The notes beneath the pieces were generated by a model. That model had not been told where the DNA came from. It saw only the letters and a program-made list of their open reading frames with translations, and searched no databases. A stretch of DNA of 64,000 bases from Jiella avicenniae (GTDB taxonomy: Bacteria > Pseudomonadota > Alphaproteobacteria > Rhizobiales > Rhizobiaceae), in assembly GCF_021390325.1 (NCBI RefSeq), contig NZ_JAJUWU010000011.1:1-64000 (forward strand), read 5' to 3'. A program made the position numbers and the translations under genes. Below are positions 1-64,000 of the stretch, in pieces; positions within the stretch are counted from its first letter, which is position 1; every line of letters starts with the position of its first letter.

Positions 1-78
1 AGGGCTTGGCGAAAGATCGAAACACAGCCGTGGCGCATCATGTCCATCGGCCTGCGAGAGTGGGCGCATGGGTTCTGA
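1..78 (+). CDS. C-terminal end of an unidentified protein (partial, 5' end outside window)
   Basis: The frame beginning at base 1 is open for 25 codons and stops with TGA at 76-78. The visible residues end in WRIMSIGLREWAHGF, a mix of aromatic and charged residues more like a real protein end than a random GC-rich frame. A perfect hairpin at 183-205 lies where a terminator for this gene would be expected. The family cannot be named from so little sequence, and a chance open frame is not excluded. Confidence 0.35.
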   Translation, partial: RAWRKIETQPWRIMSIGLREWAHGF

Positions 79-290
79 TCAATGAGAGTTGGTATGACGC
101 AGGCGCTGAGCGAAAGGCTCGGTTCGGTGGAAGAGGTGGCGCTGGCAAAGCCCGGCTCGGAAAAGCCGCCGCATTACTGACGGCCGTCCGGCCGCTTCGG
201 ACGGCAAGCCCCGCGTGAAGGGCCGGGGCAGATCGTCTTCGGCCGCATGGCGGCAGGGCCTCGCCCCGACGAGCGCGGGGCGAATGCCGT
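79..290. other. Intergenic stretch with one hairpin and a tiny open frame
   Basis: No convincing gene. A 32-codon frame starting with ATG at 82 and ending at 180 has no ribosome binding site and no recognisable product. The strongest element is the hairpin at 183-205. The stretch separates a rightward gene end from the leftward protease gene. Confidence 0.4.
183..205 (+). terminator. Hairpin downstream of the left-edge gene
   Basis: GCCGTCCG at 183-190 pairs perfectly with CGGACGGC at 198-205 around a 7-base loop. No strong T run follows, so termination is inferred from the stem and from its place between convergent reading directions. Confidence 0.45.
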
Positions 291-821
291 TCAATTCCTC
301 AGGGTGAGCCGGCCGTCTTCGACGGAATAGCCTTTCAGGCGCGTCAGGAAGCTCATGCCGAGCAGTGCCTTGGGAAGGGCGGCACCGCGGACCACCATCG
401 CATCGACGTCCTGCACCGAGACGGTCCCGATACTGACGAGGTCGATCCGCGCCCAAGCCGCCATGGTGACGCCGTTCGCCGTCTGCACGGGATGGCGGAA
501 GTCGCCGGCGGCCGGCGTGACGCCGAGGCGGCGCGCCGTCGCCTCGTCGAGCGAGAGCCTGCTCGCCCCGGTATCGAAGATGACGGGAATGGAACGACCG
601 TTCATCATGGCATCGGTCGTGAAGTGCCCGCCCCAGTCGGCCGCGATCCGCGTCTCGCGCGGCATGCCGGGCGCCGGCGCGGCCGCCTCGACGACGTCGG
701 GGCCGCGGTCGAGCGCTTCCGGCCGGCCGGACGACATCTTCGCCTCGTAGCGCTCGAAGAGCGAGGGGGCCGCCAGGGCGACGATCGAGGCCGTCACGAG
801 AACGATCAGATGATTGTGCAT
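291..821 (-). CDS. Retropepsin-like aspartic protease, membrane anchored (TIGR02281-type)
   Basis: The 176-residue product has a hydrophobic N-terminus (about residues 4-20) that should act as signal anchor, followed by a single retropepsin fold. The catalytic motif IFDTGAS is at about residues 81-87 and a second hydrophobic-hydrophobic-Gly element, ALLGMSFL, lies near residue 155. This matches the clan AA proteases that are common in alphaproteobacteria and work as homodimers, probably in the periplasm. Substrates are not known for most members. It is a single gene, reading away from the MarR-type gene, with 114 bases between them. Confidence 0.85.
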   Translation of the reverse strand: MHNHLIVLVTASIVALAAPSLFERYEAKMSSGRPEALDRGPDVVEAAAPAPGMPRETRIAADWGGHFTTDAMMNGRSIPVIFDTGASRLSLDEATARRLGVTPAAGDFRHPVQTANGVTMAAWARIDLVSIGTVSVQDVDAMVVRGAALPKALLGMSFLTRLKGYSVEDGRLTLRN

Positions 822-935
822 TTCGCCGTCATCCGCCTCGCGTCCCCGAAAAAGCCGGTCGCAGGATGACCCGCCAAGGGTTTCGACGGGGTAAAGGGGA
901 CGGCGCCGAATCGCCCCTTCGCGGCGCCGCGTCGC

Positions 936-1463
936 TCAGAGGCTCGCGGCCGTTCGTGCCGCCTGGTCGTAATGGCCGGACAGAAGCCGCAGGAGACGGG
1001 CGATCTCCGACATGCGCTCGGCCGAGAGGCCGAGTTCGGAAATGCCCTCGACGAGGATCTTCTCGCGCAGTTCGCGATAGCGCCGGCAGGCCCGCTCGCC
1101 GGCCGCGGTGATGGCGATCAACCGCTCCTTTCCGGCCTTTTCCCGCGAGACGAGGCCCTTCTGCTCGAGTTTGCGCACGGCATAGGTGACGAGGTGGGTG
1201 TCCTCGATGCCGAGGACGAGACAGACGTCGGCGAGCCGCTTCGGCTTGCCGCGATGGGTGACCGAGTGGAGGACCGTGATCTCCGTCGCGGTCAGTCCGG
1301 GTTCGCCCGCCGCCGTCATGCAGCGCACCATCCAGCGCTCGAAGGCGTGGCCGGAGAGGATCATGCCGAACTCGACTTCCGACAGGGCCGGCGCGCCGCC
1401 GTCGGCGAGATGCGCAGAGGAGACGATCGGGCCGATCTGTTCGGATGTCTTGCCTGTGCTCAT
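936..1463 (-). CDS. MarR-type winged-helix transcriptional regulator
   Basis: The 175-residue product has the MarR arrangement. Helices flank a winged helix around residues 60-115, with the stretch LTATEITVLHSVTHRG and then KPKRLADVCLVLGIEDTH as recognition region and a wing containing KAGKERL. The ATG at 1461-1463 is chosen because AGGAGG lies 7 bases upstream; a longer frame to 1700 has no such site and would cross the promoter region. It is transcribed away from the oxoprolinase gene, with a promoter and a dyad in the gap, so local control of that gene is likely. Ligand unknown. Confidence 0.85.
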   Translation of the reverse strand: MSTGKTSEQIGPIVSSAHLADGGAPALSEVEFGMILSGHAFERWMVRCMTAAGEPGLTATEITVLHSVTHRGKPKRLADVCLVLGIEDTHLVTYAVRKLEQKGLVSREKAGKERLIAITAAGERACRRYRELREKILVEGISELGLSAERMSEIARLLRLLSGHYDQAARTAASL

Positions 1464-1508
1464 CGGCGGCCTCCTGAAAGATACGGCCCACGGCCGAAAT
1501 CGGCGCGT

Positions 1509-1537
1509 TTGCCTGGGATCAAATACGATGATAACAT
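1509..1537 (+). promoter_or_regulatory. Candidate promoter of the fused oxoprolinase gene
   Basis: TTGCCT at 1509-1514 and TAACAT at 1532-1537 are separated by 17 bases, a good sigma-70-like spacing. The segment is clearly more AT-rich than its surroundings and lies 60 bases before the ATG. Inferred from pattern only. Confidence 0.45.
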
Positions 1538-1539
1538 AC

Positions 1540-1552
1540 CGATAAATTATCG
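1540..1552. promoter_or_regulatory. Candidate operator for the divergent MarR-type regulator
   Basis: CGATAAATTATCG is a perfect 6-1-6 inverted repeat just downstream of the candidate -10 box. A repressor bound here would cover the transcription start, which fits the usual MarR mode of action. A related GATAA element sits at 1530-1534. Confidence 0.45.
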
Positions 1553-1596
1553 ACAAATATCTGGACGACAATCCAGCCAGCGAAAAGGTGCCCGTC

Positions 1597-5412
<3,816 letters not shown>

Positions 5413-5653
5413 GGCGCGCGGGCTCGCGCCCGTCAGCACAGGGTCGGGAAAGCGCGGAGGCGCTTGCAAGGCCTCTGCCGGGCGCGGCGGTCCTTCGCCG
5501 CCGTGGTCCCGGCGGAGGGCGACCCGTCGCCGTTGCGGATGATCCCGCGACGACGCGCCCCTTCGCCGTGGAGAGACAATGCGCTAGGTCTCCGTCCTCG
5601 GGCACCACATGGCGAGGCCTTGCGCTTCGTCAGGCCTATGGGAGAGTTTCGTG

Positions 5654-6424
5654 ATGCAAATTGTTGTTCGGGCAGCATTTCTGGCAGCGACGGCGCTGGC
5701 GGTCTCGCTATCGCCGGCGGCCGCCCAGTCGGACGGCTCGACGAAGAACGGCGAGGCCGCGGGCCAGACGTCGGGCGAGGCTTCGGGCCAGGCCGACGGG
5801 CAGAACCTCGTCCTGCCGCCGGATGCCGCGCCGACGCCGATGAATCCCGCCGAGACCGAAACGCCGCAGAAGCCGGCCGCGGCAGGCGGCGACGCGAGCG
5901 ACGCGACGGAGAGCGGCGCACCACTCGGCGCGGCGCCGCCGGAGGCGACCTCCGGCGGGGACGCGGCCGGAAGTTCCGGCGCCGCAGCGCCCGAAAACGG
6001 CGCCGCGAACGATCAGGCGAACCCGCCGAAGGGTGCCGACGGCCAGCCGCGCAACGCCGTCGGCGACGAGTTCCAGCTGCCGCATCTCACCGACGAGAAC
6101 CAGGTGAAGATGATCGCCGAACTCTGCGGCATCCAGATCCGCGACGCGTCGCCGGAGACCTGCACCTGCCTCGGCGAACAGGCGGTCCAGCAGTTGACCC
6201 CGCCGCAGCGCGACTATCTCATCGCCACCGTCGTCGCGCCTCCGACCGCCGACAAGCTGGTGAAGCGCGGCACGGTCTCCAAGGACGATCAGATGACGAT
6301 CATCACCTTCCTCAATGCGACCTCCGACGCCTGCAAGACCGGCACCTACGTCGCGCCGGATGCCGGCGGCGCAGCGCCGTCGACCGCGCCGGACGCCGGC
6401 CAGAGCGGCGGTGCGGCCAACTGA
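5654..6424 (+). CDS. Secreted hypothetical protein with low-complexity N-terminal half and Cys-bearing C-terminal domain
   Basis: The 256-residue product starts with a clear Sec signal peptide (residues 1-24, ending SPAAA before Q25). Residues 25-135 are Gly/Ala/Ser/Asn/Asp-rich and probably disordered. The C-terminal 110 residues are more conserved in character, with a CTC pair plus cysteines in ELCGIQI and DACKTG. ATG 5654 follows GGAGAG at good distance; an upstream start at 5609 would bury the signal peptide. Periplasmic or surface location is inferred; function unknown. It precedes the App1-type gene by 88 bases. Confidence 0.75.
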   Translation: MQIVVRAAFLAATALAVSLSPAAAQSDGSTKNGEAAGQTSGEASGQADGQNLVLPPDAAPTPMNPAETETPQKPAAAGGDASDATESGAPLGAAPPEATSGGDAAGSSGAAAPENGAANDQANPPKGADGQPRNAVGDEFQLPHLTDENQVKMIAELCGIQIRDASPETCTCLGEQAVQQLTPPQRDYLIATVVAPPTADKLVKRGTVSKDDQMTIITFLNATSDACKTGTYVAPDAGGAAPSTAPDAGQSGGAAN

Positions 6425-6512
6425 TGGGGGCCGGACGCGACCGTTTCGCCTCCAGCCTCGACGCCACCGCCGACAGCGCCCGCTGCCGGCGGGAACCGGG
6501 CGAGACGGCCGT

Positions 6513-7625
6513 ATGCTGAGACGCAGTCTCCACCGCGCCGAGGAGTTCTGGGACGGTGCGCGGCTGTCGTTCAAGCGCCGCACCGGGCTCCTCGGCACGC
6601 CCATGCTGGTGCCCTATCGCGGCATGGCGACGCCGGACGGCCTGTGGATCAGGGGCCGGGTGCTGGAGGACCAGGGCGTGACGACCGCCCCGCACTCGGA
6701 ATCGACGCTGAGGAACATCTGGCTGACGCTGAAGCGATACGAGACCGACGAGATCGCCGGCGCTCGGGTCGCCTGGCGCGCCTGCGGTGAGGCGGGCGAA
6801 CTCGTCACCGACGCGGAGGGCTATTTCGACGCCGTCCTGCCGGTGCGGGCGGAGGCCGGCACGGCGCCGTGGTTTTCGGTCGAACTCGAGCTTCTCTCGG
6901 CGCCGGTCCACGAGGTGGCGCCGCTTTCGGCCGAAGCCAACGTCCGCACCCTCGCGCCGGCGGCGCGGTTCGGCGTCATCTCCGACATCGACGACACCAT
7001 CGTGAAGACCGGCGCGACCAACTTCGTCAAGCACTGGCGGACGGTCGTCGCCAATTCGGCGAAGAGCCGGACGGCCTTTCCCGGCGTGTCGCATCTCTAC
7101 CGGGCTCTGGCGAAGGGCGAGGCCGGGCCCGAGACGAACCCGGTCTTCTACGTCTCGTCGAGCCCCTGGAACCTCTACGACCTGTTCCAGAGCTTCCTCG
7201 CTCTGCACGAGATCCCGCTCGGGCCGATGCTCTTGAAGGATTTCGGCCTCGACGGGGACAAGTGGCTGACCGGCGGGCACGACGACCACAAGCTGAAGAT
7301 GATCGACAAGATCATGAACGCCTATCCGCATCTTTCCTTCGTCCTGATTGGCGATTCGGGCCAGCGGGACGCGGCGATCTATGCCGAGGCGGCCCGGCGC
7401 CACGAAGGCCGGATCATGGCGGTCCACATCCGCGACGTCACCGACGGCGAGCTCGCCCGCGAGGCCGGCGAGGCGATCGCCGCGCTGAAGGCCATGGACA
7501 TCCCCGTGACCCACGCCGAAACGCTGTTCGAGGCCGCCGAAAGCGCGGCAGGCCTCGGGCTGATCGACGCCGGCGACGTCGCCTCCGTCCGCGCGGCGAT
7601 CGCGGCGCGCGAGCGCGAAGCCTGA
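6513..7625 (+). CDS. App1-type phosphatidate phosphatase domain protein (DUF2183)
   Basis: The 370-residue product contains the HAD-like core SDIDDTIVKTG with the DxDDT nucleophile motif at about residues 158-162, followed by VFYVSSSPWNLYDLFQSFL and FVLIGDSGQRDAAIYAE, the hallmark motifs of the family named after yeast App1. Yeast App1 dephosphorylates phosphatidate; bacterial members are mostly untested. No signal peptide is seen, so a cytoplasmic or membrane-peripheral site is likely. The ATG at 6513 is the first in frame that begins family-like sequence; upstream codons in the same frame are Arg/Pro-rich shadow sequence. Confidence 0.87.
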   Translation: MLRRSLHRAEEFWDGARLSFKRRTGLLGTPMLVPYRGMATPDGLWIRGRVLEDQGVTTAPHSESTLRNIWLTLKRYETDEIAGARVAWRACGEAGELVTDAEGYFDAVLPVRAEAGTAPWFSVELELLSAPVHEVAPLSAEANVRTLAPAARFGVISDIDDTIVKTGATNFVKHWRTVVANSAKSRTAFPGVSHLYRALAKGEAGPETNPVFYVSSSPWNLYDLFQSFLALHEIPLGPMLLKDFGLDGDKWLTGGHDDHKLKMIDKIMNAYPHLSFVLIGDSGQRDAAIYAEAARRHEGRIMAVHIRDVTDGELAREAGEAIAALKAMDIPVTHAETLFEAAESAAGLGLIDAGDVASVRAAIAAREREA

Positions 7626-7774
7626 CGACGTTGCCGCATCGGGCCCGATGCGGCGATTTTGCCCGAACCCTTTCAACCGATTAGAAGCCGGACCGAGGTT
7701 AGAACGGCACTTCCGTTTTGCACCGCAACCACTATGGTGCGAACGATTCCAAACAGGCACCGGATGGAAAGACG

Positions 7775-8554
7775 ATGGTCGAACTCGCGCTTCCGAAAAA
7801 CTCACGGATCACCAAGGGCAAGGTCTGGGACAGGCCGGAAGGCGCCAAGGACGTTCGCGAATTCAAGATCTATCGCTGGTCTCCCGACGACGGCGAGAAC
7901 CCGCGCATGGACACCTTCTACGTCGATACCTCCGACTGCGGGCCGATGGTGCTCGACGCGCTGCTGTGGATCAAGAACAAGGTCGATTCGACCCTGACGC
8001 TGCGCCGCTCCTGCCGGGAAGGCATCTGCGGCTCCTGCGCCATGAACATCGACGGCGCCAACACCCTGGCCTGCACCAAGGGCATGGACGAGATCGACGG
8101 CGCGGTCGCCATCTACCCGCTGCCGCACATGCCGGTGATCAAGGATCTGGTGCCGGACCTGACGGTTCCCTACGCCCAGCTCCGCTCGATCGAGCCCTGG
8201 CTGAAGACCGAATCGCCCGAGCCCGAGAAGGAATGGCGCCAGAGCCACGCCGACCGGGAGAAGCTCGACGGCCTCTACGAATGCATCCTGTGCTTCTGCT
8301 GCCAGACCTCCTGCCCCTCCTATTGGTGGAACGGCGAGCGCTATCTCGGCCCGGCGGTGCTGCTGCAGGCCTATCGCTGGCTGATCGATTCGCGCGACGA
8401 GGCGACGGGCGATCGGCTCGACGGGCTGGAAGATCCGTTCAAGCTCTACCGCTGCCACACGATCATGAACTGCACGCAGACCTGCCCGAAGGGCCTGAAT
8501 CCGGCCAAGGCGATCGCCGAGATCAAGAAGATGATGGTCGAACGCCGGGTCTGA
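7775..8554 (+). CDS. sdhB: Succinate dehydrogenase iron-sulfur subunit
   Basis: SdhB carries electrons from the FAD subunit to ubiquinone in complex II. The 259-residue length is typical. Cysteines for the [2Fe-2S] centre are C80, C85, C88 and C100. The other two clusters use C170, C173, C176, C180 and C227, C233, C237, within [11 protein letters not shown] and [14 protein letters not shown]. The start at 7775 follows GGAAAG. In most relatives sdhB ends an sdhCDAB operon, but no sdhC, sdhD or sdhA is nearby; the upstream neighbour is the App1-type gene. Confidence 0.96.
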
Positions 8555-8839
8555 TCCCGGCAAACAGACGCAGGCCGAGCACCCGGGCGAGCCGTTCGTC
8601 CGGGCAGGCGGGCCGACGCGTCGCTGGCGGACGCGGGGCGTCCGGTGCGCCGCCCGCTTCCGGCGCGTGGCCGCCGTCATCAAGACTTCGACATCGCCCG
8701 CCGAGGCTCGCCGTCGCGGCGACGGCCGGCTCGGCCTCTATATTGACGTAGCGGCATTTTCTGCGAATAGTCCGCGCCGGGGCATTTCCAGAAGCCGGCA
8801 TTTCGCGTCGCCGGCCGACGGATCCGCGCGGATTCCGAC
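8555..8839. other. Intergenic stretch with a perfect 8-bp-stem palindrome
   Basis: No gene is supported in these 285 bases. GCCGTCGC at 8710-8717 and GCGACGGC at 8719-8726 are perfectly complementary about one base; with outer GAGGC / GCCTC it could form a longer stem ending sdhB transcription. A short AT-rich patch, TATATTGACG, at about 8739-8748 could belong to a promoter for the following VWA gene. Confidence 0.4.
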
Positions 8840-10657
8840 ATGCCCTCTTCCGTTCCGATCGCCCGCGCCCTTGCCGTCGCCGCGACATGCCTGGCGGCGA
8901 CGCTCTTCGCCCTGCCCCCGGCAGTCGCGGCGGAACCCATGCCTGCCGAGGGCCGCAACGTGATGGTCGTCTTCGACGGCTCCGGCTCCATGTGGGGCCG
9001 GGTCGACGGGCGGGCGAAGATCGAGATCGCCCGCGAGACGCTGTCCTCCGTCCTGTCCGAGGCGAGCGGACCGATGAGCCTCGGCATGATCGCCTATGGC
9101 CACCGCAGCAAGGGCCGCTGCGACGACATCGAGACCATGGTGGAACCGGGGCCCGCCGAGCGGACGCTGCGGGCGATCGTCGCCTCGGCGAAGGGCATCG
9201 TGCCGAAGGGCAAGACGCCGCTGACCGACGCCGTGAGGCAGGCGGCCGAAGCGCTGAAATATACCGAGAACGAGGCGACCGTCGTTCTCGTGACCGACGG
9301 GATCGAGACCTGCCGGGCCGACCCATGCGCGCTCGCCGCCGAGCTCGAGCGGAACGGCATCGACTTCACCGCCCACGTCGTCGGCTTCGGCCTGTCGGAG
9401 GAAGAGGGGCGGCAGGTCGCTTGCCTCGCGGACCGGACCGGCGGGCGATATTTTTCCGCCGGCAATGCCGGCCAGCTCGGCGACGCCCTGCGCCAGACCA
9501 TCGCGCCGAAGGCCGACATGGCCGCGCTCACGCCGCCGCCCGCACCGGCCGCCGCCGCCGACGCCCCCCGCAACGTCCGCTTCGTCATCCGCGACAGCGA
9601 CGGCCGCTTCGTCCTCAACGCGCGCGAGCTGAAGGTCGCGGCCGAGCCCGAGGACCCCTCGGACGTCGTGACGAAGCTTCAACTCGGCTTTTCGCGCGAG
9701 GAATCCGGCACGGCGACGATGACGCCCGGCGTCTATCGCCTCGCCATCACCCGCAAATCCGGCGGCGGGGCCTGGGCGAGCGCCGAGACGGTGACCGTCA
9801 CGCCGGGACCGGACGTCGAGACGATCGAACTTGCGCCGGCGGCGACGCTCGTCGTGCGAAGCTTCGTCAGCGCGGGCGAGCCGCTGGAGCCGGGACAGAC
9901 CGTCGCGAGCGCCGTCGCGGGCTCGGCCGGCGCCGACTACGACGTGTTCCGGATCGACGACGGCCGGCTGTCGGAAAAGCCCGTCGCCACCGGCTACAAG
10001 GGGTTCGAGGAGGCCCTGCCGCCCGGCACCTACATGATCCGCGGCAATTTCGCCCGCACGATCACCCGGGAAAAGCTGGTGCGGCTGGAGCGAGGCGAGA
10101 CGCGGGTGATGGACTTCGATTTCGGCCTTGCCCGCCTTCATGTCGCCGCCAGCGATGCCGCGGGCGTCTCGGTGACGCGCCAGACGAGCTATCTCTACGA
10201 CGCCGCTGAGGGCAAGCACTTCGTTTCGGGCGGCGGCGGGCTCGACCGGAACGGCGAGCGCAAGCCCTTCTTCCTAACGCCCGGTCTCTGGCGGATCAAT
10301 GCCGGCCAGGAGGGCGGAGGCAAGAAGCGCAGCGAGAGGATCGTCCGGATCGAGGCGCCCGGCCGGGACGTGTCGGTCGAGGTCGGCGAGGGCGAAAAGC
10401 CCGATCCGGCCGCGCTTGCCGCCATGGCGGACCGCGCCCGCCCGAATTGCCTCGCCTTCCGGGGCGTCCACCACAAGGAGGGCTGCGTCGTCGAAGCGGT
10501 CGATCCGGCCGCGGCGACGGTGGCGACCGCCGGCCCCGCGCCTCTGGCGCCCGGGCTCGAACCGGGACCCGAAGCCGGACCCGGAGCGCTGGCAGCCGAT
10601 GCCGCCTCGCGCCCGGTGGCGATCGATCCGCCGGACGGGGAAACGGCGACGGAGTGA
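8840..10657 (+). CDS. Secreted von Willebrand factor A domain protein
   Basis: The 605-residue product has a signal peptide (about 1-31, ending PPAVAA) and a VWA domain at about 38-230. The metal-ion adhesion motif DGSGSMWG starts at residue 46, and a Thr (KGKTPLTDA) and VTDGIETC follow at the expected distances. The DGSGSMWG form belongs to a proteobacterial group of periplasmic VWA proteins of unknown role. The rest has no named domain but alternates beta-rich segments, then an Ala/Pro/Gly-rich C-terminal tail from about 550. No good ribosome binding site is seen before the ATG. Confidence 0.85.
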   Translation: MPSSVPIARALAVAATCLAATLFALPPAVAAEPMPAEGRNVMVVFDGSGSMWGRVDGRAKIEIARETLSSVLSEASGPMSLGMIAYGHRSKGRCDDIETMVEPGPAERTLRAIVASAKGIVPKGKTPLTDAVRQAAEALKYTENEATVVLVTDGIETCRADPCALAAELERNGIDFTAHVVGFGLSEEEGRQVACLADRTGGRYFSAGNAGQLGDALRQTIAPKADMAALTPPPAPAAAADAPRNVRFVIRDSDGRFVLNARELKVAAEPEDPSDVVTKLQLGFSREESGTATMTPGVYRLAITRKSGGGAWASAETVTVTPGPDVETIELAPAATLVVRSFVSAGEPLEPGQTVASAVAGSAGADYDVFRIDDGRLSEKPVATGYKGFEEALPPGTYMIRGNFARTITREKLVRLERGETRVMDFDFGLARLHVAASDAAGVSVTRQTSYLYDAAEGKHFVSGGGGLDRNGERKPFFLTPGLWRINAGQEGGGKKRSERIVRIEAPGRDVSVEVGEGEKPDPAALAAMADRARPNCLAFRGVHHKEGCVVEAVDPAAATVATAGPAPLAPGLEPGPEAGPGALAADAASRPVAIDPPDGETATE

Positions 10658-10788
10658 CGCCGCGCCGGCCGGACGATGCCCGGCGGCGGCAGGTCGATCC
10701 GGTCCGGGGCATGCCACGTCGACGGCGTGGCCCTCAGATCCCCGGACCGCAACGGAAAATCCAATCTCACCAAAGGGAAGGAACGCGG

Positions 10789-11115
10789 ATGTCACGGTCA
10801 TTGATTTCGGTTTGTGTCGCGCTGGCTCTGCTGCCGGCGTCGGCTTCGCTCGCCCACGCCTCCGGCTGCGGCTGGTACGCCATCGGCGGCGCCTTCAAGA
10901 GCCGCAATTCGGCCTACAATCAGGCGGGCAATCTCGATGCGTCGGTCTACGATCTCGACGACTCGAACAGTCCGAATGCCGGCAAGGGCTTCTACGTCGT
11001 CGCTCTGGGACCGGTGCGCCGGAGCGAGGCGAACGAATATCGCCGCGAGTTCCGGCAGAACGGCGTCGGCAGCGCCTATGTGAAGAAGATGTGCTTCTAC
11101 GGCTCGCCGCTGTAG
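10789..11115 (+). CDS. Small secreted protein, SPOR-like
   Basis: The 108-residue product has a signal peptide (about 1-24, ending AHA before SGCGW). The mature part, from GWYAIGGAFKSRNSAY to FYVVALGPVRRSEANEYRR, resembles a minimal SPOR-type fold, which in other proteins binds denuded peptidoglycan. Two cysteines (about 27 and 103) could form a disulfide. AAGGGAAGGAACG precedes the ATG. It reads in the same direction as the VWA gene 131 bases upstream and could be its partner. The SPOR assignment is tentative. Confidence 0.7.
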   Translation: MSRSLISVCVALALLPASASLAHASGCGWYAIGGAFKSRNSAYNQAGNLDASVYDLDDSNSPNAGKGFYVVALGPVRRSEANEYRREFRQNGVGSAYVKKMCFYGSPL

Positions 11116-11251
11116 GACGAGAAGAACCGCATCGGCTTTTCGTTCCGGGACGCGATCTCGCCCGCGCCCCTGCGCTCCGCCGACGATCGCGCTCACGTCG
11201 ACGGGTGGACGCGCCGGCGGCCGCGGCCTTTGTTCGGCCTCGTGCAGAACG

Positions 11252-11281
11252 ACGGCGCCACCCGCCTCGAGGGGGCGCCGT
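11252..11281. terminator. Bidirectional hairpin between convergent genes
   Basis: ACGGCGCC at 11252-11259 pairs perfectly with GGCGCCGT at 11274-11281. It lies between the ends of the small secreted protein gene and the azoreductase gene. No T run is present. Confidence 0.45.
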
Positions 11282-11302
11282 TCGCCGCTTCGCCGCGACC
11301 GG

Positions 11303-11914
11303 TCAGGCGGCCGCGAGGCCCCCGATCGTCGCCAGCGCCTCGTTGGTCGCCTTCTCCCGCTGCGCCGGCCCGATGTTGATGCCTTCGGCCGCGATCACTT
11401 CGACGTCCTCGATGCCGAAAAAGCCGAAGATGATGCGCAGATAGCTCTCGGCATGCTCGAAGGAGGCGATCGGCGTACCCGCACCATAGAAGCCGCCGCG
11501 GGAAATCGTCAGGATGACCCGCTTGTCCCCGGCGAGGCCCTCGGGACCGTTCTCCGTATAGCGGAAGGTCTTGCCTCTGGCCGCGATGCGGTCGACCCAG
11601 GCCTTCAACTGGCTCGGGATCGAGAAGTTGTAGAAACCGACGCCGATCACCACGATATCGGCGGCGAGAAATTCGTCGAGGGCCGCTCCGCCCCGCGTCA
11701 GGTCGTCCCGCAGGGCCTGATCGCCCGGCGGATCCTGGTCCGGCCCGGCGAGGTGGTGGGCCGTCAGATGAAAGATCGGCTCGGCGACGAGGTCGCGATA
11801 GGTGACTTCGAGCCCGGGAATTTCGCTCCGCAGGCGCTCGACCGTCGCCCTGGACAGGGTGCGGCTGACGGAATTTTCGCCGAGAATGCTCGAATCGACG
11901 TGAAGCAGTTTCAT
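11303..11914 (-). CDS. azoR: FMN-dependent NADH azoreductase
   Basis: The 203-residue flavodoxin-fold enzyme reduces azo bonds and quinones using NAD(P)H and FMN. It begins MKLLHVDSSILGENSVSRTLS, the FMN phosphate-binding loop of the family, and contains GVGFYNFSIPSQLKAWVDRI and the ISRGGFYG segment. ATG at 11912-11914 is chosen over an upstream Met because AGAGGT lies just before it. It diverges from the HxlR-type gene with 85 bases between starts, the classic arrangement for a quinone- or electrophile-sensing HxlR regulator and its target. Confidence 0.9.
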   Translation of the reverse strand: MKLLHVDSSILGENSVSRTLSRATVERLRSEIPGLEVTYRDLVAEPIFHLTAHHLAGPDQDPPGDQALRDDLTRGGAALDEFLAADIVVIGVGFYNFSIPSQLKAWVDRIAARGKTFRYTENGPEGLAGDKRVILTISRGGFYGAGTPIASFEHAESYLRIIFGFFGIEDVEVIAAEGINIGPAQREKATNEALATIGGLAAA

Positions 11915-11999
11915 CGCGGTGACCTCTGAAATCATGGTATGGTTTTGTGACTGAGGCTGATTAAATGACTGCTATGCTGCAGTGCAAGGAGGCACAGGT

Positions 12000-12389
12000 T
12001 TGAAACCCGCGAACAAAGCCGTAACCGTCGATCACGCCCGGTTTCCGCGCAGTTGCCAGGCCGCGAGCGGGGTGCTTTCGCGCATCGGCGACAAATGGTC
12101 GGTTCTGGTGGTGATGCTGCTCGCCGGCGGGCCGAAGCGGTTCAGCGAGCTGAAGCGGGCGATCGGCTCGATCTCGCAGCGCATGCTGACGCTGACGCTG
12201 CGGGGGCTGGAGCGGGACGGGCTCGTCACCCGGACGGTGACGCCGACGATCCCGCCGCGGGTGGACTACGAGCTCACCGATCTCGGCCATTCGCTGTGCG
12301 GGCCGGTCCGGGGCATCGGCGACTGGGCGTTCGAGAACCACATGCGGATCGAGGAAGCCAGGCGCGAATACGATGCGCGGCAGGCATAG
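12000..12389 (+). CDS. HxlR-family transcriptional regulator (TTG start)
   Basis: The 129-residue product is a compact winged-helix protein of the HxlR type, with [47 protein letters not shown] as helix-turn-helix and wing. A cysteine near the N-terminus (RSCQ) is in the position used for redox sensing in some relatives. The start is taken as TTG at 12000 because AAGGAGG lies 7-8 bases before it; the GTG at 11982 overlaps that site and would leave no signal. It probably controls the divergent azoreductase gene. Confidence 0.85.
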
Positions 12390-12487
12390 GCGATGAAGAC
12401 GCAGAGCCTCGGAACGGTACGGGCAGCCTACCGCTCTTGCGACATCTGCTGTATCCCCTTGCCTTTGTGCTGAGACTGCGGGGATCC

Positions 12488-12973
12488 ATGGACCGGCTCG
12501 ACAAGAAGATCCTGCGGCTACTGCAGGAGGACGCAACGCTCGCCGTCGCCGACGTCGCCAAGCGCGTCGGCCTGTCGACGACGCCCTGCTGGCGGCGCAT
12601 CCAGCGGCTGGAAGAAGAGGGCGTCATCATGCGGCGCGTCGCCCTGCTCGATCCGGAAAAGGTCAATGCGCGGGTCACCGTCTTCGTGGCGATCCGCACC
12701 AATTCGCACTCGACCGAATGGCTGAAGCGGTTTTCCGAGGTGATCGGCGAGTTTCCCGAGGTGATCGAGTTCTACCGGATGAGCGGCGACGTCGACTATC
12801 TGCTGCGCGTCGTCGTGCCGGACATCGCCGCCTACGACGCCTTCTACAAGAAGATGATCGAGAAGATCGAGATCCGCGACGTCTCCTCCTCCTTCGCCAT
12901 GGAGCAGATCAAATATACGACCCAGATGCCGCTCGACTACATGGTGCTCGACAAGGAGCCGCGGGGGGAGTAA
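12488..12973 (+). CDS. Lrp/AsnC-family transcriptional regulator
   Basis: The 161-residue product has an N-terminal helix-turn-helix (MDRLDKKILRLLQEDATLAVADVAKRVGLSTTPCWRRIQRLEEEGVI) and a C-terminal RAM ligand-binding domain (ARVTVFVAIRT to VSSSFAMEQIK). These proteins respond to amino acids and usually control neighbouring genes or their own. The downstream neighbour is the unrelated Fic islet and the upstream neighbour is the HxlR gene, so its target is not evident. The Shine-Dalgarno sequence is weak (GCGGGGATCC). Confidence 0.92.
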   Translation: MDRLDKKILRLLQEDATLAVADVAKRVGLSTTPCWRRIQRLEEEGVIMRRVALLDPEKVNARVTVFVAIRTNSHSTEWLKRFSEVIGEFPEVIEFYRMSGDVDYLLRVVVPDIAAYDAFYKKMIEKIEIRDVSSSFAMEQIKYTTQMPLDYMVLDKEPRGE

Positions 12974-13006
12974 CGGGTCTAATCCGACGTGGTCGCACAG
13001 TTTTCA

Positions 13007-13602
13007 CTATCGATCATAGAGTTGCTCTTTCAGCAGCTTTTGGAGATACATGGCCAACTCTGAAACGTCAAAGTCGCCATTTTCCCAAGCTGCGTCAGCT
13101 TTTCGGAGAGCGGCATAGTATGGCTTGCGATCATTCCGTATTCGCTCCGGAACGGTCTGCTTACCAGGAAGCATGTCTCCAAAACGAACGCACATCAGAT
13201 AGTAGCATGCGGCTCGTGCGGTCCTGCCGTTACCTTCGACAAATGGATGTATCCAATTCAACCGTCACAGTGCGTAAGCGGGTAGAAGTGTCGGAGGGCC
13301 GTCGACATGCCAATTCTCATGGATGAACGAAAAAACCGATCCATTAGCGCTGGAACTTCACGGAAATGAGGTGGCCGATGAGAGCCGACGTATATTGGCT
13401 CCTCTCTGTAACGACCTCCCATCTGAGCAATATTTGAGACCGCTACGTGATTTAATTCCCAAAGCGTATATTTATCAAACGCTTCGGGGCCTTTCCTCAC
13501 GCCGATCTCTACGCAGTTCGCCAAAAGATCGTATTGACGGAGAAGGTTCTGTTCCGAAATTCGTGCAAATAAAGCTGGATCGTCCTTTTCTCTTACCGCC
13601 AT
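13007..13602 (-). pseudogene. Broken Fic-domain protein (frameshift plus nonsense codon)
   Basis: Fic proteins transfer AMP or related groups to target proteins using the motif HPFxxGNGR. The N-terminal part, from MAVREKDDPALFARIS to EVPALMDRFF, leaves frame at a run of six T (coding strand, 13330-13335). One extra T would restore SFIHENWHVDGPPTLLPAYAL. In that restored frame a TGA at 13265-13267 stands where Trp is expected, then RLNWIHPFVEGNGRTARAACYY continues to 13007. The catalytic motif is intact but out of reach of the N-terminus. Two independent lesions argue for decay rather than a sequencing error. The islet is visibly more AT-rich than its surroundings. Confidence 0.85.
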
Positions 13603-13609
13603 ATCAAAA

Positions 13610-13630
13610 AGGCCCGGAACAACCGGGCCT
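13610..13630 (-). terminator. Terminator-like hairpin between the antitoxin-like gene and fic
   Basis: On the coding (minus) strand AGGCCCGG and CCGGGCCT form a perfect 8-bp stem around a 5-base loop, followed directly by a T run and then the fic ATG at 13602. GGAGGG lies just before the stem. It could terminate or attenuate read-through into the toxin gene, or bring that GGAGGG close to the ATG when folded. Confidence 0.6.
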
Positions 13631-13639
13631 CCCTCCTTT

Positions 13640-13849
13640 TCACACTTCGACTAGCCGTATCCGCTTTGACGCTGCCCTGACAGAGTCCTTCGTAATCAGA
13701 TCGGAATCCGGGGCATTTCCAAAAGCGAAGCTGACCCGTTGTTCGTGTAATTGCTCGTCAGTTACACGTGTTTCCTTCGCTACTCTCAGGAGTTCAGTGA
13801 GATCTTCGTCAATCTCCACCGGTCCGAGAAAAGGCTTGCGGGCCGCCAT
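13640..13849 (-). CDS. Small antitoxin-like protein upstream of fic
   Basis: The 69-residue product starts MAARKPFLGPVEIDEDLTELL and contains the segment EQRVSFAFGNAPDSDLITKDSVRAAS, characteristic in my memory of short proteins encoded directly before Fic genes in proteobacteria. Their role as antitoxin is likely from position but I cannot confirm it. The frame is intact, with a very strong ribosome binding site (TAGGAGGTGATT) before the ATG. The gene ends 37 bases before the fic start. Base composition is AT-rich like the rest of the islet, suggesting acquisition by transfer. Confidence 0.75.
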   Translation of the reverse strand: MAARKPFLGPVEIDEDLTELLRVAKETRVTDEQLHEQRVSFAFGNAPDSDLITKDSVRAASKRIRLVEV

Positions 13850-13999
13850 GAATCACCTCCTAAGTTCCATCAGCACGATAATCTGCGTATCGAATCTGAC
13901 AAGCGCTGGTTGGCGACACGAGCTATGTCTGCAGCGCGACAGATCCACGAACGTTGCGTTTCACCCGTCACGGTTACCCCCTCCGGGCTTATGTAATGC

Positions 14000-14872
14000 T
14001 CAGTTCCGGTTCAGCAGCGCCAAGAGGCTCGACGTGTCCCAGCGCTTGCCGCCGATCGCCTCGACCTCGGCGTAGAACTGGTCGACCAGCGCGGTGACGG
14101 GCAGCCGGGCGCCGTTGCGCTTGGCCTCAGCGAGGCAGATGCCGAGATCCTTGCGCATCCATTCGACGGCGAAGCCGTGGTCGTAATGGCCCTCGTTCAT
14201 CGTCTTGTGGCGGTTTTCCATCTGCCAGGAGCCGGCGGCGCCCTTGGAGATCACGGAGACGACCTTCTCGATGTCGAGCCCGGCCTTCTGGCCGAAGGCG
14301 ATCGATTCCGCCAGGCCCTGGACGAGGCCGGCGATGCAGATCTGGTTCATCATCTTGGTAAGCTGGCCGGAGCCGGCCGGCCCCATCAGCCCGACCATCT
14401 TGGCGTAGCATTCGATCACCGGCTTCGCTGCCGCGAAGTCGGCCTCCGCGCCGCCGCACATCACCGTCAGCGCGCCGTTTTCCGCGCCCGCCTGGCCGCC
14501 CGAGACCGGCGCGTCGACGAATTTGAAGCCCTTTTCGGAGGCGGCTTCCGCCAGTTCGCGGGCGAGTTCCGCCGAGGCGGTGGTGTTGTCGACCAGCGTC
14601 GCGCCCCGTTCCATGCCGGCGAAGATGCCGTCGTCGCCATAGACGACGGAGCGCACGTCGTCGTCGTTGCCGACGCACATGAAGACGAATTCACGACCCG
14701 CGGCGGCTTCGCGCGGCGAGGACGCGGCGGCGCCGCCATACTCGCCGGCCCATTTCTCGGCCTTTGCGCCCGTGCGGTTCCAGACGGTGACGTCGTGGCC
14801 GCCCTTCGTCTTCAGATGGCCGGCCATGGGATAGCCCATCACGCCCAGTCCGATGAATGCGACTTTCGCCAT
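14000..14872 (-). CDS. NAD(P)-dependent beta-hydroxyacid dehydrogenase (3-hydroxyisobutyrate / tartronate semialdehyde reductase family)
   Basis: The 290-residue product begins MAKVAFIGLGVMGYPMAGHL, the Rossmann GxGxxG motif of the family, and shows the substrate-binding stretch FVDAPVSGGQAGAENGALTVMCGG and GSGQLTKMMNQIC, whose Lys is the catalytic residue. Members oxidise or reduce small beta-hydroxyacids such as 3-hydroxyisobutyrate or 2-hydroxy-3-oxopropionate. The neighbours give no pathway, so the substrate is open. It marks the return to normal GC-rich DNA right of the Fic islet. Confidence 0.9.
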   Translation of the reverse strand: MAKVAFIGLGVMGYPMAGHLKTKGGHDVTVWNRTGAKAEKWAGEYGGAAASSPREAAAGREFVFMCVGNDDDVRSVVYGDDGIFAGMERGATLVDNTTASAELARELAEAASEKGFKFVDAPVSGGQAGAENGALTVMCGGAEADFAAAKPVIECYAKMVGLMGPAGSGQLTKMMNQICIAGLVQGLAESIAFGQKAGLDIEKVVSVISKGAAGSWQMENRHKTMNEGHYDHGFAVEWMRKDLGICLAEAKRNGARLPVTALVDQFYAEVEAIGGKRWDTSSLLALLNRN

Positions 14873-15006
14873 CTGTCCGTCTCCCCGTCGGCTTCGTCAT
14901 GTCGGCTCTGGTCTTGCGAACTAGACCGGGGGTTGCCGGGGTCAATCGGGCCGAGAGCACGAAGACCGCCGGCGGGGGAAAGGCCGGCGGGAGCCGGGTC
15001 TTCGCG

Positions 15007-17265
15007 TCAGGCCGCCCGGGCGAAGGGCGCAGCCGTCTCGGCCGGCAGGGCGAAGGTTTCGACCAGCCCGCTGAGCCGGTCGCCTTCCCCGGCGAGCGAC
15101 TGGATGGCATTTGTGGTCTGCTCGACCATCGCGGCGTTCTGCTGCGTCACCTGATCGAGCTCACCCATCGCGGCGCTGATCTCGCCGAGGCGCCGCGCCT
15201 GATCGCGGGAGGTCTCGGCGATTCCTTCGAGGGCCGCATTGACGGTCTGGATGTTGCCCTCGATCGCGTTCAGCGACTGGCCCGTGCGCCGGACGAGCGA
15301 GACGCCGCCCTCGACCTCGCTGGTCGAGCGCTGGATCAGCTTGCCGATCTCGGCCGCGGCATTGGCCGAGCGCTGGGCGAGTTCGCGCACTTCCTGGGCG
15401 ACGACCGCAAAGCCCTTGCCGGCCTCGCCCGCACGGGCCGCCTCGACCCCGGCGTTGAGCGCCAGGAGATTGGTCTGGAAGGCGATCTCGTCGATCACCC
15501 CGATGATGGTCTCGATCTCCTTCGACGAGGCCTCGATCCGCTCCATGGCGGCGATCGCCTGGCTGACCACCTGGGAGGAGCGCCCGGCATCGGCGACAGT
15601 GCGTTCGGTGGTCTTCACCGCGTCGTCGCAGCGGGCCAGCGAGCCGCGCAGCGAATCGTTGGTCTCGGCGAGCGAAGCGACCGTCTCCTCGAGGGTCGCC
15701 GCCTGACGCTCGGTCCGGCGGGACAACTCTTCCGAGGATTCCTGCAGCTCGAAGGATTCCTGGCGCACGTGCGTCGCCGCCTGGCTGATCGACAGGATGG
15801 TCGCCGAAAGCTGCTCCAGCGAGCGGTTGTAGTCGTGCCTGAGGCTTTCCAGCGCATCGGGGAAGCGCGTCGTGATCCGCGTGTCGAGCCGGCCCGCCGC
15901 CAGCGCCTTCATGCCGTTGGCGAGGATCCGCACGGTGTGTTCGAGTTCCTGCGCGCTCCTTTCGCGCTCGGCGCTGGTCTGCTCGCGCTCTTCTGCCAAC
16001 TGATGGTCCTTGGCGAGGGTGGCGGCTTCGATCTCGTCCTTCTCGATGGCGTTGCGCTTGAAGGAGTCGAGCGCCCGGCTCATCGCGCCGATCTCGTCCT
16101 TGCGGCCCAGCGTGTCGATGGCGATGGTCTTGTCGCCGTCGGTCAGCCGGTTCATCAGGCCGGCGAGATCGGCGAGCGGACGCGTCAGGCGGGCGGAGAC
16201 GAGGAAGCCGACGAGCGCCATGGCGAGCACGATGGCAAGGGTCGTTGCCAGGGCGTAGTACGCGAGATCGTCGGCGGAGGCGAGCATCGTCTCCTCGTCC
16301 TCGCCGATGGCGAGCAGCATGGTTTCCCCCAGAACGTCGAGAGGCTGCCAGACGTAGAATTCGCCATGGCCCGCGACCTCGGCGAAGGCCGCGCCGGGTC
16401 GCGCCTCGCGCGCCGCGTCCTGCAACGTCTCGGGCAGGCCGGCCGAACCCGTGGTGCTGCGGCCGGCTTCCATCCGGCCCTCGGGCGAGAGCAGCATCGC
16501 CTCGTCGATACCCACCATGCCGGCCATGCCGCTGGCCGGGGTGATCACCTGATCGAGGCGGGTCGAGGCGATGCGCACGACGACGGTGCCGCGGCGCTCG
16601 GTCTTGCCCCAGTTGCTGAAGCTCAGGGCGCGCGCGAGGAAGGCCGAGCGGCCGTCGGACGCGGCCGGATAGTCGGTCAGGCCCGTCGTCACCACCGCTT
16701 CCGGCCCGGCTGCCTCGGACCTTGCGACGATGTCGGCGAGCGTCTTGTCCGCCATCTGGGTGACGTTCTGCAGAAGTTCGGGGCCCTTGGTGACGCTGAA
16801 GGACACGATGCCGTCCGGGGCGACGACGTAGATGTCGGCAAGCTGCGCACTTTGCAGGGCGTTGACGAAGGATGCGTGGAACTTGCCGTATTTCATCGCA
16901 TAGAGCAGCCGGGAATTCTTGCCGTCGTCGACGATGCGCTCATCGAGGGACTTGTTCGGATCCTGGAAGTACCCGGCGATCGCCGGCCCTTCCGCCGTCA
17001 GGATGCTCGCCAGCCCGTCCATGGTTTCGCCCAGCGTATTGTTCTGGGCGATCTCGCCGAGGGCCTCTTCGGCCCGGCGCAGATAGGCCGAAAGGGCGTC
17101 GGCCCGCACGCTGGCGACCATGGCGAGCCGTGCCTGGCTCGCCTCGATCAGGCCGTCCCGGCCGATCCGGTAGCTGAGGGCCCCCACGACCGTGCCGGCC
17201 ACGAAGGTCGCACCGACGACGAGGAGGGCGAATTTCGCCTTGATCGAAAGAGAACCGAGCCGCAT
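15007..17265 (-). CDS. Methyl-accepting chemotaxis protein
   Basis: The 752-residue chemoreceptor has an N-terminal membrane segment (about 10-32), a large periplasmic sensor (about 33-330, dCache-like by length and the VAPDGIVSFSV element), a second membrane segment (about 333-355, YYALATTLAIVLAMALVGFLV), a HAMP domain, a second HAMP-like stretch near residue 460, and a signalling domain with hairpin tip EIAFQTNLLALNAGVEAARAGEAGKGFAVVAQEVR. The sensor suggests a small molecule ligand. It lies just downstream of the amino-acid ABC permeases, so an amino acid is a reasonable guess. A dyad ATCGTT-TCC-AACGAT at 17287-17301 lies 22 bases before the start. Confidence 0.95.
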   Translation of the reverse strand: MRLGSLSIKAKFALLVVGATFVAGTVVGALSYRIGRDGLIEASQARLAMVASVRADALSAYLRRAEEALGEIAQNNTLGETMDGLASILTAEGPAIAGYFQDPNKSLDERIVDDGKNSRLLYAMKYGKFHASFVNALQSAQLADIYVVAPDGIVSFSVTKGPELLQNVTQMADKTLADIVARSEAAGPEAVVTTGLTDYPAASDGRSAFLARALSFSNWGKTERRGTVVVRIASTRLDQVITPASGMAGMVGIDEAMLLSPEGRMEAGRSTTGSAGLPETLQDAAREARPGAAFAEVAGHGEFYVWQPLDVLGETMLLAIGEDEETMLASADDLAYYALATTLAIVLAMALVGFLVSARLTRPLADLAGLMNRLTDGDKTIAIDTLGRKDEIGAMSRALDSFKRNAIEKDEIEAATLAKDHQLAEEREQTSAERERSAQELEHTVRILANGMKALAAGRLDTRITTRFPDALESLRHDYNRSLEQLSATILSISQAATHVRQESFELQESSEELSRRTERQAATLEETVASLAETNDSLRGSLARCDDAVKTTERTVADAGRSSQVVSQAIAAMERIEASSKEIETIIGVIDEIAFQTNLLALNAGVEAARAGEAGKGFAVVAQEVRELAQRSANAAAEIGKLIQRSTSEVEGGVSLVRRTGQSLNAIEGNIQTVNAALEGIAETSRDQARRLGEISAAMGELDQVTQQNAAMVEQTTNAIQSLAGEGDRLSGLVETFALPAETAAPFARAA

Positions 17266-17421
17266 CTGATTTTCTCATGGAGGATGATCGTTTCCAACGA
17301 TACTTTCCAGAGTCTCTTTCGAATTGATGAATCCACAACGTCTCGTTACGCAAAAATGTCGCAGGGGGCCCTCGGCGTCCAGGCGAAGCGGGCGACGATC
17401 GTCGCGGCGGCGGGGCCCGCC

Positions 17422-18234
17422 TCAGCGCTTCAGATGCACCGTCAGCCGGCGTTCGGCCCAGTTGGTCGCGTGGCGCAACGCCTCGACGAGGGCGAGGTAG
17501 AGAAGCGCCGCCCAGACGTAGGTCTGGAAGTCGTAGGTGCGCGAATAGGCCTGCCGGGTCTCGCCGAAGAGATCGTAGACGGTGATGATCGCGACGATGG
17601 CCGAGGCCTTGATCATCAGGATGATCTCGTTGGCATAGGGCCGCAACGCGACGATCAGCGCCTGGGGCATGACGATCTTGAAGAAGATCACGGTGCGGGG
17701 AAGGCCGAGCGAGCGGCCGCCCTCCCACTGGCCCTTCGGCACGCTCTCGATCGCGCCCCGCAGGATCTCCGCCTGATAGGCGGCGGTGTTGAGCGCGAGG
17801 GAGAGCAGGCCGCAATACCAGGCCTCGCGGAAGAACCACCACATCCCGATCGCCTCGAAGAAGCCGTGGAACTGGCCGAATCCGTAATAGACGAGGAAGA
17901 TCTGGGCGATCAGCGGCGTGCCGCGGAAGAAATAGACGAAGGCGAAGGCGAGCCCCCCGGCGACCGGATTGTTCGCCATGCGCCCGAGCGCCACGGGCAG
18001 CGAGACGAGGGCGCCGAGGACGAAGGAGACGGCGACGAGGGAGACCGTCACCCACAGGCCCGAGAGATACGACCAGCCGAAGCGCGCGATCAGCGTCGTG
18101 TCGAAGGCCGTGGCGAAGTAGATCACGAAGGCGACGGCGACCGCGATCCACACGCCGATGGCGATCATGCCGGCGATCTTCGGCTTCTGCGGCGTCGGCG
18201 CCGGAGCGGCGAGGGAAGGGGCGTTGCCGCTCAT
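17422..18234 (-). CDS. Polar amino-acid ABC transporter permease (second)
   Basis: The 270-residue inner-membrane protein has an N-terminal membrane segment followed by the binding-protein-dependent permease core, with the EAA-like loop ILRGAIESVPKGQWEGGRSLGLPRTVIFFKIVMPQA. It matches the HisM/GlnP group. The ATG at 18232-18234 overlaps the stop of the preceding permease by 4 bases (ATGA), indicating translational coupling. Together the two should form the channel for the binding protein encoded at 20212-21003. No ATPase gene accompanies them. Confidence 0.92.
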   Translation of the reverse strand: MSGNAPSLAAPAPTPQKPKIAGMIAIGVWIAVAVAFVIYFATAFDTTLIARFGWSYLSGLWVTVSLVAVSFVLGALVSLPVALGRMANNPVAGGLAFAFVYFFRGTPLIAQIFLVYYGFGQFHGFFEAIGMWWFFREAWYCGLLSLALNTAAYQAEILRGAIESVPKGQWEGGRSLGLPRTVIFFKIVMPQALIVALRPYANEIILMIKASAIVAIITVYDLFGETRQAYSRTYDFQTYVWAALLYLALVEALRHATNWAERRLTVHLKR

Positions 18235-18938
18235 TTCGCCACCTCGCCGCGTTTGGTCCAGCGGTCGATGCCGCCGATCGCGATGGAGGAAAGGATCGTC
18301 AGGACGAGATAGAGGACGATCGCCGTGCCGAAGAACAGGAACGGTTCGCGCGACACCCGCGCGGCGATCTGCGCCTGGCGCAGGATGTCGGCGAGGCCGA
18401 TCACCGAGACGAGGGCCGTGTCCTTCAGAAGGTTCATCCACAGATTGCCGAGGCCGGGCAGCGCGATCTTGATCAGCTGCGGCAGGATGACCAGCATCAT
18501 CACCTTGGTCCGGCCGAGGCCGAGGGCGAGGCCTCCCTCGCGCTGGCCGTGGGGGATGGCCCGGAAGGCGGAGAGGAAGACTTCACTGGCGAAGGCCGAG
18601 AAGACGACGCCGAGCGCCACCATGCCTGAGACGAAGCTCGACAGCGCGAGATCCGGCAGGCCCGTCGCCTGGGACAGGGATTTCAGCGCGGCATTGACGC
18701 CGAAATAGACGAGAAACAGCGTCAGGAGCTCGGGCAGACCGCGAAAGATCGTGGTGAAGATGTCGGCCGACAGCTTGAGCAGCCAGTCGTCCGACTGCTT
18801 GGCGAGCGACAGGAAAAAGCCGAGGCAAAGTCCGATCGGCAACGTCGCGAGAGACAAGGTGACGGTGACGACGACGCCTCTGGCGAGATCGTCGCCCCAG
18901 CCGGTCGGTCCGAAGCCGAGGAGCGTCAGTGCATCCAT
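18231..18938 (-). CDS. Polar amino-acid ABC transporter permease (first)
   Basis: The 235-residue inner-membrane protein shows the HisQ/GlnP permease core with DIFTTIFRGLPELLTLFLVYFG and the EAA loop VFLSAFRAIPHGQREGGLALGLGRTKVMMLVILPQ that contacts the ATPase. It is the first gene of a two-permease operon. The binding protein gene lies on the same strand 1.3 kb upstream but is separated by an oppositely oriented MBL-fold gene, which is unusual for this transporter class. Confidence 0.92.
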   Translation of the reverse strand: MDALTLLGFGPTGWGDDLARGVVVTVTLSLATLPIGLCLGFFLSLAKQSDDWLLKLSADIFTTIFRGLPELLTLFLVYFGVNAALKSLSQATGLPDLALSSFVSGMVALGVVFSAFASEVFLSAFRAIPHGQREGGLALGLGRTKVMMLVILPQLIKIALPGLGNLWMNLLKDTALVSVIGLADILRQAQIAARVSREPFLFFGTAIVLYLVLTILSSIAIGGIDRWTKRGEVAK

Positions 18939-19060
18939 GATCTCATCCGGTTTGCCGCAGGTCTCGGCGTCGTCGCGCCGGAGCGGACATAGCGTTCATT
19001 CGCCGCGAGCGCCGAGCGCGATACGTACCGGCGAGGACGCAACGTAATGGGAGAACGCTC

Positions 19061-20023
19061 ATGCCGATATCTCGTCGCCAATTCGCCGTCGGGGCGGCGC
19101 TCGCGCCGGTCGCGCTGCGCTTTGCAACCCTGCCGGCCTCCGCGAAGGTTCCGACGCCGACCTCGCAGGTGCTTCCGGTTCAGCAGATCAAGCTGGGCGA
19201 TGCCGTCGTCACCGCCGTTTCGGACGGCTATCTCGATCTCGATCCCTCGCTTTTGTCCAATATCGAGATGGAGGAGGCCCGGGCCATCCTGCAGGGGGCG
19301 TTTCAGGGCGAGCCGCCGGTGACCACGGGCGTCAACGCCTATGTCGTTCACCTGCCGGAGCAGACCGTGCTCGTCGACACCGGCGGGGCTGGCGCCTTTC
19401 CGGAAATGGGCAAGCTGCAGGAGCGGCTCAGGGCGGCGGAGATTCCGCCGGAAGACATCGACGTCGTGCTTCTGACGCATCTGCACCCGGACCATGTGGG
19501 CGGGCTGGTGCTCGACGGACGCCTCGCCTTTCCGAACGCCACCGTCCATCTCCATCAGGCCGAATACGACTTCTGGACCTCGACGGAAAACCGGGATGCG
19601 GCGCCGGATTCGGCCAAGGGCTTCTTCGACGCGGCCCGCCAGGCGATGGAAGTGGCCGGCGACAAGGTCGAGACCTTCACCGGCAACGCGGAACTCCTCC
19701 CCGGCATCACCCCCCGCGAGCTTCCCGGCCATACGCCGGGCCATACGGGCTACATGGTCGGCGCGGGAGAGGACGGGCTTCTGATCTGGGGCGACATCGT
19801 CCATGCCGGTCCGATCCAGTTCCGCCATCCGGAGGTGACCATCGCATTCGACGTCGACCCGAAGCAGGCTGCGGAAACGCGCAAGGCGCTGTTCCGGGAC
19901 GTCGCCGAAAAGCGCACCCGCGTCGCCGGCATGCACATCGCCTTCCCGAGCGTCGGCCATGTGGTCAGCGAGGGCGAAGGCTATCGCTTCGTTTCCTCTG
20001 ACTGGCAGTATTCGCTGGATTGA
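19061..20023 (+). CDS. Exported MBL-fold metallo-hydrolase
   Basis: The 320-residue product has an N-terminal SRRQFAVG followed by a hydrophobic stretch, consistent with a Tat signal peptide, so the enzyme is probably exported folded. The metal-binding motif THLHPDHVGG has H140, H142, D144 and H145; ELPGHTPGHTGYM and WGDIVHAG supply the remaining ligands. The sequence resembles lactonase-like and Tat-exported MBL hydrolases, but the substrate is unknown. It interrupts an ABC transporter operon on the other strand. The ATG follows GGGAGAACGCTC. Confidence 0.9.
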   Translation: MPISRRQFAVGAALAPVALRFATLPASAKVPTPTSQVLPVQQIKLGDAVVTAVSDGYLDLDPSLLSNIEMEEARAILQGAFQGEPPVTTGVNAYVVHLPEQTVLVDTGGAGAFPEMGKLQERLRAAEIPPEDIDVVLLTHLHPDHVGGLVLDGRLAFPNATVHLHQAEYDFWTSTENRDAAPDSAKGFFDAARQAMEVAGDKVETFTGNAELLPGITPRELPGHTPGHTGYMVGAGEDGLLIWGDIVHAGPIQFRHPEVTIAFDVDPKQAAETRKALFRDVAEKRTRVAGMHIAFPSVGHVVSEGEGYRFVSSDWQYSLD

Positions 20024-20094
20024 TGGCTCGCGGGCCCGACGCCGCCCGCCGGCCAAGGCAGTCGGTCGAGAGGAAGCACCGCCGGTAACGTTTC

Positions 20095-20119
20095 GATCTC
20101 CCCCGCAAGGGGGGAGATC
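20095..20119. repeat. Palindromic repeat / bidirectional terminator
   Basis: GATCTCCCCC and GGGGGAGATC form a perfect 10-bp stem around a 5-base loop, between the convergent MBL-fold and binding-protein genes. It has the same CTCCCC..GGGGAG character as the element inside the oxoprolinase gene and could terminate transcription from both sides. Confidence 0.6.
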
Positions 20120-20211
20120 AGGCCACTCGCATATGCCTAGCCGCGCCACATGCCGCGCCGGTCGCCGGAGCGATCGGTGCGGGACATTCGACGCCGCGGC
20201 GTCCGTGAGGC

Positions 20212-21003
20212 TCATTCGCCGTAGACGTCGAAGTCGAAATACTTGTCCTGGATTTCCTTGTAGGTTCCGTTTTCACGGATCGCGGCGATCGCGTCGTTGA
20301 ACATGCCCTTCAGCTTGTCGTCGCCCTTTCTCAATCCGACGCCGACGCCTTTGCCGTAGATCGCCGGGTCGGCCGGCAAGGTGCCGAGGATCTTGCAGCA
20401 GGCGCCCGCGTCGCTCTTCACCCATTCGTCGAGCACGACGACGTCGTCCATCACGGCGTCGAGACGACCGCTCTCGATGTCGAGCTTGTACTCCTCGGCA
20501 GTGGGATACTGGCGGATGTCGGCGTCCGGGAACAGCGCGGCCGCGGCCCTCGCATGGGTGGTCGAGACCTGCGCGCCGATCGCCTTGCCGGAGAGCGCCT
20601 CGCCGGTCGCCTCGGTGATTTCCGAATCCTTCGGCACGGCGATCGCCGGCGGCGTGTTGTAATATTTGTCGGTGAAGGCGATCTGTTCCTCGCGCTCCGG
20701 CGTGATCGACATCGAGGCGATGAGCGCGTCGAAATTGCCGTTCTGCAGCGCCGGGATCATGCCGTCCCAGTCCTGCGTCACGAAGGTGCACTCCACCTTC
20801 ATCTGTTCGCAGAGCGCCTTGGCGATGTCGACGTCGAAGCCCTTGAGTTCGCCCGAGGCGTCGAGGAAATTGAAGGGCGGATAGGCGCCCTCCGTGCCGA
20901 TCACGACCTTCGACCAGTCCTTGTCGGCATCCTGAGCGGCGGCGGCTCCGGCGAGAAGCGCCGAGAGCGCGGCCGCGAGAGCGAGGGAGTGGGCAAGACG
21001 CAT
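20212..21003 (-). CDS. Periplasmic amino-acid-binding protein of an ABC transporter
   Basis: The 263-residue product has a signal peptide (about 1-23, MRLAHSLALAAALSALLAGAAAA) and a type 3 periplasmic-binding fold starting VVIGTEGAYPPFNFLDASGELKGFDVDIAKAL, the signature of the lysine/arginine/ornithine/histidine-binding group. Two adjacent cysteines (AGACCKIL) are present, as in cystine- and octopine-type relatives. The ATG at 21001-21003 follows GAAGAGG and places the signal peptide at the start. Its permeases are downstream at 17422-18938, beyond the MBL-fold gene. Confidence 0.92.
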   Translation of the reverse strand: MRLAHSLALAAALSALLAGAAAAQDADKDWSKVVIGTEGAYPPFNFLDASGELKGFDVDIAKALCEQMKVECTFVTQDWDGMIPALQNGNFDALIASMSITPEREEQIAFTDKYYNTPPAIAVPKDSEITEATGEALSGKAIGAQVSTTHARAAAALFPDADIRQYPTAEEYKLDIESGRLDAVMDDVVVLDEWVKSDAGACCKILGTLPADPAIYGKGVGVGLRKGDDKLKGMFNDAIAAIRENGTYKEIQDKYFDFDVYGE

Positions 21004-21078
21004 GGAAAACCTCTTCGTCGTCAGAAACGTCTGTCTTCGTTGGCCCGAACCGGTGCGGTGACAATGCCGCGCGATTGA

Positions 21079-21118
21079 GCATGCTCGGTGGGAAGGCATG
21101 CTGGCTTTTTCGAAAGCC
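21079..21118. other. Two adjacent inverted repeats between mobA and the binding-protein gene
   Basis: GCATGC at 21079-21084 is repeated at 21096-21101, and GGCTTT / AAAGCC around TTCG forms a hairpin at 21103-21118. They could be a terminator for mobA or an operator upstream of the binding-protein gene. Neither role can be decided here. Confidence 0.3.
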
Positions 21119-21180
21119 GAAAGCAACTCCCGCTTGATCGACGAGGGCCGCGCGAGCGTCGTCGGCGGCCCTTCGATCGC

Positions 21181-21831
21181 TCAATCGTCCGCCTCCCCGG
21201 CGAGGAATGCCTCGGCACGGGCGAGATCGGCGGGCGTGTTGACGTTGAAGAACGGATCCCCGTCGGGCGCGTCGGGGACGGGCTCGATCACCGCCTCGCG
21301 GTGGCCGATCGCGCCGAGAAAGGCGCGAATCGCCAGCGGCCGGCCGTCGTCGAGCCAGCGGCCGAGATCGGCGAGGACCGCCAGCGGCCAGAGACTGGCC
21401 GCCGGCTGAGGCCGGCCGGCGAAGCGCGCGATCACCGGCCGGTCGCCGGCGGCAGATTGCAGAGCCGGGACGAGATCGTGCGGCAGGAACGGCGTGTCGC
21501 CGGGCGCGACGAGGAGTTGCTGCGGCCCCTCTTCGGCGGACTGGCCCTGACCCATCTCGGCCAGCGTCCATAGCCCCGCCTCGATCCCCGCCAAGGGGCC
21601 GAGGAGCCCGGGTCGGCGGTCCGGCGCGAGCGCGAGGCCGAAACGCTCGTAGCCTTTTCCGAGAGGCGCTGCGAGGATGAGCGGCTCGACCTTTGCCGAC
21701 ACGCTGTCGATCACATGGGAGATCAGCGGCCGGCCGGCGAGGTCGATCAGCGGCTTGGGCGTGTCGCCGCCCATGCGGCTGCCTCGGCCGCCGGCGAGAA
21801 TGAGACCCGCAGGGTTTCGCGATTCCGCCAC
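21181..21831 (-). CDS. mobA: Molybdenum cofactor guanylyltransferase
   Basis: MobA attaches GMP to molybdopterin to make the guanine dinucleotide cofactor. The 216-residue product starts with AGLILAGGRGSRMGGDTPKPL, the nucleotide-binding loop, and has VAPGDTPFLPHDLV for metal binding and FFNVNTPADLARAEAFL near the end. The GTG at 21829-21831 is chosen because sequence before it in this frame is not family-like and a GAGGG element lies upstream. It follows the MFS gene by 11 bases on the same strand. moaA is 3.3 kb away. Confidence 0.88.
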   Translation of the reverse strand: MAESRNPAGLILAGGRGSRMGGDTPKPLIDLAGRPLISHVIDSVSAKVEPLILAAPLGKGYERFGLALAPDRRPGLLGPLAGIEAGLWTLAEMGQGQSAEEGPQQLLVAPGDTPFLPHDLVPALQSAAGDRPVIARFAGRPQPAASLWPLAVLADLGRWLDDGRPLAIRAFLGAIGHREAVIEPVPDAPDGDPFFNVNTPADLARAEAFLAGEADD

Positions 21832-21842
21832 GGGCGCCCTCG

Positions 21843-23057
21843 TCAAGCCTCGCGGACCCGAGGCGCCGTCATGGCGACGAGCAGCGAGCCGAGGCCGAAG
21901 GCCGCCATCAGCGCGAACAGTCCGACCGGCCCGCCGTAGCGGGTGGCGACCAGCGAGGCGGCGAAGGAGGCGAGCGCCCCGGTGCCGATCTGCAGCGCGC
22001 CCAGCATGCCCGCCGCCGCGCCCGCGGCGTGGGGGACGACGCTGACGCCTCCGGCCGTCGAGGTGGGCGTCGCCAGCCCGTTGCCGATGCCGACGAGGAA
22101 CATCGGCGCGAACACCGTCGCCGGCGTCAGCCAGCCGACGACGATGAAAGCCAGGGAGAGAAGCGCCGCCGACATCGAGATCGTGCTGCCCGCCACCATC
22201 AGCGTCTTGATGCCGAGACGCTCGGACAGTTGGGCCGTCATGAAGTTGCCGAGGATGTAGCCGGCGGCGCAGAGCCCGAACCAGAGGCCGTATTCGGCCG
22301 GCGTCATCTGCAGGATGTTCACCGCGACGAAGGGAGCCCCACCGAGAAAGGCGAAGAACACCGCCGAGATCAGCGCCGAGACGAGCGCGTAGCTCCAGAA
22401 CGAGCCGGCGGCGAACAGCGCGCCGTAGTTCTTGAACTGGTCGCGCATCGGCTTGCCGCGCTCGGCATTGGTCTCCGAGAGGTCGGCCACCAGGAGCCCG
22501 ATCGTGACGAGACCGATCGCGCCGAGCAGCCAGAACACCCAGCGCCAGCCGAAGGCCGTGTCGATCGACCCGCCGATCAGCGGCCCGATCATCGGCGCGA
22601 CGGCAAGGCCCATGGTGACGTAGCCGATCATCGCCGCGGCACGCTCGCGCTCGAACACGTCGCGCACGATCGCCCGCGACAGCGCGATGCCCGTGGCGCT
22701 CGCCGCCTGGACCACGCGGCCGGCCAGAAACAGCCAGACCTCCTCGGCGGCGAGGCACATCCCGGTGCCGGCGATGAACAGCACCATGCCGCCGATGATC
22801 ACCGGGCGGCGGCCGTAGCGATCGGAGAGCGGCCCGGCGACGAGCTGGATGAGCGCGGTGGCGGCGAGATAGAGCGACAGGCCGAGCCCGACGATCGCCT
22901 CGTCCGCCAGAAGATCGCGGGCGATCGAGGCCATCGACGGAATGAAGATGTTGATGGCGAGCGGCGACAGGGCCGAAGCGACGATCAGCGTCACCAGCAT
23001 CGGCCGACGCGTCGCCGATGTCGCGCCGGGTGAGTGCGTGTCGTGATGAGCTGCCAT
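21843..23057 (-). CDS. Bcr/CflA-type multidrug efflux MFS transporter
   Basis: The 404-residue membrane protein has about 12 hydrophobic segments, beginning LVTLIVASALSPLAINIFIPSM, and the motif A loop GPLSDRYGRRPVIIGG between segments 2 and 3. This matches the DHA1 group represented by Bcr and CflA. Start at 23057 (MAAHHDTHS) is preferred because upstream residues are shadow-like, though the ribosome binding site is weak. The gene shares a transcript with mobA downstream. Confidence 0.9.
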   Translation of the reverse strand: MAAHHDTHSPGATSATRRPMLVTLIVASALSPLAINIFIPSMASIARDLLADEAIVGLGLSLYLAATALIQLVAGPLSDRYGRRPVIIGGMVLFIAGTGMCLAAEEVWLFLAGRVVQAASATGIALSRAIVRDVFERERAAAMIGYVTMGLAVAPMIGPLIGGSIDTAFGWRWVFWLLGAIGLVTIGLLVADLSETNAERGKPMRDQFKNYGALFAAGSFWSYALVSALISAVFFAFLGGAPFVAVNILQMTPAEYGLWFGLCAAGYILGNFMTAQLSERLGIKTLMVAGSTISMSAALLSLAFIVVGWLTPATVFAPMFLVGIGNGLATPTSTAGGVSVVPHAAGAAAGMLGALQIGTGALASFAASLVATRYGGPVGLFALMAAFGLGSLLVAMTAPRVREA

Positions 23058-23380
23058 GTCGGGGATCGTCACGCCTGTCTGTAGGGGGCTGCGGCGACGG
23101 GGCGTCGCCGGTTCGATCGCAGCGGAAGATGGCCCTTCGCGACCGCCTGGCAAGGGTGGAAGCCGGCGGCGCCACCGGGGTTCGCTTCCGGCAAAGGCAG
23201 CGCGTTGCCGCTCTCTGCAGGCTCCCGGCCGTCATAGACCGAGGATCGCGGCGAGGCCGACACGATCGCGCGGGAATCCGACGGAAATCGTCGATTCGTT
23301 AAAATCCTTCCTCGCGCAAAAAGAGAAACTCAGTCGATGCTTCGCACAGTTCCTGCTTCGGCGCGGCTGGAGAAGGGCAG
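23058..23380. other. 323-base intergenic region between divergent genes
   Basis: No gene is supported. CGGCGAC / GTCGCCG forms a 7-bp stem around GGGGC at 23092-23110. An AT-richer patch at about 23288-23332, with TTAAAATCC, probably holds the promoter for the unrecognised gene at 23381. No repeat family was recognised. Confidence 0.4.
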
Positions 23381-23926
23381 ATGGGATTCGATTTTTCGGC
23401 GGTCACCGCCCTTCTCGGCGGATATTCCGCCCCTCGCAGGAATCCGCTCGATCCGGACGAGGGCCGGCACGGCCGCCGCCGGGACCATCGGACCCGCGGC
23501 GGCACCGCCGGTCCGCCGGATGCGGCCGGCGACGGTCCGACGAGTGGGGAAGGCTTCGCCGCCGTGCGGCTCGACGGTCCGCCGGTGACGGGCGGCGCCC
23601 CCGGCGCCGTATCCGGCATCGGCCGGGCGCTCGACGCGCTGATGTCCGCCGAAGAGACGCGGCGGCGCAAGACGAACGAGGCACAAGGCCCCGCCACGCC
23701 TCTGTCTGCGGCGCTCAAGGCGTCGCTGCCGGATCGCAAGGCGCTGCCTCCGCCGCCGGCACCGGAGGAGCGACCGCCGCTCTCGGCGCGACAGAGCGAG
23801 CGGAACTGGGACGAAATCCGGGATTTCATCGAGGCGCTGGGGCGCGCCGAGCGCGCGCCGGAGCCGGACTCCGGATTGGCAAGACCCGACTCGGTGCGGC
23901 CCTGGAGGCCGGAGAAGGCATCATAG
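23381..23926 (+). CDS. Unrecognised Pro/Arg-rich protein, first of a pair
   Basis: I do not recognise this 181-residue protein. It begins MGFDFSAVTALLGGY, has a charged, Gly/Pro/Arg-rich and probably disordered stretch (about 17-75), a helical segment GIGRALDALMSAEETRRRK (about 78-97), a Pro-rich linker, and a final helix RQSERNWDEIRDFIEALGRAER. No signal peptide or membrane segment is seen. GAGAAGGG precedes the ATG at good distance. The next gene starts with the closely similar MSFDLSA, is the same length and lies 82 bases downstream, so the two are probably related and co-transcribed. Confidence 0.6.
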   Translation: MGFDFSAVTALLGGYSAPRRNPLDPDEGRHGRRRDHRTRGGTAGPPDAAGDGPTSGEGFAAVRLDGPPVTGGAPGAVSGIGRALDALMSAEETRRRKTNEAQGPATPLSAALKASLPDRKALPPPPAPEERPPLSARQSERNWDEIRDFIEALGRAERAPEPDSGLARPDSVRPWRPEKAS

Positions 23927-24008
23927 GAAGGCGCGACACGGCAGGGACGACGCCGGGGCGAACTCGCAGAGGACGCGGGACCCTCCGGAAGGCAGGGAGG
24001 ACGAACGG

Positions 24009-24551
24009 GTGAGCTTCGATCTATCGGCGATCTTGCGGTTTCTGGCACGCGCCATCATGAAACTCGTCGAGGAGCGGCTGGCGAAAACCGCCGTTCCCGC
24101 GCCCCCGTCCCCGCCCACCGTCCCGACGGTGGAGGCGAGGGTGGCGACGCCCACCGACCGGGTGCTGGCCGCGGTCGTCGATCTGAAGCTCGGCCCGCGC
24201 GCGCCGCACCCCGCTCAACACGACGTCGCCGAGGCCGCGGCGGCGCTCGCCCCGAGAAGTCTCACGGCGGAGGCCGCACCCCGCAACGCGCCGGCGCCAC
24301 TTCACGCCTCACCGGATTCCGGGCGCGACCGCATTCGCGAGGCCGCGCTGGAAACCCAAGCGGACTGGCGCAGCCGGCGCATCCTCAGGACACTCGCCGA
24401 GCCGAGCGGGCCGACGGGGCCGGCGGGGACGACCGCAGGGCAATCGAACGTCGCGCCTGGCGCCGCACCGGCAGCCGATACGGCACTGTCGCAGGCCCAG
24501 GCGAACCTGCGCGTCGCGCTCAAGGCCTATCGGGCGCTCGAAATCGCCTGA
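24009..24551 (+). CDS. Unrecognised Ala/Pro-rich protein, second of a pair
   Basis: I do not recognise this 180-residue protein. It starts (GTG) MSFDLSAILRFLARAIMKLVEERLAK, an amphipathic N-terminal helix, continues with a Pro/Thr-rich linker (about 29-50), a short helix RVLAAVVDLKLG, a long Ala-rich region, and ends in the helix LSQAQANLRVALKAYRALEIA. GGGAGG lies just before the GTG. The N-terminal match to the preceding protein (FDxSA) and near-equal length suggest a duplicated gene pair. Codon positions are strongly GC3-biased, as expected for real genes here. Confidence 0.6.
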   Translation: MSFDLSAILRFLARAIMKLVEERLAKTAVPAPPSPPTVPTVEARVATPTDRVLAAVVDLKLGPRAPHPAQHDVAEAAAALAPRSLTAEAAPRNAPAPLHASPDSGRDRIREAALETQADWRSRRILRTLAEPSGPTGPAGTTAGQSNVAPGAAPAADTALSQAQANLRVALKAYRALEIA

Positions 24552-24610
24552 GCCTTCCCTTCGGGCATGCGGGCGACGATGCCGGTGGTTCGAACGGCGA
24601 GGCCAGCGGC

Positions 24611-25087
24611 TCAGCTTCCGGCCCGGCCTTTCAGCGTCATCGTCACCGGGCCGACCAGCTTGTCGTAAGTGGCACGCTCGTCCTTCGGATAGCGGATCGC
24701 CACCGAATGGATGAGATTGCCGCGGAAGATGTAGCGCTCGTAGAAGATCTTGCCGTCGCGATAGCCCGAGACCACGGCCCAACTCCGCCCCGAGGCGTCG
24801 TATGTGACGTCGTCGGTCCGGCCGCGGGCACGGATGACGGATTTCGGCGTCTCGCCGCCGGCGTTCTCGCGCGCATAGATGAAGATCTGCGCCCCGTCGG
24901 GCGAAGCCCAGGCGAGGCCGTCGCCTTCGACGGGGGCCGGCAGCTTCTGAGGGAACGCCTCGGAGGGAAAGCTTGCTTTCGTGCCGAAACGCTCGTTCTC
25001 GTAGGTCACCTGGCCGGCCAGGGCCGGGCCGCACAGGACCGCTGCGGCAAGGCCGGCTGCCGCCAGTGAATACCGTGATTTCGCCAT
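24611..25087 (-). CDS. Secreted hypothetical protein downstream of moaA
   Basis: The 158-residue product has a signal peptide (about 1-24, ending GPALA before GQVTYENERFGT). The mature part, YENERFGTKASFPSEAF to GRSWAVVSGYRDGKIFYERYIF, looks like a small beta-rich periplasmic domain seen in several hypothetical alphaproteobacterial proteins. Its ATG follows the moaA stop by only 2 bases and its ribosome binding site GGAGGA overlaps the last moaA codons, so it is translated from the same message. A link to molybdenum metabolism is not established. Confidence 0.8.
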   Translation of the reverse strand: MAKSRYSLAAAGLAAAVLCGPALAGQVTYENERFGTKASFPSEAFPQKLPAPVEGDGLAWASPDGAQIFIYARENAGGETPKSVIRARGRTDDVTYDASGRSWAVVSGYRDGKIFYERYIFRGNLIHSVAIRYPKDERATYDKLVGPVTMTLKGRAGS

Positions 25088-25089
25088 GT

Positions 25090-26148
25090 CTATCCTCCGG
25101 TCACGCTCATGTGTCGCGAGACGGCGGGTTTGCGCGTCTCCCGATCGATAATGAAGTCGTGTCCCTCCGGTTTCCTGCCGATCGCCTCGTCGATGGCGTT
25201 CGACAGGAGTTCGTTGCCCTCGGAGGCTCTGAGCGGCGTCCTGAGATCGGCGGCGTCCTCCTGGCCGAGGCACATGTAGAGGGTGCCGGTGCAGGTCAGG
25301 CGGACGCGATTGCAGCTTTCGCAGAAATTGTGGGTGAGCGGGGTGATGAAGCCGAGCCGGCCGCCGGTCTCCTCCACCTCGACGTAGCGCGCGGGGCCGC
25401 CGGTCTTGTAGGGGATGTCGGTCAGGGTGAAACGCTCCGACAGCCCGGCCCGGACCGCCGAGAGCGGCAGATACTGATCGGTCCGGTCGCCGTCGATCTC
25501 GCCGAGCGGCATCGTCTCGATCAGCGTCATGTCCATGCCCCTGCCATGGGCCCATTCGAGCATCGACGGGATCTCGTCGTCGTTGAAGCCCTTCAGGGCG
25601 ACGGCGTTGAGCTTGACCCTGATGCCGGCCGCCTGCGCCGCGTCGATGCCGGCCATCACCTTGGCGAAATTACCCCAGCGGGTGATCTCCTTGAACTTGT
25701 CCGGGTTCAGCGTATCGAGCGAAACGTTGATCCGCTTCACCCCGCAATCGGCGAGCTCGGCGGCGAAACGTTCGAGCTGCGAGCCGTTGGTGGTGATCGT
25801 CAGTTCGTCGAGGGCGCCGGTGCCGAGATGGCGCGAGAGGGAGCGGATGAGATGCATGATGTTGCGCCGCACCAGCGGCTCGCCGCCGGTCAGGCGGAGC
25901 TTGCGCACTCCCTTCTCGACGAAGGTGGTCGCCAGCCGGTCGAGCTCTTCCAGCGTCAGGAGATCGCGTTTCGGCAGGAACGTCATGTTCTCCGCCATGC
26001 AATAGACGCAGCGGAAGTCGCAGCGATCGGTGACGGAGATCCTGAGATAGGTGATCGCGCGGCCGAACGGATCGATCATCTCGCCGGCCTGCCGCACCGG
26101 AACCGTTGCAGCTCCCGGGCGGTCTGCGATGTCGCGGGCAATCGCCAT
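25090..26148 (-). CDS. moaA: GTP 3',8-cyclase (molybdenum cofactor biosynthesis protein A)
   Basis: MoaA is a radical SAM enzyme that cyclises GTP in the first step of molybdopterin synthesis. The 352-residue product has the SAM cluster motif at C43, C47 and C50 ([10 protein letters not shown]), the C-terminal substrate cluster in [20 protein letters not shown], and ends in the conserved Gly-Gly tail needed for activity. The start at 26148 gives the usual 20-residue leader before the first conserved block; further upstream codons are not family-like. The secreted-protein gene follows in the same operon. Confidence 0.95.
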
Positions 26149-26383
26149 GCTCGAATTACGTCCTTCCGGCGGGTGGTCGCGTGGATCGGCACGAGCCTCG
26201 CCCCTCGGTCGGGACCGCGCGTCGGATGACGCCAGGCGCCATCGAAATCGAACCACATGCTTGCATTTCGTGCGCCGAATGTGGAATTGCGCGGGGCGAG
26301 GGTCAAGCCGCAGGGGCCGATCAAGCCATTGGAAAAGCGACCGTGACGGTTCGAGCCCGGGTCGCCCGACGGAGGTTGCGACG

Positions 26384-26749
26384 ATGAACGCCAAGGTGGA
26401 AGCCCCGAGCGAACTGAAGGTCTCGAAGGACCGCCGGACGCTGACGGTCGTCTGGGCGGACGGCGCCAGGGACGCGTTTTCCGCCGAGATGCTGCGGGTC
26501 CTCTCTCCCTCGGCCGAGGTGCGCGGCCATTCGGAGGCCGAGCGCAAGACCGTGGCGGGCAAGATCGACGTGACGATCCGCGACCTCCAGCCGGTCGGCC
26601 ATTACGCGGTGCGGATCGTCTTTGCCGACGGGCACGACACCGGCCTTTATTCGTGGAGCTACCTGTCGGAACTCGGCCGTGACAAGGATGCGCGCTGGCA
26701 GGGCTATCTCGACGAGTTGCGGGCCAAGGGGCTGCGGCGCGAAGCCTGA
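26384..26749 (+). CDS. DUF971 (gamma-butyrobetaine hydroxylase-like N-terminal domain) protein
   Basis: The 121-residue product matches the small DUF971 proteins, with [28 protein letters not shown] and the ending [20 protein letters not shown]. The domain is also the N-terminus of gamma-butyrobetaine hydroxylase, where it binds zinc; stand-alone members are often linked to iron-sulfur or molybdenum cofactor genes. It diverges from moaA with 235 bases between. GGAGG lies 8 bases before the ATG. Confidence 0.87.
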
Positions 26750-26850
26750 GCGAGACCGCTGCAGGTTCGACCGATCTCGCCCGAGGGGCAACGTGCCGGG
26801 ACTTTGCCCGTCGGGGCCGGGATCGGGCGATGCGACTTCGGGCAGGGACC

Positions 26851-27465
26851 TCAGCCCGGCGCCTGCCCGCGCTTGAACGCCTCGCGATCGGTGAGGCGGC
26901 CGACGAACCTCTGGATCGCGGCGCTGTCCTTGATCCGCGGCGCGCCGAACATGGTGAACCACCAGAGCGTCGCGCCGATGGCGAGATCGGCGGCGGTGAA
27001 GGTCTCGCCGGTGACGTAGGTCGAGGCCGAAAGGCGTTCTTCGATCGTGTCGACGACGTCGTCGTAGCTGCCCCAGCCGAGCGCCATCTTCGGCAGCGGC
27101 GGGGCATCCTTGCGCATCATCGCGTCGATGCCGGCCGGTTCCAGGCAGGAGGGCGCGAAGAACAGCCAGCGGTAATAGGTCGCCCTTTCGCTGGTGCCGA
27201 CGGCGGGGGCGAGGCCGGCCTCGGGAAAGCAGTCGGCGAGATGGGCGAGGATCGCAGCCGTCTCGGTCATCACCGTGCCGTCCGGCAGAATCAGCGTCGG
27301 CAGCTTGCCCATCGGATTGAGGGCGAGAAACTCCGGCGTGCGGTTCTCGCCCTTTTCGAAGTCGATCGGCACGAGCTCGTAGTCGGCCCCGACCTCGTTC
27401 AGCATCCAGCGCACCACCGCGGCGCGGCTCTGGGGGTTGAAGTAGAGTTTGAAACGACCCTGCAT
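26851..27465 (-). CDS. Glutathione S-transferase family protein
   Basis: The 204-residue product has the thioredoxin-like N-terminal domain (FKLYFNPQSRAAVVRWMLNEVGADYELVPIDF, with NPMGKLPTLILPDGTVMTETAAILAHLA binding glutathione) and a helical C-terminal domain containing TFTAADLAIGATLWW. The Ser in the NPQSRA loop is the likely activating residue. ATG 27463-27465 follows GGAGAACCG; a longer start is possible but lacks such a site. Substrate unknown. The YedK gene lies upstream on the same strand. Confidence 0.88.
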   Translation of the reverse strand: MQGRFKLYFNPQSRAAVVRWMLNEVGADYELVPIDFEKGENRTPEFLALNPMGKLPTLILPDGTVMTETAAILAHLADCFPEAGLAPAVGTSERATYYRWLFFAPSCLEPAGIDAMMRKDAPPLPKMALGWGSYDDVVDTIEERLSASTYVTGETFTAADLAIGATLWWFTMFGAPRIKDSAAIQRFVGRLTDREAFKRGQAPG

Positions 27466-27492
27466 GCTTCGGTTCTCCAGAACAAAACATGA

Positions 27493-27506
27493 ATATTCGC
27501 CAATAT
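27493..27506. promoter_or_regulatory. AT-rich dyad upstream of the GST gene
   Basis: ATATT-CGCC-AATAT is a perfect 5-4-5 inverted repeat 27 bases before the GST start, in a short AT-rich patch. It may be a protein-binding site or part of the promoter; no regulator can be named. Confidence 0.3.
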
Positions 27507-27565
27507 GCGTCCGCAATCATGACGCCATTGTGGCGCGGTGTCGGAAATGACGTCGCGTCGCCAGA

Positions 27566-28252
27566 TCACAGGAGCCGCGGCTGGACCGGCTCCGCTGCAG
27601 CCTCCGCGCCGTCCTCCCGCTCTCCCTCCGCGACGATGGTCAACGCACCGTCGGGGAGCGGTCGCTGGAGCACCCCGGCCTCCGCCCACGGCGCCGACAG
27701 CCAGAGATCGATCTCTCGTGGCTCGCTCAGGATCACCGGCATCGCCTTGGGGTGGATGCGGCCGACCTCGCGGTTGGGGTCCGAGGTCAGGAAGCCGAAA
27801 AGATCCGCCGTCACCTCCCCCTCCCTGACCTTCCGGACGCTGGTCCATTCGGTCCAGATGCCGGCGAAGACGGCGAGGGGGCGGGCTTCCGACAGCGCGA
27901 ACCAGACCGGCACCTTCTTTCCCGCCCGATCCTCGTATTCGGAAAAGCTGGTGAAGGGGACGACGCAGCGATGCTCCGGCGACAGCCAGCGCCGCCAATG
28001 CGGGCTCTTGACGTTGCGGATGTTGGTGACGCCGGGATCGGCCTTGCGGTTCTTCAGGACGAAGGCCGGGGAGGGCATGCCCCAGCGCATCATCGTCAGC
28101 TCCCGCTCGCCCGCGACGCTGCGCACCACCGGGGCGGCGTGGTCGGGAAAGATTCCCGGCAGCGGCGGCAGGTTGCCGGTGCGGTCAAGCGTCGCCCGGG
28201 TGAATTCGCGGATCGCCTGCTGGCCCTTGGTGACGGAATAAAGGTTGCACAT
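27566..28252 (-). CDS. SOS response-associated peptidase family protein (YedK/HMCES type)
   Basis: The 228-residue product begins MCNLYSV; Cys2 becomes N-terminal and forms a thiazolidine crosslink with abasic sites in single-stranded DNA, shielding them. Other family residues are present: the Asn in TNIRNVKS, CVVPFTSFSEYE with the conserved Glu, and IHPKAMPVIL with the conserved His. GGGAGG precedes the ATG. The C-terminal 25 residues are a divergent Glu/Ala-rich tail. No LexA-type box was seen upstream. Confidence 0.92.
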   Translation of the reverse strand: MCNLYSVTKGQQAIREFTRATLDRTGNLPPLPGIFPDHAAPVVRSVAGERELTMMRWGMPSPAFVLKNRKADPGVTNIRNVKSPHWRRWLSPEHRCVVPFTSFSEYEDRAGKKVPVWFALSEARPLAVFAGIWTEWTSVRKVREGEVTADLFGFLTSDPNREVGRIHPKAMPVILSEPREIDLWLSAPWAEAGVLQRPLPDGALTIVAEGEREDGAEAAAEPVQPRLL

Positions 28253-28422
28253 CGTCTGCCTCCCGGCTCTTGCGGATACAGTCGCGCCCCGAGGCGCTCG
28301 GGCAAGACCGCCGACGACGGAGCGTCGACCGGCGTGACGGCCGGCGATATCACGCTCCGCCGTAGTTTGGTCTTGGCAGGTTTTCGGGTCTGTGCGACAG
28401 CTTCGGCGGGTGGGAGGATAGC

Positions 28423-30048
28423 GTGGCTGAAACCAATATCATCGAGACCTTCGATTACGTCGTCGCGGGGGCGGGGTCGGCCGGCTGCGTGCTCGCCAAC
28501 CGGCTCTCGGCGGATCCCGGCAACCGGGTCCTGCTCTTGGAGGGTGGGGGGAAGGACGACTGGATCTGGTTCCACATCCCGGTCGGCTATCTCTTCGCCA
28601 TCGGCAATCCGCGCGCCGACTGGATGTTCCGCACCGCCGAGGAGGCCGGGCTGAACGGCCGCTCGCTCGCCTATCCCCGCGGCAAGACGCTCGGCGGCTC
28701 CTCGGCGATCAACGCGATGATCTACATGCGCGGCCAGGCCGCCGACTACGACCACTGGCGCAAGCTCGGCCTGAAGGGCTGGGGCTGGGACGACGTCCTG
28801 CCGGTGTTCAAGCGGGTCGAGGATCACGCCGAGGGCGGCAGCGAATTTCACGGCACCGGCGGCGAGTGGCGGGTCGAGCATCCGCGGGTGAAGTGGGACA
28901 TACTCGATCGTATCCGCGATGCGGCGGAGGCCGCGGGCGTTCCGAAGATCCCCGACTTCAACACCGGCGACAACACCGGCTCCTCCTACTTTCAGGTCAA
29001 CCAGAAGGGCGGCCGGCGATGGAGCGCGGCGCGCGGCTTCCTGAAGCCGGTGCTGACGCGGCCGAACCTGAAGGTCGAGACCGGGGTTTCGGTGGACCGC
29101 GTCGAGGTGACGGAGGGCCGGGTCACCGCCGTCGTCTACCGCAAGGACGGGGCGACCCACCGCGCCGGCGTTCGCGGCGAGGCGGTGCTTTCGGCCGGCG
29201 CCGTCGGCTCGCCGCTGATCCTCGAGCGCTCCGGCATCGGCCATGGCGAGCGGCTCGCCGCCCATGGCATCGACGTCGTGAAGCATCTGCCGGGGGTCGG
29301 CGAGAACCTGCAGGACCACCTGCAGATCCGGCCGATCTACAAGGTGAACGGCATCAAGACGCTGAACACCGAATACTGGAATCTCGTCTCCCGGGCGATG
29401 ATGGGGGTCAACTACGCGCTGTTCCGCAAGGGCCCGCTGACCATGGCGCCGAGCCAGGTCGGCGCCTTCGTGAAATCCTCGCCGCAATACGAGACCGCCA
29501 ATCTGGAATTTCATTTCCAGCCGCTGTCGCTGGACGACTGGGGGCACGGGCTGCACCGTTTCGGCGCCTTCACCGCCAGCGTCTGCAACCTTCGCCCGAC
29601 CAGCCGGGGCTCGATCCATCTCACCGGATCATTGCCCGAGGACAAGCCGGACATCCGGCCGAACTATCTGTCGACGGAAGCCGACCGGCAGGTGGCGGTC
29701 GATTCGCTCAAATGGGCGCGACGGATCGTCTTCCAGAAGCCGATGGAGCCGTACCGCCCGGAAGAATACAAGCCCGGCGCCCATGTCGCCTCGGAGGACG
29801 AGATGCTGGTTGCCGCCGGCGATCTCGGCACCACGATCTTCCACCCGGTCGGCACCGCGAAGATGGGAACGGACGACGACGCGGCGGCGGTCCTCGACGA
29901 CAGGCTGCGGGTGCGCGGGATCGACGGGCTGCGGGTGATCGACGCCTCGGTGATGCCGGCGATCACCTCCGGCAACACCAATTCGCCGACCATCATGATC
30001 GCCGACAAGGGCGCCGAGATGATGCTGGGGGACGCAAGGGGACGGTGA
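28423..30048 (+). CDS. GMC-family FAD-dependent oxidoreductase (choline/alcohol dehydrogenase type)
   Basis: The 541-residue flavoenzyme starts (GTG, after GGGAGGATA) with FDYVVAGAGSAGCVLANRLSADPGNRVLLLEGG, the FAD-binding dinucleotide fold. It has YPRGKTLGGSSAINAMIYMRGQAADYD, GAVGSPLILERSGIG and the C-terminal HPVGTAKMG...VIDASVMPAITSGNTNSPTIMIADKGAEMM with the catalytic His and Asn. GMC members oxidise alcohols such as choline. No betaine aldehyde dehydrogenase or betI is adjacent, so the substrate is uncertain. It is a single-gene unit divergent from yedK. Confidence 0.93.
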   Translation: MAETNIIETFDYVVAGAGSAGCVLANRLSADPGNRVLLLEGGGKDDWIWFHIPVGYLFAIGNPRADWMFRTAEEAGLNGRSLAYPRGKTLGGSSAINAMIYMRGQAADYDHWRKLGLKGWGWDDVLPVFKRVEDHAEGGSEFHGTGGEWRVEHPRVKWDILDRIRDAAEAAGVPKIPDFNTGDNTGSSYFQVNQKGGRRWSAARGFLKPVLTRPNLKVETGVSVDRVEVTEGRVTAVVYRKDGATHRAGVRGEAVLSAGAVGSPLILERSGIGHGERLAAHGIDVVKHLPGVGENLQDHLQIRPIYKVNGIKTLNTEYWNLVSRAMMGVNYALFRKGPLTMAPSQVGAFVKSSPQYETANLEFHFQPLSLDDWGHGLHRFGAFTASVCNLRPTSRGSIHLTGSLPEDKPDIRPNYLSTEADRQVAVDSLKWARRIVFQKPMEPYRPEEYKPGAHVASEDEMLVAAGDLGTTIFHPVGTAKMGTDDDAAAVLDDRLRVRGIDGLRVIDASVMPAITSGNTNSPTIMIADKGAEMMLGDARGR

Positions 30049-30425
30049 GGGGGAGGGACCCGGGGCGGTTTGCGACGGGTTCTATGAACGTCTGAATTTC
30101 AGTCGTGTTCGCCCCACCGCGGCGTCATTCTCGGGCTTGTCGCTACAGCATTCACATCACCAGAGCGACTCCATCGGTAAGCCGGTGCCAAGCGATGCCA
30201 CGGTTGAAGGAGGTGGCGAAATGTCTCGGCTTCGTCATTCTCGGGCCCCGTCCCGAGAATCCAGGGGCACCCGCGGCAACATCGGCCGCTTCCGCCTTCT
30301 GCAGCTAAAGCCGCGTTCCGCAACTGAAGCCGATCGCGCCCGACGATCTCTGGATTCTCGGGACGGGGCCCGAGAATGACGAATCGTTGAGGCTGGCGCC
30401 TCCGCCGCGGTCGGCTGCAGGCGCG
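30049..30425. other. 377-base intergenic region occupied by palindromic repeats
   Basis: No gene is supported between the convergent GMC and MFS genes. The region holds a 34-bp perfect inverted repeat pair (30231-30264 and 30350-30383) and a partial third copy, CGTCATTCTCGGGC, at 30123-30136. Confidence 0.7.
30231..30383. repeat. Paired palindromic repeats in inverted orientation (REP-like)
   Basis: The 34-bp unit at 30231-30264, containing GTCATTCTCGGG and CCCGAGAATCCAG, recurs exactly as its reverse complement at 30350-30383, with 85 bases between. Each unit is itself a hairpin, TTCTCGGG / CCCGAGAA. Repeats of the form TCATTC(T/C)CGGG...GAATCCAG are widespread between genes in alphaproteobacteria. 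The pairing resembles REP doublets mobilised by REP-associated transposases; none is nearby. Confidence 0.85.
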
Positions 30426-31643
30426 TCAATCGACGGCGACGTCCCGGTCGGCGCCGGCCATCATGCCGGAGAGGGCGAGGACGACGGCGAGCAGTCCCGC
30501 CATGCCGAGATAGACGGTGGCGAGCCCGACGTGCTCGGCGACGAAGCCGATGATCGAGGGCGCCATCAGGCCGCCGGAATAGCCGATGGCGGTGGCGATC
30601 GTGATGCCCGTTCCGTCGGGCAGGCCCTTGACGTTGCCGGCGGCGGAGAAGGCGATCGGAACGATGTTGGCAAGGCCGATGCCGGCGAGCGCGAAGCCGG
30701 CCAGCGCCACGAGGACGTGACCGGCGAGGGCGGCGAGGGCGAGGCCGCAGGCGGCGACGAAGGCGAAGAGCCGCACCGTCCTCACGGCGCCGAGACGGTT
30801 GCGGATGTCGTCGCCGAGAAAGCGGAAGATCGCCATCGCGGCGGAAAAGGCGGCCAGCGCGAAGCCGGAGGTCGCCGTGTCGGCGCCGAGTTCGGTCTTC
30901 AGATACAGCGCGCTCCAGTCGATCGTGCCGCCCTCGGGCAGCATGGCGACGAGGGCGAAGAGGCCGATGGCGACGGCGCTGAGAAGCCCGGCCGTGCCGT
31001 AGGATGACGCCGCAGCCCCCGTCGCCGCAACGGTCTTCCCGGCCATCGCCGGCGTCTGCACCGCGGCGCGGTCGTCGCGGGCCATTCTCCAGACGAGGGC
31101 GAAGCAGACCAGGATGACCGCTGCGACGGCGGCGGCATGGGCGCCGGGACCGAAGGCGGCGATGATCGGCCCGCCGGCGCCGGCGCCGACGAAGCCGCCG
31201 ACCGACCAGAAACCGTGGCTCGACGACATGATCGCCCGGTCCATGTGGCGTTCGAGGGTGACGGCATTGGCGTTCATCGCCGCGTCCATGCCGGCGAACA
31301 TCATGCCGAACAGGAAGATCGCCGCGAAGGCGAAGCCGAGCGTGGGCGCGAGGATCAGCGCCGGAAAGGCGAAGGCCGCGCAGAAATGCGTCAGCAGCAT
31401 CGGCGGGCGCGAGCCGAGGCGGGCGATGGCCCTCGCGATCAGCGGCATCGTCAGGATCCCGCCGAGACCGAAGGCGACGATGAGGAAGCCGATGGTCTTT
31501 TCGCCGATGCCGAGCCGCGCCGCCAGCACCGGCACCTCGGGCGCCCAGCTCCCGATGCCGAAGCCGTTGACGAAGAAGGCCAGCGCCACGGCGCGGCGGG
31601 CCGGCGGAAAGCGGCCGAGGCCGGGCGGCGATGCTAGGGGCAT
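30426..31643 (-). CDS. MFS transporter (YbjJ-like group)
   Basis: The 405-residue membrane protein has about 12 hydrophobic segments, starting RRAVALAFFVNGFGIGSWAPEVPVLAARLGIGEKTIGFLIVAFGLGGI, which is typical of the YbjJ-like group. The substrate is unknown. It lies 44 bases downstream of the DeoR-type gene on the same strand and is probably its target and operon partner; this group often accompanies sugar-responsive regulators. Confidence 0.87.
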   Translation of the reverse strand: MPLASPPGLGRFPPARRAVALAFFVNGFGIGSWAPEVPVLAARLGIGEKTIGFLIVAFGLGGILTMPLIARAIARLGSRPPMLLTHFCAAFAFPALILAPTLGFAFAAIFLFGMMFAGMDAAMNANAVTLERHMDRAIMSSSHGFWSVGGFVGAGAGGPIIAAFGPGAHAAAVAAVILVCFALVWRMARDDRAAVQTPAMAGKTVAATGAAASSYGTAGLLSAVAIGLFALVAMLPEGGTIDWSALYLKTELGADTATSGFALAAFSAAMAIFRFLGDDIRNRLGAVRTVRLFAFVAACGLALAALAGHVLVALAGFALAGIGLANIVPIAFSAAGNVKGLPDGTGITIATAIGYSGGLMAPSIIGFVAEHVGLATVYLGMAGLLAVVLALSGMMAGADRDVAVD

Positions 31644-31687
31644 GAGACGATCCGAATTCGATGATGCGTGAAAGGTCGGGACGAGCG

Positions 31688-32464
31688 TCAGCGCCCGGGC
31701 GCGCCGGCGAGGACGACGTCGGCGCCGGTCTCGCGAAGCGCCTCGACGACCGGGGCCGGCGCTCCCGCCTCCGTGACGATCCGCCCGACGGCTTCAACGC
31801 CGGTGACGAAGAAGGGTGCCACGGTGGCGAGCTTTTCGGCGGTGGCGAGAACCATGGTTCGGACGCTGGCGCCCACGAGACGCCGCTTGATCGCCGCGTC
31901 CTCGGGATCGAAGGCGGTGACGCCCGCCGCCGCATCGAGACCGCAGGCGCCGAGGACGAGGAGGTCCGGCCGCAGCCTCTCAACCTCGCCGAGCGCGTCC
32001 GCCCCGAGGCAGGCGCCGGTCTCGGCGTCGTAGCGCCCGCCGATCAGCGTCACCGGGTGCCGGGGGCGGGGCGGAACGGCGAGCGCGATGGCCGGGGAAT
32101 GGGTGACGACGCGCAGCCGCCGGTCCTGCGGCAATTTCGCGGCGAGGGCGAGATTGGCCGAGCCGGCGTCGATGAAGATCGTCGATCCGTCGGCGAGAAA
32201 GGCCGCGGCGGCAGCCGCGAGGGCGTGCTTCTGCGGCGCGCCGATCCGTGCCCGTTCGTGCAGCGGCGGCGGAAGCGGTGCGGAGGACCGGGCGAGGGCG
32301 CCGCCATAGACCCGCTCGCAGAGGCCGGCCGAGGCCATGTCCCGGAGGTCCCGGCGGATCGTGTCTTCGGAGACGTCGAAGGCGGCGGCGAGTTCGCCGG
32401 CCAGCACCTTGCCGTCGCGGGCGAGGCGGCCGGCGATCGCCGCCTGTCTCTCGCGGGTGAGCAT
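31688..32464 (-). CDS. DeoR/GlpR-family transcriptional regulator
   Basis: The 258-residue product has an N-terminal DeoR helix-turn-helix (MLTRERQAAIAGRLARDGKVLAGELAAAFDVSEDTIRRDLRDMASAGLCERVYGGA) and a C-terminal sugar-isomerase-like sensor domain with GSTIFIDAGSANLALAAKLP and LGACGLDAAAGVTAFDPEDAAIKRRLV. Such proteins are repressors released by phosphorylated sugars. The ATG at 32462-32464 follows TGGAGA. It leads the operon with the MFS gene. Confidence 0.92.
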   Translation of the reverse strand: MLTRERQAAIAGRLARDGKVLAGELAAAFDVSEDTIRRDLRDMASAGLCERVYGGALARSSAPLPPPLHERARIGAPQKHALAAAAAAFLADGSTIFIDAGSANLALAAKLPQDRRLRVVTHSPAIALAVPPRPRHPVTLIGGRYDAETGACLGADALGEVERLRPDLLVLGACGLDAAAGVTAFDPEDAAIKRRLVGASVRTMVLATAEKLATVAPFFVTGVEAVGRIVTEAGAPAPVVEALRETGADVVLAGAPGR

Positions 32465-32702
32465 GTCCGTCTCCAGAGATCCGATGCCGATATGCACGTT
32501 CATGCATGATTCGGAATTAACACGCAATCGGGTCGATCTCGGTTCGGTGGAATTGCATGTGCAGCTAGCGATTGTCTCCGGGCCCGGCCGGAACGCGCGC
32601 GGAACCGGCGGGCTTTCCGGGAGAGTGCGAGACGCGACCTGGCCGCGCCGGGTGGCGCCATGGCCGCGCATCGTCGCAATCGATCCGACCAGGAGACCGA
32701 CC

Positions 32703-33575
32703 ATGCCCCGCGATCCGAGAAACTGTTACCCGCGCCCCGAGCAGCTCGCCCAGCAACAGGCGATGCCCGGTGATACCGACGAGATGACGCCGAAACCCGA
32801 CCACGGCGAAGAGAGCTACGAGGGCCATGGCCGGCTGAGGGACCGCGTCGCCATCGTCACCGGCGGCGATTCCGGCATCGGCCGGGCCGTCGCGATCGCC
32901 TATGCGCGCGAGGGCGCCGACGTGATCATCTCGTACTGGAACGAGCACGACGACGCGAAAGAGACCGCCGACTGGGTCGAGAAGGCCGGCCGCAAGGCGG
33001 TCCTCGTACCCGGCGACGTCAAGGAGGAGGCCTATTGCAACGGCCTCATCGACCGGGCCTTCGACGAGTTCGGCCGGCTCGACATCCTGGTCAACAACGC
33101 CGCGCACCAGGCGACGTTCGAAAAGCCGGAAGACATCTCCGCGACCGAGTGGGACGTGACTTTCCGCACCAACATCCACGGCATGTTCTACCTGTCGAAG
33201 CGGGCGGTGGCGCGGATGGAACCCGGCGGCACGATCATCAACACCGCCTCGATCAACTCGACCGATCCCTCGCCGGGTCTCCTCGCTTATGCGACGACCA
33301 AGGGGGCGATCCAGAACTTCACGGCAGGGCTGTGCAGAATGGTCGCCGATCGGGGCATCCGGGTGAACGCCGTCGCGCCCGGCCCGGTCTGGACGCCGCT
33401 GATCCCCTCGACCATGCCGGAGGAAAAGGTGAAGAGCTTCGGCTCCAACACGCCGCTCGGCCGCGCCGGCCAGCCGGCGGAACTCGCCGGCTCCTACGTC
33501 TTCCTCGCCTCGGAGGACGCCACCTACATCACCGGCGCGGTGATCGAGGTGACGGGTGGCAGGCCGATGCTCTGA
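32703..33575 (+). CDS. Short-chain dehydrogenase/reductase (YghA-like)
   Basis: The 290-residue product has a 45-residue N-terminal extension (YPRPEQLAQQQAMPGDTDEMTPKPDHGEESY in part) and a classical SDR core: TGGDSGIGR for NAD(P), NNAAHQ, and the catalytic YATTK. The extension and the DPSPGLLAY element are typical of the YghA-type general stress SDRs, which reduce aldehydes or glucose in some species. CCAGGAGACC precedes the ATG. Confidence 0.92.
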   Translation: MPRDPRNCYPRPEQLAQQQAMPGDTDEMTPKPDHGEESYEGHGRLRDRVAIVTGGDSGIGRAVAIAYAREGADVIISYWNEHDDAKETADWVEKAGRKAVLVPGDVKEEAYCNGLIDRAFDEFGRLDILVNNAAHQATFEKPEDISATEWDVTFRTNIHGMFYLSKRAVARMEPGGTIINTASINSTDPSPGLLAYATTKGAIQNFTAGLCRMVADRGIRVNAVAPGPVWTPLIPSTMPEEKVKSFGSNTPLGRAGQPAELAGSYVFLASEDATYITGAVIEVTGGRPML

Positions 33576-33612
33576 GGGGAAGGCAGCCGGCGACAGCGTG
33601 CCGGGCCGCGGG

Positions 33613-34584
33613 TCATGCCACCCGGCGATCGGCCCCGGGCGTCTCCGGCGGCATCCGGGAGCCGCTTTCGCGCGCGGCCAGCCGGTAGAGCGCTTCGATG
33701 CGGGCGGCGAAGTGCGCATCCGTCTCGACGAGGAGCCGGTGCGCTCCGGCGAGGCCGCGTTCGCGCAGTTCGCTTTGCCGCCGGTCGATCAGCGCGATGA
33801 GAAGGGAGAGGGTTTCCTCGTCGCCGAAGGCCTTCGGGTCGGCCCGGATCTCGGCCCGCATCACCGCGAAGTCGTGATCGCGGCCGAGATCGTCGGCGAC
33901 GGCCTTGGCGGCGGCGATAGGGGCCTCGAACGCCTCGGGCCAGGCGGGAGCAAGAAGCCGCAGATGCATCCAGTGATATTTGACCCGCTTGCGCAGCTCG
34001 TGGAAGTCCTCCGCCTTGCGGGTCTTTCGGGCGCGTTTCATCGCGTCGTGGGCGCGGGCATAGGTGCGGCCGGCGCCTTTCGCGAGCAGGCGGCCGGCCT
34101 TCTTCGCATCGTGTCGCCCGCCGTCGATCTGAAAGGCCTGCACCTTCGATCGCGCCTGTTCGAGGGCCTGGATCGCACGACGACCGGCCTCCGCGAGGTC
34201 GCCTTCTTGTCCGGCGGCGTCGTCGCGCTCGGCCTCCAGTTTGCGGCGGACCGTCGCCAGGGAACGGACGCGCAGCTTGTCGTCGAAGGTCGCGACGAGA
34301 TCGTCGAAGGCCTCGATCAGCGCTGCCTTGTCGCGCACGCCCGAGAGGCCCCTGGCACCGTCCCGGAACGCGGCGTTCAGCTCGCCGTAGAGGTCCTCGC
34401 CGGCCGGCCGGAGCAGGCGGACGAGCCCGCGCAGCTTCTTGAAGCGCTTGCGGGCCTCGTGAACCGCTTCGTGCGGGTCGCCCTCCTCCTGCCGCAGATC
34501 CTTCAGCGCCCGATCGATCTGGGCGACGGCCGCCTTGCGAAACTCCGCGTCGAGGGCGCGGGCGGGGCGAATCTCGTAGGCCAC
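33613..34584 (-). CDS. CHAD domain protein
   Basis: CHAD is an all-helical, His- and Lys/Arg-rich domain that binds inorganic polyphosphate. The 323-residue product shows the conserved HEAVHEARKRFKKLRGLVRLLRP and the repeat of that motif, DFHELRKRVKYHWMHLRLL, plus DLGRDHDFAVMR. The start is taken as GTG at 34582-34584, after TGGAAGTG and 19 bases beyond the CYTH stop, so both are co-transcribed. CYTH and CHAD are fused in many bacteria, supporting a joint role in polyphosphate or triphosphate chemistry. Confidence 0.88.
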   Translation of the reverse strand: MAYEIRPARALDAEFRKAAVAQIDRALKDLRQEEGDPHEAVHEARKRFKKLRGLVRLLRPAGEDLYGELNAAFRDGARGLSGVRDKAALIEAFDDLVATFDDKLRVRSLATVRRKLEAERDDAAGQEGDLAEAGRRAIQALEQARSKVQAFQIDGGRHDAKKAGRLLAKGAGRTYARAHDAMKRARKTRKAEDFHELRKRVKYHWMHLRLLAPAWPEAFEAPIAAAKAVADDLGRDHDFAVMRAEIRADPKAFGDEETLSLLIALIDRRQSELRERGLAGAHRLLVETDAHFAARIEALYRLAARESGSRMPPETPGADRRVA

Positions 34585-34603
34585 TTGCGGTTCACTTCCA
34601 GGT

Positions 34604-35080
34604 TCAAAGGGTCTCGGCCGGTCCGCCGTGGTCGCGAAGCGCCAGCGTCTGGTTGAGATAGCGCGCGTCGCCGGTGATCTCGGCTCCGAGGAACTCCGGC
34701 CGCTCGAAGCTCTCGTCCTCGTCCGCCAGCTCGATCTCGGCGACGACGAGCCCGGCGAGGGCACCTTCATAGACGTCGATCTCGATGGTGTGACGCCCGT
34801 TCGGGACCAGATGGCGGGTCTTCTCGACGATGCGGCCGAGGGCGCTCTGGCGCAGGATCTCGGCATCGTCGAGCGGGATGTCGTATTCGAACTCCCCGCG
34901 GCTGAGGCCGCGCCCCATCTTGATCGTCAGCTTCGCCGAGGCGCCGTCGGTGATGCGCACCCGGCAGGACCGATCGTCGCCGGCGAACAGATAGAACTGC
35001 TCAAGGCGCCTGGCGGAATGGGCATGCGGCCGCCAGCCATCGCCTTCGAGGAGAAATTTCCGCTCGATTTCCCGCGCCAT
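34604..35080 (-). CDS. CYTH domain protein (inorganic triphosphatase-like)
   Basis: The 158-residue product begins MAREIERKFLL, the ExExK metal- and phosphate-binding signature of the CYTH tunnel fold, followed by further basic/acidic strand motifs (CRVRI, LTIKMGRG, FEYDIP, VAEIELADEDE). Members hydrolyse inorganic triphosphate or make cyclic AMP; stand-alone bacterial ones are usually triphosphatases. GAAGAGGG precedes the ATG. First gene of the CYTH-CHAD pair. Confidence 0.92.
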   Translation of the reverse strand: MAREIERKFLLEGDGWRPHAHSARRLEQFYLFAGDDRSCRVRITDGASAKLTIKMGRGLSRGEFEYDIPLDDAEILRQSALGRIVEKTRHLVPNGRHTIEIDVYEGALAGLVVAEIELADEDESFERPEFLGAEITGDARYLNQTLALRDHGGPAETL

Positions 35081-35257
35081 CGATACCCTCTTCCTTGCCG
35101 CCATGGCTGGCAAACTTGCCGGGGCCGGCGGTCGTTCCGGACCGCTTTCCGGCGAGGCTGGCTTTCGCCGGCGCCCGAGACTTTCGCCGGAACGGGGCGA
35201 GGTTGCCGGAGTTGGCCTTGGAGACGCAAGGTCAACGACACGAAGGAGCGACGAAAA

Positions 35258-36322
35258 ATGGACATTTCGAAAGAGGATCGCGGCCTCTTGCTCGATCTCC
35301 TGCGAACCCGGGGCCCCTCCGGCGACGAACGGGACGTGACGGCACGGTTCAAGCCCGAGCTGGAAGCGGTGATGGACGAGGTCCGGGTCGATCCGGCCGG
35401 CAATCTCGTCTCGGTCCTGCGGGCGCCGGAGCCTTCGGCCGAACCCGTGATGGCGGTTGCGCACATGGACGAGATCGCGATGATCGTGAAGCGCATCAAT
35501 CCGGACGGCACGCTGAGGATCACCAATCTCGGCGGCGACCGACCGATTTCCTTCGGCCAGTGCGCCGTCGACATCCTCGCCGACGGGGAATGCCTCGTCG
35601 GCGTGCTGTCGCTCGGTTCGCTCCATCGCACCGACCATTCCAAGGACATGGCCGACATCCGCCGCGACGGCACCCAGTGGGACAACTGCTTCGTCGTCAC
35701 TGGCATGTCGCCGGAGGAACTGGCGGCGGCGGGCGTTCATCCGGGAACCCGGGTCGTCCTTTCGGTCGTCGAGCGCGAGCTGATCGAGGTCGGCGAGCTC
35801 TTCGGCGGCCACTTCATGGACGACCGCGCCCCGATGCTGGCCGGGCTGATGGCGATGCGCCGGGTGAAAGAGCGCCGCGCCGACATGACGCGCGACGTCT
35901 ACTACGTCTGCTCGACCAAGGAGGAAGTCACCAATGCGGGCGCCAAATATGCCGCGCGCACGCTGCCCGGCGACCAGATGATCGCGCTGGAGGTCGGACC
36001 CGTGGCGGCGGAATACGATACCGTTCTCGACGAACGGCCGATCCTGTCCTTCGGCGACCAGAAGGGCCTCTACAGCCCCGGCCTGATCGACGACATCCGC
36101 GATGCCGCGAGGCTGGAGGACGTCGGGCTGCAGCTGGCGCTTTTGAAGTACTTCGCCTCGGATGCGAGCGCGGCGGTTTCCGACGGTTTGAAGCCGCAGA
36201 CGGCGGTGATGTGCATCCCGACCCAGAACACCCACGGCTTCGAGCTCGTCCACAAGGACGGCTTCGACACCTTCGCCCGGGTGCTGGCGCGCACGCTGGT
36301 CGAAGGCCACCGCAACGCCTGA
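35258..36322 (+). CDS. M42-family metallo-aminopeptidase-like protein
   Basis: The 354-residue product has the M42 layout: LLRTRGPSGDERDV at the N-terminus, AHMDEIAMIV supplying the first metal ligand, the HFMDDRAPMLAGL segment with the bridging Asp, TKEEVTNAGAKYA with the catalytic Glu pair, and NTHGFELVHKDGFD for the last His. M42 enzymes release N-terminal residues from peptides as large cytoplasmic complexes; some are endoglucanase-like in name only. GAAGGAG lies 9 bases before the ATG. Confidence 0.9.
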   Translation: MDISKEDRGLLLDLLRTRGPSGDERDVTARFKPELEAVMDEVRVDPAGNLVSVLRAPEPSAEPVMAVAHMDEIAMIVKRINPDGTLRITNLGGDRPISFGQCAVDILADGECLVGVLSLGSLHRTDHSKDMADIRRDGTQWDNCFVVTGMSPEELAAAGVHPGTRVVLSVVERELIEVGELFGGHFMDDRAPMLAGLMAMRRVKERRADMTRDVYYVCSTKEEVTNAGAKYAARTLPGDQMIALEVGPVAAEYDTVLDERPILSFGDQKGLYSPGLIDDIRDAARLEDVGLQLALLKYFASDASAAVSDGLKPQTAVMCIPTQNTHGFELVHKDGFDTFARVLARTLVEGHRNA

Positions 36323-36358
36323 GATCGTCCGCCGTCCGGTGCGCGCTGCGAGCGCCGA

Positions 36359-36838
36359 TCACAGCCAGCGGCGGCTCTTGCGCATGAAATCGCGATAGGC
36401 ATCGCCGAACTTGCCGGTCAGATAGCGCTCCTCGCGCCTGATCACGCCGTAATGGATCGTCAGGACGGCGGGAAGGAGAAGGGCTGCGGTGAGGGCGCAG
36501 TCGAAAAGCAGCGCGACGCCGGCATAGACGAGGGCCATGCCGAGATACATCGGGTTGCGGGTGAGGCGGTAGACGCCGTCGACGACCAGCGCCGTCGAGG
36601 GCTTCCACGGCTCGGGACTGGTGCCGGCGCGGCGAAAGCGCAGGAGCGCGAGGGCGATCGGCACGATCCCCGCCGCCAGGGCCGGCAGGCCGAGGAGGAG
36701 CCGAAGCCGGAGCGGCAGGCCGAAATCGAGCCCGGCGCCGGAAAAATGCGCGACCATGCCGACGAGCAGCGGCACGCCGTAGATCAGCGGCGGCGGGGCG
36801 ACGACGCCCGGATGGTCGACCCCGGCAGGGCGGCTCAC
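36359..36838 (-). CDS. Isoprenylcysteine methyltransferase-like membrane protein
   Basis: The 159-residue membrane protein has about four hydrophobic segments and the C-terminal [27 protein letters not shown]...[16 protein letters not shown] signature of the ICMT/PEMT family, in which the RNPMYLG and EE motifs bind S-adenosylmethionine. The bacterial substrate is unknown. The GTG start (36836-36838) overlaps the hisH stop by 4 bases (GTGA), so it is coupled to the his operon, in the place where hisA is normally found. Confidence 0.85.
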
Positions 36839-37488
36839 GGCTTCCAGCCGAGGAAGTTGGCGAGCAGCCTCAGCCCCAGCGTCTGGCTTTTTTCGGGATG
36901 GAACTGGGTGCCGGCGAAATTGTCCCGCGCCACCATCGCCGTCACCGGACCGCCGTAGTCGGCGGTCGCGACGACGGTGTCGGGATCGCTGGCGGCGAGA
37001 TGGTAGGAGTGGACGAAATAGGCGTGCAGCCCGTCGGGTCCTGTCGGGATGCCGGCGAGAAGCGGATGGTCCCGCCTTGCGGTGATGGTGTTCCAGCCGA
37101 TCTGCGGGATCTTCAGCGCCGGATCGGCGGGCTCGATCCGGACGACGTCGCCGGGGATCCAGCCGAAGCCCTCGGTGACGGTCTTTTCGAGGCCGCGCGA
37201 GGCCATCAGCTGCATGCCGACGCAGATGCCGAGAAACGGCCTTGCCCGGGTCTCGACGGCTTCCCGCAAGGCCTCGACCATGCCGGGAACCGCGGCGAGC
37301 CCGGCCCGACAGTCGGCATAGGCGCCGACGCCCGGCAGGATCACCCCGTCGGCCGCGCGCACCACCTCCGGGTCGTCGGTGAGGGCGACGGCGACGTTGC
37401 GGCCGGCCTCGCGGGCGGCGCGCTCGACCGCCTTGGTGGCCGAGCGGAGGTTGCCGGAGCCGTAGTCGATGATGGCGAAGGTCGGCAT
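36835..37488 (-). CDS. hisH: Imidazole glycerol phosphate synthase, glutamine amidotransferase subunit
   Basis: HisH releases ammonia from glutamine and channels it to HisF in histidine synthesis. The 217-residue product contains the catalytic triad: C89 in GICVGMQL, H197 and E199 in [15 protein letters not shown] starts the fold and LPGVGAY shapes the oxyanion region. It follows the DUF2628 gene by 2 bases. Its partner hisF, and hisA, are not in the window. Confidence 0.95.
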
Positions 37489-37490
37489 CG

Positions 37491-38255
37491 TCAGAGCCTG
37501 CCCACCGGGCGGCGGCGCCCGCCGGACAGCTTGGCGACTTCGACGCCCGGCTTGTCCCAGCGCTCGGCCCAGCCCTCGACCTTGATGCTCCGCTCCAGCT
37601 CGGTCTTCAGCCGGGCGCTCGGATCGGTCGTCGTCGGAGCTTCCCGATCCGTGGACGCGGTCTCGACGGTTTCGGTGGGCGAAGGGGCGTCGTCTGCGAG
37701 GCTCCGTTCGGTCGGACGAGCCTCGCCGCGGGAGGTCGGAACGGTGGCGGCCGGAACGGCTGGCTCTTCCGCCGTCATCGCCCCTTCCGCCGGCCCGCCC
37801 GGTTCGCTCGATGCGGCCGGTTCCGCCGGCGCAGCCGGGGTGACGGGCGCAGAGGGGGTCGCCGGCGAAACGGGCGGCTCGATCGCGGCGGTCTCGGCCG
37901 CGCAGTAATAGATCAGCTCGGCCTCGTCGGTGTTCTGCGCCTCGAAGGCGGCGACGTCGTTCCAGCCGTTGCGCCGCAACCTCGCGGCCCGAAGGCTCGG
38001 CCCTTCGAGGCCGATCAGGACGCCGAGCAGGACCGAGATCAGCGCCGCGCTCAATTCGAAGCCCTGAACCGTACCGAGCAGGTTCAGCGCGACGAGGATG
38101 GCGATCGTCACCAGCCCCGAGACCCACAGGCCGTAGCGGAACATCCACAGGAAGGTGAAGACGAAGGCGAGGAACGAGAAGCGATCGCGCAGGAAGATCG
38201 CCGCGTCGCTCGGACCCACGGCCTCCGGCGGTTCGAAGACGACGTAGCGGCTCAT
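37491..38255 (-). CDS. DUF2628 membrane protein with extended low-complexity region
   Basis: The 254-residue product matches the DUF2628 protein found between hisB and hisH in Hyphomicrobiales. It has SRYVVFEPP at the start, three hydrophobic segments at about 28-95 and the [25 protein letters not shown] block. After residue 118 comes an Ala/Pro/Thr/Glu-rich stretch of about 90 residues, then a basic C-terminus. Function unknown; the constant position in his operons is established, its meaning is not. The low-complexity region looks longer than usual for the family. Confidence 0.88.
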
Positions 38256-38277
38256 GAGCGCAGCCCCTGCCGGATCC

Positions 38278-38886
38278 TCATGCCAAGAGCCCCTTGGTCG
38301 AGGGCACGAGGTCGGCCTGCCGCGGATCGATCTCGATCGCCTGGCCGAGCACCCGCGCCACGGCCTTGAAGCAGGTCTCGGCGACGTGGTGGGCGTTGTC
38401 GCCGTAGAGGTTTTCGACATGCAGCGTCAGGCCGGCATTCTGGGCCAGCGCCTGGAAGAATTCGCGCACCAGCTCGGTGTCGAAGCTGCCGATCTTTGCC
38501 CGGGAGAACTCGGCCCTGAACACCAGGAAGGGCCGGCCCGAGACGTCGATCGCGGCACGCGTCAGACATTCGTCCATGGCCAGATCGAGCGAGGCATAGC
38601 GGCGGATGCCGCGGCGCTCGCCGAGCGCCTGGCGGATCGCCTGGCCGATCGCGATGCCGGTATCCTCGACGGTGTGGTGATCGTCGATGTGGAGGTCGCC
38701 CTCGGTGGCGACGTCCATGTCGATCAGCGAGTGACGCGACAGCTGCTCCAGCATGTGATCGAAGAAGCCGACGCCGGTCGCGATGGTCGAACGGCCGGTG
38801 CCGTCGAGATCGACCCGAACCCTGACCTTGGTTTCCTTGGTCGCGCGTTCGACCACGCCGTCGCGCCGCCCGGCGGTGTGAGCCAT
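38278..38886 (-). CDS. hisB: Imidazoleglycerol-phosphate dehydratase
   Basis: HisB dehydrates imidazoleglycerol phosphate in histidine synthesis. The 202-residue product has the manganese-binding motifs [29 protein letters not shown] and [13 protein letters not shown] in both halves of the duplicated fold. It is monofunctional, without the phosphatase domain of enterobacterial HisB. First gene of a leftward operon (hisB, DUF2628, hisH, ICMT-like) and divergent from hslV, an arrangement conserved in Hyphomicrobiales. Confidence 0.96.
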
Positions 38887-39004
38887 GTTCCTGCCCCTGA
38901 ACACGGATGGTTCATTTTTCTTGGCTTCTACGCTGGAATGCAGCGGGTGGAAAGCCGTCTGTCGCAAAACCGACGCAAAAACCGGTCTCTCGCCGACACT
39001 CTTG

Positions 39005-39033
39005 CTTGGCAACGAAGAGACGGGCGCCCACAT
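39005..39033 (+). promoter_or_regulatory. Candidate heat-shock (RpoH-type) promoter of hslV
   Basis: CTTGGC at 39005-39010 and CCCACAT at 39027-39033 resemble the alphaproteobacterial RpoH elements CTTG and CCCATAT with 16 bases between. The site is 75 bases before the hslV ATG. hslVU is a heat-shock operon in many proteobacteria, which supports the reading. Confidence 0.4.
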
Positions 39034-39108
39034 GGGGGCGAACGGGGAAGCGACCGCGCCGTGGCACCGCGCCATTTCGAGGCGGCCGCCCCTGCAAGAG
39101 GATCTGCC

Positions 39109-39675
39109 ATGAATTTCGAACAGCACGACCCGGCCAAGATCTACGGCACGACCATCGTCACCGTCCGCAAGGGCGGCAAGGTGGTGATCGCCGGCGACGG
39201 CCAGGTCTCCCTCGGAAACACCATGATCAAGGGGAACGCCAGGAAGGTTCGCCGGATCGGCAAGGGCGGCCAGGTGATCGCCGGGTTCGCCGGCGCGACG
39301 GCCGATGCCTTCACCCTGCTGGAGCGGCTCGAAGCCAAACTCGAACAGTATCCCGACCAGTTGATGCGCGCCTGCGTGGAGCTTGCCAAGGACTGGCGTA
39401 CCGACCGGTATCTCAGGCGGCTCGAAGCGATGATGATCGTCGCCGACCGCTCCGTCACGCTGACGCTGACTGGCACCGGCGACGTGCTCGAGCCGGAACA
39501 GGGCCTGATGGCCATCGGCTCGGGCGGCAACTATGCGCTCGCGGCGGCGAGAGCACTCGCCGACATGGACATGGACGCCGAGGCGATCGCCCGCAAGGCG
39601 ATGAAGATCGCCGCCGAAATCTGCATCTACACCAACGACAACGTCGTCGTCGAAGCGATCGACGACGCCGCCTGA
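39109..39675 (+). CDS. hslV: ATP-dependent protease subunit HslV
   Basis: HslV forms the proteolytic core of the HslVU (ClpQY) protease. The 188-residue product carries a 13-residue pro-sequence ([13 protein letters not shown]) before [25 protein letters not shown]; the Thr at position 14 should become the N-terminal nucleophile after cleavage. GDGQ and the [13 protein letters not shown] segment are conserved. CAAGAGGAT precedes the ATG. hslU, normally close downstream, is absent here. Confidence 0.95.
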
Positions 39676-39948
39676 GGCCAGGACGTCCGGCGCCGTCGAA
39701 GACACGCGGCGGAAAGGCGGCATTGCGCTCCTCGTCGGACGGCTGGAGCACCCGGCACGGCCTGCCCGCCACCGCGTCGGGGATCGCCGGGGCTTTCGAC
39801 CGCGGCAGGGTCGCCGCGTCATATTCCGCTTCCTGGGGGCAGGCACGCGATGGAATGTGCCACGGCGGGCCCGTCTTCGCGATCTCCTGTCGCGCGGGCC
39901 GGACTAGCCTCGGCGCATCGATTCGCGTTTGGCTGCGAAAGGCGCGCC

Positions 39949-40182
39949 ATGTCCCTCAGCTTCGATCCTGCCACGATCGTCTGTCCCGTCGGCCATCACA
40001 TCGGCGGCCGCCTGATCGCGGCAGAGCCGGCAATCGCCGTCCACCGGCCCTCGGACGGCGCCGTTCACGCCGGCTGCCCCAAGGCCGATGCCGCGGTCGT
40101 CGACGAGGTCGTGGCGGCTGAGACCGCGGATGAAGTCCGTTCTGATCGACCTTTGACATCCGCAACGAGGGAGCAACCATGA
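39949..40182 (+). pseudogene. N-terminal fragment of an aldehyde dehydrogenase
   Basis: The 77 codons encode MSLSFDPATIVCPVGHHIGG and continue IAVHRPSDGAVHAGCPKADA, AVVDEVVAAE, which corresponds to the first 55 or so residues of a PuuC/GabD-like aldehyde dehydrogenase. The match then breaks off and the frame ends in TGA overlapping the next ATG. The NAD-binding and catalytic parts are missing. It lies where hslU would be expected after hslV and looks like a scar of a deletion. The assignment rests on short similarity. Confidence 0.55.
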
Positions 40183-41228
40183 CCTCATACAAGATCGCGC
40201 TCATCCCCGGCGACGGCATCGGCCCGGCCGTCGTCGAGGCCGCCTGGCAGGTCGCCGGAGCGGTCGCGGCGAAAGAGGGATTCGGCCTCGAAGGCACCAG
40301 CTTCCCGTGGTCCTGCCAGACCTATCTCGACACCGGCGCGATGATGCCGGAAGACGGGATCGAGACGCTGCGCGGCCACGACGCCATCCTGCTCGGCGCC
40401 GTCGGATGGCCGGCGACCGTGCCGGATTCGGTTTCGCTGCACGGCCTGCTGCTGCCGATCCGCAAGGCCTTCGTGCAATATGCCAACGTCCGGCCGCACC
40501 GGCTCCTGCCGGGGGTCGAAGGTCCGCTGAAGGCCGAAGGCTTCGACATCCTGTGCATTCGCGAGAACACCGAGGGCGAATATTCCGGCGCCGGCGGTCG
40601 CATCCACCAGGGAACCGCCGACGAGGTCGCAGTCGAGACGGCGATCTTCACCCGGGCCGGCGTCGAGCGCATCCTGCGCTTTGCCTTCGACAAGGCGCGC
40701 GAGCGCTCGGGGCGCCTCGCCTCGGTGACGAAGTCGAACGCCCAGAAGCACACGATGGTCTTCTGGGACGAGACGACCCGGAAGATCTCCGCCGACTATC
40801 CCGACGTCGAGGTGAAGTCCTACCACATCGACGCGATGGCGGCCCGCATGGTCATGGCGCCGGAAACGCTCGACGTGGTCGTCGCCTCCAACCTGTTCGG
40901 CGACATCCTCACCGATCTCGGCGCCGCGATCCAGGGCGGCCTCGGCTTCGCCGCATCGGCCAATATCGACCCGACCCGGTCGGGCCCGTCGATGTTCGAG
41001 CCGGTGCACGGCTCGGCGCCGGACATCATGGGGAAGGGGATCGCCAACCCGCTCGCGACGATCTGGTCGACGGCGATGATGCTGGAGCATCTCGGCGAAG
41101 GCGGCGGCGCCGGGCGGATCATGCGGGCGATGGAGCGGACGACGGCGCAGGGCGTCGGCGTCCGGCCGGGCGGGCACGGGACCGAGGACATCACCGCCGC
41201 CGTTCTGAAGGCGATCGAAGAGGAGTAG
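40179..41228 (+). CDS. Tartrate dehydrogenase/decarboxylase-like enzyme (isopropylmalate dehydrogenase family)
   Basis: The 349-residue product has the family fold: YKIALIPGDGIGPAVVEAAW, the substrate loop LLLPIRKAFVQYANVRPHRLLPGV, IRENTEGEYSGAGG, the Lys/Asp metal and catalytic sites in YHIDAMAARMV and SNLFGDILTDLGA, and GSAPDIMGKGIANPLATIWS. The ENTEGEYSGAGGRIH form and overall sequence fit tartrate dehydrogenase more than LeuB, which acts on tartrate, malate or related hydroxyacids with NAD. GAGGGAG precedes the ATG. The aldehyde dehydrogenase follows 4 bases after the stop. Confidence 0.88.
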   Translation: MTSYKIALIPGDGIGPAVVEAAWQVAGAVAAKEGFGLEGTSFPWSCQTYLDTGAMMPEDGIETLRGHDAILLGAVGWPATVPDSVSLHGLLLPIRKAFVQYANVRPHRLLPGVEGPLKAEGFDILCIRENTEGEYSGAGGRIHQGTADEVAVETAIFTRAGVERILRFAFDKARERSGRLASVTKSNAQKHTMVFWDETTRKISADYPDVEVKSYHIDAMAARMVMAPETLDVVVASNLFGDILTDLGAAIQGGLGFAASANIDPTRSGPSMFEPVHGSAPDIMGKGIANPLATIWSTAMMLEHLGEGGGAGRIMRAMERTTAQGVGVRPGGHGTEDITAAVLKAIEEE

Positions 41229-41232
41229 GGCG

Positions 41233-42690
41233 ATGGACGCCATCGAAACCATGCCGCTGTTGCGGCAGCGGGCCGTCATCGGCGGCGAATGGACCGGCGC
41301 CGACGGCGGCGAGACGATCGCGGTAACGAATCCGGCGACCGGCGAAGTGCTCGGCACGGTGCCGGCGATGGGCGCTGGCGAAACGCAGCGCGCGATCGCC
41401 GCCGCCGAGGCGGCCTTTCGAAGCTGGCGCAAGCGCACCCATGCCGAGCGCGCCGCCCTGCTGATGGCCTGGCACGACCTGATGCTGGAGCATCGGGCCG
41501 AACTGGCGATGATCCTGACGCTCGAGCAGGGCAAGCCGCTGACCGAAGCCGACGGCGAGATCGGCTACGGCGCTTCCTTCGTCAAGTGGTTCGCCGAGGA
41601 AGCGCGGCGGATCGACGGCGGGCTCATCCCGTCACCCACTCCCGACCGCCGGATCGCCGTCCTGAAGGAGCCGGTGGGCGTCTGCGGCATCGTCACCCCG
41701 TGGAACTTTCCGAATGCGATGATCACCCGCAAGGTCGCTCCGGCGCTCGCCGCCGGCTGCACCGTGGTCGTCAAGCCCTCCGAGCTGACGCCGTTTTCGG
41801 CCCTCGCCATGGCCGTCCTGGCGGAGCAGGCGGGCATTCCGGCCGGCGTGATCAACGTCGTCACCGGCCTGCCGACGGGGATCGGCGGCGAACTGACCGG
41901 CAATCCCGCCGTGCGCAAGCTGAGCTTCACCGGCTCGACGAAGGTCGGCTCGCTGCTGATGGCGCAATGCGCCCCGACGGTGAAGCGCCTCAGCCTCGAA
42001 CTCGGCGGCAACGCCCCCTTCATCGTCTTCGACGATGCCGATCTCGACGCCGCGGTCGAGGGCGCGCTGATCTCCAAGTTCCGCAATGGCGGCCAGACCT
42101 GCGTCTGCGCCAATCGCATCCTCGTCCAGTCCGGCATCCACGACGCCTTCGTCGAAAAACTGTCGGCACGGGTCGCGGCGATGAAGGTCGGGCCGGGAAC
42201 GCAGGAGGGCGTCGCCATCGGGCCGATGATCAACGCGGCGGCGCTCGAGAAGATCGTCCGCCATGTCGACGACGCGCTCGCCAAGGGGGCCCGGCTGGCG
42301 AACGAGCGGGCCGCATTGCCGGAGGGGCCGCAATATGTCGCGCCGATCGTCCTCACCGGCGCGACCACCGACATGCAGCTCGCCGGGGAGGAGACCTTCG
42401 GGCCGGTGGCGCCGATCTTCCGCTTCGAGACCGAGGAGGAGGCCCTCGCCATCGCCAACGGCACGCCCTTCGGTCTCGCGGCCTATTTCTACACGCGCGA
42501 TCTCGCCCGCGGCTTCAGGGTCGGCGAGGCGCTGGAATTCGGCATGGTCGGGCTGAACACCGGGCTGATCTCCACCGAGGTCGCGCCGTTCGGCGGCGTC
42601 AAGCAGTCCGGTCTCGGCCGGGAAGGCTCGCAGCTCGGCATCGAGGAATATCTGGAGACGAAAGCCTTCCACATCGGCGGGCTCGGCTGA
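41233..42690 (+). CDS. gabD: NAD(P)-dependent succinate-semialdehyde dehydrogenase
   Basis: The 485-residue enzyme oxidises succinate (or a similar) semialdehyde to the acid. The general base is E256 in LELGGNAPF, the catalytic nucleophile C290 in NGGQTCVCANR, and the oxyanion Asn is in TPWNFPNAM. Length and the FVKWFAEEARRIDGG motif match GabD. It is tightly linked to the tartrate-dehydrogenase-like gene and converges on the PuuB-like oxidase, which could provide an aldehyde substrate by amine oxidation. Confidence 0.92.
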   Translation: MDAIETMPLLRQRAVIGGEWTGADGGETIAVTNPATGEVLGTVPAMGAGETQRAIAAAEAAFRSWRKRTHAERAALLMAWHDLMLEHRAELAMILTLEQGKPLTEADGEIGYGASFVKWFAEEARRIDGGLIPSPTPDRRIAVLKEPVGVCGIVTPWNFPNAMITRKVAPALAAGCTVVVKPSELTPFSALAMAVLAEQAGIPAGVINVVTGLPTGIGGELTGNPAVRKLSFTGSTKVGSLLMAQCAPTVKRLSLELGGNAPFIVFDDADLDAAVEGALISKFRNGGQTCVCANRILVQSGIHDAFVEKLSARVAAMKVGPGTQEGVAIGPMINAAALEKIVRHVDDALAKGARLANERAALPEGPQYVAPIVLTGATTDMQLAGEETFGPVAPIFRFETEEEALAIANGTPFGLAAYFYTRDLARGFRVGEALEFGMVGLNTGLISTEVAPFGGVKQSGLGREGSQLGIEEYLETKAFHIGGLG

Positions 42691-42716
42691 ACCGGCTTCG
42701 CCGACGGCAGACGCAA

Positions 42717-42750
42717 GGAGGCCGGTGCCGCAGAGGCGGTGCCGGCCTCC
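42717..42750. terminator. Strong bidirectional hairpin between convergent genes
   Basis: GGAGGCCGG at 42717-42725 pairs perfectly with CCGGCCTCC at 42742-42750; after a 2-base mismatch, CCGC / GCGG continues the stem inwards. It lies between the ends of gabD and the PuuB-like gene. Confidence 0.65.
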
Positions 42751-42808
42751 GTGAGGCCCTGGAACGAACCGTCGCCGACGACGTGCCGGCGCCGGTCGGC
42801 AACAGCCT

Positions 42809-44086
42809 CTACTGGAACTTGTCGAGCATCCGGTAATAGAGGCCGACCACGGGCAGGAACCACGGCTTGCCGAAATGGCCGGGAACGGCGTTCCAGTCCA
42901 TGCCTTCCATCGGGTTGCGGTTTTGCTTGCCGGCCATCACCTCGCCCATGATCTCGCCGATATGGGTGGCAAGCTGCGCGCCGTGGCCGGAATAGCCCAT
43001 GGCGTAATGGACGCCGTCCGCCTCGCCGGCCCGGGGGAACCGGTCCTTGGTCATGCCGACGAGCCCGCCCCAGCAATAGTCGATGTCGATACCGGCGAGA
43101 TGCGGGAAGATCCCGGCGAGGCTTTCCGCCAGGATGCGGCCGGACTTTTCGTCGGACCTTGCATCGGACACAGCCGAAAACCGGGCGCGGCCGCCGAAGA
43201 TCAGCCGGTTGTCGGGCGAGAGGCGGAAATAGTTGCCGATGTTGAGCGAGGTGACGCAGGTCCGGTTGCCGGGCATGGTCGCCGCGACCTCGTCGTCGCT
43301 GAGCGGCCGGGTGGCGAGGACGAAGCTGCCGACCGGGATCACCCGGCGCCTGAAGTGGCCGAACGGTCCTTCGGTATAGGCGTTGGTGGCCAGGAAGACG
43401 CGGTTCGCGGTGAGGCTTCCCCGCGGCGTCGTCAGCCGCCAGCCGGCGCCCTCCTTCGCGCGCGCCGTCACCGGCGCATTCTCCATGATCGCCGCGCCGT
43501 GCCGCGTGGCGGCCTCGGCCATGCCGTCGACGAAGCGGCCCATGTGCATCATGGCGCTCTTCTTCGACAGCATCGCGCCGTGAAAGGCCCGTGAGCCGAT
43601 CTCGCCGCGCAGGTCCTCTTTCGACAGAAGCGCGGTGTCGGCGTCGACCTCCCGGTGGACCGCCTCGAAATTCCTGGCGATCGCCTCGAAATGTCCGGGC
43701 TTGGAGGCAAGCTTTAGCTTGCCGGCGCGCCGGAAACTGCAGTCGATCGCCTCTTCGGCGACGATCCGCTCGATCGTGTCCACGGCATCGTCGAAGGCGC
43801 GGTAGAGAGCCTTCGCCCGCGCCTCGCCGAGATGCTCCTTGGCGGCGAGATAGCCGTGGGCGAGCCCGTTGTTGAGGTGGCCGCCATTGCGCCCGGAGCC
43901 GCCGAAGCCGACCTGCCGGGCTTCCAGGAGAGCGACACGCGCACCGGCTTTCGCCAGCGTGCGCGCCGCCGACAGACCGGTGAAGCCGCCCCCGACGACG
44001 GCGACGTCGAACGTGCCCTCGACCGGTCCCTCGGCTGCGCCCGAAAAGCGCGGCGCGGTGTCGTGCCAATAGGATTTGAACTGCAT
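42809..44086 (-). CDS. FAD-dependent amine oxidoreductase, PuuB-like (DAO family)
   Basis: The 425-residue flavoenzyme has FDVAVVGGGFTGLSAARTLAKAGARVALLEA for FAD binding, then GFGGSGRNGGHLNNGLA, the motif shared with gamma-glutamylputrescine oxidase PuuB, and C-terminal GYSGHGAQLATHIGEIMGEVM. Such enzymes oxidise secondary or primary amines to aldehydes with release of hydrogen peroxide or reduced acceptor. It follows the HAD gene by 3 bases in one operon and converges on gabD, whose product could take the aldehyde onward. Confidence 0.9.
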   Translation of the reverse strand: MQFKSYWHDTAPRFSGAAEGPVEGTFDVAVVGGGFTGLSAARTLAKAGARVALLEARQVGFGGSGRNGGHLNNGLAHGYLAAKEHLGEARAKALYRAFDDAVDTIERIVAEEAIDCSFRRAGKLKLASKPGHFEAIARNFEAVHREVDADTALLSKEDLRGEIGSRAFHGAMLSKKSAMMHMGRFVDGMAEAATRHGAAIMENAPVTARAKEGAGWRLTTPRGSLTANRVFLATNAYTEGPFGHFRRRVIPVGSFVLATRPLSDDEVAATMPGNRTCVTSLNIGNYFRLSPDNRLIFGGRARFSAVSDARSDEKSGRILAESLAGIFPHLAGIDIDYCWGGLVGMTKDRFPRAGEADGVHYAMGYSGHGAQLATHIGEIMGEVMAGKQNRNPMEGMDWNAVPGHFGKPWFLPVVGLYYRMLDKFQ

Positions 44087-44089
44087 GGC

Positions 44090-44770
44090 CTAGAGGCTCA
44101 CCACCGCCGGAAGGCCCGAAACGTCGGGGATCTCCACGTAGCCGTAATAGGGATTGGCCGGCTCGTGGCCGCGATTGACCCAAACCTTGTTGGCGATGCC
44201 GAGATCGTGGGCCGACATCAGGTCGTAGCGGAAGGACGAGGAGCAGTGGAGAATGTCCTCGGGGCCGCAGCCGAGCTCATCCAGCATGTATTCGAAGGCC
44301 TGGAAGCGCGGCTTGTAGGCATTCGCCTGCTGGGCGGTGAAGACATGGGCGAAGGGCGCGCCGAGCTTTTCGACGTTCGACATGATCTGGGCGTCCATGG
44401 CGTTGGACAGGATGACGAGCGGGATCTCCTTCGCCACCTTCGCCAGCCCCTCCGGAACGTCGGGATGCGGACCCCATGTCGGCACCGCCTCGTAGAACTG
44501 CCGGGCCTCGGCCTCGACGAAGGCGACGCCGTTGCGCTTGCAGGTCCGTTCGACGGCGTTGACGACGACCTGGTCGTAGGGCTTCCAGTCGCCCATGATC
44601 TCGTCGAGCCGGTAGGCGGCGAAGTTCCGGATGAACCGTTCCAGGAGGTCGGGAGACAGGCGCGAACCGTAGATCTCCCGCGTCTTCTCGGCCATCTGGA
44701 AATGGGTCAGCGTCCCATAGCAGTCGAAGGTGATGAATTTCGGGCGGAACACGGGCGTCTTGCCTCTCAT
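44090..44770 (-). CDS. HAD superfamily protein, haloacid dehalogenase type II group
   Basis: The 226-residue product has the nucleophile Asp in ITFDCYGTLTHF (D16), the SNAMD motif, and the Lys in NAYKPRFQAFEYML. The segment corresponding to the dehalogenase active-site S-x-N-x-x-D is HCSSSFRYDL, which lacks the usual Asn, so a 2-haloacid substrate is doubtful; another small organic acid or a phosphate ester is possible. First gene of an operon with the PuuB-like oxidase and divergent from the M20 deacylase operon. Confidence 0.87.
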   Translation of the reverse strand: MRGKTPVFRPKFITFDCYGTLTHFQMAEKTREIYGSRLSPDLLERFIRNFAAYRLDEIMGDWKPYDQVVVNAVERTCKRNGVAFVEAEARQFYEAVPTWGPHPDVPEGLAKVAKEIPLVILSNAMDAQIMSNVEKLGAPFAHVFTAQQANAYKPRFQAFEYMLDELGCGPEDILHCSSSFRYDLMSAHDLGIANKVWVNRGHEPANPYYGYVEIPDVSGLPAVVSL

Positions 44771-44870
44771 GGTGGGATCGGGTCGGCCGGCCGCCTCGAA
44801 CGCTCGGCGGGGCGGCTTCGATCCTAACGCCCCCGAATGGCACGATTTCTAGTCTTCAGCGGACCGGACG

Positions 44871-44885
44871 AAGCAGATTGTTGCG
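44871..44885. promoter_or_regulatory. Possible Lrp-type operator (site D)
   Basis: AAGCAGATTGTTGCG matches 11 of 15 positions of site A (56290-56304), with the core GCAGATT-TT-CG kept and GCA / TGC symmetry. It lies in the 242-base gap between the divergent HAD-oxidase and M20-GNAT-aminotransferase operons. Confidence 0.4.
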
Positions 44886-45012
44886 AATGCGCGGGGAACG
44901 ACGGCAAGGCCTGCCGAGCGTTTCGCGCCAGTCTTGGTGCAATCCGTTGCGCGCCCGGCGCGGGTCGCAACGGCTTTGTGGCAGACGCCACGCCTTCAGC
45001 GAGACGGTCCCG

Positions 45013-46155
45013 ATGAATCCCCAGTCCATGTTGTCCAGCCTCGTCGCCTTCCGCTCCGTCGTCGGCACCCACAACGGCGCGTTGATCGACTACGTCCGGG
45101 ACTTCCTGGCGATGCACGGCGTCGCCTCCGTGGTGATCGGCGGGCCGGAGGGCGATCGCTTCAATCTCTTCGCCACGATCGGCCCGGCCGGGGTTCCGGG
45201 CTACATCCTGTCGGGCCACGTCGACGTCGTGCCCGCCAACGAACCGGCCTGGACCGGCAACCCGTTCCGGCTGCGCGAGGTGGAGGGGCGGCTGGTCGGA
45301 CGCGGCGCCGTCGACATGAAGGGCTTCGTCGCGGCGGTCCTCTCGGTCGTGCCGGACCTCGTGGCAATGGACCTCGCCCGCCCGATCCACATCGCGCTGT
45401 CCTATGACGAAGAGGCGGGCTGCCGCGGCGTTCCCCATCTCATCGAGAAGCTGCCGACCCTCTGCGCGCCACCGCTCGGCTGCATCGTCGGCGAGCCGTC
45501 GGGGCTGGTGCCGGTTCTGCGGCACAAGGGCAAGGCGGCGCTGAGGATCCTGGCCGAGGGCAGGTCCGGCCACTCGTCGCGGCCCGATCTCGGAACCAAC
45601 GCGATCCACGTGATCCTGCCGGCCCTCACCGCCATGGCGGAAGCGGCGGAAGCCCAGCGCCTCTCGGGGCCGCGCGATCCGCACTTCGCGCCGCCCTACT
45701 CCACGATCCAGATCGGCAGGATCACCGGCGGTGAGGCGCTGAACGTCATTCCGGAGCGCGCCGGCGCCGAGATCGAGGCGCGGGCGATCGCCGGCGTCGA
45801 TCCCCTGGCGCTGCTGGAGCCGGCGCTGAAGATCGTCGCGGCGAACGACTGTCTATCCGCCGAGATCATCGCCAGCTATCCGGGGCTGGCGCTGGGTGAG
45901 GATCATCCGCTGGCGGCGCTGGCGGGCGAACTGTCCGGCCATCCGCCGCTCGCCGCCGTCAGCTACGGGACCGAGGCGGGGCTGTTCCAGGCGGCGGGCA
46001 TTCCCTCCGTCGTCTGCGGGCCGGGCGACATCGCCCGCGCCCACAAGCCGGAGGAGTACATCACCGTCGCGGAACTGCAGGCCGCCAGCAAGATGGTCCT
46101 GCGCCTCGGCCGCAGGCTGTCGGGCGCGACCGCGCAAGGGGCCGCGGCGCAGTGA
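45013..46155 (+). CDS. M20-family amidohydrolase, acetylornithine deacetylase (ArgE) type
   Basis: The 380-residue zinc enzyme removes acyl groups from alpha-amino acids. Metal and catalytic residues are H69 and D71 in SGHVDVVP, D101 in GRGAVDMKGF, and the Glu pair at 133-134 in YDEEAGCRGV; YGTEAGLFQAAGIP and AHKPEEYI complete the site. It heads a rightward operon with the GNAT, aminotransferase and hydroxyacid dehydrogenase genes. This context points to catabolic deacylation of an N-acyl amino acid or diamine rather than arginine synthesis. The ribosome binding site is weak (GCGAGACGG). Confidence 0.9.
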   Translation: MNPQSMLSSLVAFRSVVGTHNGALIDYVRDFLAMHGVASVVIGGPEGDRFNLFATIGPAGVPGYILSGHVDVVPANEPAWTGNPFRLREVEGRLVGRGAVDMKGFVAAVLSVVPDLVAMDLARPIHIALSYDEEAGCRGVPHLIEKLPTLCAPPLGCIVGEPSGLVPVLRHKGKAALRILAEGRSGHSSRPDLGTNAIHVILPALTAMAEAAEAQRLSGPRDPHFAPPYSTIQIGRITGGEALNVIPERAGAEIEARAIAGVDPLALLEPALKIVAANDCLSAEIIASYPGLALGEDHPLAALAGELSGHPPLAAVSYGTEAGLFQAAGIPSVVCGPGDIARAHKPEEYITVAELQAASKMVLRLGRRLSGATAQGAAAQ

Positions 46156-46337
46156 GACGGAGTTCGGCGGACCCGTTCGGGGTTGCCGGACTTCATCTCA
46201 GCCCGGCCCACCCGACCGGCGCGCCGGCGCGGCGCCGCAATTTGCTGCGGCCATCGCCGCCGCCCGCGGCCGGATATTCCGTCGCCCGGCCGGCCGCCGA
46301 AAGCATCTTCCTTCCGGACGCTGCTACGACTGGACGA

Positions 46338-47195
46338 ATGACGACCATCCAGAACGCTTGCCCGATGCCCGGACTCCAGATCTTTCCGTTCACGGCCGAT
46401 CATCTCGAAGCCGCCGTCGCGCTCTCGCGCAGGGAAGGCTGGCCGCATCGCCCGCAGGACTGGGCGCTGATCGCCGAACTCTCGCACGGGATCGTCGCGA
46501 CCGAGGGCGGGCGCGTCGTCGGCACGGCCTTCTGCACGCCCTTCGGCGACGGCGTCGCGATGCTCGACATGATCATCGTCGACGAGACCATGCGTGGCCG
46601 CGGGCTCGGCAGGCGCCTCGTCGAGACGGTCATGCAGGCCGCCGGCGAGCGATCGTTGCGGCTCACCGCGACCAAGGCCGGCCTGCCGCTCTATGCCAAG
46701 CTCGGCTTCGTCGAGGCCGGACGGATCCTCCAGCACCAGGGCGAGGTCGCCGCCGTGCCCCCGCCGGACGGGGTCGAGGACGCCGGGCCAGCCGATCGCG
46801 AGGCGATCGTGGCGCTCGACCGGCAAGCCTTCGGCGCCGACCGCGGCGCGCTTTTCGGGCACCTTCTGGCCGAAGGCGAGGCGGTCGTCGTCCGCAACGA
46901 TGGTCGCGTCGCCGGCTTTGCCGTCCGTCGACCTTTCGGCCGTGGCGAGGTCGTCGGCCCGGTCGTCGCGCAGGACGAGGAGACGGCAAGGCGCCTGATC
47001 GCCGCCCATTTCGCCCGCCGCCAAGGCGCATTTCTGCGGGTCGACACGCCCGCCGAACACGGCCTCGGGCTCTGGCTCGCAGCGCAGGGCCTCGCCCCGG
47101 CCGGCGGCGGCGTGGCGATGACCCGCGGCGCGCCCCGTTCGACCGAACGATCCACCGCGCGGACCTACGCGCTCACCTCCCAGGCCCTCGGCTGA
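46338..47195 (+). CDS. GNAT acetyltransferase with two GNAT-like domains
   Basis: The 285-residue product has an N-terminal GNAT domain (about 10-140) with the acetyl-CoA loop MIIVDETMRGRGLGRRLVETVM, where RGRGLGRRL is the Q/RxxGxG/A motif, and YAKLGFVEAGR. A degenerate second domain (about 145-270) contains ALDRQAFGADRGALF and VVRNDGRVAGFAVRR. Tandem GNATs of this type occur in amine or amino-acid catabolic loci. It lies 182 bases after the M20 gene and just before the aminotransferase. The substrate is unknown. Confidence 0.85.
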   Translation: MTTIQNACPMPGLQIFPFTADHLEAAVALSRREGWPHRPQDWALIAELSHGIVATEGGRVVGTAFCTPFGDGVAMLDMIIVDETMRGRGLGRRLVETVMQAAGERSLRLTATKAGLPLYAKLGFVEAGRILQHQGEVAAVPPPDGVEDAGPADREAIVALDRQAFGADRGALFGHLLAEGEAVVVRNDGRVAGFAVRRPFGRGEVVGPVVAQDEETARRLIAAHFARRQGAFLRVDTPAEHGLGLWLAAQGLAPAGGGVAMTRGAPRSTERSTARTYALTSQALG

Positions 47196-47215
47196 CCACA
47201 TCTCGGAGAAACCCG

Positions 47216-48598
47216 ATGCTCTCCAACTCCCTCGTCGAACTCGACAGGCAGCACCTGATCCATCCGCTCGCCTCGCCGCGCGGGCACGAGCGCAGCGGGG
47301 TGCGCGTCCTCGCCTCCGCCAAGGGCGCGACGCTGACCGACGGCGAAGGCCACCGGCTGCTCGACGGTTTCGCCGGCCTGTGGTGCGTCAACGCCGGCTA
47401 CGGACACGAAAGCGTCGTCGAGGCGGCGGCCGAGCAGATGCGCCGGCTGCCCTATGCCACCGGCTATTTCGACATGGGCTCGGAACCGGCGATCCGGCTC
47501 GCGGCCGAACTTGCCGAGCGGGCGCCGGGCGATCTCGACCACGTCTATTTCACGCTCGGCGGGTCGGATGCGGTGGACAGCACGATCCGCTTCATCCGCT
47601 ACTACAACCACGCCCGCGGCACCCCGCAGAAGGACCAGTTCATCTCGCTCGCGCAAGGGTTCCACGGCTCCTCGACGGCCGGCGCCGGGCTGACCGCCCT
47701 GCCGGGATTCCACTTCGGCTTCGGCGTGCCCTTCGACTGGCAGCACAAGATCTCGTCCCACTACGTCTATCGCAATCCCGTCGGCCAGGATCCGGCGGCG
47801 ATCATCGCCGCCTCGGTGGCCGAGCTGAGGGCCAAGGTCGAGGAGCTCGGCGCCGAGCGCGTCGCGGCCTTCTATGCCGAGCCGATCCAGGGGTCGGGCG
47901 GTGTGCTGGTGCCGCCAGCGGGATGGATGAAGGCGATGGCCGAGGCCTGCCGGGAGATGGACATCCTGTTCGTCGCCGACGAGGTGATCACCGCCTTCGG
48001 GCGGACCGGACCGCTTTTCGCCTCAGAGGACGAGGGCATCGTTCCGGACTTCATCACCGTCGCGAAGGGGCTGACCTCCGGCTACGCGCCGCTCGGCGCC
48101 GTGCTGATGGCCGATCACGTCTACCAGGCCATCGCCGACGGCGCCGGCGAAGCGCTGATCGGCCATGGCTACACCTATTCCGGCCACCCGGTCAGCGCCG
48201 CGGTCGGCCTGGCGGTGCTGCGGCTGTACGAAGACGGCGGCCTCTTGGAAAACGGCCGCAAGGCCGGCGCGCGGCTGATGGCCGGGCTGCACGGTCTGTC
48301 CGACCATCCGCTGGTCGGCGACGTCCGGGGTCGCGGCATGCTGGCGGCGATCGAACTCGTCACCGACAAGGCGGCGAAGACGCCGCTGCCGGCCGCCGCC
48401 GAGGCCTCCCGGCGGATCTTCGACCGGGCCTATCGCGCCGGCCTGATCGTCCGCGCCTTCGCCAACGGCGCGATCGGGTTCGCGCCGCCTCTGTGCTGCA
48501 CGCCCGAGGAGATCGACGAGATGGTCGCGCGCACCCTCCGCGTCCTCGACGAGACGCTCGACGATCCGGACGTGCGCTCGGCGATGACGGGCGCCTGA
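47216..48598 (+). CDS. Class III omega-aminotransferase (aspartate aminotransferase family)
   Basis: The 460-residue PLP enzyme transfers a terminal amino group to pyruvate or a keto acid. Key elements: the start HLIHPLASPRGHERSGVRVL typical of putrescine/beta-alanine-pyruvate types, the cofactor Asp in VADEVITAFGRTG (D255), and the Schiff-base Lys K284 in VAKGLTSGYAPLGAV. The product of an omega-amine would be a semialdehyde, which fits the GabD enzyme nearby. CGGAGAA precedes the ATG. Confidence 0.92.
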   Translation: MLSNSLVELDRQHLIHPLASPRGHERSGVRVLASAKGATLTDGEGHRLLDGFAGLWCVNAGYGHESVVEAAAEQMRRLPYATGYFDMGSEPAIRLAAELAERAPGDLDHVYFTLGGSDAVDSTIRFIRYYNHARGTPQKDQFISLAQGFHGSSTAGAGLTALPGFHFGFGVPFDWQHKISSHYVYRNPVGQDPAAIIAASVAELRAKVEELGAERVAAFYAEPIQGSGGVLVPPAGWMKAMAEACREMDILFVADEVITAFGRTGPLFASEDEGIVPDFITVAKGLTSGYAPLGAVLMADHVYQAIADGAGEALIGHGYTYSGHPVSAAVGLAVLRLYEDGGLLENGRKAGARLMAGLHGLSDHPLVGDVRGRGMLAAIELVTDKAAKTPLPAAAEASRRIFDRAYRAGLIVRAFANGAIGFAPPLCCTPEEIDEMVARTLRVLDETLDDPDVRSAMTGA

Positions 48599-48603
48599 GC
48601 GCC

Positions 48604-49533
48604 GTGGCGCTGCTCTACCTCTCCGGCGCCGAGCGCGCCGCCGTCTGGCGGCCGATCTTCGAGCGCGAGTTGCCGGACGTGCCGTTCCTCGACGGCGAGG
48701 CGGCGGTCGCAGATCCCCGGGACGTCCGCTTCATCGCCGCCTGGACGCTGCCGGCGGGCATCGTCGAGCGCTACCCCGGGCTCGAGATGATCCTGTCGGT
48801 CGGCGCCGGCGTCGATCAGCTCGATTTCGCCGCCCTGCCGGAACAGGTGGCGGTGGCGCGGATGATCACCCCGTCGATCGGCGAGATGATGCGCGACTAC
48901 ACGCTGCTCGGCGTCCTGGCGATGCATCGCCAGCTGCCGCGCTACCTGGACCAGCAGCGGCAGAAAGTCTGGAAGGCCGGCCCGGTGGAACTGGCCCGCC
49001 GCCGGCGGGTCGGCGTCCTCGGGCTCGGACAGCTCGGCCGCGCGACGATCGATGCGCTGCTGCCGCTGGGGTTCCAACTGGCCGGCTGGTCCCGCACACC
49101 GCGGACGATCGCCGGGGTGGAGACGTTTGCGGGAACGGCCGGGCTGCGGCCGTTCCTTTCGCGCACCGACATCCTGGTCTGCCTGCTGCCGCTGACGCCC
49201 GAGACCGAGAACATCCTCGACGCCGATCTCTTCGACGCGCTGCCCGAAGGCGCATGCCTGGTTCACGCCGGTCGCGGCCGGCATCTGGACCATGACGCGC
49301 TGCTCGCGGCCCTGGATCGCGGCCGGCTTGCCGACGCCTTCCTCGACGTGACGGACCCCGAGCCGCTGCCGGCCGAGCACCGCCTCTGGACCCATCCGCA
49401 GGTGATCCTGACGCCGCATGTGGCCACCGTGACCGACTTCGAGGAAGGGGCGGTCTGCGCCGTCGAGTGCATCCGCGCGCATCTGGCCGGTCGCCCCGTG
49501 CCGGGCCGCGTCGACAGAGCTAAGGGTTACTGA
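48604..49533 (+). CDS. D-2-hydroxyacid dehydrogenase (glyoxylate/hydroxypyruvate reductase A type)
   Basis: The 309-residue product (GTG start 6 bases after the aminotransferase stop) has ILSVGAGVDQLD, the NAD-binding VGVLGLGQLGRATIDAL, and CLLPLTPETENILDADLF. The catalytic Arg would be in HAGRGRHLDHDAL, the Glu in DVTDPEPLPAEHRLW and the His in LTPHVATVT. GhrA-type enzymes reduce glyoxylate or hydroxypyruvate. Here it could reduce a keto acid from the preceding transamination. Last gene of the operon. Confidence 0.9.
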   Translation: MALLYLSGAERAAVWRPIFERELPDVPFLDGEAAVADPRDVRFIAAWTLPAGIVERYPGLEMILSVGAGVDQLDFAALPEQVAVARMITPSIGEMMRDYTLLGVLAMHRQLPRYLDQQRQKVWKAGPVELARRRRVGVLGLGQLGRATIDALLPLGFQLAGWSRTPRTIAGVETFAGTAGLRPFLSRTDILVCLLPLTPETENILDADLFDALPEGACLVHAGRGRHLDHDALLAALDRGRLADAFLDVTDPEPLPAEHRLWTHPQVILTPHVATVTDFEEGAVCAVECIRAHLAGRPVPGRVDRAKGY

Positions 49534-49807
49534 TTAGGCACTGCGGAAAATATCGCCACGGGCGCGATTTCAAAACAAAATGCCGCGGCGACGGGGCGTT
49601 TCGGGTTTTCTTGGATCGCAGTCCTGCGACAGTCTGGTGGAGGACGGCGACCGCAGGCGGCAGAAAGCCCGACAGGGCCGTGGACTGCACGTCGAAGACC
49701 CCGGGGTCCGCAACATCCCTCGGGACAAATCAAGGTCTGCCATCACGGAACAATATGCCGTTCGACTTTCGCGGCGCCGAGGTCGTACGTGCAGAGGAGC
49801 GCATCGC
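49534..49807. other. Intergenic region with candidate Lrp-type site and promoter
   Basis: No gene is supported in these 274 bases. A strong dyad (site C) is at 49746-49760, and a weaker look-alike, CGGAAAATATCGCCA, at 49544-49558. The stretch is more AT-rich than its neighbours. It precedes the HAD-ABC transporter operon. Confidence 0.5.
49746..49760 (-). promoter_or_regulatory. Candidate Lrp-type operator (site C)
   Basis: Read on the minus strand the site is CGGCATATTGTTCCG, identical at 13 of 15 positions to site A upstream of the Lrp gene (56290-56304), and it keeps the CGG...CCG symmetry. It lies 48 bases before the HAD gene that leads the ABC importer operon. Confidence 0.6.
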
Positions 49808-50515
49808 GTGGACAAAGCACTGACCCATTTCAAGGTGTTGACGTTCGACGTCGTCGGGACCCTGATCGACTTCGAGGCGGGACTGACCGGCGGTCTGGAG
49901 GCCATCGCGGCGGACCATGGCCTCACCGTCGACGGCGAAGCGGCGCTGGCGATCTACGGGCAATGCCGCCGCGACGCGGAGGCCGGCAAGTTCCCCGACG
50001 ACGTCGCCCGCTGCTACGGCGTCATCGCCGCGAGGACCGGTCTGCCGCGAGGGCCGGAGCAGGGTGCGCGGATGGTCGAGGCGGTCGCGGCCTCTCCGGC
50101 CTTTGCCGACAGCGTCGAGGCGCTGTCGCGGCTGTCCCGAAGGTTCAAGCTCGTCGCCATGACCAATGCCCAGCGCTGGGCCTTCGAACGCTATGCGGAG
50201 GTGCTCGGACGGCCGTTCTACAAGGGCTTCACCACCGACGACACGGGCACCGAGAAGCCCGATCCGGCCTTCTTCGACTTCGTCCTCGCCGATCTGGCGA
50301 AAGACGGTTTCGGCAAGGCCGACATCCTGCATGTCGCCCAGAGCCAATATCACGACATCGGCATCTCGCGGCAGCTCGGCCTGACCAATTGCTGGATCGA
50401 GCGGCGGCACGGGCGCCCCGGCAGCGGCGGCACGATCGCCCCGGAGAGCTTCACCCGGCCGGACTTCCATTTCACGTCGCTCGCCGCACTGGCGGATGCC
50501 GTCGAAGCGCAGTGA
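49808..50515 (+). CDS. HAD superfamily protein, haloacid dehalogenase type II group (HVAQS subfamily)
   Basis: The 235-residue product has the nucleophile in LTFDVVGTLIDF (D14), MTNAQRW, and GTEKPDPAFFDFVL with the Lys. Instead of the dehalogenase S-x-N-x-x-D motif it has ILHVAQSQYHDIG, a recurrent variant in this group, so it is probably not a 2-haloacid dehalogenase. The GTG start follows GAGGAG at 7 bases. It precedes the ABC transporter genes by 63 bases and probably shares their transcript. It is a second, distant paralogue of the HAD at 44090. Confidence 0.85.
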   Translation: MDKALTHFKVLTFDVVGTLIDFEAGLTGGLEAIAADHGLTVDGEAALAIYGQCRRDAEAGKFPDDVARCYGVIAARTGLPRGPEQGARMVEAVAASPAFADSVEALSRLSRRFKLVAMTNAQRWAFERYAEVLGRPFYKGFTTDDTGTEKPDPAFFDFVLADLAKDGFGKADILHVAQSQYHDIGISRQLGLTNCWIERRHGRPGSGGTIAPESFTRPDFHFTSLAALADAVEAQ

Positions 50516-50578
50516 GATCTTCTCCAATCCCGCACCAAGACGGGCTCGCCACCTGCTGACACGAAAAGGGGTCGACGC

Positions 50579-52192
50579 ATGAGCCATGACACTGTGACGA
50601 ACTGGACCGGTCGCGACGATGCGATGGTCGAGCATGCCATCCGCCGCGGAGCCACCCGCCGCGACCTCCTGCGCCTGTTGATGGCGAGCGGCATCGGCCT
50701 TGCCGCCGGCGGCACGATCATCGGCCGCGCCACACGGGCCTTTGCCGAGACGCCGAAATCCGGCGGCTCGATCACGGCCGCCGGCTGGTCGGCCTCCACG
50801 GCCGATACGCTCGATCCCGCCAAGGGCTCGCTGTCGACCGACTACGTCCGCGCCTGCGCCTTCTACAACCGCCTGACGTTCCTCGAAGAGGGCGGCGACG
50901 TGCGCATGGAGCTCGCCGACAAGCTCGAGACGCAGGACGCCAAGACCTGGACGCTGACGCTGCGCCCCGACGTGACCTTCCACGACGGCAAGACGCTCAC
51001 CACCGACGACGTCATCTATTCCCTGCAGCGCCACAAGGACCCGGCCGTCGGCTCCAAGGTCAACGCCATGGCCAAGCAGATGGAGAGCTTCAAGAAGGTC
51101 GACGACAAGGTGATGGAGATCGTGCTGAGCGCTCCCAACGCCGATCTGCCGATCATCCTGGCGCTGCACCACTTCATGATCATCGCCGACGGCACGACCG
51201 ATTTTTCGACCGCCAACGGAACCGGCGCCTTCAAGTGCGAGGTCTTCGAGCCCGGCGTGCGCTCCGTCGGCGTGAAGAACGAGAACTACTGGAAGGACCA
51301 GCTTCCCTATCTCGACAGTTTCGAATTCATCGCGATTTCCGACGAGCCGGCCCGCATCAACGCGCTGCTTTCAGGTGATATCGCGCTGGCGGCGGCGATC
51401 AATCCGCGGTCGATGCGACGTCTGGACGGCGTGGACGGCGTCAGCCTCTCGCAGACGACGTCCGGCAACTATACCGATCTCAACGTCCGACTCGACATGG
51501 ATCCGGGCGACAAAGCCGGCTTCGTCGAGGGTATGAAGTATCTGATCAACCGCGAGGTGATCAAACGCTCGATTTTGCGCGATCTGGCGGTGGTGGCCAA
51601 CGACCAGCCGATTTCGCCCAACGACAAATATTACAACAAAGAGCTCCCGGCGAAGGAATACGACCCGGACAAGGCGAAAAGTCTGTTCGAAAAGGCTGGC
51701 GTGCTCGGCCAGACCATCCCGATCATCACCTCGGATGCGCCGAACTCGGCTGTCGACATGGCCACCGTCGTGCAGCAGGCCGGCCAGGAGATCGGCATGC
51801 CGTTCGACGTTCAGCGCGTTCCTTCCGATGGCTACTGGTCGAATTACTGGCTGAAAGCGCCCATCCATTTCGGCAACATCAATCCGCGGCCGACGCCCGA
51901 TATCCTGTTCTCGCTGCTCTACGCCTCGGACGCGCCGTGGAACGAGAGCCACTACAAGTCCGAGAAGTTCGACAAGATGCTGGTCGAGGCGCGCGGCTCG
52001 CTCGACGAAGCCAAGCGCAAGGCGATCTACGACGAGATGCAGGTGATGGTCTCCGAGGAGGCCGGCACGATCATTCCGGTGTGGATCTCCAACGTCGACG
52101 CCCTTTCCTCCAAATTGAAGGGTATGCGCGCGAACCCGCTCGGCGGCATGATGGGCTATGCCTTCGCCGAGTACGTCTGGCTCGACGACTGA
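50579..52192 (+). CDS. Peptide/opine-type ABC transporter substrate-binding protein (family 5)
   Basis: The 537-residue product carries a Tat-like signal (TRRDLLRLLMASGIGLAAGG, residues 21-40, cleaved near RAFAETP) and a family 5 binding-protein fold with DTLDPAKGSLSTDYVRACAFYNRLTF, LRPDVTFHDGKTLTTDDVIYSLQRHKDP and GTGAFKCEVFEPGVR. Family 5 proteins bind di- and oligopeptides, opines, nickel or other amines. It is the first transporter gene, followed by a hairpin and two permeases. AAGGGG precedes the ATG. Confidence 0.92.
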   Translation: MSHDTVTNWTGRDDAMVEHAIRRGATRRDLLRLLMASGIGLAAGGTIIGRATRAFAETPKSGGSITAAGWSASTADTLDPAKGSLSTDYVRACAFYNRLTFLEEGGDVRMELADKLETQDAKTWTLTLRPDVTFHDGKTLTTDDVIYSLQRHKDPAVGSKVNAMAKQMESFKKVDDKVMEIVLSAPNADLPIILALHHFMIIADGTTDFSTANGTGAFKCEVFEPGVRSVGVKNENYWKDQLPYLDSFEFIAISDEPARINALLSGDIALAAAINPRSMRRLDGVDGVSLSQTTSGNYTDLNVRLDMDPGDKAGFVEGMKYLINREVIKRSILRDLAVVANDQPISPNDKYYNKELPAKEYDPDKAKSLFEKAGVLGQTIPIITSDAPNSAVDMATVVQQAGQEIGMPFDVQRVPSDGYWSNYWLKAPIHFGNINPRPTPDILFSLLYASDAPWNESHYKSEKFDKMLVEARGSLDEAKRKAIYDEMQVMVSEEAGTIIPVWISNVDALSSKLKGMRANPLGGMMGYAFAEYVWLDD

Positions 52193-52205
52193 TCCTCCGA
52201 CCTTT

Positions 52206-52230
52206 CGGCCGGGCGCTCTTCGCCCGGCCG
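52206..52230 (+). terminator. Perfect hairpin between binding-protein and permease genes
   Basis: CGGCCGGGCG and CGCCCGGCCG form a perfect 10-bp stem around CTCTT, 14 bases after the binding-protein stop, followed by GTTCATTCATT. Such hairpins commonly stabilise the binding-protein message or partly terminate transcription, giving more binding protein than permease. Confidence 0.7.
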
Positions 52231-52267
52231 TTCATTCATTCGCGGATCACGGGGAGCCGTCGCCATC

Positions 52268-53224
52268 ATGAATGCCCTCATCGCGCGACTTGTCGCCAAG
52301 CGCCTGGGGATCATGCTGATCTCTCTCCTGGTCGTCGCCTTCGCGGTGTTCTTCGCCACCGAGCTTCTTCCCGGCGACGTCGCCCAGATCCTGCTCGGCC
52401 AGGCCGCGACGCCGGAGGCCGTAGCCGGCCTCCGCAAGTCGATGCATCTCGACCAGCCGGCCTTCCTGCGGTTCTTGTACTGGCTCGGCGGGCTCCTGAC
52501 CGGCGATCTCGGGCGCTCCTATGCCAACAATCGCGAGGTCGCGGATCTCATCGCGGGACGGCTGGCGAATTCGCTCGAACTCGCCTTCGTCACGACGCTG
52601 TTCTCGGTGCCCATCGCCCTCACCCTCGGCATCACCGCGGCGATGTTCCGGGGGTCGACCTACGACCGGCTGGTCCTGGTCTTCACCGTTTCGGTGATCT
52701 CGATCCCCGAATTCATGGTGGCGACGCTCGCCGTCATGATCTTTGCGGTCTACCTGAAATGGTTGCCGGCCCTGTCGGTCGCCAGTGATGTCGAAGGACT
52801 CGGCGAGCTCCTGCGGATCTACGCGATGCCGGTCATCACACTGTCCTTCGTCGTCTCGGCGCAGATGATCCGGATGACGCGTGCGGCGGTGATCGACACC
52901 CTCGACACCGCCTATGTCGAGATGGCTCTGCTCAAGGGCGCATCGCGCCGGCGGATCGTGCTGAGACATGCGCTGCCGAACGCGCTCGGCCCGATCGTCA
53001 ACGCCATGGCCCTGTCGCTCTCCTACCTGCTGGGCGGCGTCATCATCGTCGAGACGATCTTCAACTATCCGGGCGTGGCGAAACTGATGGTGGACGCGGT
53101 CTCCACCCGCGATCTTCCGCTCATCCAGTCCTGTGCGATGATCTTCTGCGTCAGCTATCTCCTTCTGATCCTGATCGCCGACCTCGTCGCGATCATGGCC
53201 AACCCGCGGCTGCGGAACCAATGA
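52268..53224 (+). CDS. ABC transporter permease (DppB type)
   Basis: The 318-residue inner-membrane protein has six hydrophobic segments, the N-terminal KRLGIMLISLLVVAFAVFFATELLPGDVAQILLG typical of DppB/OppB, and the EAA loop ALLKGASRRRIVLRHALPNALGPIVNAMA. It forms half of the importer channel. Its stop overlaps the next start by 4 bases (ATGA), indicating coupled translation with the second permease. Confidence 0.94.
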   Translation: MNALIARLVAKRLGIMLISLLVVAFAVFFATELLPGDVAQILLGQAATPEAVAGLRKSMHLDQPAFLRFLYWLGGLLTGDLGRSYANNREVADLIAGRLANSLELAFVTTLFSVPIALTLGITAAMFRGSTYDRLVLVFTVSVISIPEFMVATLAVMIFAVYLKWLPALSVASDVEGLGELLRIYAMPVITLSFVVSAQMIRMTRAAVIDTLDTAYVEMALLKGASRRRIVLRHALPNALGPIVNAMALSLSYLLGGVIIVETIFNYPGVAKLMVDAVSTRDLPLIQSCAMIFCVSYLLLILIADLVAIMANPRLRNQ

Positions 53225-54072
53225 CGATGACGACGACAGCTTCCGCCCGCAAAGGTCGCTTCGGCTGGCACATGAACGCCGTCGGCATCATCGGCGCCGC
53301 GATCATCCTGTTCTGGATGGTGGTGGCGATCGCTGCGCCCTGGATCAGCCCCTATCCGGTCGGCCAAATCGTCGATTTCGACTATTACGGGCCGATGTCG
53401 GCGCAGTTCTGGCTCGGCACCGACTATCTCGGCCGCGACATGCTGTCCCGCGTCTTGATGGGCGCGCGCTACACCGTCGGCATCTCACTTGCCGCCGTCG
53501 CCATCGCCTGTTTCGTCGGGGTGACGCTCGGGATGATCGCGGCGGTCGTCGGAGGGTGGTTCGACGCGATCCTGTCACGCTTCCTCGACGCGCTGAACTC
53601 GCTTCCCTCCCTGATGTTCGGCCTCGTCGTGGTCGCCGCGGTCGGCAGCTCGATGACAGTGCTCGTCCTGACGATCGCCGTGCTCTACGCGCCCGGCAGT
53701 TACCGTTTCGCCCGGGCGCTCGCCGTCAACGTCAATGCCATGGACTTCGTCACGGTGGCGCGGGCGCGCGGCGAAGGCACCATCTACACGATCCGCGAGG
53801 AGATCTTCCCGAACATCATCGGCCCGGTTCTGGCCGATTTCGGCCTGCGCTTCGTCTTCATCGTGCTGCTGCTCTCCGGTCTGTCCTTTCTCGGACTCGG
53901 CGTTCAGCCGCCGAACGCGGATTGGGGCGCGCTGGTGCGCGAGAACATCGGCGGGCTGTCATTCGGGGCTCCGGCGGTGATCATGCCCTCGATCGCCATC
54001 GCCAGCCTGACGATCTCGGTCAACATGCTGATCGACAACCTTCCCCGGCGGATCCGCGACAGGAGCGAATGA
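53221..54072 (+). CDS. ABC transporter permease (DppC type)
   Basis: The 283-residue inner-membrane protein starts with a short cytoplasmic tail and the WHMNAVGIIGAAIILFWMVVAIAAPWISPY segment, followed by GTDYLGRDMLSRVLMGARYTVGISL, the DppC signature, and the EAA loop ARARGEGTIYTIREEIFPNIIGPVLADFG. It pairs with the DppB-type permease. The next gene starts within its last codons. Confidence 0.94.
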   Translation: MTMTTTASARKGRFGWHMNAVGIIGAAIILFWMVVAIAAPWISPYPVGQIVDFDYYGPMSAQFWLGTDYLGRDMLSRVLMGARYTVGISLAAVAIACFVGVTLGMIAAVVGGWFDAILSRFLDALNSLPSLMFGLVVVAAVGSSMTVLVLTIAVLYAPGSYRFARALAVNVNAMDFVTVARARGEGTIYTIREEIFPNIIGPVLADFGLRFVFIVLLLSGLSFLGLGVQPPNADWGALVRENIGGLSFGAPAVIMPSIAIASLTISVNMLIDNLPRRIRDRSE

Positions 54073-55733
54073 TGGGCAACGTCGTCGAAATCCGCGATCT
54101 GCACGTCAGCGCCAGGACCGATTCCGGCCGCACGGTCGAGATCATCAAGGGCGTCGACCTGAACGTCGGCGCGGGCGAGATGGTCGCCCTCATCGGCGAA
54201 AGCGGCTCGGGCAAGACGACGATCGCCCTGACGCTACTCGGCCACACGCGCACGGGCTGTTCGATCCGAAAGGGTTCGGTCCGTGTCGCCGGCCGGGACG
54301 TCGTGGCGATGTCGGGGGCCGAGCGGCGGCGGCTGCGCGGCCGGCAGGTCGCCTATGTGCCGCAATCGGCAGCGGCGGCCTTCAATCCCTCGCAGACCAT
54401 CATGGACCAGGTCGTCGAGGTCGCGAAGATCCACCAGCTGATGCCGATGGAAGAAGCCCGGCAGAAGGCGATCGGGCTGTTCCGCGCCCTGGCGCTGCCC
54501 GATCCCGAGACGATCGGCCTGCGCTATCCGCATCAGGTGTCGGGCGGGCAGCTGCAGCGTCTTGCCGCCGCCATGGCGCTGATCGCCGATCCCGAGGTGA
54601 TGGTGTTCGACGAACCCACCACGGCGCTCGACGTCACCACCCAGATCGAGGTGCTGCGGGCCTTCAAGTCGGTGATGCGCGAACGCGGCATGGCGGGCGT
54701 CTACGTCTCGCACGATCTCGCCGTCGTTGCCCAGATCGCCGACCGCATCGTCGTCCTGAAGGGCGGCGAGGTGCAGGAGGAGGGCGCCACCGAGCAGATC
54801 GTCACGGCGCCGAAGCACGGCTACACCAGGGCGCTGATCGACGCCTTCCATCCGAGGCCGCACGAGGCCGCAGCGACGGAGCGGCCCGGTCCGGAGACGC
54901 CCGTCCTGGAAGTGACGAACCTCACCGCCGGCTACGGCGCGATCGGCCGGGACGGCCGGCCGGAATATCTCGCGCTGAAGGACGTGAGCTTCCGCCTCGA
55001 GCGGGGCAGGAGCCTCGGGGTGATCGGCGAATCCGGCAGCGGCAAGTCGACCCTGGCGCGGGCGATCGCGGGCCTGCTGCCGCCGGCGATCGGCCAGATC
55101 AGGATGGACGGGGTGGAACTCGGGCGACGCACGAAAGACCGCTCGAAGGAGGATCTGCGCAAGCTGCAGATCGTCTTCCAGCTGGCCGACACGGCGCTCA
55201 ATCCCAACCGCTCGGTGGGGGCGATCCTGTCACGACCGCTGACCTTCTATCACGGCACGCGGGGCCGCGAATGCGAGGCGGAGGTCGACCGGCTCCTCGA
55301 CATGGTCCGGCTGCCCAAGGCCTTGAAGCACCGGCTGCCGCCGGAACTGTCCGGCGGGCAGAAGCAGCGGGTCAACTTCGCCCGGGCCCTCGCCGCCAGG
55401 CCGGAGCTGATCCTGTGCGACGAGATCACCTCGGCGCTCGACACCGTGGTGGCCGCTGCGATCCTCGATCTCCTCGACGAACTGCAGCGCGAACTCGGCC
55501 TCACCTACGTGTTCGTCAGCCACGACCTGTCGACGGTGGAGGCGGTCTGCGACCGGGTGCTGGTGATGTATCAGGGCGAGAAGGTCGAGGAGATGCCGAC
55601 CTCGCGCATGAAGTCGGGCGCCGAGCATCCCTATTCGAAGCTCCTGATCGCCTCGGTTCCGCAGCTCGACACGGGGTGGCTGGACGGGCTGGACCGGGAG
55701 CGCGCGTCCCCCGGCGCCGAGGCCGGGCGCTGA
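54069..55733 (+). CDS. Dual ATP-binding protein of the peptide-type ABC transporter
   Basis: The 554-residue protein fuses two ATPases (DppD- and DppF-like) that power the importer. The first has Walker A GESGSGKT, signature VSGGQLQRL and Walker B VMVFDEPTTALD. The second, from about residue 280, has GESGSGKSTLA, LSGGQKQRVNFARAL and LILCDEITSALD. Two ATG codons lie in tandem; the second (54072) has the better spacing to AGGAG. A short conserved HPYSKLL segment near the end is the oligopeptide-transporter-specific extension. Confidence 0.94.
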   Translation: MMGNVVEIRDLHVSARTDSGRTVEIIKGVDLNVGAGEMVALIGESGSGKTTIALTLLGHTRTGCSIRKGSVRVAGRDVVAMSGAERRRLRGRQVAYVPQSAAAAFNPSQTIMDQVVEVAKIHQLMPMEEARQKAIGLFRALALPDPETIGLRYPHQVSGGQLQRLAAAMALIADPEVMVFDEPTTALDVTTQIEVLRAFKSVMRERGMAGVYVSHDLAVVAQIADRIVVLKGGEVQEEGATEQIVTAPKHGYTRALIDAFHPRPHEAAATERPGPETPVLEVTNLTAGYGAIGRDGRPEYLALKDVSFRLERGRSLGVIGESGSGKSTLARAIAGLLPPAIGQIRMDGVELGRRTKDRSKEDLRKLQIVFQLADTALNPNRSVGAILSRPLTFYHGTRGRECEAEVDRLLDMVRLPKALKHRLPPELSGGQKQRVNFARALAARPELILCDEITSALDTVVAAAILDLLDELQRELGLTYVFVSHDLSTVEAVCDRVLVMYQGEKVEEMPTSRMKSGAEHPYSKLLIASVPQLDTGWLDGLDRERASPGAEAGR

Positions 55734-55757
55734 CCGGGACGGCCCTTGCGACCGTCG

Positions 55758-56267
55758 TCAGGCCGAAAGCTTCTCGCCGAACAGGTTGTTCAGCGGCAGG
55801 TGGTTCTTGATGAAGGGCGACTTGATGACCACGAAGCTGAAATACTTGTCGATGCCGACGTCCTGATCGATCAGGTTCTCGATGATCGTCTGGTAGTGGA
55901 CGATCCCGGCGGTGATGAACTTCAGGAGATAATCGTAGCCGCCCGAGACCAGATGGCATTCGACGCAGGCGTCGATCTTCCTGACGGCGGCCTGGAACCG
56001 GTCGAAATCCACATGGCGGTGGTTCTTCAGCGTCACTTCGGTGAAGACCGTCAGGATCTCGCCGAGTTTGGCGATGTCGATCTGGGCGGAATAGCCGGTG
56101 ATGTAGCCCGCCGCCTGCAGCCGCTTCATCCGCGTCAGGCAGGGGCTCGGAGACAGGTTCACCAGTTCGGCGAGTTCGACGTTGGTGATGCGCCCGTTCT
56201 TCTGGAGCTCGCACAGGATCTTCACGTCGATCATGTCGAGCTTCATCCGCGTACCGGTGGTGAGCAT
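55758..56267 (-). CDS. Lrp/AsnC-family regulator of the catabolic cluster
   Basis: The 169-residue product has the Lrp helix-turn-helix (DMIDVKILCELQKNGRITNVELAELVNLSPSPCLTRMKRLQAAGYI) and a RAM domain with FTEVTLKNHRHVDFDRFQAAV and CVECHLVSGGYDYLLKFI. ATG 56265-56267 is preferred over the internal Met because GCGGAGAC precedes it. It diverges from a DAO-type oxidase, and the gap contains two copies of a 15-bp dyad. Similar dyads lie before other operons of the region, so this is the likely local regulator, probably responding to an amino acid made or used by these genes. Confidence 0.92.
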   Translation of the reverse strand: MLTTGTRMKLDMIDVKILCELQKNGRITNVELAELVNLSPSPCLTRMKRLQAAGYITGYSAQIDIAKLGEILTVFTEVTLKNHRHVDFDRFQAAVRKIDACVECHLVSGGYDYLLKFITAGIVHYQTIIENLIDQDVGIDKYFSFVVIKSPFIKNHLPLNNLFGEKLSA

Positions 56268-56289
56268 GTCGTCTCCGCTGCGAGGCTTA

Positions 56290-56304
56290 CGGCAGATTAT
56301 TCCG
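56290..56304. promoter_or_regulatory. Candidate Lrp-type operator (site A)
   Basis: CGGCAGATTATTCCG is a degenerate dyad with an AT-rich centre, the usual form of Lrp sites, 23 bases before the Lrp gene start. It is near-identical to site B 99 bases away and to site C at 49746-49760. Confidence 0.6.
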
Positions 56305-56388
56305 CCAGCTTGATCCGACTCCGTCCCACTGGCAAGCCGCCATCGGAGGAGACACCCGAAAATGAACTGCCGCTCCCTGCGCCGAACG

Positions 56389-56403
56389 CGGCAGATCATG
56401 CCG
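56389..56403. promoter_or_regulatory. Candidate Lrp-type operator (site B)
   Basis: CGGCAGATCATGCCG matches site A at 13 of 15 positions and has perfect CGGCA / TGCCG arms. It lies 73 bases before the DAO-type oxidase start. Two sites about 99 bases apart, center to center, suit the cooperative, wrapping binding known for Lrp octamers. Confidence 0.6.
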
Positions 56404-56475
56404 AACCGCCGCGCCGATCGACCGACCCCTCACGCGCCGCCGGGGCTAGATTGCGGCCAGCGTCAGGAGTGAGAC

Positions 56476-57801
56476 ATGCCCGCCCCCTTGGTCACCATCG
56501 CGTCCTCCGGGACTTTGCCCGCGGCAGCCGACGTCGTCGTCGTCGGTGGCGGCATCGTCGGGGTCTGTGCGGCGTATTTCCTGGCGCGGGGCGGCCTGAA
56601 AGTGGCGCTTCTCGAAAAGGGCCGGATCGGCGCCGAGCAGTCGAGCCGGAACTGGGGCTGGTGCCGGCAGCAGAACCGCGATGGCCGCGAACTGCCGATG
56701 GCGACGCAGAGCCTCGCGCTGTGGGAGGAGATCCAGTCCGAACTCGGCCGGGATCTCGGCTTCCGGCGCTGCGGCCTGCTCTATCTCTCCGACGACGAGG
56801 CGGAGATCGCCGGCTGGGCGAAATGGCGCGATTTCGCGGCGGGCGAGGGCGTCGTGACCCACATGCTGGGCGCCGCCGAGGCGGGCGAACGCGGCGCGGC
56901 CACCGGCAAGCCCTGGAAGGGCGGCGTCTTCTCGCCGAGCGACGGCATCGCCGATCCCTCCCGGGCGGCACCGACGATCGCCGGGGGCGTGATCGCCCAT
57001 GGCGGCACGGTCCATCAGTTCTGCGCGGCGCGCGGGCTCGAGACGGAAGCCGGCAGGGTCTCCGCGGTCGTAACCGAAAACGGCACGATCCGAACCCCCC
57101 GGGTCGTGCTCGCCGGCGGCGCCTGGGCGTCGTCCTTCTGCCGGCAGCTCGGCATCGTCTTTCCGCAGTCCTCGGTGCGCTCGTCGATCCTGTCGCTCAT
57201 GCCCGGCGCCAGGACCATTCCCGACGCGCTGCATACGGCAGAGGTGTCGGTGACCCGGCGTGGCGACGGCGGCTGCACGCTGGCCGTTTCCGGCCTGGCG
57301 AGCGTCGACCCGACGTTTCAGCAGCTTCGCTTCGCCCGCAGCTTCCTGCCGATGTTCGCCAAGCGCTGGCGGGTGCTCGCGCCGGGCGATCTCTCGGCGC
57401 TCAAGGCGGGGCACGAGACGCTGCGGCGCTGGGCGCTCGACCGGCCGACGCCGATGGAGAGGATGCGCGCGCTCGATCCGCGGCCTTCCCGAAAAGCGAT
57501 CGAGCTGATCCTCGAACGGGCACGCCGGCTGATTCCCGAGCTGACGTCGATCCCGGTTCAGGCGGCCTGGGCGGGCTATATCGACTCGACGCCGGACGGC
57601 GTGCCGGTCATCGATCCGGCGGCGGGACCGGAGGGCTTTCTGCTCGCGGCCGGCTTTTCCGGCCACGGCTTCGGGATCGGCCCGGGGGCCGGGCGGCTCA
57701 TCGCCGACCTCGTCGCCGGCGATCGGCCGACGCTGCAGCATCGGCACTATGCGCTGTCGCGCTTCGGCCGCGGCGCGTGGGGAGAGGTCTCCGACTTCTG
57801 A
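56476..57801 (+). CDS. FAD-dependent oxidoreductase, D-amino-acid dehydrogenase-like (DAO family)
   Basis: The 441-residue flavoenzyme has ADVVVVGGGIVGVCAAYFLARGGLKVALLEKG for FAD, then RIGAEQSSRNWGWCRQQNRDGRELPM, which is characteristic of a subgroup near D-amino-acid dehydrogenase and N-methyl amino acid oxidases, and the C-terminal GFSGHGFGIGPGAGRLIADLV. It diverges from the Lrp gene and is probably its main target. It would deaminate a D- or N-alkylated amino acid to a keto acid. GGAGTGAGAC precedes the ATG. Confidence 0.9.
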   Translation: MPAPLVTIASSGTLPAAADVVVVGGGIVGVCAAYFLARGGLKVALLEKGRIGAEQSSRNWGWCRQQNRDGRELPMATQSLALWEEIQSELGRDLGFRRCGLLYLSDDEAEIAGWAKWRDFAAGEGVVTHMLGAAEAGERGAATGKPWKGGVFSPSDGIADPSRAAPTIAGGVIAHGGTVHQFCAARGLETEAGRVSAVVTENGTIRTPRVVLAGGAWASSFCRQLGIVFPQSSVRSSILSLMPGARTIPDALHTAEVSVTRRGDGGCTLAVSGLASVDPTFQQLRFARSFLPMFAKRWRVLAPGDLSALKAGHETLRRWALDRPTPMERMRALDPRPSRKAIELILERARRLIPELTSIPVQAAWAGYIDSTPDGVPVIDPAAGPEGFLLAAGFSGHGFGIGPGAGRLIADLVAGDRPTLQHRHYALSRFGRGAWGEVSDF

Positions 57802-57848
57802 TGGACGGGTTCGACGAGCGGCCACGCCGGCGTGCTTTCCCGGCGGCA

Positions 57849-58961
57849 TCAGGCGGCGGCGAAGCGGGCGATGGAGAAGGGCTCGATCGGCGTTTCGGTG
57901 CGGCCGGTGGCGATCAGCTCGGCCATCACGTCGCCGACGCCGGGGCCGAGCTGGAAGCCGTGGCCGCAAAAGCCGAAGGCGTGGAAGAGGCCGGGCGTGG
58001 TCCGGCTCGGTCCCATCACCGGCAGCATGTCGCCGGTATAGCCCTCGCAGCCGGACCACGTCCGGATGACCTGGACCTTGGCGATCGCCGGGCAGAGGCG
58101 CGCGAGTTGCGGCAACTGGGCGAGCGTGTTGGCGGGATCGACCGTGGCGTGGCCGGGATCGAGCGCGACGGCTTCGCGGTTGCCGCCGCCGAAGACGATG
58201 TTGCCCCGTTCCACCTGGCGGAAATAGACGCCTTCCGCCTTCACCCGCGACCAGATGCCGACGACCGGCAGGATGCGGTGGGGCAAAGGCTCGGTCACTC
58301 CCATCTGCGGCCCGCAGGCTTCCAGTGGCACCGGCTCGCCGACGGCTTCGGCGAGCCGGGCGCCCCAGGCACCGGCCGCGTTGAGGACGGCGTCGGTCGC
58401 GACGGTTCCGCGCGCCGTCTCGACCGCTAGGCCCCCGTCGTCCTTGCGGATCGCCATCACCTCGCTCTCCTCGACGACCTCGGCACCGAGGCGAGCGGCG
58501 GCCCTCGCAAAGGCCGGCGCCACCAGCCGCGGATTGGCCGAGCCGTCCTCGGGCGAGAGCGAGGCGCCGATCGCCGCCGGTCCCGCCCAGGGAAAACGGC
58601 TGCGCAGTTCGTTCGGGCCGAGGAGTTCCAGCGACAGGCCGAAGGGCTCCGCGTCGCGGGCGAAGGCCTCCATGTCGGCCATGGCCTCCGCATCGAAGGC
58701 AAGGCGCACGTGGCCCGTCGCGCGGAACTCGACGTCCTCGCCGAGCAGCCCGGCGGCTTCGCCCCAGAGCGCGCGCGAGCGATGCGCCAGCGGCATCTGC
58801 GGCAGATATCGGCCCTGGCGGCGGATATTGCCGAAACTGGCATTGGTCGCGGCGTGGCCGACGCGGCCGCGTTCGAGCAGCGTGACCGCAACGCCCCGCC
58901 GGGCGAGGAAAAACGCCGCCGCCGCGCCCATCAACCCACCGCCGACGATGACGACCCGCAT
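57849..58961 (-). CDS. FAD-dependent oxidoreductase, second DAO-family enzyme
   Basis: The 370-residue flavoenzyme starts MRVVIVGGGLMGAAAAFFLARRGVAVTLLERG and contains RVGHAATNASFGNIRRQGRYLPQMPLA and TWSGCEGYTGDMLPVMGPS with GFCGHGFQLGPGVGDVMAELI at the end. It is related to, but clearly distinct from, the convergent oxidase at 56476. ATG 58959-58961 follows AAAGGAA. It diverges from the LysR gene, which probably controls it. A role in oxidation of an amino acid or cyclic imino acid is likely. Confidence 0.88.
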   Translation of the reverse strand: MRVVIVGGGLMGAAAAFFLARRGVAVTLLERGRVGHAATNASFGNIRRQGRYLPQMPLAHRSRALWGEAAGLLGEDVEFRATGHVRLAFDAEAMADMEAFARDAEPFGLSLELLGPNELRSRFPWAGPAAIGASLSPEDGSANPRLVAPAFARAAARLGAEVVEESEVMAIRKDDGGLAVETARGTVATDAVLNAAGAWGARLAEAVGEPVPLEACGPQMGVTEPLPHRILPVVGIWSRVKAEGVYFRQVERGNIVFGGGNREAVALDPGHATVDPANTLAQLPQLARLCPAIAKVQVIRTWSGCEGYTGDMLPVMGPSRTTPGLFHAFGFCGHGFQLGPGVGDVMAELIATGRTETPIEPFSIARFAAA

Positions 58962-59041
58962 GTGGTTCCTTTCGCTTGGCGTCGAGGCGAAGAGTTTCGG
59001 CCTGGGCGGGCCGGCTGTCCAATCGCACTTGCGGTCATGGT

Positions 59042-59058
59042 CATAAGAGCGCCCTATG
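59042..59058. promoter_or_regulatory. Candidate LysR box (T-N11-A)
   Basis: CATAAGAGCGCCCTATG has arms CATA-G / C-TATG and fits the T-N11-A rule. It lies 21 bases before the LysR start, within the gap to the divergent oxidase, as expected for an autoregulatory site. It also overlaps the alternative ATG at 59056, arguing against that start. Confidence 0.45.
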
Positions 59059-59079
59059 GGCAGGAAGGGAAGGGCTAGG

Positions 59080-59976
59080 ATGCGGGCACGCCAGCTCGAG
59101 GTCTTTTGCGCGGTCATGCGCGCCGGCACGGTGACGGGGGCGGCGAAGGCCCTCAACATATCGCAGCCGGCGCTGAGCCAGGTGCTGCTGCATACCGAGG
59201 ACGAACTGGGCTTTCGCCTGTTCGAGCGGGTGAAGGGCCGGCTCGTGCCGACGCTCGCGGCAGAGGAGCTGCATCCCGAGGCGGAGCAGGTCTTCGCCGG
59301 TCTGGAGGCGCTGCGTCGCCGAACCTTCGACATGAGCAGGGGGCGTGTCGGCCTGGTCCGCCTCGCGGCCTCTCCGCCACCGGCGATCGGCCTGATCCCG
59401 GCCGTGCTGCAGCGGTTTCGCGCCGACCGGCCGGAAGTCACGGTCCGCTCGATGATCGCGCCGGTCGAGTCCCTGGTCGCCATGGTGCTCCGCGGCGACG
59501 CCGAACTCGCCGTCGCCATGGACGACGGCGCCCGGCCGGGGCTCGCCGTCGAAACCCTCGGCCGGGCCGGGATCGTCTGCCTGATGCCGGTCGGCCACGC
59601 CCTTTCGGGCCGCAAGAGCGTCGACATCACCGCCATCGGCGACTTTCCGCTGATCTCCTATCGCCAAGACACGCGCCCGGGCCGCGAACTCGCCCGGATG
59701 ACCGCGGCGGCGGGGCTCGCCTACCGGCCGGACATCGAGATCGACGTCTCGCTCTCGGCCGTGGGCTTCGTTCGGCAGGGGCTCGGCATCGCGCTGGTCG
59801 ACGGTCTTCTGCCGTGGAAACAGTTTTCCGGCGTCGCGGCGTTGCCCTTTGCCGCCGACTTCCACCTGCCCGTCGCGATCCTCACCCGCGCCGACCGGGC
59901 GCTCTCGTCGGCGTCGGCGCATCTGCGCGATCACCTGCTGGCGGTCTGCGCGGCCCATCTCGGCGCCGCCCCATAA
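59080..59976 (+). CDS. LysR-family transcriptional regulator
   Basis: The 298-residue product has an N-terminal winged helix (RQLEVFCAVMRAGTVTGAAKALNISQPALSQVLLHTEDELGFRLFERVKGRLVPT) and a LysR effector domain from about residue 90. The sequence is near the OccR/NocR-type group in its start. ATG 59080 follows AAGGGCTAGG. It lies between the divergent DAO oxidase and the HyuA gene 90 bases downstream, so it probably regulates one or both. Confidence 0.93.
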   Translation: MRARQLEVFCAVMRAGTVTGAAKALNISQPALSQVLLHTEDELGFRLFERVKGRLVPTLAAEELHPEAEQVFAGLEALRRRTFDMSRGRVGLVRLAASPPPAIGLIPAVLQRFRADRPEVTVRSMIAPVESLVAMVLRGDAELAVAMDDGARPGLAVETLGRAGIVCLMPVGHALSGRKSVDITAIGDFPLISYRQDTRPGRELARMTAAAGLAYRPDIEIDVSLSAVGFVRQGLGIALVDGLLPWKQFSGVAALPFAADFHLPVAILTRADRALSSASAHLRDHLLAVCAAHLGAAP

Positions 59977-60066
59977 GCCGGGCTTATTCACCTCGCGCGC
60001 ATCCGACTTAGACGCCGGGGTGAGGCCGGCGGCATGCTGGGCGCACGAAACGAAGAGGCGGTGCCC

Positions 60067-62109
60067 ATGGCCTGGAAGATCGGCGTCGACATCGGCGGAA
60101 CCTTCATCGACTTCTGCGCCCTCGAACAGGAGACGCAGCGGCTGGTCACGCTGAAGGTCCTGACCACGCCGGACGACCCCGGCCGCGAGCTCCTGACCGG
60201 CCTCGACCGCTTGGCCGAGACCGGGGGCGTCGTGCCGGAGGCGATCGAAGCCTTCGTCCACGGGACCACCGTCGGCATCAACACCGTCATCCAGCGCAAG
60301 GGTGCGCGGCTCGCCCTGATCACCAACGCCGGTTTCGAGGACGTGGTCGAACTCGCCCGGTTGCGGCTGCCCGACATGTACTCGCTCTTCTGTGCCCAGC
60401 CCGAGCCCCTGGTGACGCGGGACATGATCTTCGGCATCTCCGGCCGGATGCTCGCCGACGGCAGCCAGGCGGCGGCCATCGACGCGGGCGAACTCGGCCC
60501 GATCGTCGCCGCCGCCCGCGCCAAAGGCGCCGAAGGCTTCATCGTGTCGCTGCTGCATTCCTACGTCGCGCCGGCCCATGAGCGGGCGGTGCGCCAGGAA
60601 CTTCGACGACTGGCGCCGGACCTCTTCGTCTTCGCGTCCTGCGACGTGTGGCCGGTGATCCGCGAATACGAGCGCTCGGTGACGACGATCCTCAACGGCT
60701 ACGTCCACCCGCGGGTGGCCGGCTATCTCGCCGGCCTTCAAGCCGCGCTCGCCTCGCGCCGCATTCCGGCGCGGCCGCTCTTGACCAAGTCGAACGGCGG
60801 GCTGATGAACGCTGCCGAGGGCAAGACCGCCTGCATCAACATGCTGTTGTCGGGCACGGCCTCCGGCGTCATCGGCGCGGCCCATCTCGCGCGTCAGGCG
60901 GGGTTGCGCGACGTCCTGACCCTCGACATCGGCGGCACCTCGGCCGACCTCGCCCTGATCGTCGACGGCGAGCCGCAATTCGGCACCGGCGAGGCGGTCG
61001 GCGAATTCCCGCTCTACATCCCCTCCGTCTCCGTCAGTTCGATCGGCATCGGCGGCGGCTCGATCGCCAGGGTCGACGAATTCGGCGTCCTCAAGGTCGG
61101 ACCGGAAAGCGCCGGTTCCGTGCCCGGGCCGGCATGCTACGGCCGTGGCGGCAACGAGGCGACGATCACCGACGCGATGGCCGTGCTCGGCATCCTCGGC
61201 CAGGCGCCGATGGCCTACGGACAGTTGTCGATCGATCGCGAGTCGGCGCGCGCCGCCGTCGAGCCGCTCGCCCGGCGGCTCTCCCGCAGCGTCGAGGCGG
61301 TGGCCGAGGCGATCCTTGAGGTGGCGGTGTCGGAAATGTTCGTCGAGGCCGAGAAACTCGCTTCGCGCGCCGGCGTCGATCTCCGCGATTTCACGCTGAT
61401 GCCCTTCGGCGGGGGCGGGCCGATGCTCGGCTGTTTCCTCGCCCGCGAGATCGGCGTTTCGCGCATCGTCGCACCGCGCCGGCCGGGCGTCGTCAGCGCG
61501 CTGGGCGGGCTCGTCGCCGATCTCAAGGGCGACTTCATCCGGACGGTGTTTTCCGCCTGCAACGGCGCGGCCATGCCGGCCCTTGCCCGCTGCCTCGACG
61601 AATTGACGGCGGAGGGCGAGGCCTGGTTGCGCGACGGCCAGGGATTTGCCGGGCGGATCCGCACGGAGATCCTGGCCGACATGCGCTATGGCGGCCAGTC
61701 CTTCGAGATCGAGGTGCCGATCGAGCGGCGCTGGATCGAAGGCGGCGACGTCGAAGCGCTCACGGCCGCGTTTCACCGGCGGCATCTCGAGGTCTACGAC
61801 TTCGACGACCCGTCCGGCGCGGTCGAGATCGTCAATCTGCGACTGGTCGCGATCGGCGAGAGCGATCCGGTCGCGTTTCCGGCCGCCCCGATCCACGATC
61901 AGTCGGCCCGGGCGGCGCGCGACGTCGCGGTCTTCCTCGCCGGCGAACGGCAGACCGTCCCGTTGTACCTGCGCGACGACCTTCCGGCGGGCGCGACGTT
62001 TTCAGGACCCGCCGTCGTGTCCCAGGAAGACACGACGCTGGCCATTCCGGCCGGGTTGGCGGCTCGGGTCGACGCCTTCCTCAACATCCATCTCGAAGCG
62101 GCGGAGTGA
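60067..62109 (+). CDS. Hydantoinase/oxoprolinase family protein, HyuA subunit
   Basis: The 680-residue product has WKIGVDIGGTFIDF (phosphate 1 motif of the acetate/sugar kinase-like fold), HGTTVGINTVIQRKGARLALITNAGFEDVVELARL and LTLDIGGTSADLALI. It works with HyuB to open a cyclic amide using ATP: hydantoins, 5-oxoproline analogues or, in relatives, N-methylhydantoin and acetophenone carboxylation. The DIGGTFIDF form differs from the DRGGTFTD of the fused enzyme at 1597. ATG 60067 follows GAAGAGGCGG. HyuB starts 7 bases after the stop. Confidence 0.9.
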   Translation: MAWKIGVDIGGTFIDFCALEQETQRLVTLKVLTTPDDPGRELLTGLDRLAETGGVVPEAIEAFVHGTTVGINTVIQRKGARLALITNAGFEDVVELARLRLPDMYSLFCAQPEPLVTRDMIFGISGRMLADGSQAAAIDAGELGPIVAAARAKGAEGFIVSLLHSYVAPAHERAVRQELRRLAPDLFVFASCDVWPVIREYERSVTTILNGYVHPRVAGYLAGLQAALASRRIPARPLLTKSNGGLMNAAEGKTACINMLLSGTASGVIGAAHLARQAGLRDVLTLDIGGTSADLALIVDGEPQFGTGEAVGEFPLYIPSVSVSSIGIGGGSIARVDEFGVLKVGPESAGSVPGPACYGRGGNEATITDAMAVLGILGQAPMAYGQLSIDRESARAAVEPLARRLSRSVEAVAEAILEVAVSEMFVEAEKLASRAGVDLRDFTLMPFGGGGPMLGCFLAREIGVSRIVAPRRPGVVSALGGLVADLKGDFIRTVFSACNGAAMPALARCLDELTAEGEAWLRDGQGFAGRIRTEILADMRYGGQSFEIEVPIERRWIEGGDVEALTAAFHRRHLEVYDFDDPSGAVEIVNLRLVAIGESDPVAFPAAPIHDQSARAARDVAVFLAGERQTVPLYLRDDLPAGATFSGPAVVSQEDTTLAIPAGLAARVDAFLNIHLEAAE

Positions 62110-62116
62110 TCTTCCC

Positions 62117-64000
62117 ATGTTCGATGCGGTCACCCTGCAGGTCCTCGCCAATCACGGCCGCGCCGCGGCCGAGAACATGGCGCGCACGCTGTTTCGCACG
62201 GCGCATTCGGCCTTCGTCAAGGAAACCCAGGACTTCACGGTGATGCTGCTCGATCCGCAGGGCCGCACCGTCGCCGTCCCGCTGGATCTCGGCGCGACGT
62301 GGTATTCGGGCCTCACCTGTGGCCGGGCGATCGCCATGGTCGACGACTACCGGCCCGGCGACGTCGCCTTCACCAACGATCCCTATAGCGGCTATCTGGC
62401 CACGCATGCGCCGGATACCCACCTGTGGAAGCCGGTGTTTCACGAAGGCGAAATCGTCGCCTGGGCCGCCGGCCACATCCACAACACCGACATGGGCGGC
62501 GCGGTGCCGGCCTCGCTGTCGCGCTCCCTCACCGAGATCCATCAGGAGGGGCTGCGGTTCCCGCCGATGAAGCTGATGCGGGAGGGGGTGTTCGACGAAC
62601 AGATCCTCGCCATCATGACGACCAACGTGCGCAAGCCCGACCTCAACGTCGGCGACATCAAGGCGTTGGTCGGGGCGTTGGCCACCGGCGAGCGGAAGGT
62701 CCTGGCGATGGTCGAGAAGTTCGGCATTTCCGCGTTCCGCGAGGGCCTCGCCGGCCTTCTCGACTATGCCGAGGCGCAGGCGCGCGGCGTTCTCGCGGAC
62801 GTGCCCGACGGGCGCTACGTCTTTTCCGACTATGCCGACGAGGACAGCGTCGAGGGCAATCCCTGCCGGCTCCATCTGACGCTGACGATCGACGGCGACG
62901 AGGCCGTCCTCGACTTCACCGGTTCCGATCCGCAGCTCACCTCCAGCCTCAACGTGCCGTCCGGCGGCGATCCCCGCCACACCATTCTCCTCGTCGGCAT
63001 CTATTACGTGCTCTACACGCTGAAGCCGGGCATCCTCCTGAACCAGGGCCTGACGCGGCCCTTCACCTGCATCGCGCCGGAGGGCACCGTCCTCAACCCG
63101 CAATTCCCGGCCGCCGTCGGCATGCGCAGCCTGACCTGCGCCCGGCTGCGCTCGGTGATCTTCGGCGCCTTCTCCCAGGCCCTGCCGGACAAGATGCCGG
63201 CGGCGCCGGCCGGCAACAACTGCATCGTCAACGTCATGACCACTGACGAGCGGCGCCGGCGCACGGTCATCGCCGCCGTGAACCCCGTGGTCGGCGGCGG
63301 CGGGGCGATGCCGCACCGCGACGGCTCCAACGGCTCTGGAGCCGACGCGGCCTATCTGAAGAACACGCCGATCGAGATCACCGAGGCGGAAACGCCGATC
63401 CAGTTCGTGCGCTACGGCCTGAAGCCCGACAGCGGCGGCGCCGGCCGCTGGCGCGGGGGACTGGCGACCGAGATGGCGTTCAAAGTGTTCGCGCCGGATA
63501 CGCGCATCACCGCCCGCAACCGGGACCGCTCGTTCTTCCGGCCATGGGGAGTGCTCGGCGGGCGTGCGGCAGGCCTGTCGGACATGGTGGTCAATCCGGG
63601 CGCCGCCAACGAACGGCGCCTCGGCAACACCGATGTCGCCGTCCTCGAGCCCGGCGACGTCCTGTCGATCCATTCGGCCGGCGGCGGCGGGCGCGGCGAT
63701 CCCCATGACCGCGAGCCATGGCGCGTCGCCCTCGACGTCGCGCGGGGCAGCGTCGGCGAGACGGCCGCCCGCAACGACTACGGCGTGGTGTTGAGGGACG
63801 GCCGGCTGGACGAGGCCGCGACGACGGCGCTGCGGGCCGGGCGAAAACGGCCGGAGCCGGTGCCGCACTTCCACTACGGCCCCGAGCGCGAGGGCTACGA
63901 ATGCGAGTGGACCGCGGAGGCCTACGACGCGCTGACCGCGATCCTGATGGCCCTGCCGGTGCATTGGCGCTTCTTCGTCAAGACGCAGATCTTCGCCGCG
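62117..64000 (+). CDS. Hydantoinase/oxoprolinase family protein, HyuB subunit (partial, 3' end outside window)
   Basis: 628 codons without a stop are visible. The product starts MFDAVTLQVLANHGRAAAENMARTLFRTAHSAFVKETQDFTVML and contains AGHIHNTDMGGAVPASLS and the late ARNRDRSFFRPWGVLGG and AGGGGRGDPHDRE motifs of HyuB. Most of a normal HyuB (550-650 residues) is present, so little is missing. It is paired with HyuA as the catalytic partner. No palindromic insert is seen at the position interrupted in the fused homologue. Confidence 0.92.
   Translation, partial: MFDAVTLQVLANHGRAAAENMARTLFRTAHSAFVKETQDFTVMLLDPQGRTVAVPLDLGATWYSGLTCGRAIAMVDDYRPGDVAFTNDPYSGYLATHAPDTHLWKPVFHEGEIVAWAAGHIHNTDMGGAVPASLSRSLTEIHQEGLRFPPMKLMREGVFDEQILAIMTTNVRKPDLNVGDIKALVGALATGERKVLAMVEKFGISAFREGLAGLLDYAEAQARGVLADVPDGRYVFSDYADEDSVEGNPCRLHLTLTIDGDEAVLDFTGSDPQLTSSLNVPSGGDPRHTILLVGIYYVLYTLKPGILLNQGLTRPFTCIAPEGTVLNPQFPAAVGMRSLTCARLRSVIFGAFSQALPDKMPAAPAGNNCIVNVMTTDERRRRTVIAAVNPVVGGGGAMPHRDGSNGSGADAAYLKNTPIEITEAETPIQFVRYGLKPDSGGAGRWRGGLATEMAFKVFAPDTRITARNRDRSFFRPWGVLGGRAAGLSDMVVNPGAANERRLGNTDVAVLEPGDVLSIHSAGGGGRGDPHDREPWRVALDVARGSVGETAARNDYGVVLRDGRLDEAATTALRAGRKRPEPVPHFHYGPEREGYECEWTAEAYDALTAILMALPVHWRFFVKTQIFAA

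Follow-up and report, generated by a model that had tools for sequence, protein, structure and literature searches.

The window analysed here, a stretch of 64,000 nucleotides of Jiella avicenniae DNA, carries a gene for an Lrp/AsnC-family regulator (lrp, 55758..56246, minus strand, 162 aa, assigned with Pfam). A longer open reading frame starting at 56399 was replaced by the start at 56246 (MKLD...) through homology. The protein has an N-terminal AsnC-type winged HTH (HTH_24, 70.0 bits with a cut-off of 21.9; HTH_AsnC-type, 56.4 with a cut-off of 27) and a C-terminal ligand-binding RAM/AsnC domain (AsnC_trans_reg, 59.3 bits, cut-off 25), and it matches E. coli Lrp (2gqq) with an E value of 8.7e-31. 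Its score as an E. coli Lrp equivalog (NF008370) was 133.8 bits, under the cut-off of 233, so the protein is a member of the family and not Lrp itself. The gene is divergent from that of an FAD-dependent amino-acid/amine oxidase (56476..57801, plus strand; Pfam DAO, 246.7 bits).

The importer operon is encoded on the plus strand. Its first gene is HAD1 (49808..50515, GTG start), followed by a peptide/nickel-type ABC substrate-binding protein (SBP, 50579..52192) and by two ABC permeases and a fused ATPase (52268..55733, from open reading frames and synteny in relatives). HAD2 (44090..44770; TIGR01428, 193.4 bits, above the cut-off of 125.4) and the DAO-type FAD oxidase of its operon (42809..44086) are on the minus strand. 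A deacylase (45013), a GNAT (46338), a class III aminotransferase (47216) and a 2-hydroxyacid dehydrogenase (48604) occupy 45013..49533 on the plus strand. In a comparison that covered solved structures, L-azetidine-2-carboxylate hydrolase (AC-hydrolase) was the best match of both HAD1 (3smv/8ywo/9v14, E 1.7e-40, about 88 of 227 residues identical) and HAD2 (E 1.4e-23, about 71 of 205 identical).

Similar 15-bp boxes lie between these genes. Site A (CGGCAGATTATTCCG, 56290..56304, plus strand) is proximal to lrp, 43 bp upstream of its MKLD start, and site B (CGGCAGATCATGCCG, 56389..56403, plus strand) is proximal to the oxidase, 72 bp upstream of its ATG. Site C (CGGCATATTGTTCCG, 49746..49760, minus strand) is located 47 bp upstream of HAD1. 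Site D (AAGCAGATTGTTGCG, 44871..44885, plus strand) is a degenerate box that precedes HAD2 by 100 bp, with the HAD2 operon behind it. The first-pass annotation had described these four as intergenic, with B and C each differing from A at 2 positions; all four positions proved exact, the differences were confirmed, and the intergenic location holds with gene starts set by homology. Site E (49571..49585, plus strand), a second box upstream of HAD1, had been overlooked.

A matrix was trained on lrp-oxidase spacers only, taken from 19 relatives outside the own clade and including one non-site (L035 proximal, score -3.6). The box obtained from the relatives was C(A/G)G(C/A)A-N5-T(G/T)C(T/C)G (16.4 bits); A, B and C agree with it, carrying G/C at positions 2 and 14. 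With this own-clade-free matrix, A (17.6), C (17.0), B (14.9) and E (13.3) ranked 1, 2, 4 and 5 in the window, and Markov sequence gave 0.1 matches per 64 kb at a score of at least 14. Site D, which is without C1 and C13 of the box, scored 6.0 (rank 31), a background level. Rank 3 in the window was at 17032, inside a chemotaxis-receptor-like ORF.

Exact matches to CGGCAKATNRTKCCG in the own genome (5.17 Mb) were A, B and C only. At 1 mismatch there were 62 further places versus 21 for a reversed control, a count that is partly circular because the pattern was derived from A, B and C themselves. Among 48 other scored places in this genome, a set that excluded one place without a locus (C49:8032), 11 reached at least the score of B, and 8 of the 11 lie within ORFs (Fisher p 0.055 versus the intergenic A, B and C, with small numbers). 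Coding DNA contained 64 strong box-like 15-mers in 1.13 Mb. The aminotransferase gene accounted for 48 of them, coinciding with codons for conserved residues such as QHKI, and the idea that every strong matrix match is a regulatory site was therefore dropped.

The orthologous intergenic regions of relatives were compared. A box was called at a matrix score of at least 11, and spacers that agreed in their first 40 letters entered the count a single time; some named loci (e.g. L238 and L244) belong to genomes that the training set also includes. Boxes were found in 74 of 84 lrp-oxidase spacers (shuffled mean 0.76). Outside the training set, all 55 HAD2-GNAT spacers had a box (shuffled mean 0.32), and so did 60 of the 70 spacers that precede HAD1 or SBP, comprising 38 of 44 amt-HAD1 (0.32), 13 of 15 dhDH-HAD1 (0.10) and 9 of 11 amt-SBP spacers (0.12). 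In contrast, control spacers had a box in 0 of 76 (SBP-perm1), 1 of 62 (HAD1-SBP) and 1 of 46 cases (ATP-lrp); mean lengths were 225-286 bp for promoter spacers versus 25-99 bp for most controls, a difference for which the per-spacer shuffles allow. The local Lrp regulon proposed in the first-pass annotation thus passes the comparative tests, the boxes being conserved and concentrated in three promoter spacers and not in controls of the same locus. They occur across Rhizobiales, Rhodobacterales, Azospirillum and others.

Both A-type and B-type boxes were upstream of 22 of 30 lrp orthologues and both were absent from 7; in the 7 genomes with a boxless lrp, the SBP orthologue was missing in 5 and present in 2. 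In G107 and G014, boxes still precede the operons though lrp and the ABC operon are on separate contigs. The 15-mer of site E is identical in G027, and E is aligned and kept in 4 of 4 own-clade sequences. At the corresponding position, 5 of the relatives' 55 HAD2-GNAT spacers have the exact 15-mer of D and 30 have its AAGCAGA, which also occurs in 3 of 5 HAD2-deacylase spacers. Given the 5 and the 30 of 55, the view of D as an artefact of low score was dropped. The score by itself would reject D as a regulon site, and only its conservation retains it. The regulon had also been said to link about 15 genes. The number is nearer 13, because no box was found at the SSADH and tartrate-dehydrogenase genes in the window, nor in 13 puuB-SSADH and 7 dhDH-tartDH spacers of relatives, and these two were dropped as members.

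The boxes are mostly paired, about 99-114 bp apart, and at least 2 were found in 58 of 84 lrp-oxidase spacers. The spacing was 96-100 bp in 7 and 108-114 bp in 42 of the 53 spacers with two boxes; in same-genus genomes with lrp it was 98-99 bp in 6 of 6. The distance from the last box to the oxidase start in the relatives' spacers had a median of 71 bp (quartiles 70-73). Intermediate weak boxes lay 31-32 bp from the oxidase-proximal box in 21 of 30, the commonest offset. In the window, two elements with a 31-bp offset are kept in the own-clade alignment: a weak half-site 31 bp from B (56358..56372, plus strand, score 5.3), and, tentatively, a CGG-N9-CCG dyad with a GC-rich centre 31 bp from D (44902..44916, plus strand), whose score is only -0.1.

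These comparisons suggest that A, B, C, E and the degenerate D are very probably operators of the Lrp/AsnC protein that the gene at 55758-56246 encodes, which would bind paired boxes and co-switch three control regions. The boxes could also be real Lrp-type operators read mainly by another Lrp-family protein, either a global Lrp or the paralogue on C21, with the local lrp as just one target. The box does fit the general E. coli Lrp consensus, but by the ORF test no more than 3 of the 11 high-scoring places elsewhere in the genome can be intergenic, a small number that does not suit a global regulon. The own genome has more Lrp-like proteins (8 first-look candidates, 2 at E 1e-30), and the one on C21, 45% identical, could bind similar DNA; however, no box of at least 11.5 was present in the spacers adjoining its gene. 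G029 retains the HAD1 boxes while lrp is missing beside the oxidase, with no close orthologue found in this 1890-contig assembly, whereas lrp co-occurs with the ABC operon elsewhere, an orthologue being present in 25 of 26 genomes having an SBP orthologue. We consider such a reader improbable.

Conservation of the boxes as promoter elements, or as sites of a non-Lrp regulator reading CAG-N9-CTG-like dyads, is far less credible: promoters too lie 40-75 bp from start codons, but the dyad symmetry, Lrp consensus, pairing and 31-bp satellites suit Lrp, and the boxes are always in spacers of the lrp-linked gene set. Pairwise likeness within the window was dropped as proof, since 15 intergenic 15-mer pairs with 2 mismatches are not significant alone when 61 shuffles average 4.9 and reach 20. 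This overlap and 37 pattern matches at 2 mismatches would fit a chance resemblance among GC-rich 15-mers, the region being 69% GC. That explanation is the least probable of all. Dozens of genomes keep A, B, C and E at fixed places and control spacers lack such boxes, which refutes it for these four sites; for D it is refuted by the 5 identical 15-mers and 30 AAGCAGA matches.

If the local regulator binds the boxes, dimers of Lrp, most likely assembled into an octamer, would occupy them at the lrp-oxidase region (A and B), upstream of HAD1-ABC (E and C) and in the HAD2-deacylase region (D). The DNA would be wrapped or bridged across about 100-180 bp, which could lead to lrp autoregulation. With regard to ligand and sign of regulation, we infer that a pathway intermediate or substrate would jointly switch the oxidase, importer and catabolic operons. 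For an Lrp-type regulator of unassigned function, this predicts a defined and conserved set of targets and supplies an operator matrix in explicit form, by which ligand and pathway become open to direct testing. With their constant pair distance and their satellites at 31 bp, the boxes offer a compact natural model for the use of DNA geometry by an Lrp octamer. No published description of this regulon was recognised in a literature search limited to open-licence papers, which is weak evidence of absence.

The nearness of both HADs to AC-hydrolase hints at the pathway substrate. A tentative and rather doubtful reading is that the regulon is dedicated to uptake and use of azetidine-2-carboxylate or of a larger plant compound containing it, for which nicotianamine is a candidate by structure. 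The peptide/metallophore-type ABC importer would bring the compound in, the FAD oxidases would cut C-N bonds, and HAD1 and HAD2 would open the azetidine ring to give 2-hydroxy-4-aminobutyrate. GNAT and deacylase might buffer toxicity through acetylation, while the class III aminotransferase, SSADH and the tartrate/D-malate-type dehydrogenase would feed into central metabolism. The signal sensed by the Lrp protein would be the compound itself or the hydroxy-GABA intermediate. An ectoine-type cluster was considered and set aside because the peptide-type importer is unsuited to it. If true, the azetidine reading would account for how plant-associated bacteria cope with a toxic proline analogue from plants.

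Three known systems can be compared. Assimilation of L-azetidine-2-carboxylate, as described in PMC8016842, involves the Pseudomonas AC-hydrolase and Aspergillus AzhA and NgnA. It shares with the present locus a HAD hydrolase, an acetyltransferase and a GABA-type transaminase, and the solved AC-hydrolase is by sequence the best match of both HADs; the ABC importer, FAD oxidases, deacylase and Lrp control are extra here. For E. coli Lrp, PMC6640053 gives the consensus CAG-N9(A+T-rich)-CTG. The 55758 protein shares its family and the 15-bp CxG-N9-CxG box architecture, and by its sequence the Jiella box is a GC-rich C(A/G)G-N9-C(C/T)G form of this already known site. However, own-genome boxes often have G/C at the outer A/T, and the target set is local here and global there. 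BarR of Sulfolobales, according to PMC10201364, is a beta-alanine-responsive Lrp-type regulator whose gene is divergent from a catabolic gene, with several 15-bp semipalindromes, some of them 27-29 bp or three turns apart, and an octamer that wraps the intergenic DNA. The divergent arrangement and the several 15-bp boxes are common to both. In contrast, lrp here diverges from an FAD oxidase gene, the paired boxes stand 99 bp from each other within the own genus, and there are boxes at two more operons.

All four 15-mers proposed by the first-pass annotation as sites of a local Lrp regulon were recovered exactly: A (56290) and B (56389) between the Lrp/AsnC-family regulator gene lrp (55758-56246) and the oxidase gene, C (minus strand, 49746) upstream of HAD1, the first gene of the ABC importer operon, and D (44871) between HAD2 and the deacylase gene. 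All are intergenic as claimed, because the gene starts of lrp (56246), oxidase (56476), HAD1 (49808), HAD2 (44770) and deacylase (45013) were fixed by homology. From the window by itself, A-D could not be told apart from chance by the number of similar 15-mers: 15 pairs differed at two positions, and 61 shuffles averaged 4.9 such pairs, with up to 20.

An independent matrix was built from relatives. Among 199 family genomes, 119 had an lrp match at E 1e-30 or better, and the best lrp upstream locus was surveyed in each of 30 genomes. Relative to the MKLD start, 22 carry a pair of Lrp-like boxes near -40 to -65 and -146 to -167, 1 carries the distal box alone and 7 carry neither. Of these loci, 19 from outside our own clade served to train a palindromic matrix of 16.4 bits. 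In the 64-kb window it ranked A first (17.6), C second (17.0), B fourth (14.9) and an additional site E, at 49571 upstream of HAD1, fifth (13.3); the third match (15.1) lies inside a chemotaxis-receptor-like coding sequence, and D ranked 31st (6.0). Markov sequence gave 0.1 matches of at least 14 per 64 kb.

Neighbouring genes were then located by tblastn in 20 + 16 + 80 fetched loci and the intervening spacers scored, with a box threshold of 11 or more. Boxes were present in 74 of 84 lrp-oxidase spacers (shuffled mean 0.76), all 55 HAD2-GNAT (acetyltransferase) spacers (0.32), 38 of 44 aminotransferase-HAD1 spacers (0.32), 13/15 dhDH-HAD1 spacers (0.10) and 9/11 spacers between the aminotransferase and the importer substrate-binding protein (SBP) (0.12). 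The HAD2 and HAD1 spacers were outside the matrix training and therefore provide independent confirmation. Control spacers, several of them short, gave 0/76 (SBP-perm1), 1/62 (HAD1-SBP), 1/46 (ATPase-lrp), 0/65 (aminotransferase-GNAT), 0/44 (HAD2-puuB), 0/20 (oxid2-lysR), 0/19 (hyuA-lysR), 0/13 (puuB-SSADH) and 0/11 (argE-GNAT). The oxidase was divergent from lrp in 65 of 80 named loci; within 330 bases upstream of lrp, 59 of these 65 had one or more boxes and 43 had two or more. The idea of a local regulon stands, with boxes in the promoter spacers of relatives and near-absent from control spacers. Its size was reduced from the claimed 15 or so genes to about 13. Beyond the oxidase, 57849-62109 encodes another FAD oxidase, a LysR regulator and a HyuA-like protein, whose spacers carry no box.

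Coding DNA held 64 matches of at least 14 in 1,126,473 bases, and the aminotransferase gene accounted for 48. These strong 15-mers in the aminotransferase genes of relatives (e.g. L062 6002-6140, L071 7640-7654) overlap codons of conserved residues; our own aminotransferase gene has no match of 8 or more.

Box spacing was also compared. The two boxes lay 108-114 bp apart in 42 of 53 two-box lrp-oxidase spacers and 96-100 bp in 7; in our genus, where 6/10 genomes bear lrp, the distance was 98-99 bp in all six. The oxidase-proximal box sat a median of 71 bp from the oxidase start (quartiles 70-73), and 21 of 30 weak intermediate boxes were 31-32 bp from it, a position occupied in the window by a half-site at 56358 (5.3). 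Upstream of HAD1, boxes were separated by 121-142 bp in 30 two-box aminotransferase-HAD1 spacers, 127-190 bp in 9 dhDH-HAD1 spacers and 175 bp between E and C.

As a regulatory site, D scored at background level but was rescued by conservation. Most relatives have an AAGCAGA-type element at the HAD2-proximal position; among the 55 HAD2-GNAT spacers, AAGCAGA was exact at the best-fitting position in 30, the whole 15-mer was identical to D in 5, and the strongest box lay 104-107 bp beyond the element in 33. Our clade, where a deacylase gene is inserted between HAD2 and GNAT, retains D (AAGCAGA in 3/3 relatives: G027, G020 and G122, the last a same-genus genome bearing lrp), and no stronger partner box was found there. 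The clade also conserves a GC-rich dyad 31 bp from D, at 44902, but its score is -0.1.

Pattern scans of our own genome (5.17 Mb draft), limited to sequences fitting the pattern, gave 52 places: A, B, C and 49 others, 48 of which were scored. B's score was reached by 11 of the 48, 8 within ORFs and 3 not by a GC-position test. The intergenic share (3/3 for A-C) differed from the other places in the expected direction in a small sample (Fisher p 0.055). Two matrix matches on contig C11 (112717 and 113692; 15.3 and 20.0) sit within a single 511-aa ORF that weakly resembles ABC ATPases. The pairs C45:2118/C49:170458 and C44:19554/C49:78044 share the same 15-mer and ORF coordinates in 3-kb loci, which suggests duplicated regions. 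An Lrp paralogue (C21:16749-17171, 45% identical) lies beside puuB-type oxidase, aminotransferase and SSADH paralogues; their spacers have no box of at least 11.5. This may be a sister system that uses a different operator.

SBP orthologues with at least 63% identity occurred in 26/199 family genomes, 25 of which also had the lrp orthologue. Upstream boxes were kept where the ABC operon and lrp are on separate contigs (G107, 18.6; G014, 14.5), and the oxidase box was present nonetheless where lrp and oxidase are not adjacent and divergent (G031, 17.0; G064, 16.1). In G029, lrp is missing between oxidase and ATPase, with no close orthologue found in the 1890-contig assembly, and the HAD1 boxes are kept despite this, which counts against exclusive control by the local lrp.

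The nearest solved structure to both HAD1 (E 1.7e-40) and HAD2 (E 1.4e-23) is L-azetidine-2-carboxylate hydrolase, with L-2-haloacid dehalogenases far behind. The nucleophile aspartate, which the deposited variant 8yvw has as N, is kept in HAD2 and, as aligned to 3smv, in HAD1. The aminotransferase belongs to the GABA/omega class, SSADH and tartrate dehydrogenase are above family cut-offs, and GNAT has two acetyltransferase domains. L-azetidine-2-carboxylate is a toxic plant amino acid that, in Pseudomonas and Aspergillus, is opened by a HAD hydrolase, is used by a GABA-like route and is also acetylated (PMC8016842). We hypothesize that the regulon serves an L-azetidine-2-carboxylate-type pathway; SSADH and tartrate dehydrogenase, both used by this hypothesis, have no box of their own.

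The lrp product has both an AsnC-type HTH and a ligand-binding domain, and the HTH aligns closely to E. coli Lrp. By analogy with BarR, the precedent described below, it would autoregulate its own gene and jointly control the oxidase, importer and catabolic operons, with a regulation sign and ligand that we infer. The boxes fit the E. coli Lrp site CAG-N9(A+T-rich)-CTG, as given in PMC6640053. The best precedent that we found is BarR. According to PMC10201364, its octamer wraps divergent intergenic DNA that carries 15-bp boxes, and BarR acts as a repressor of its own gene and as an activator of an aminotransferase.
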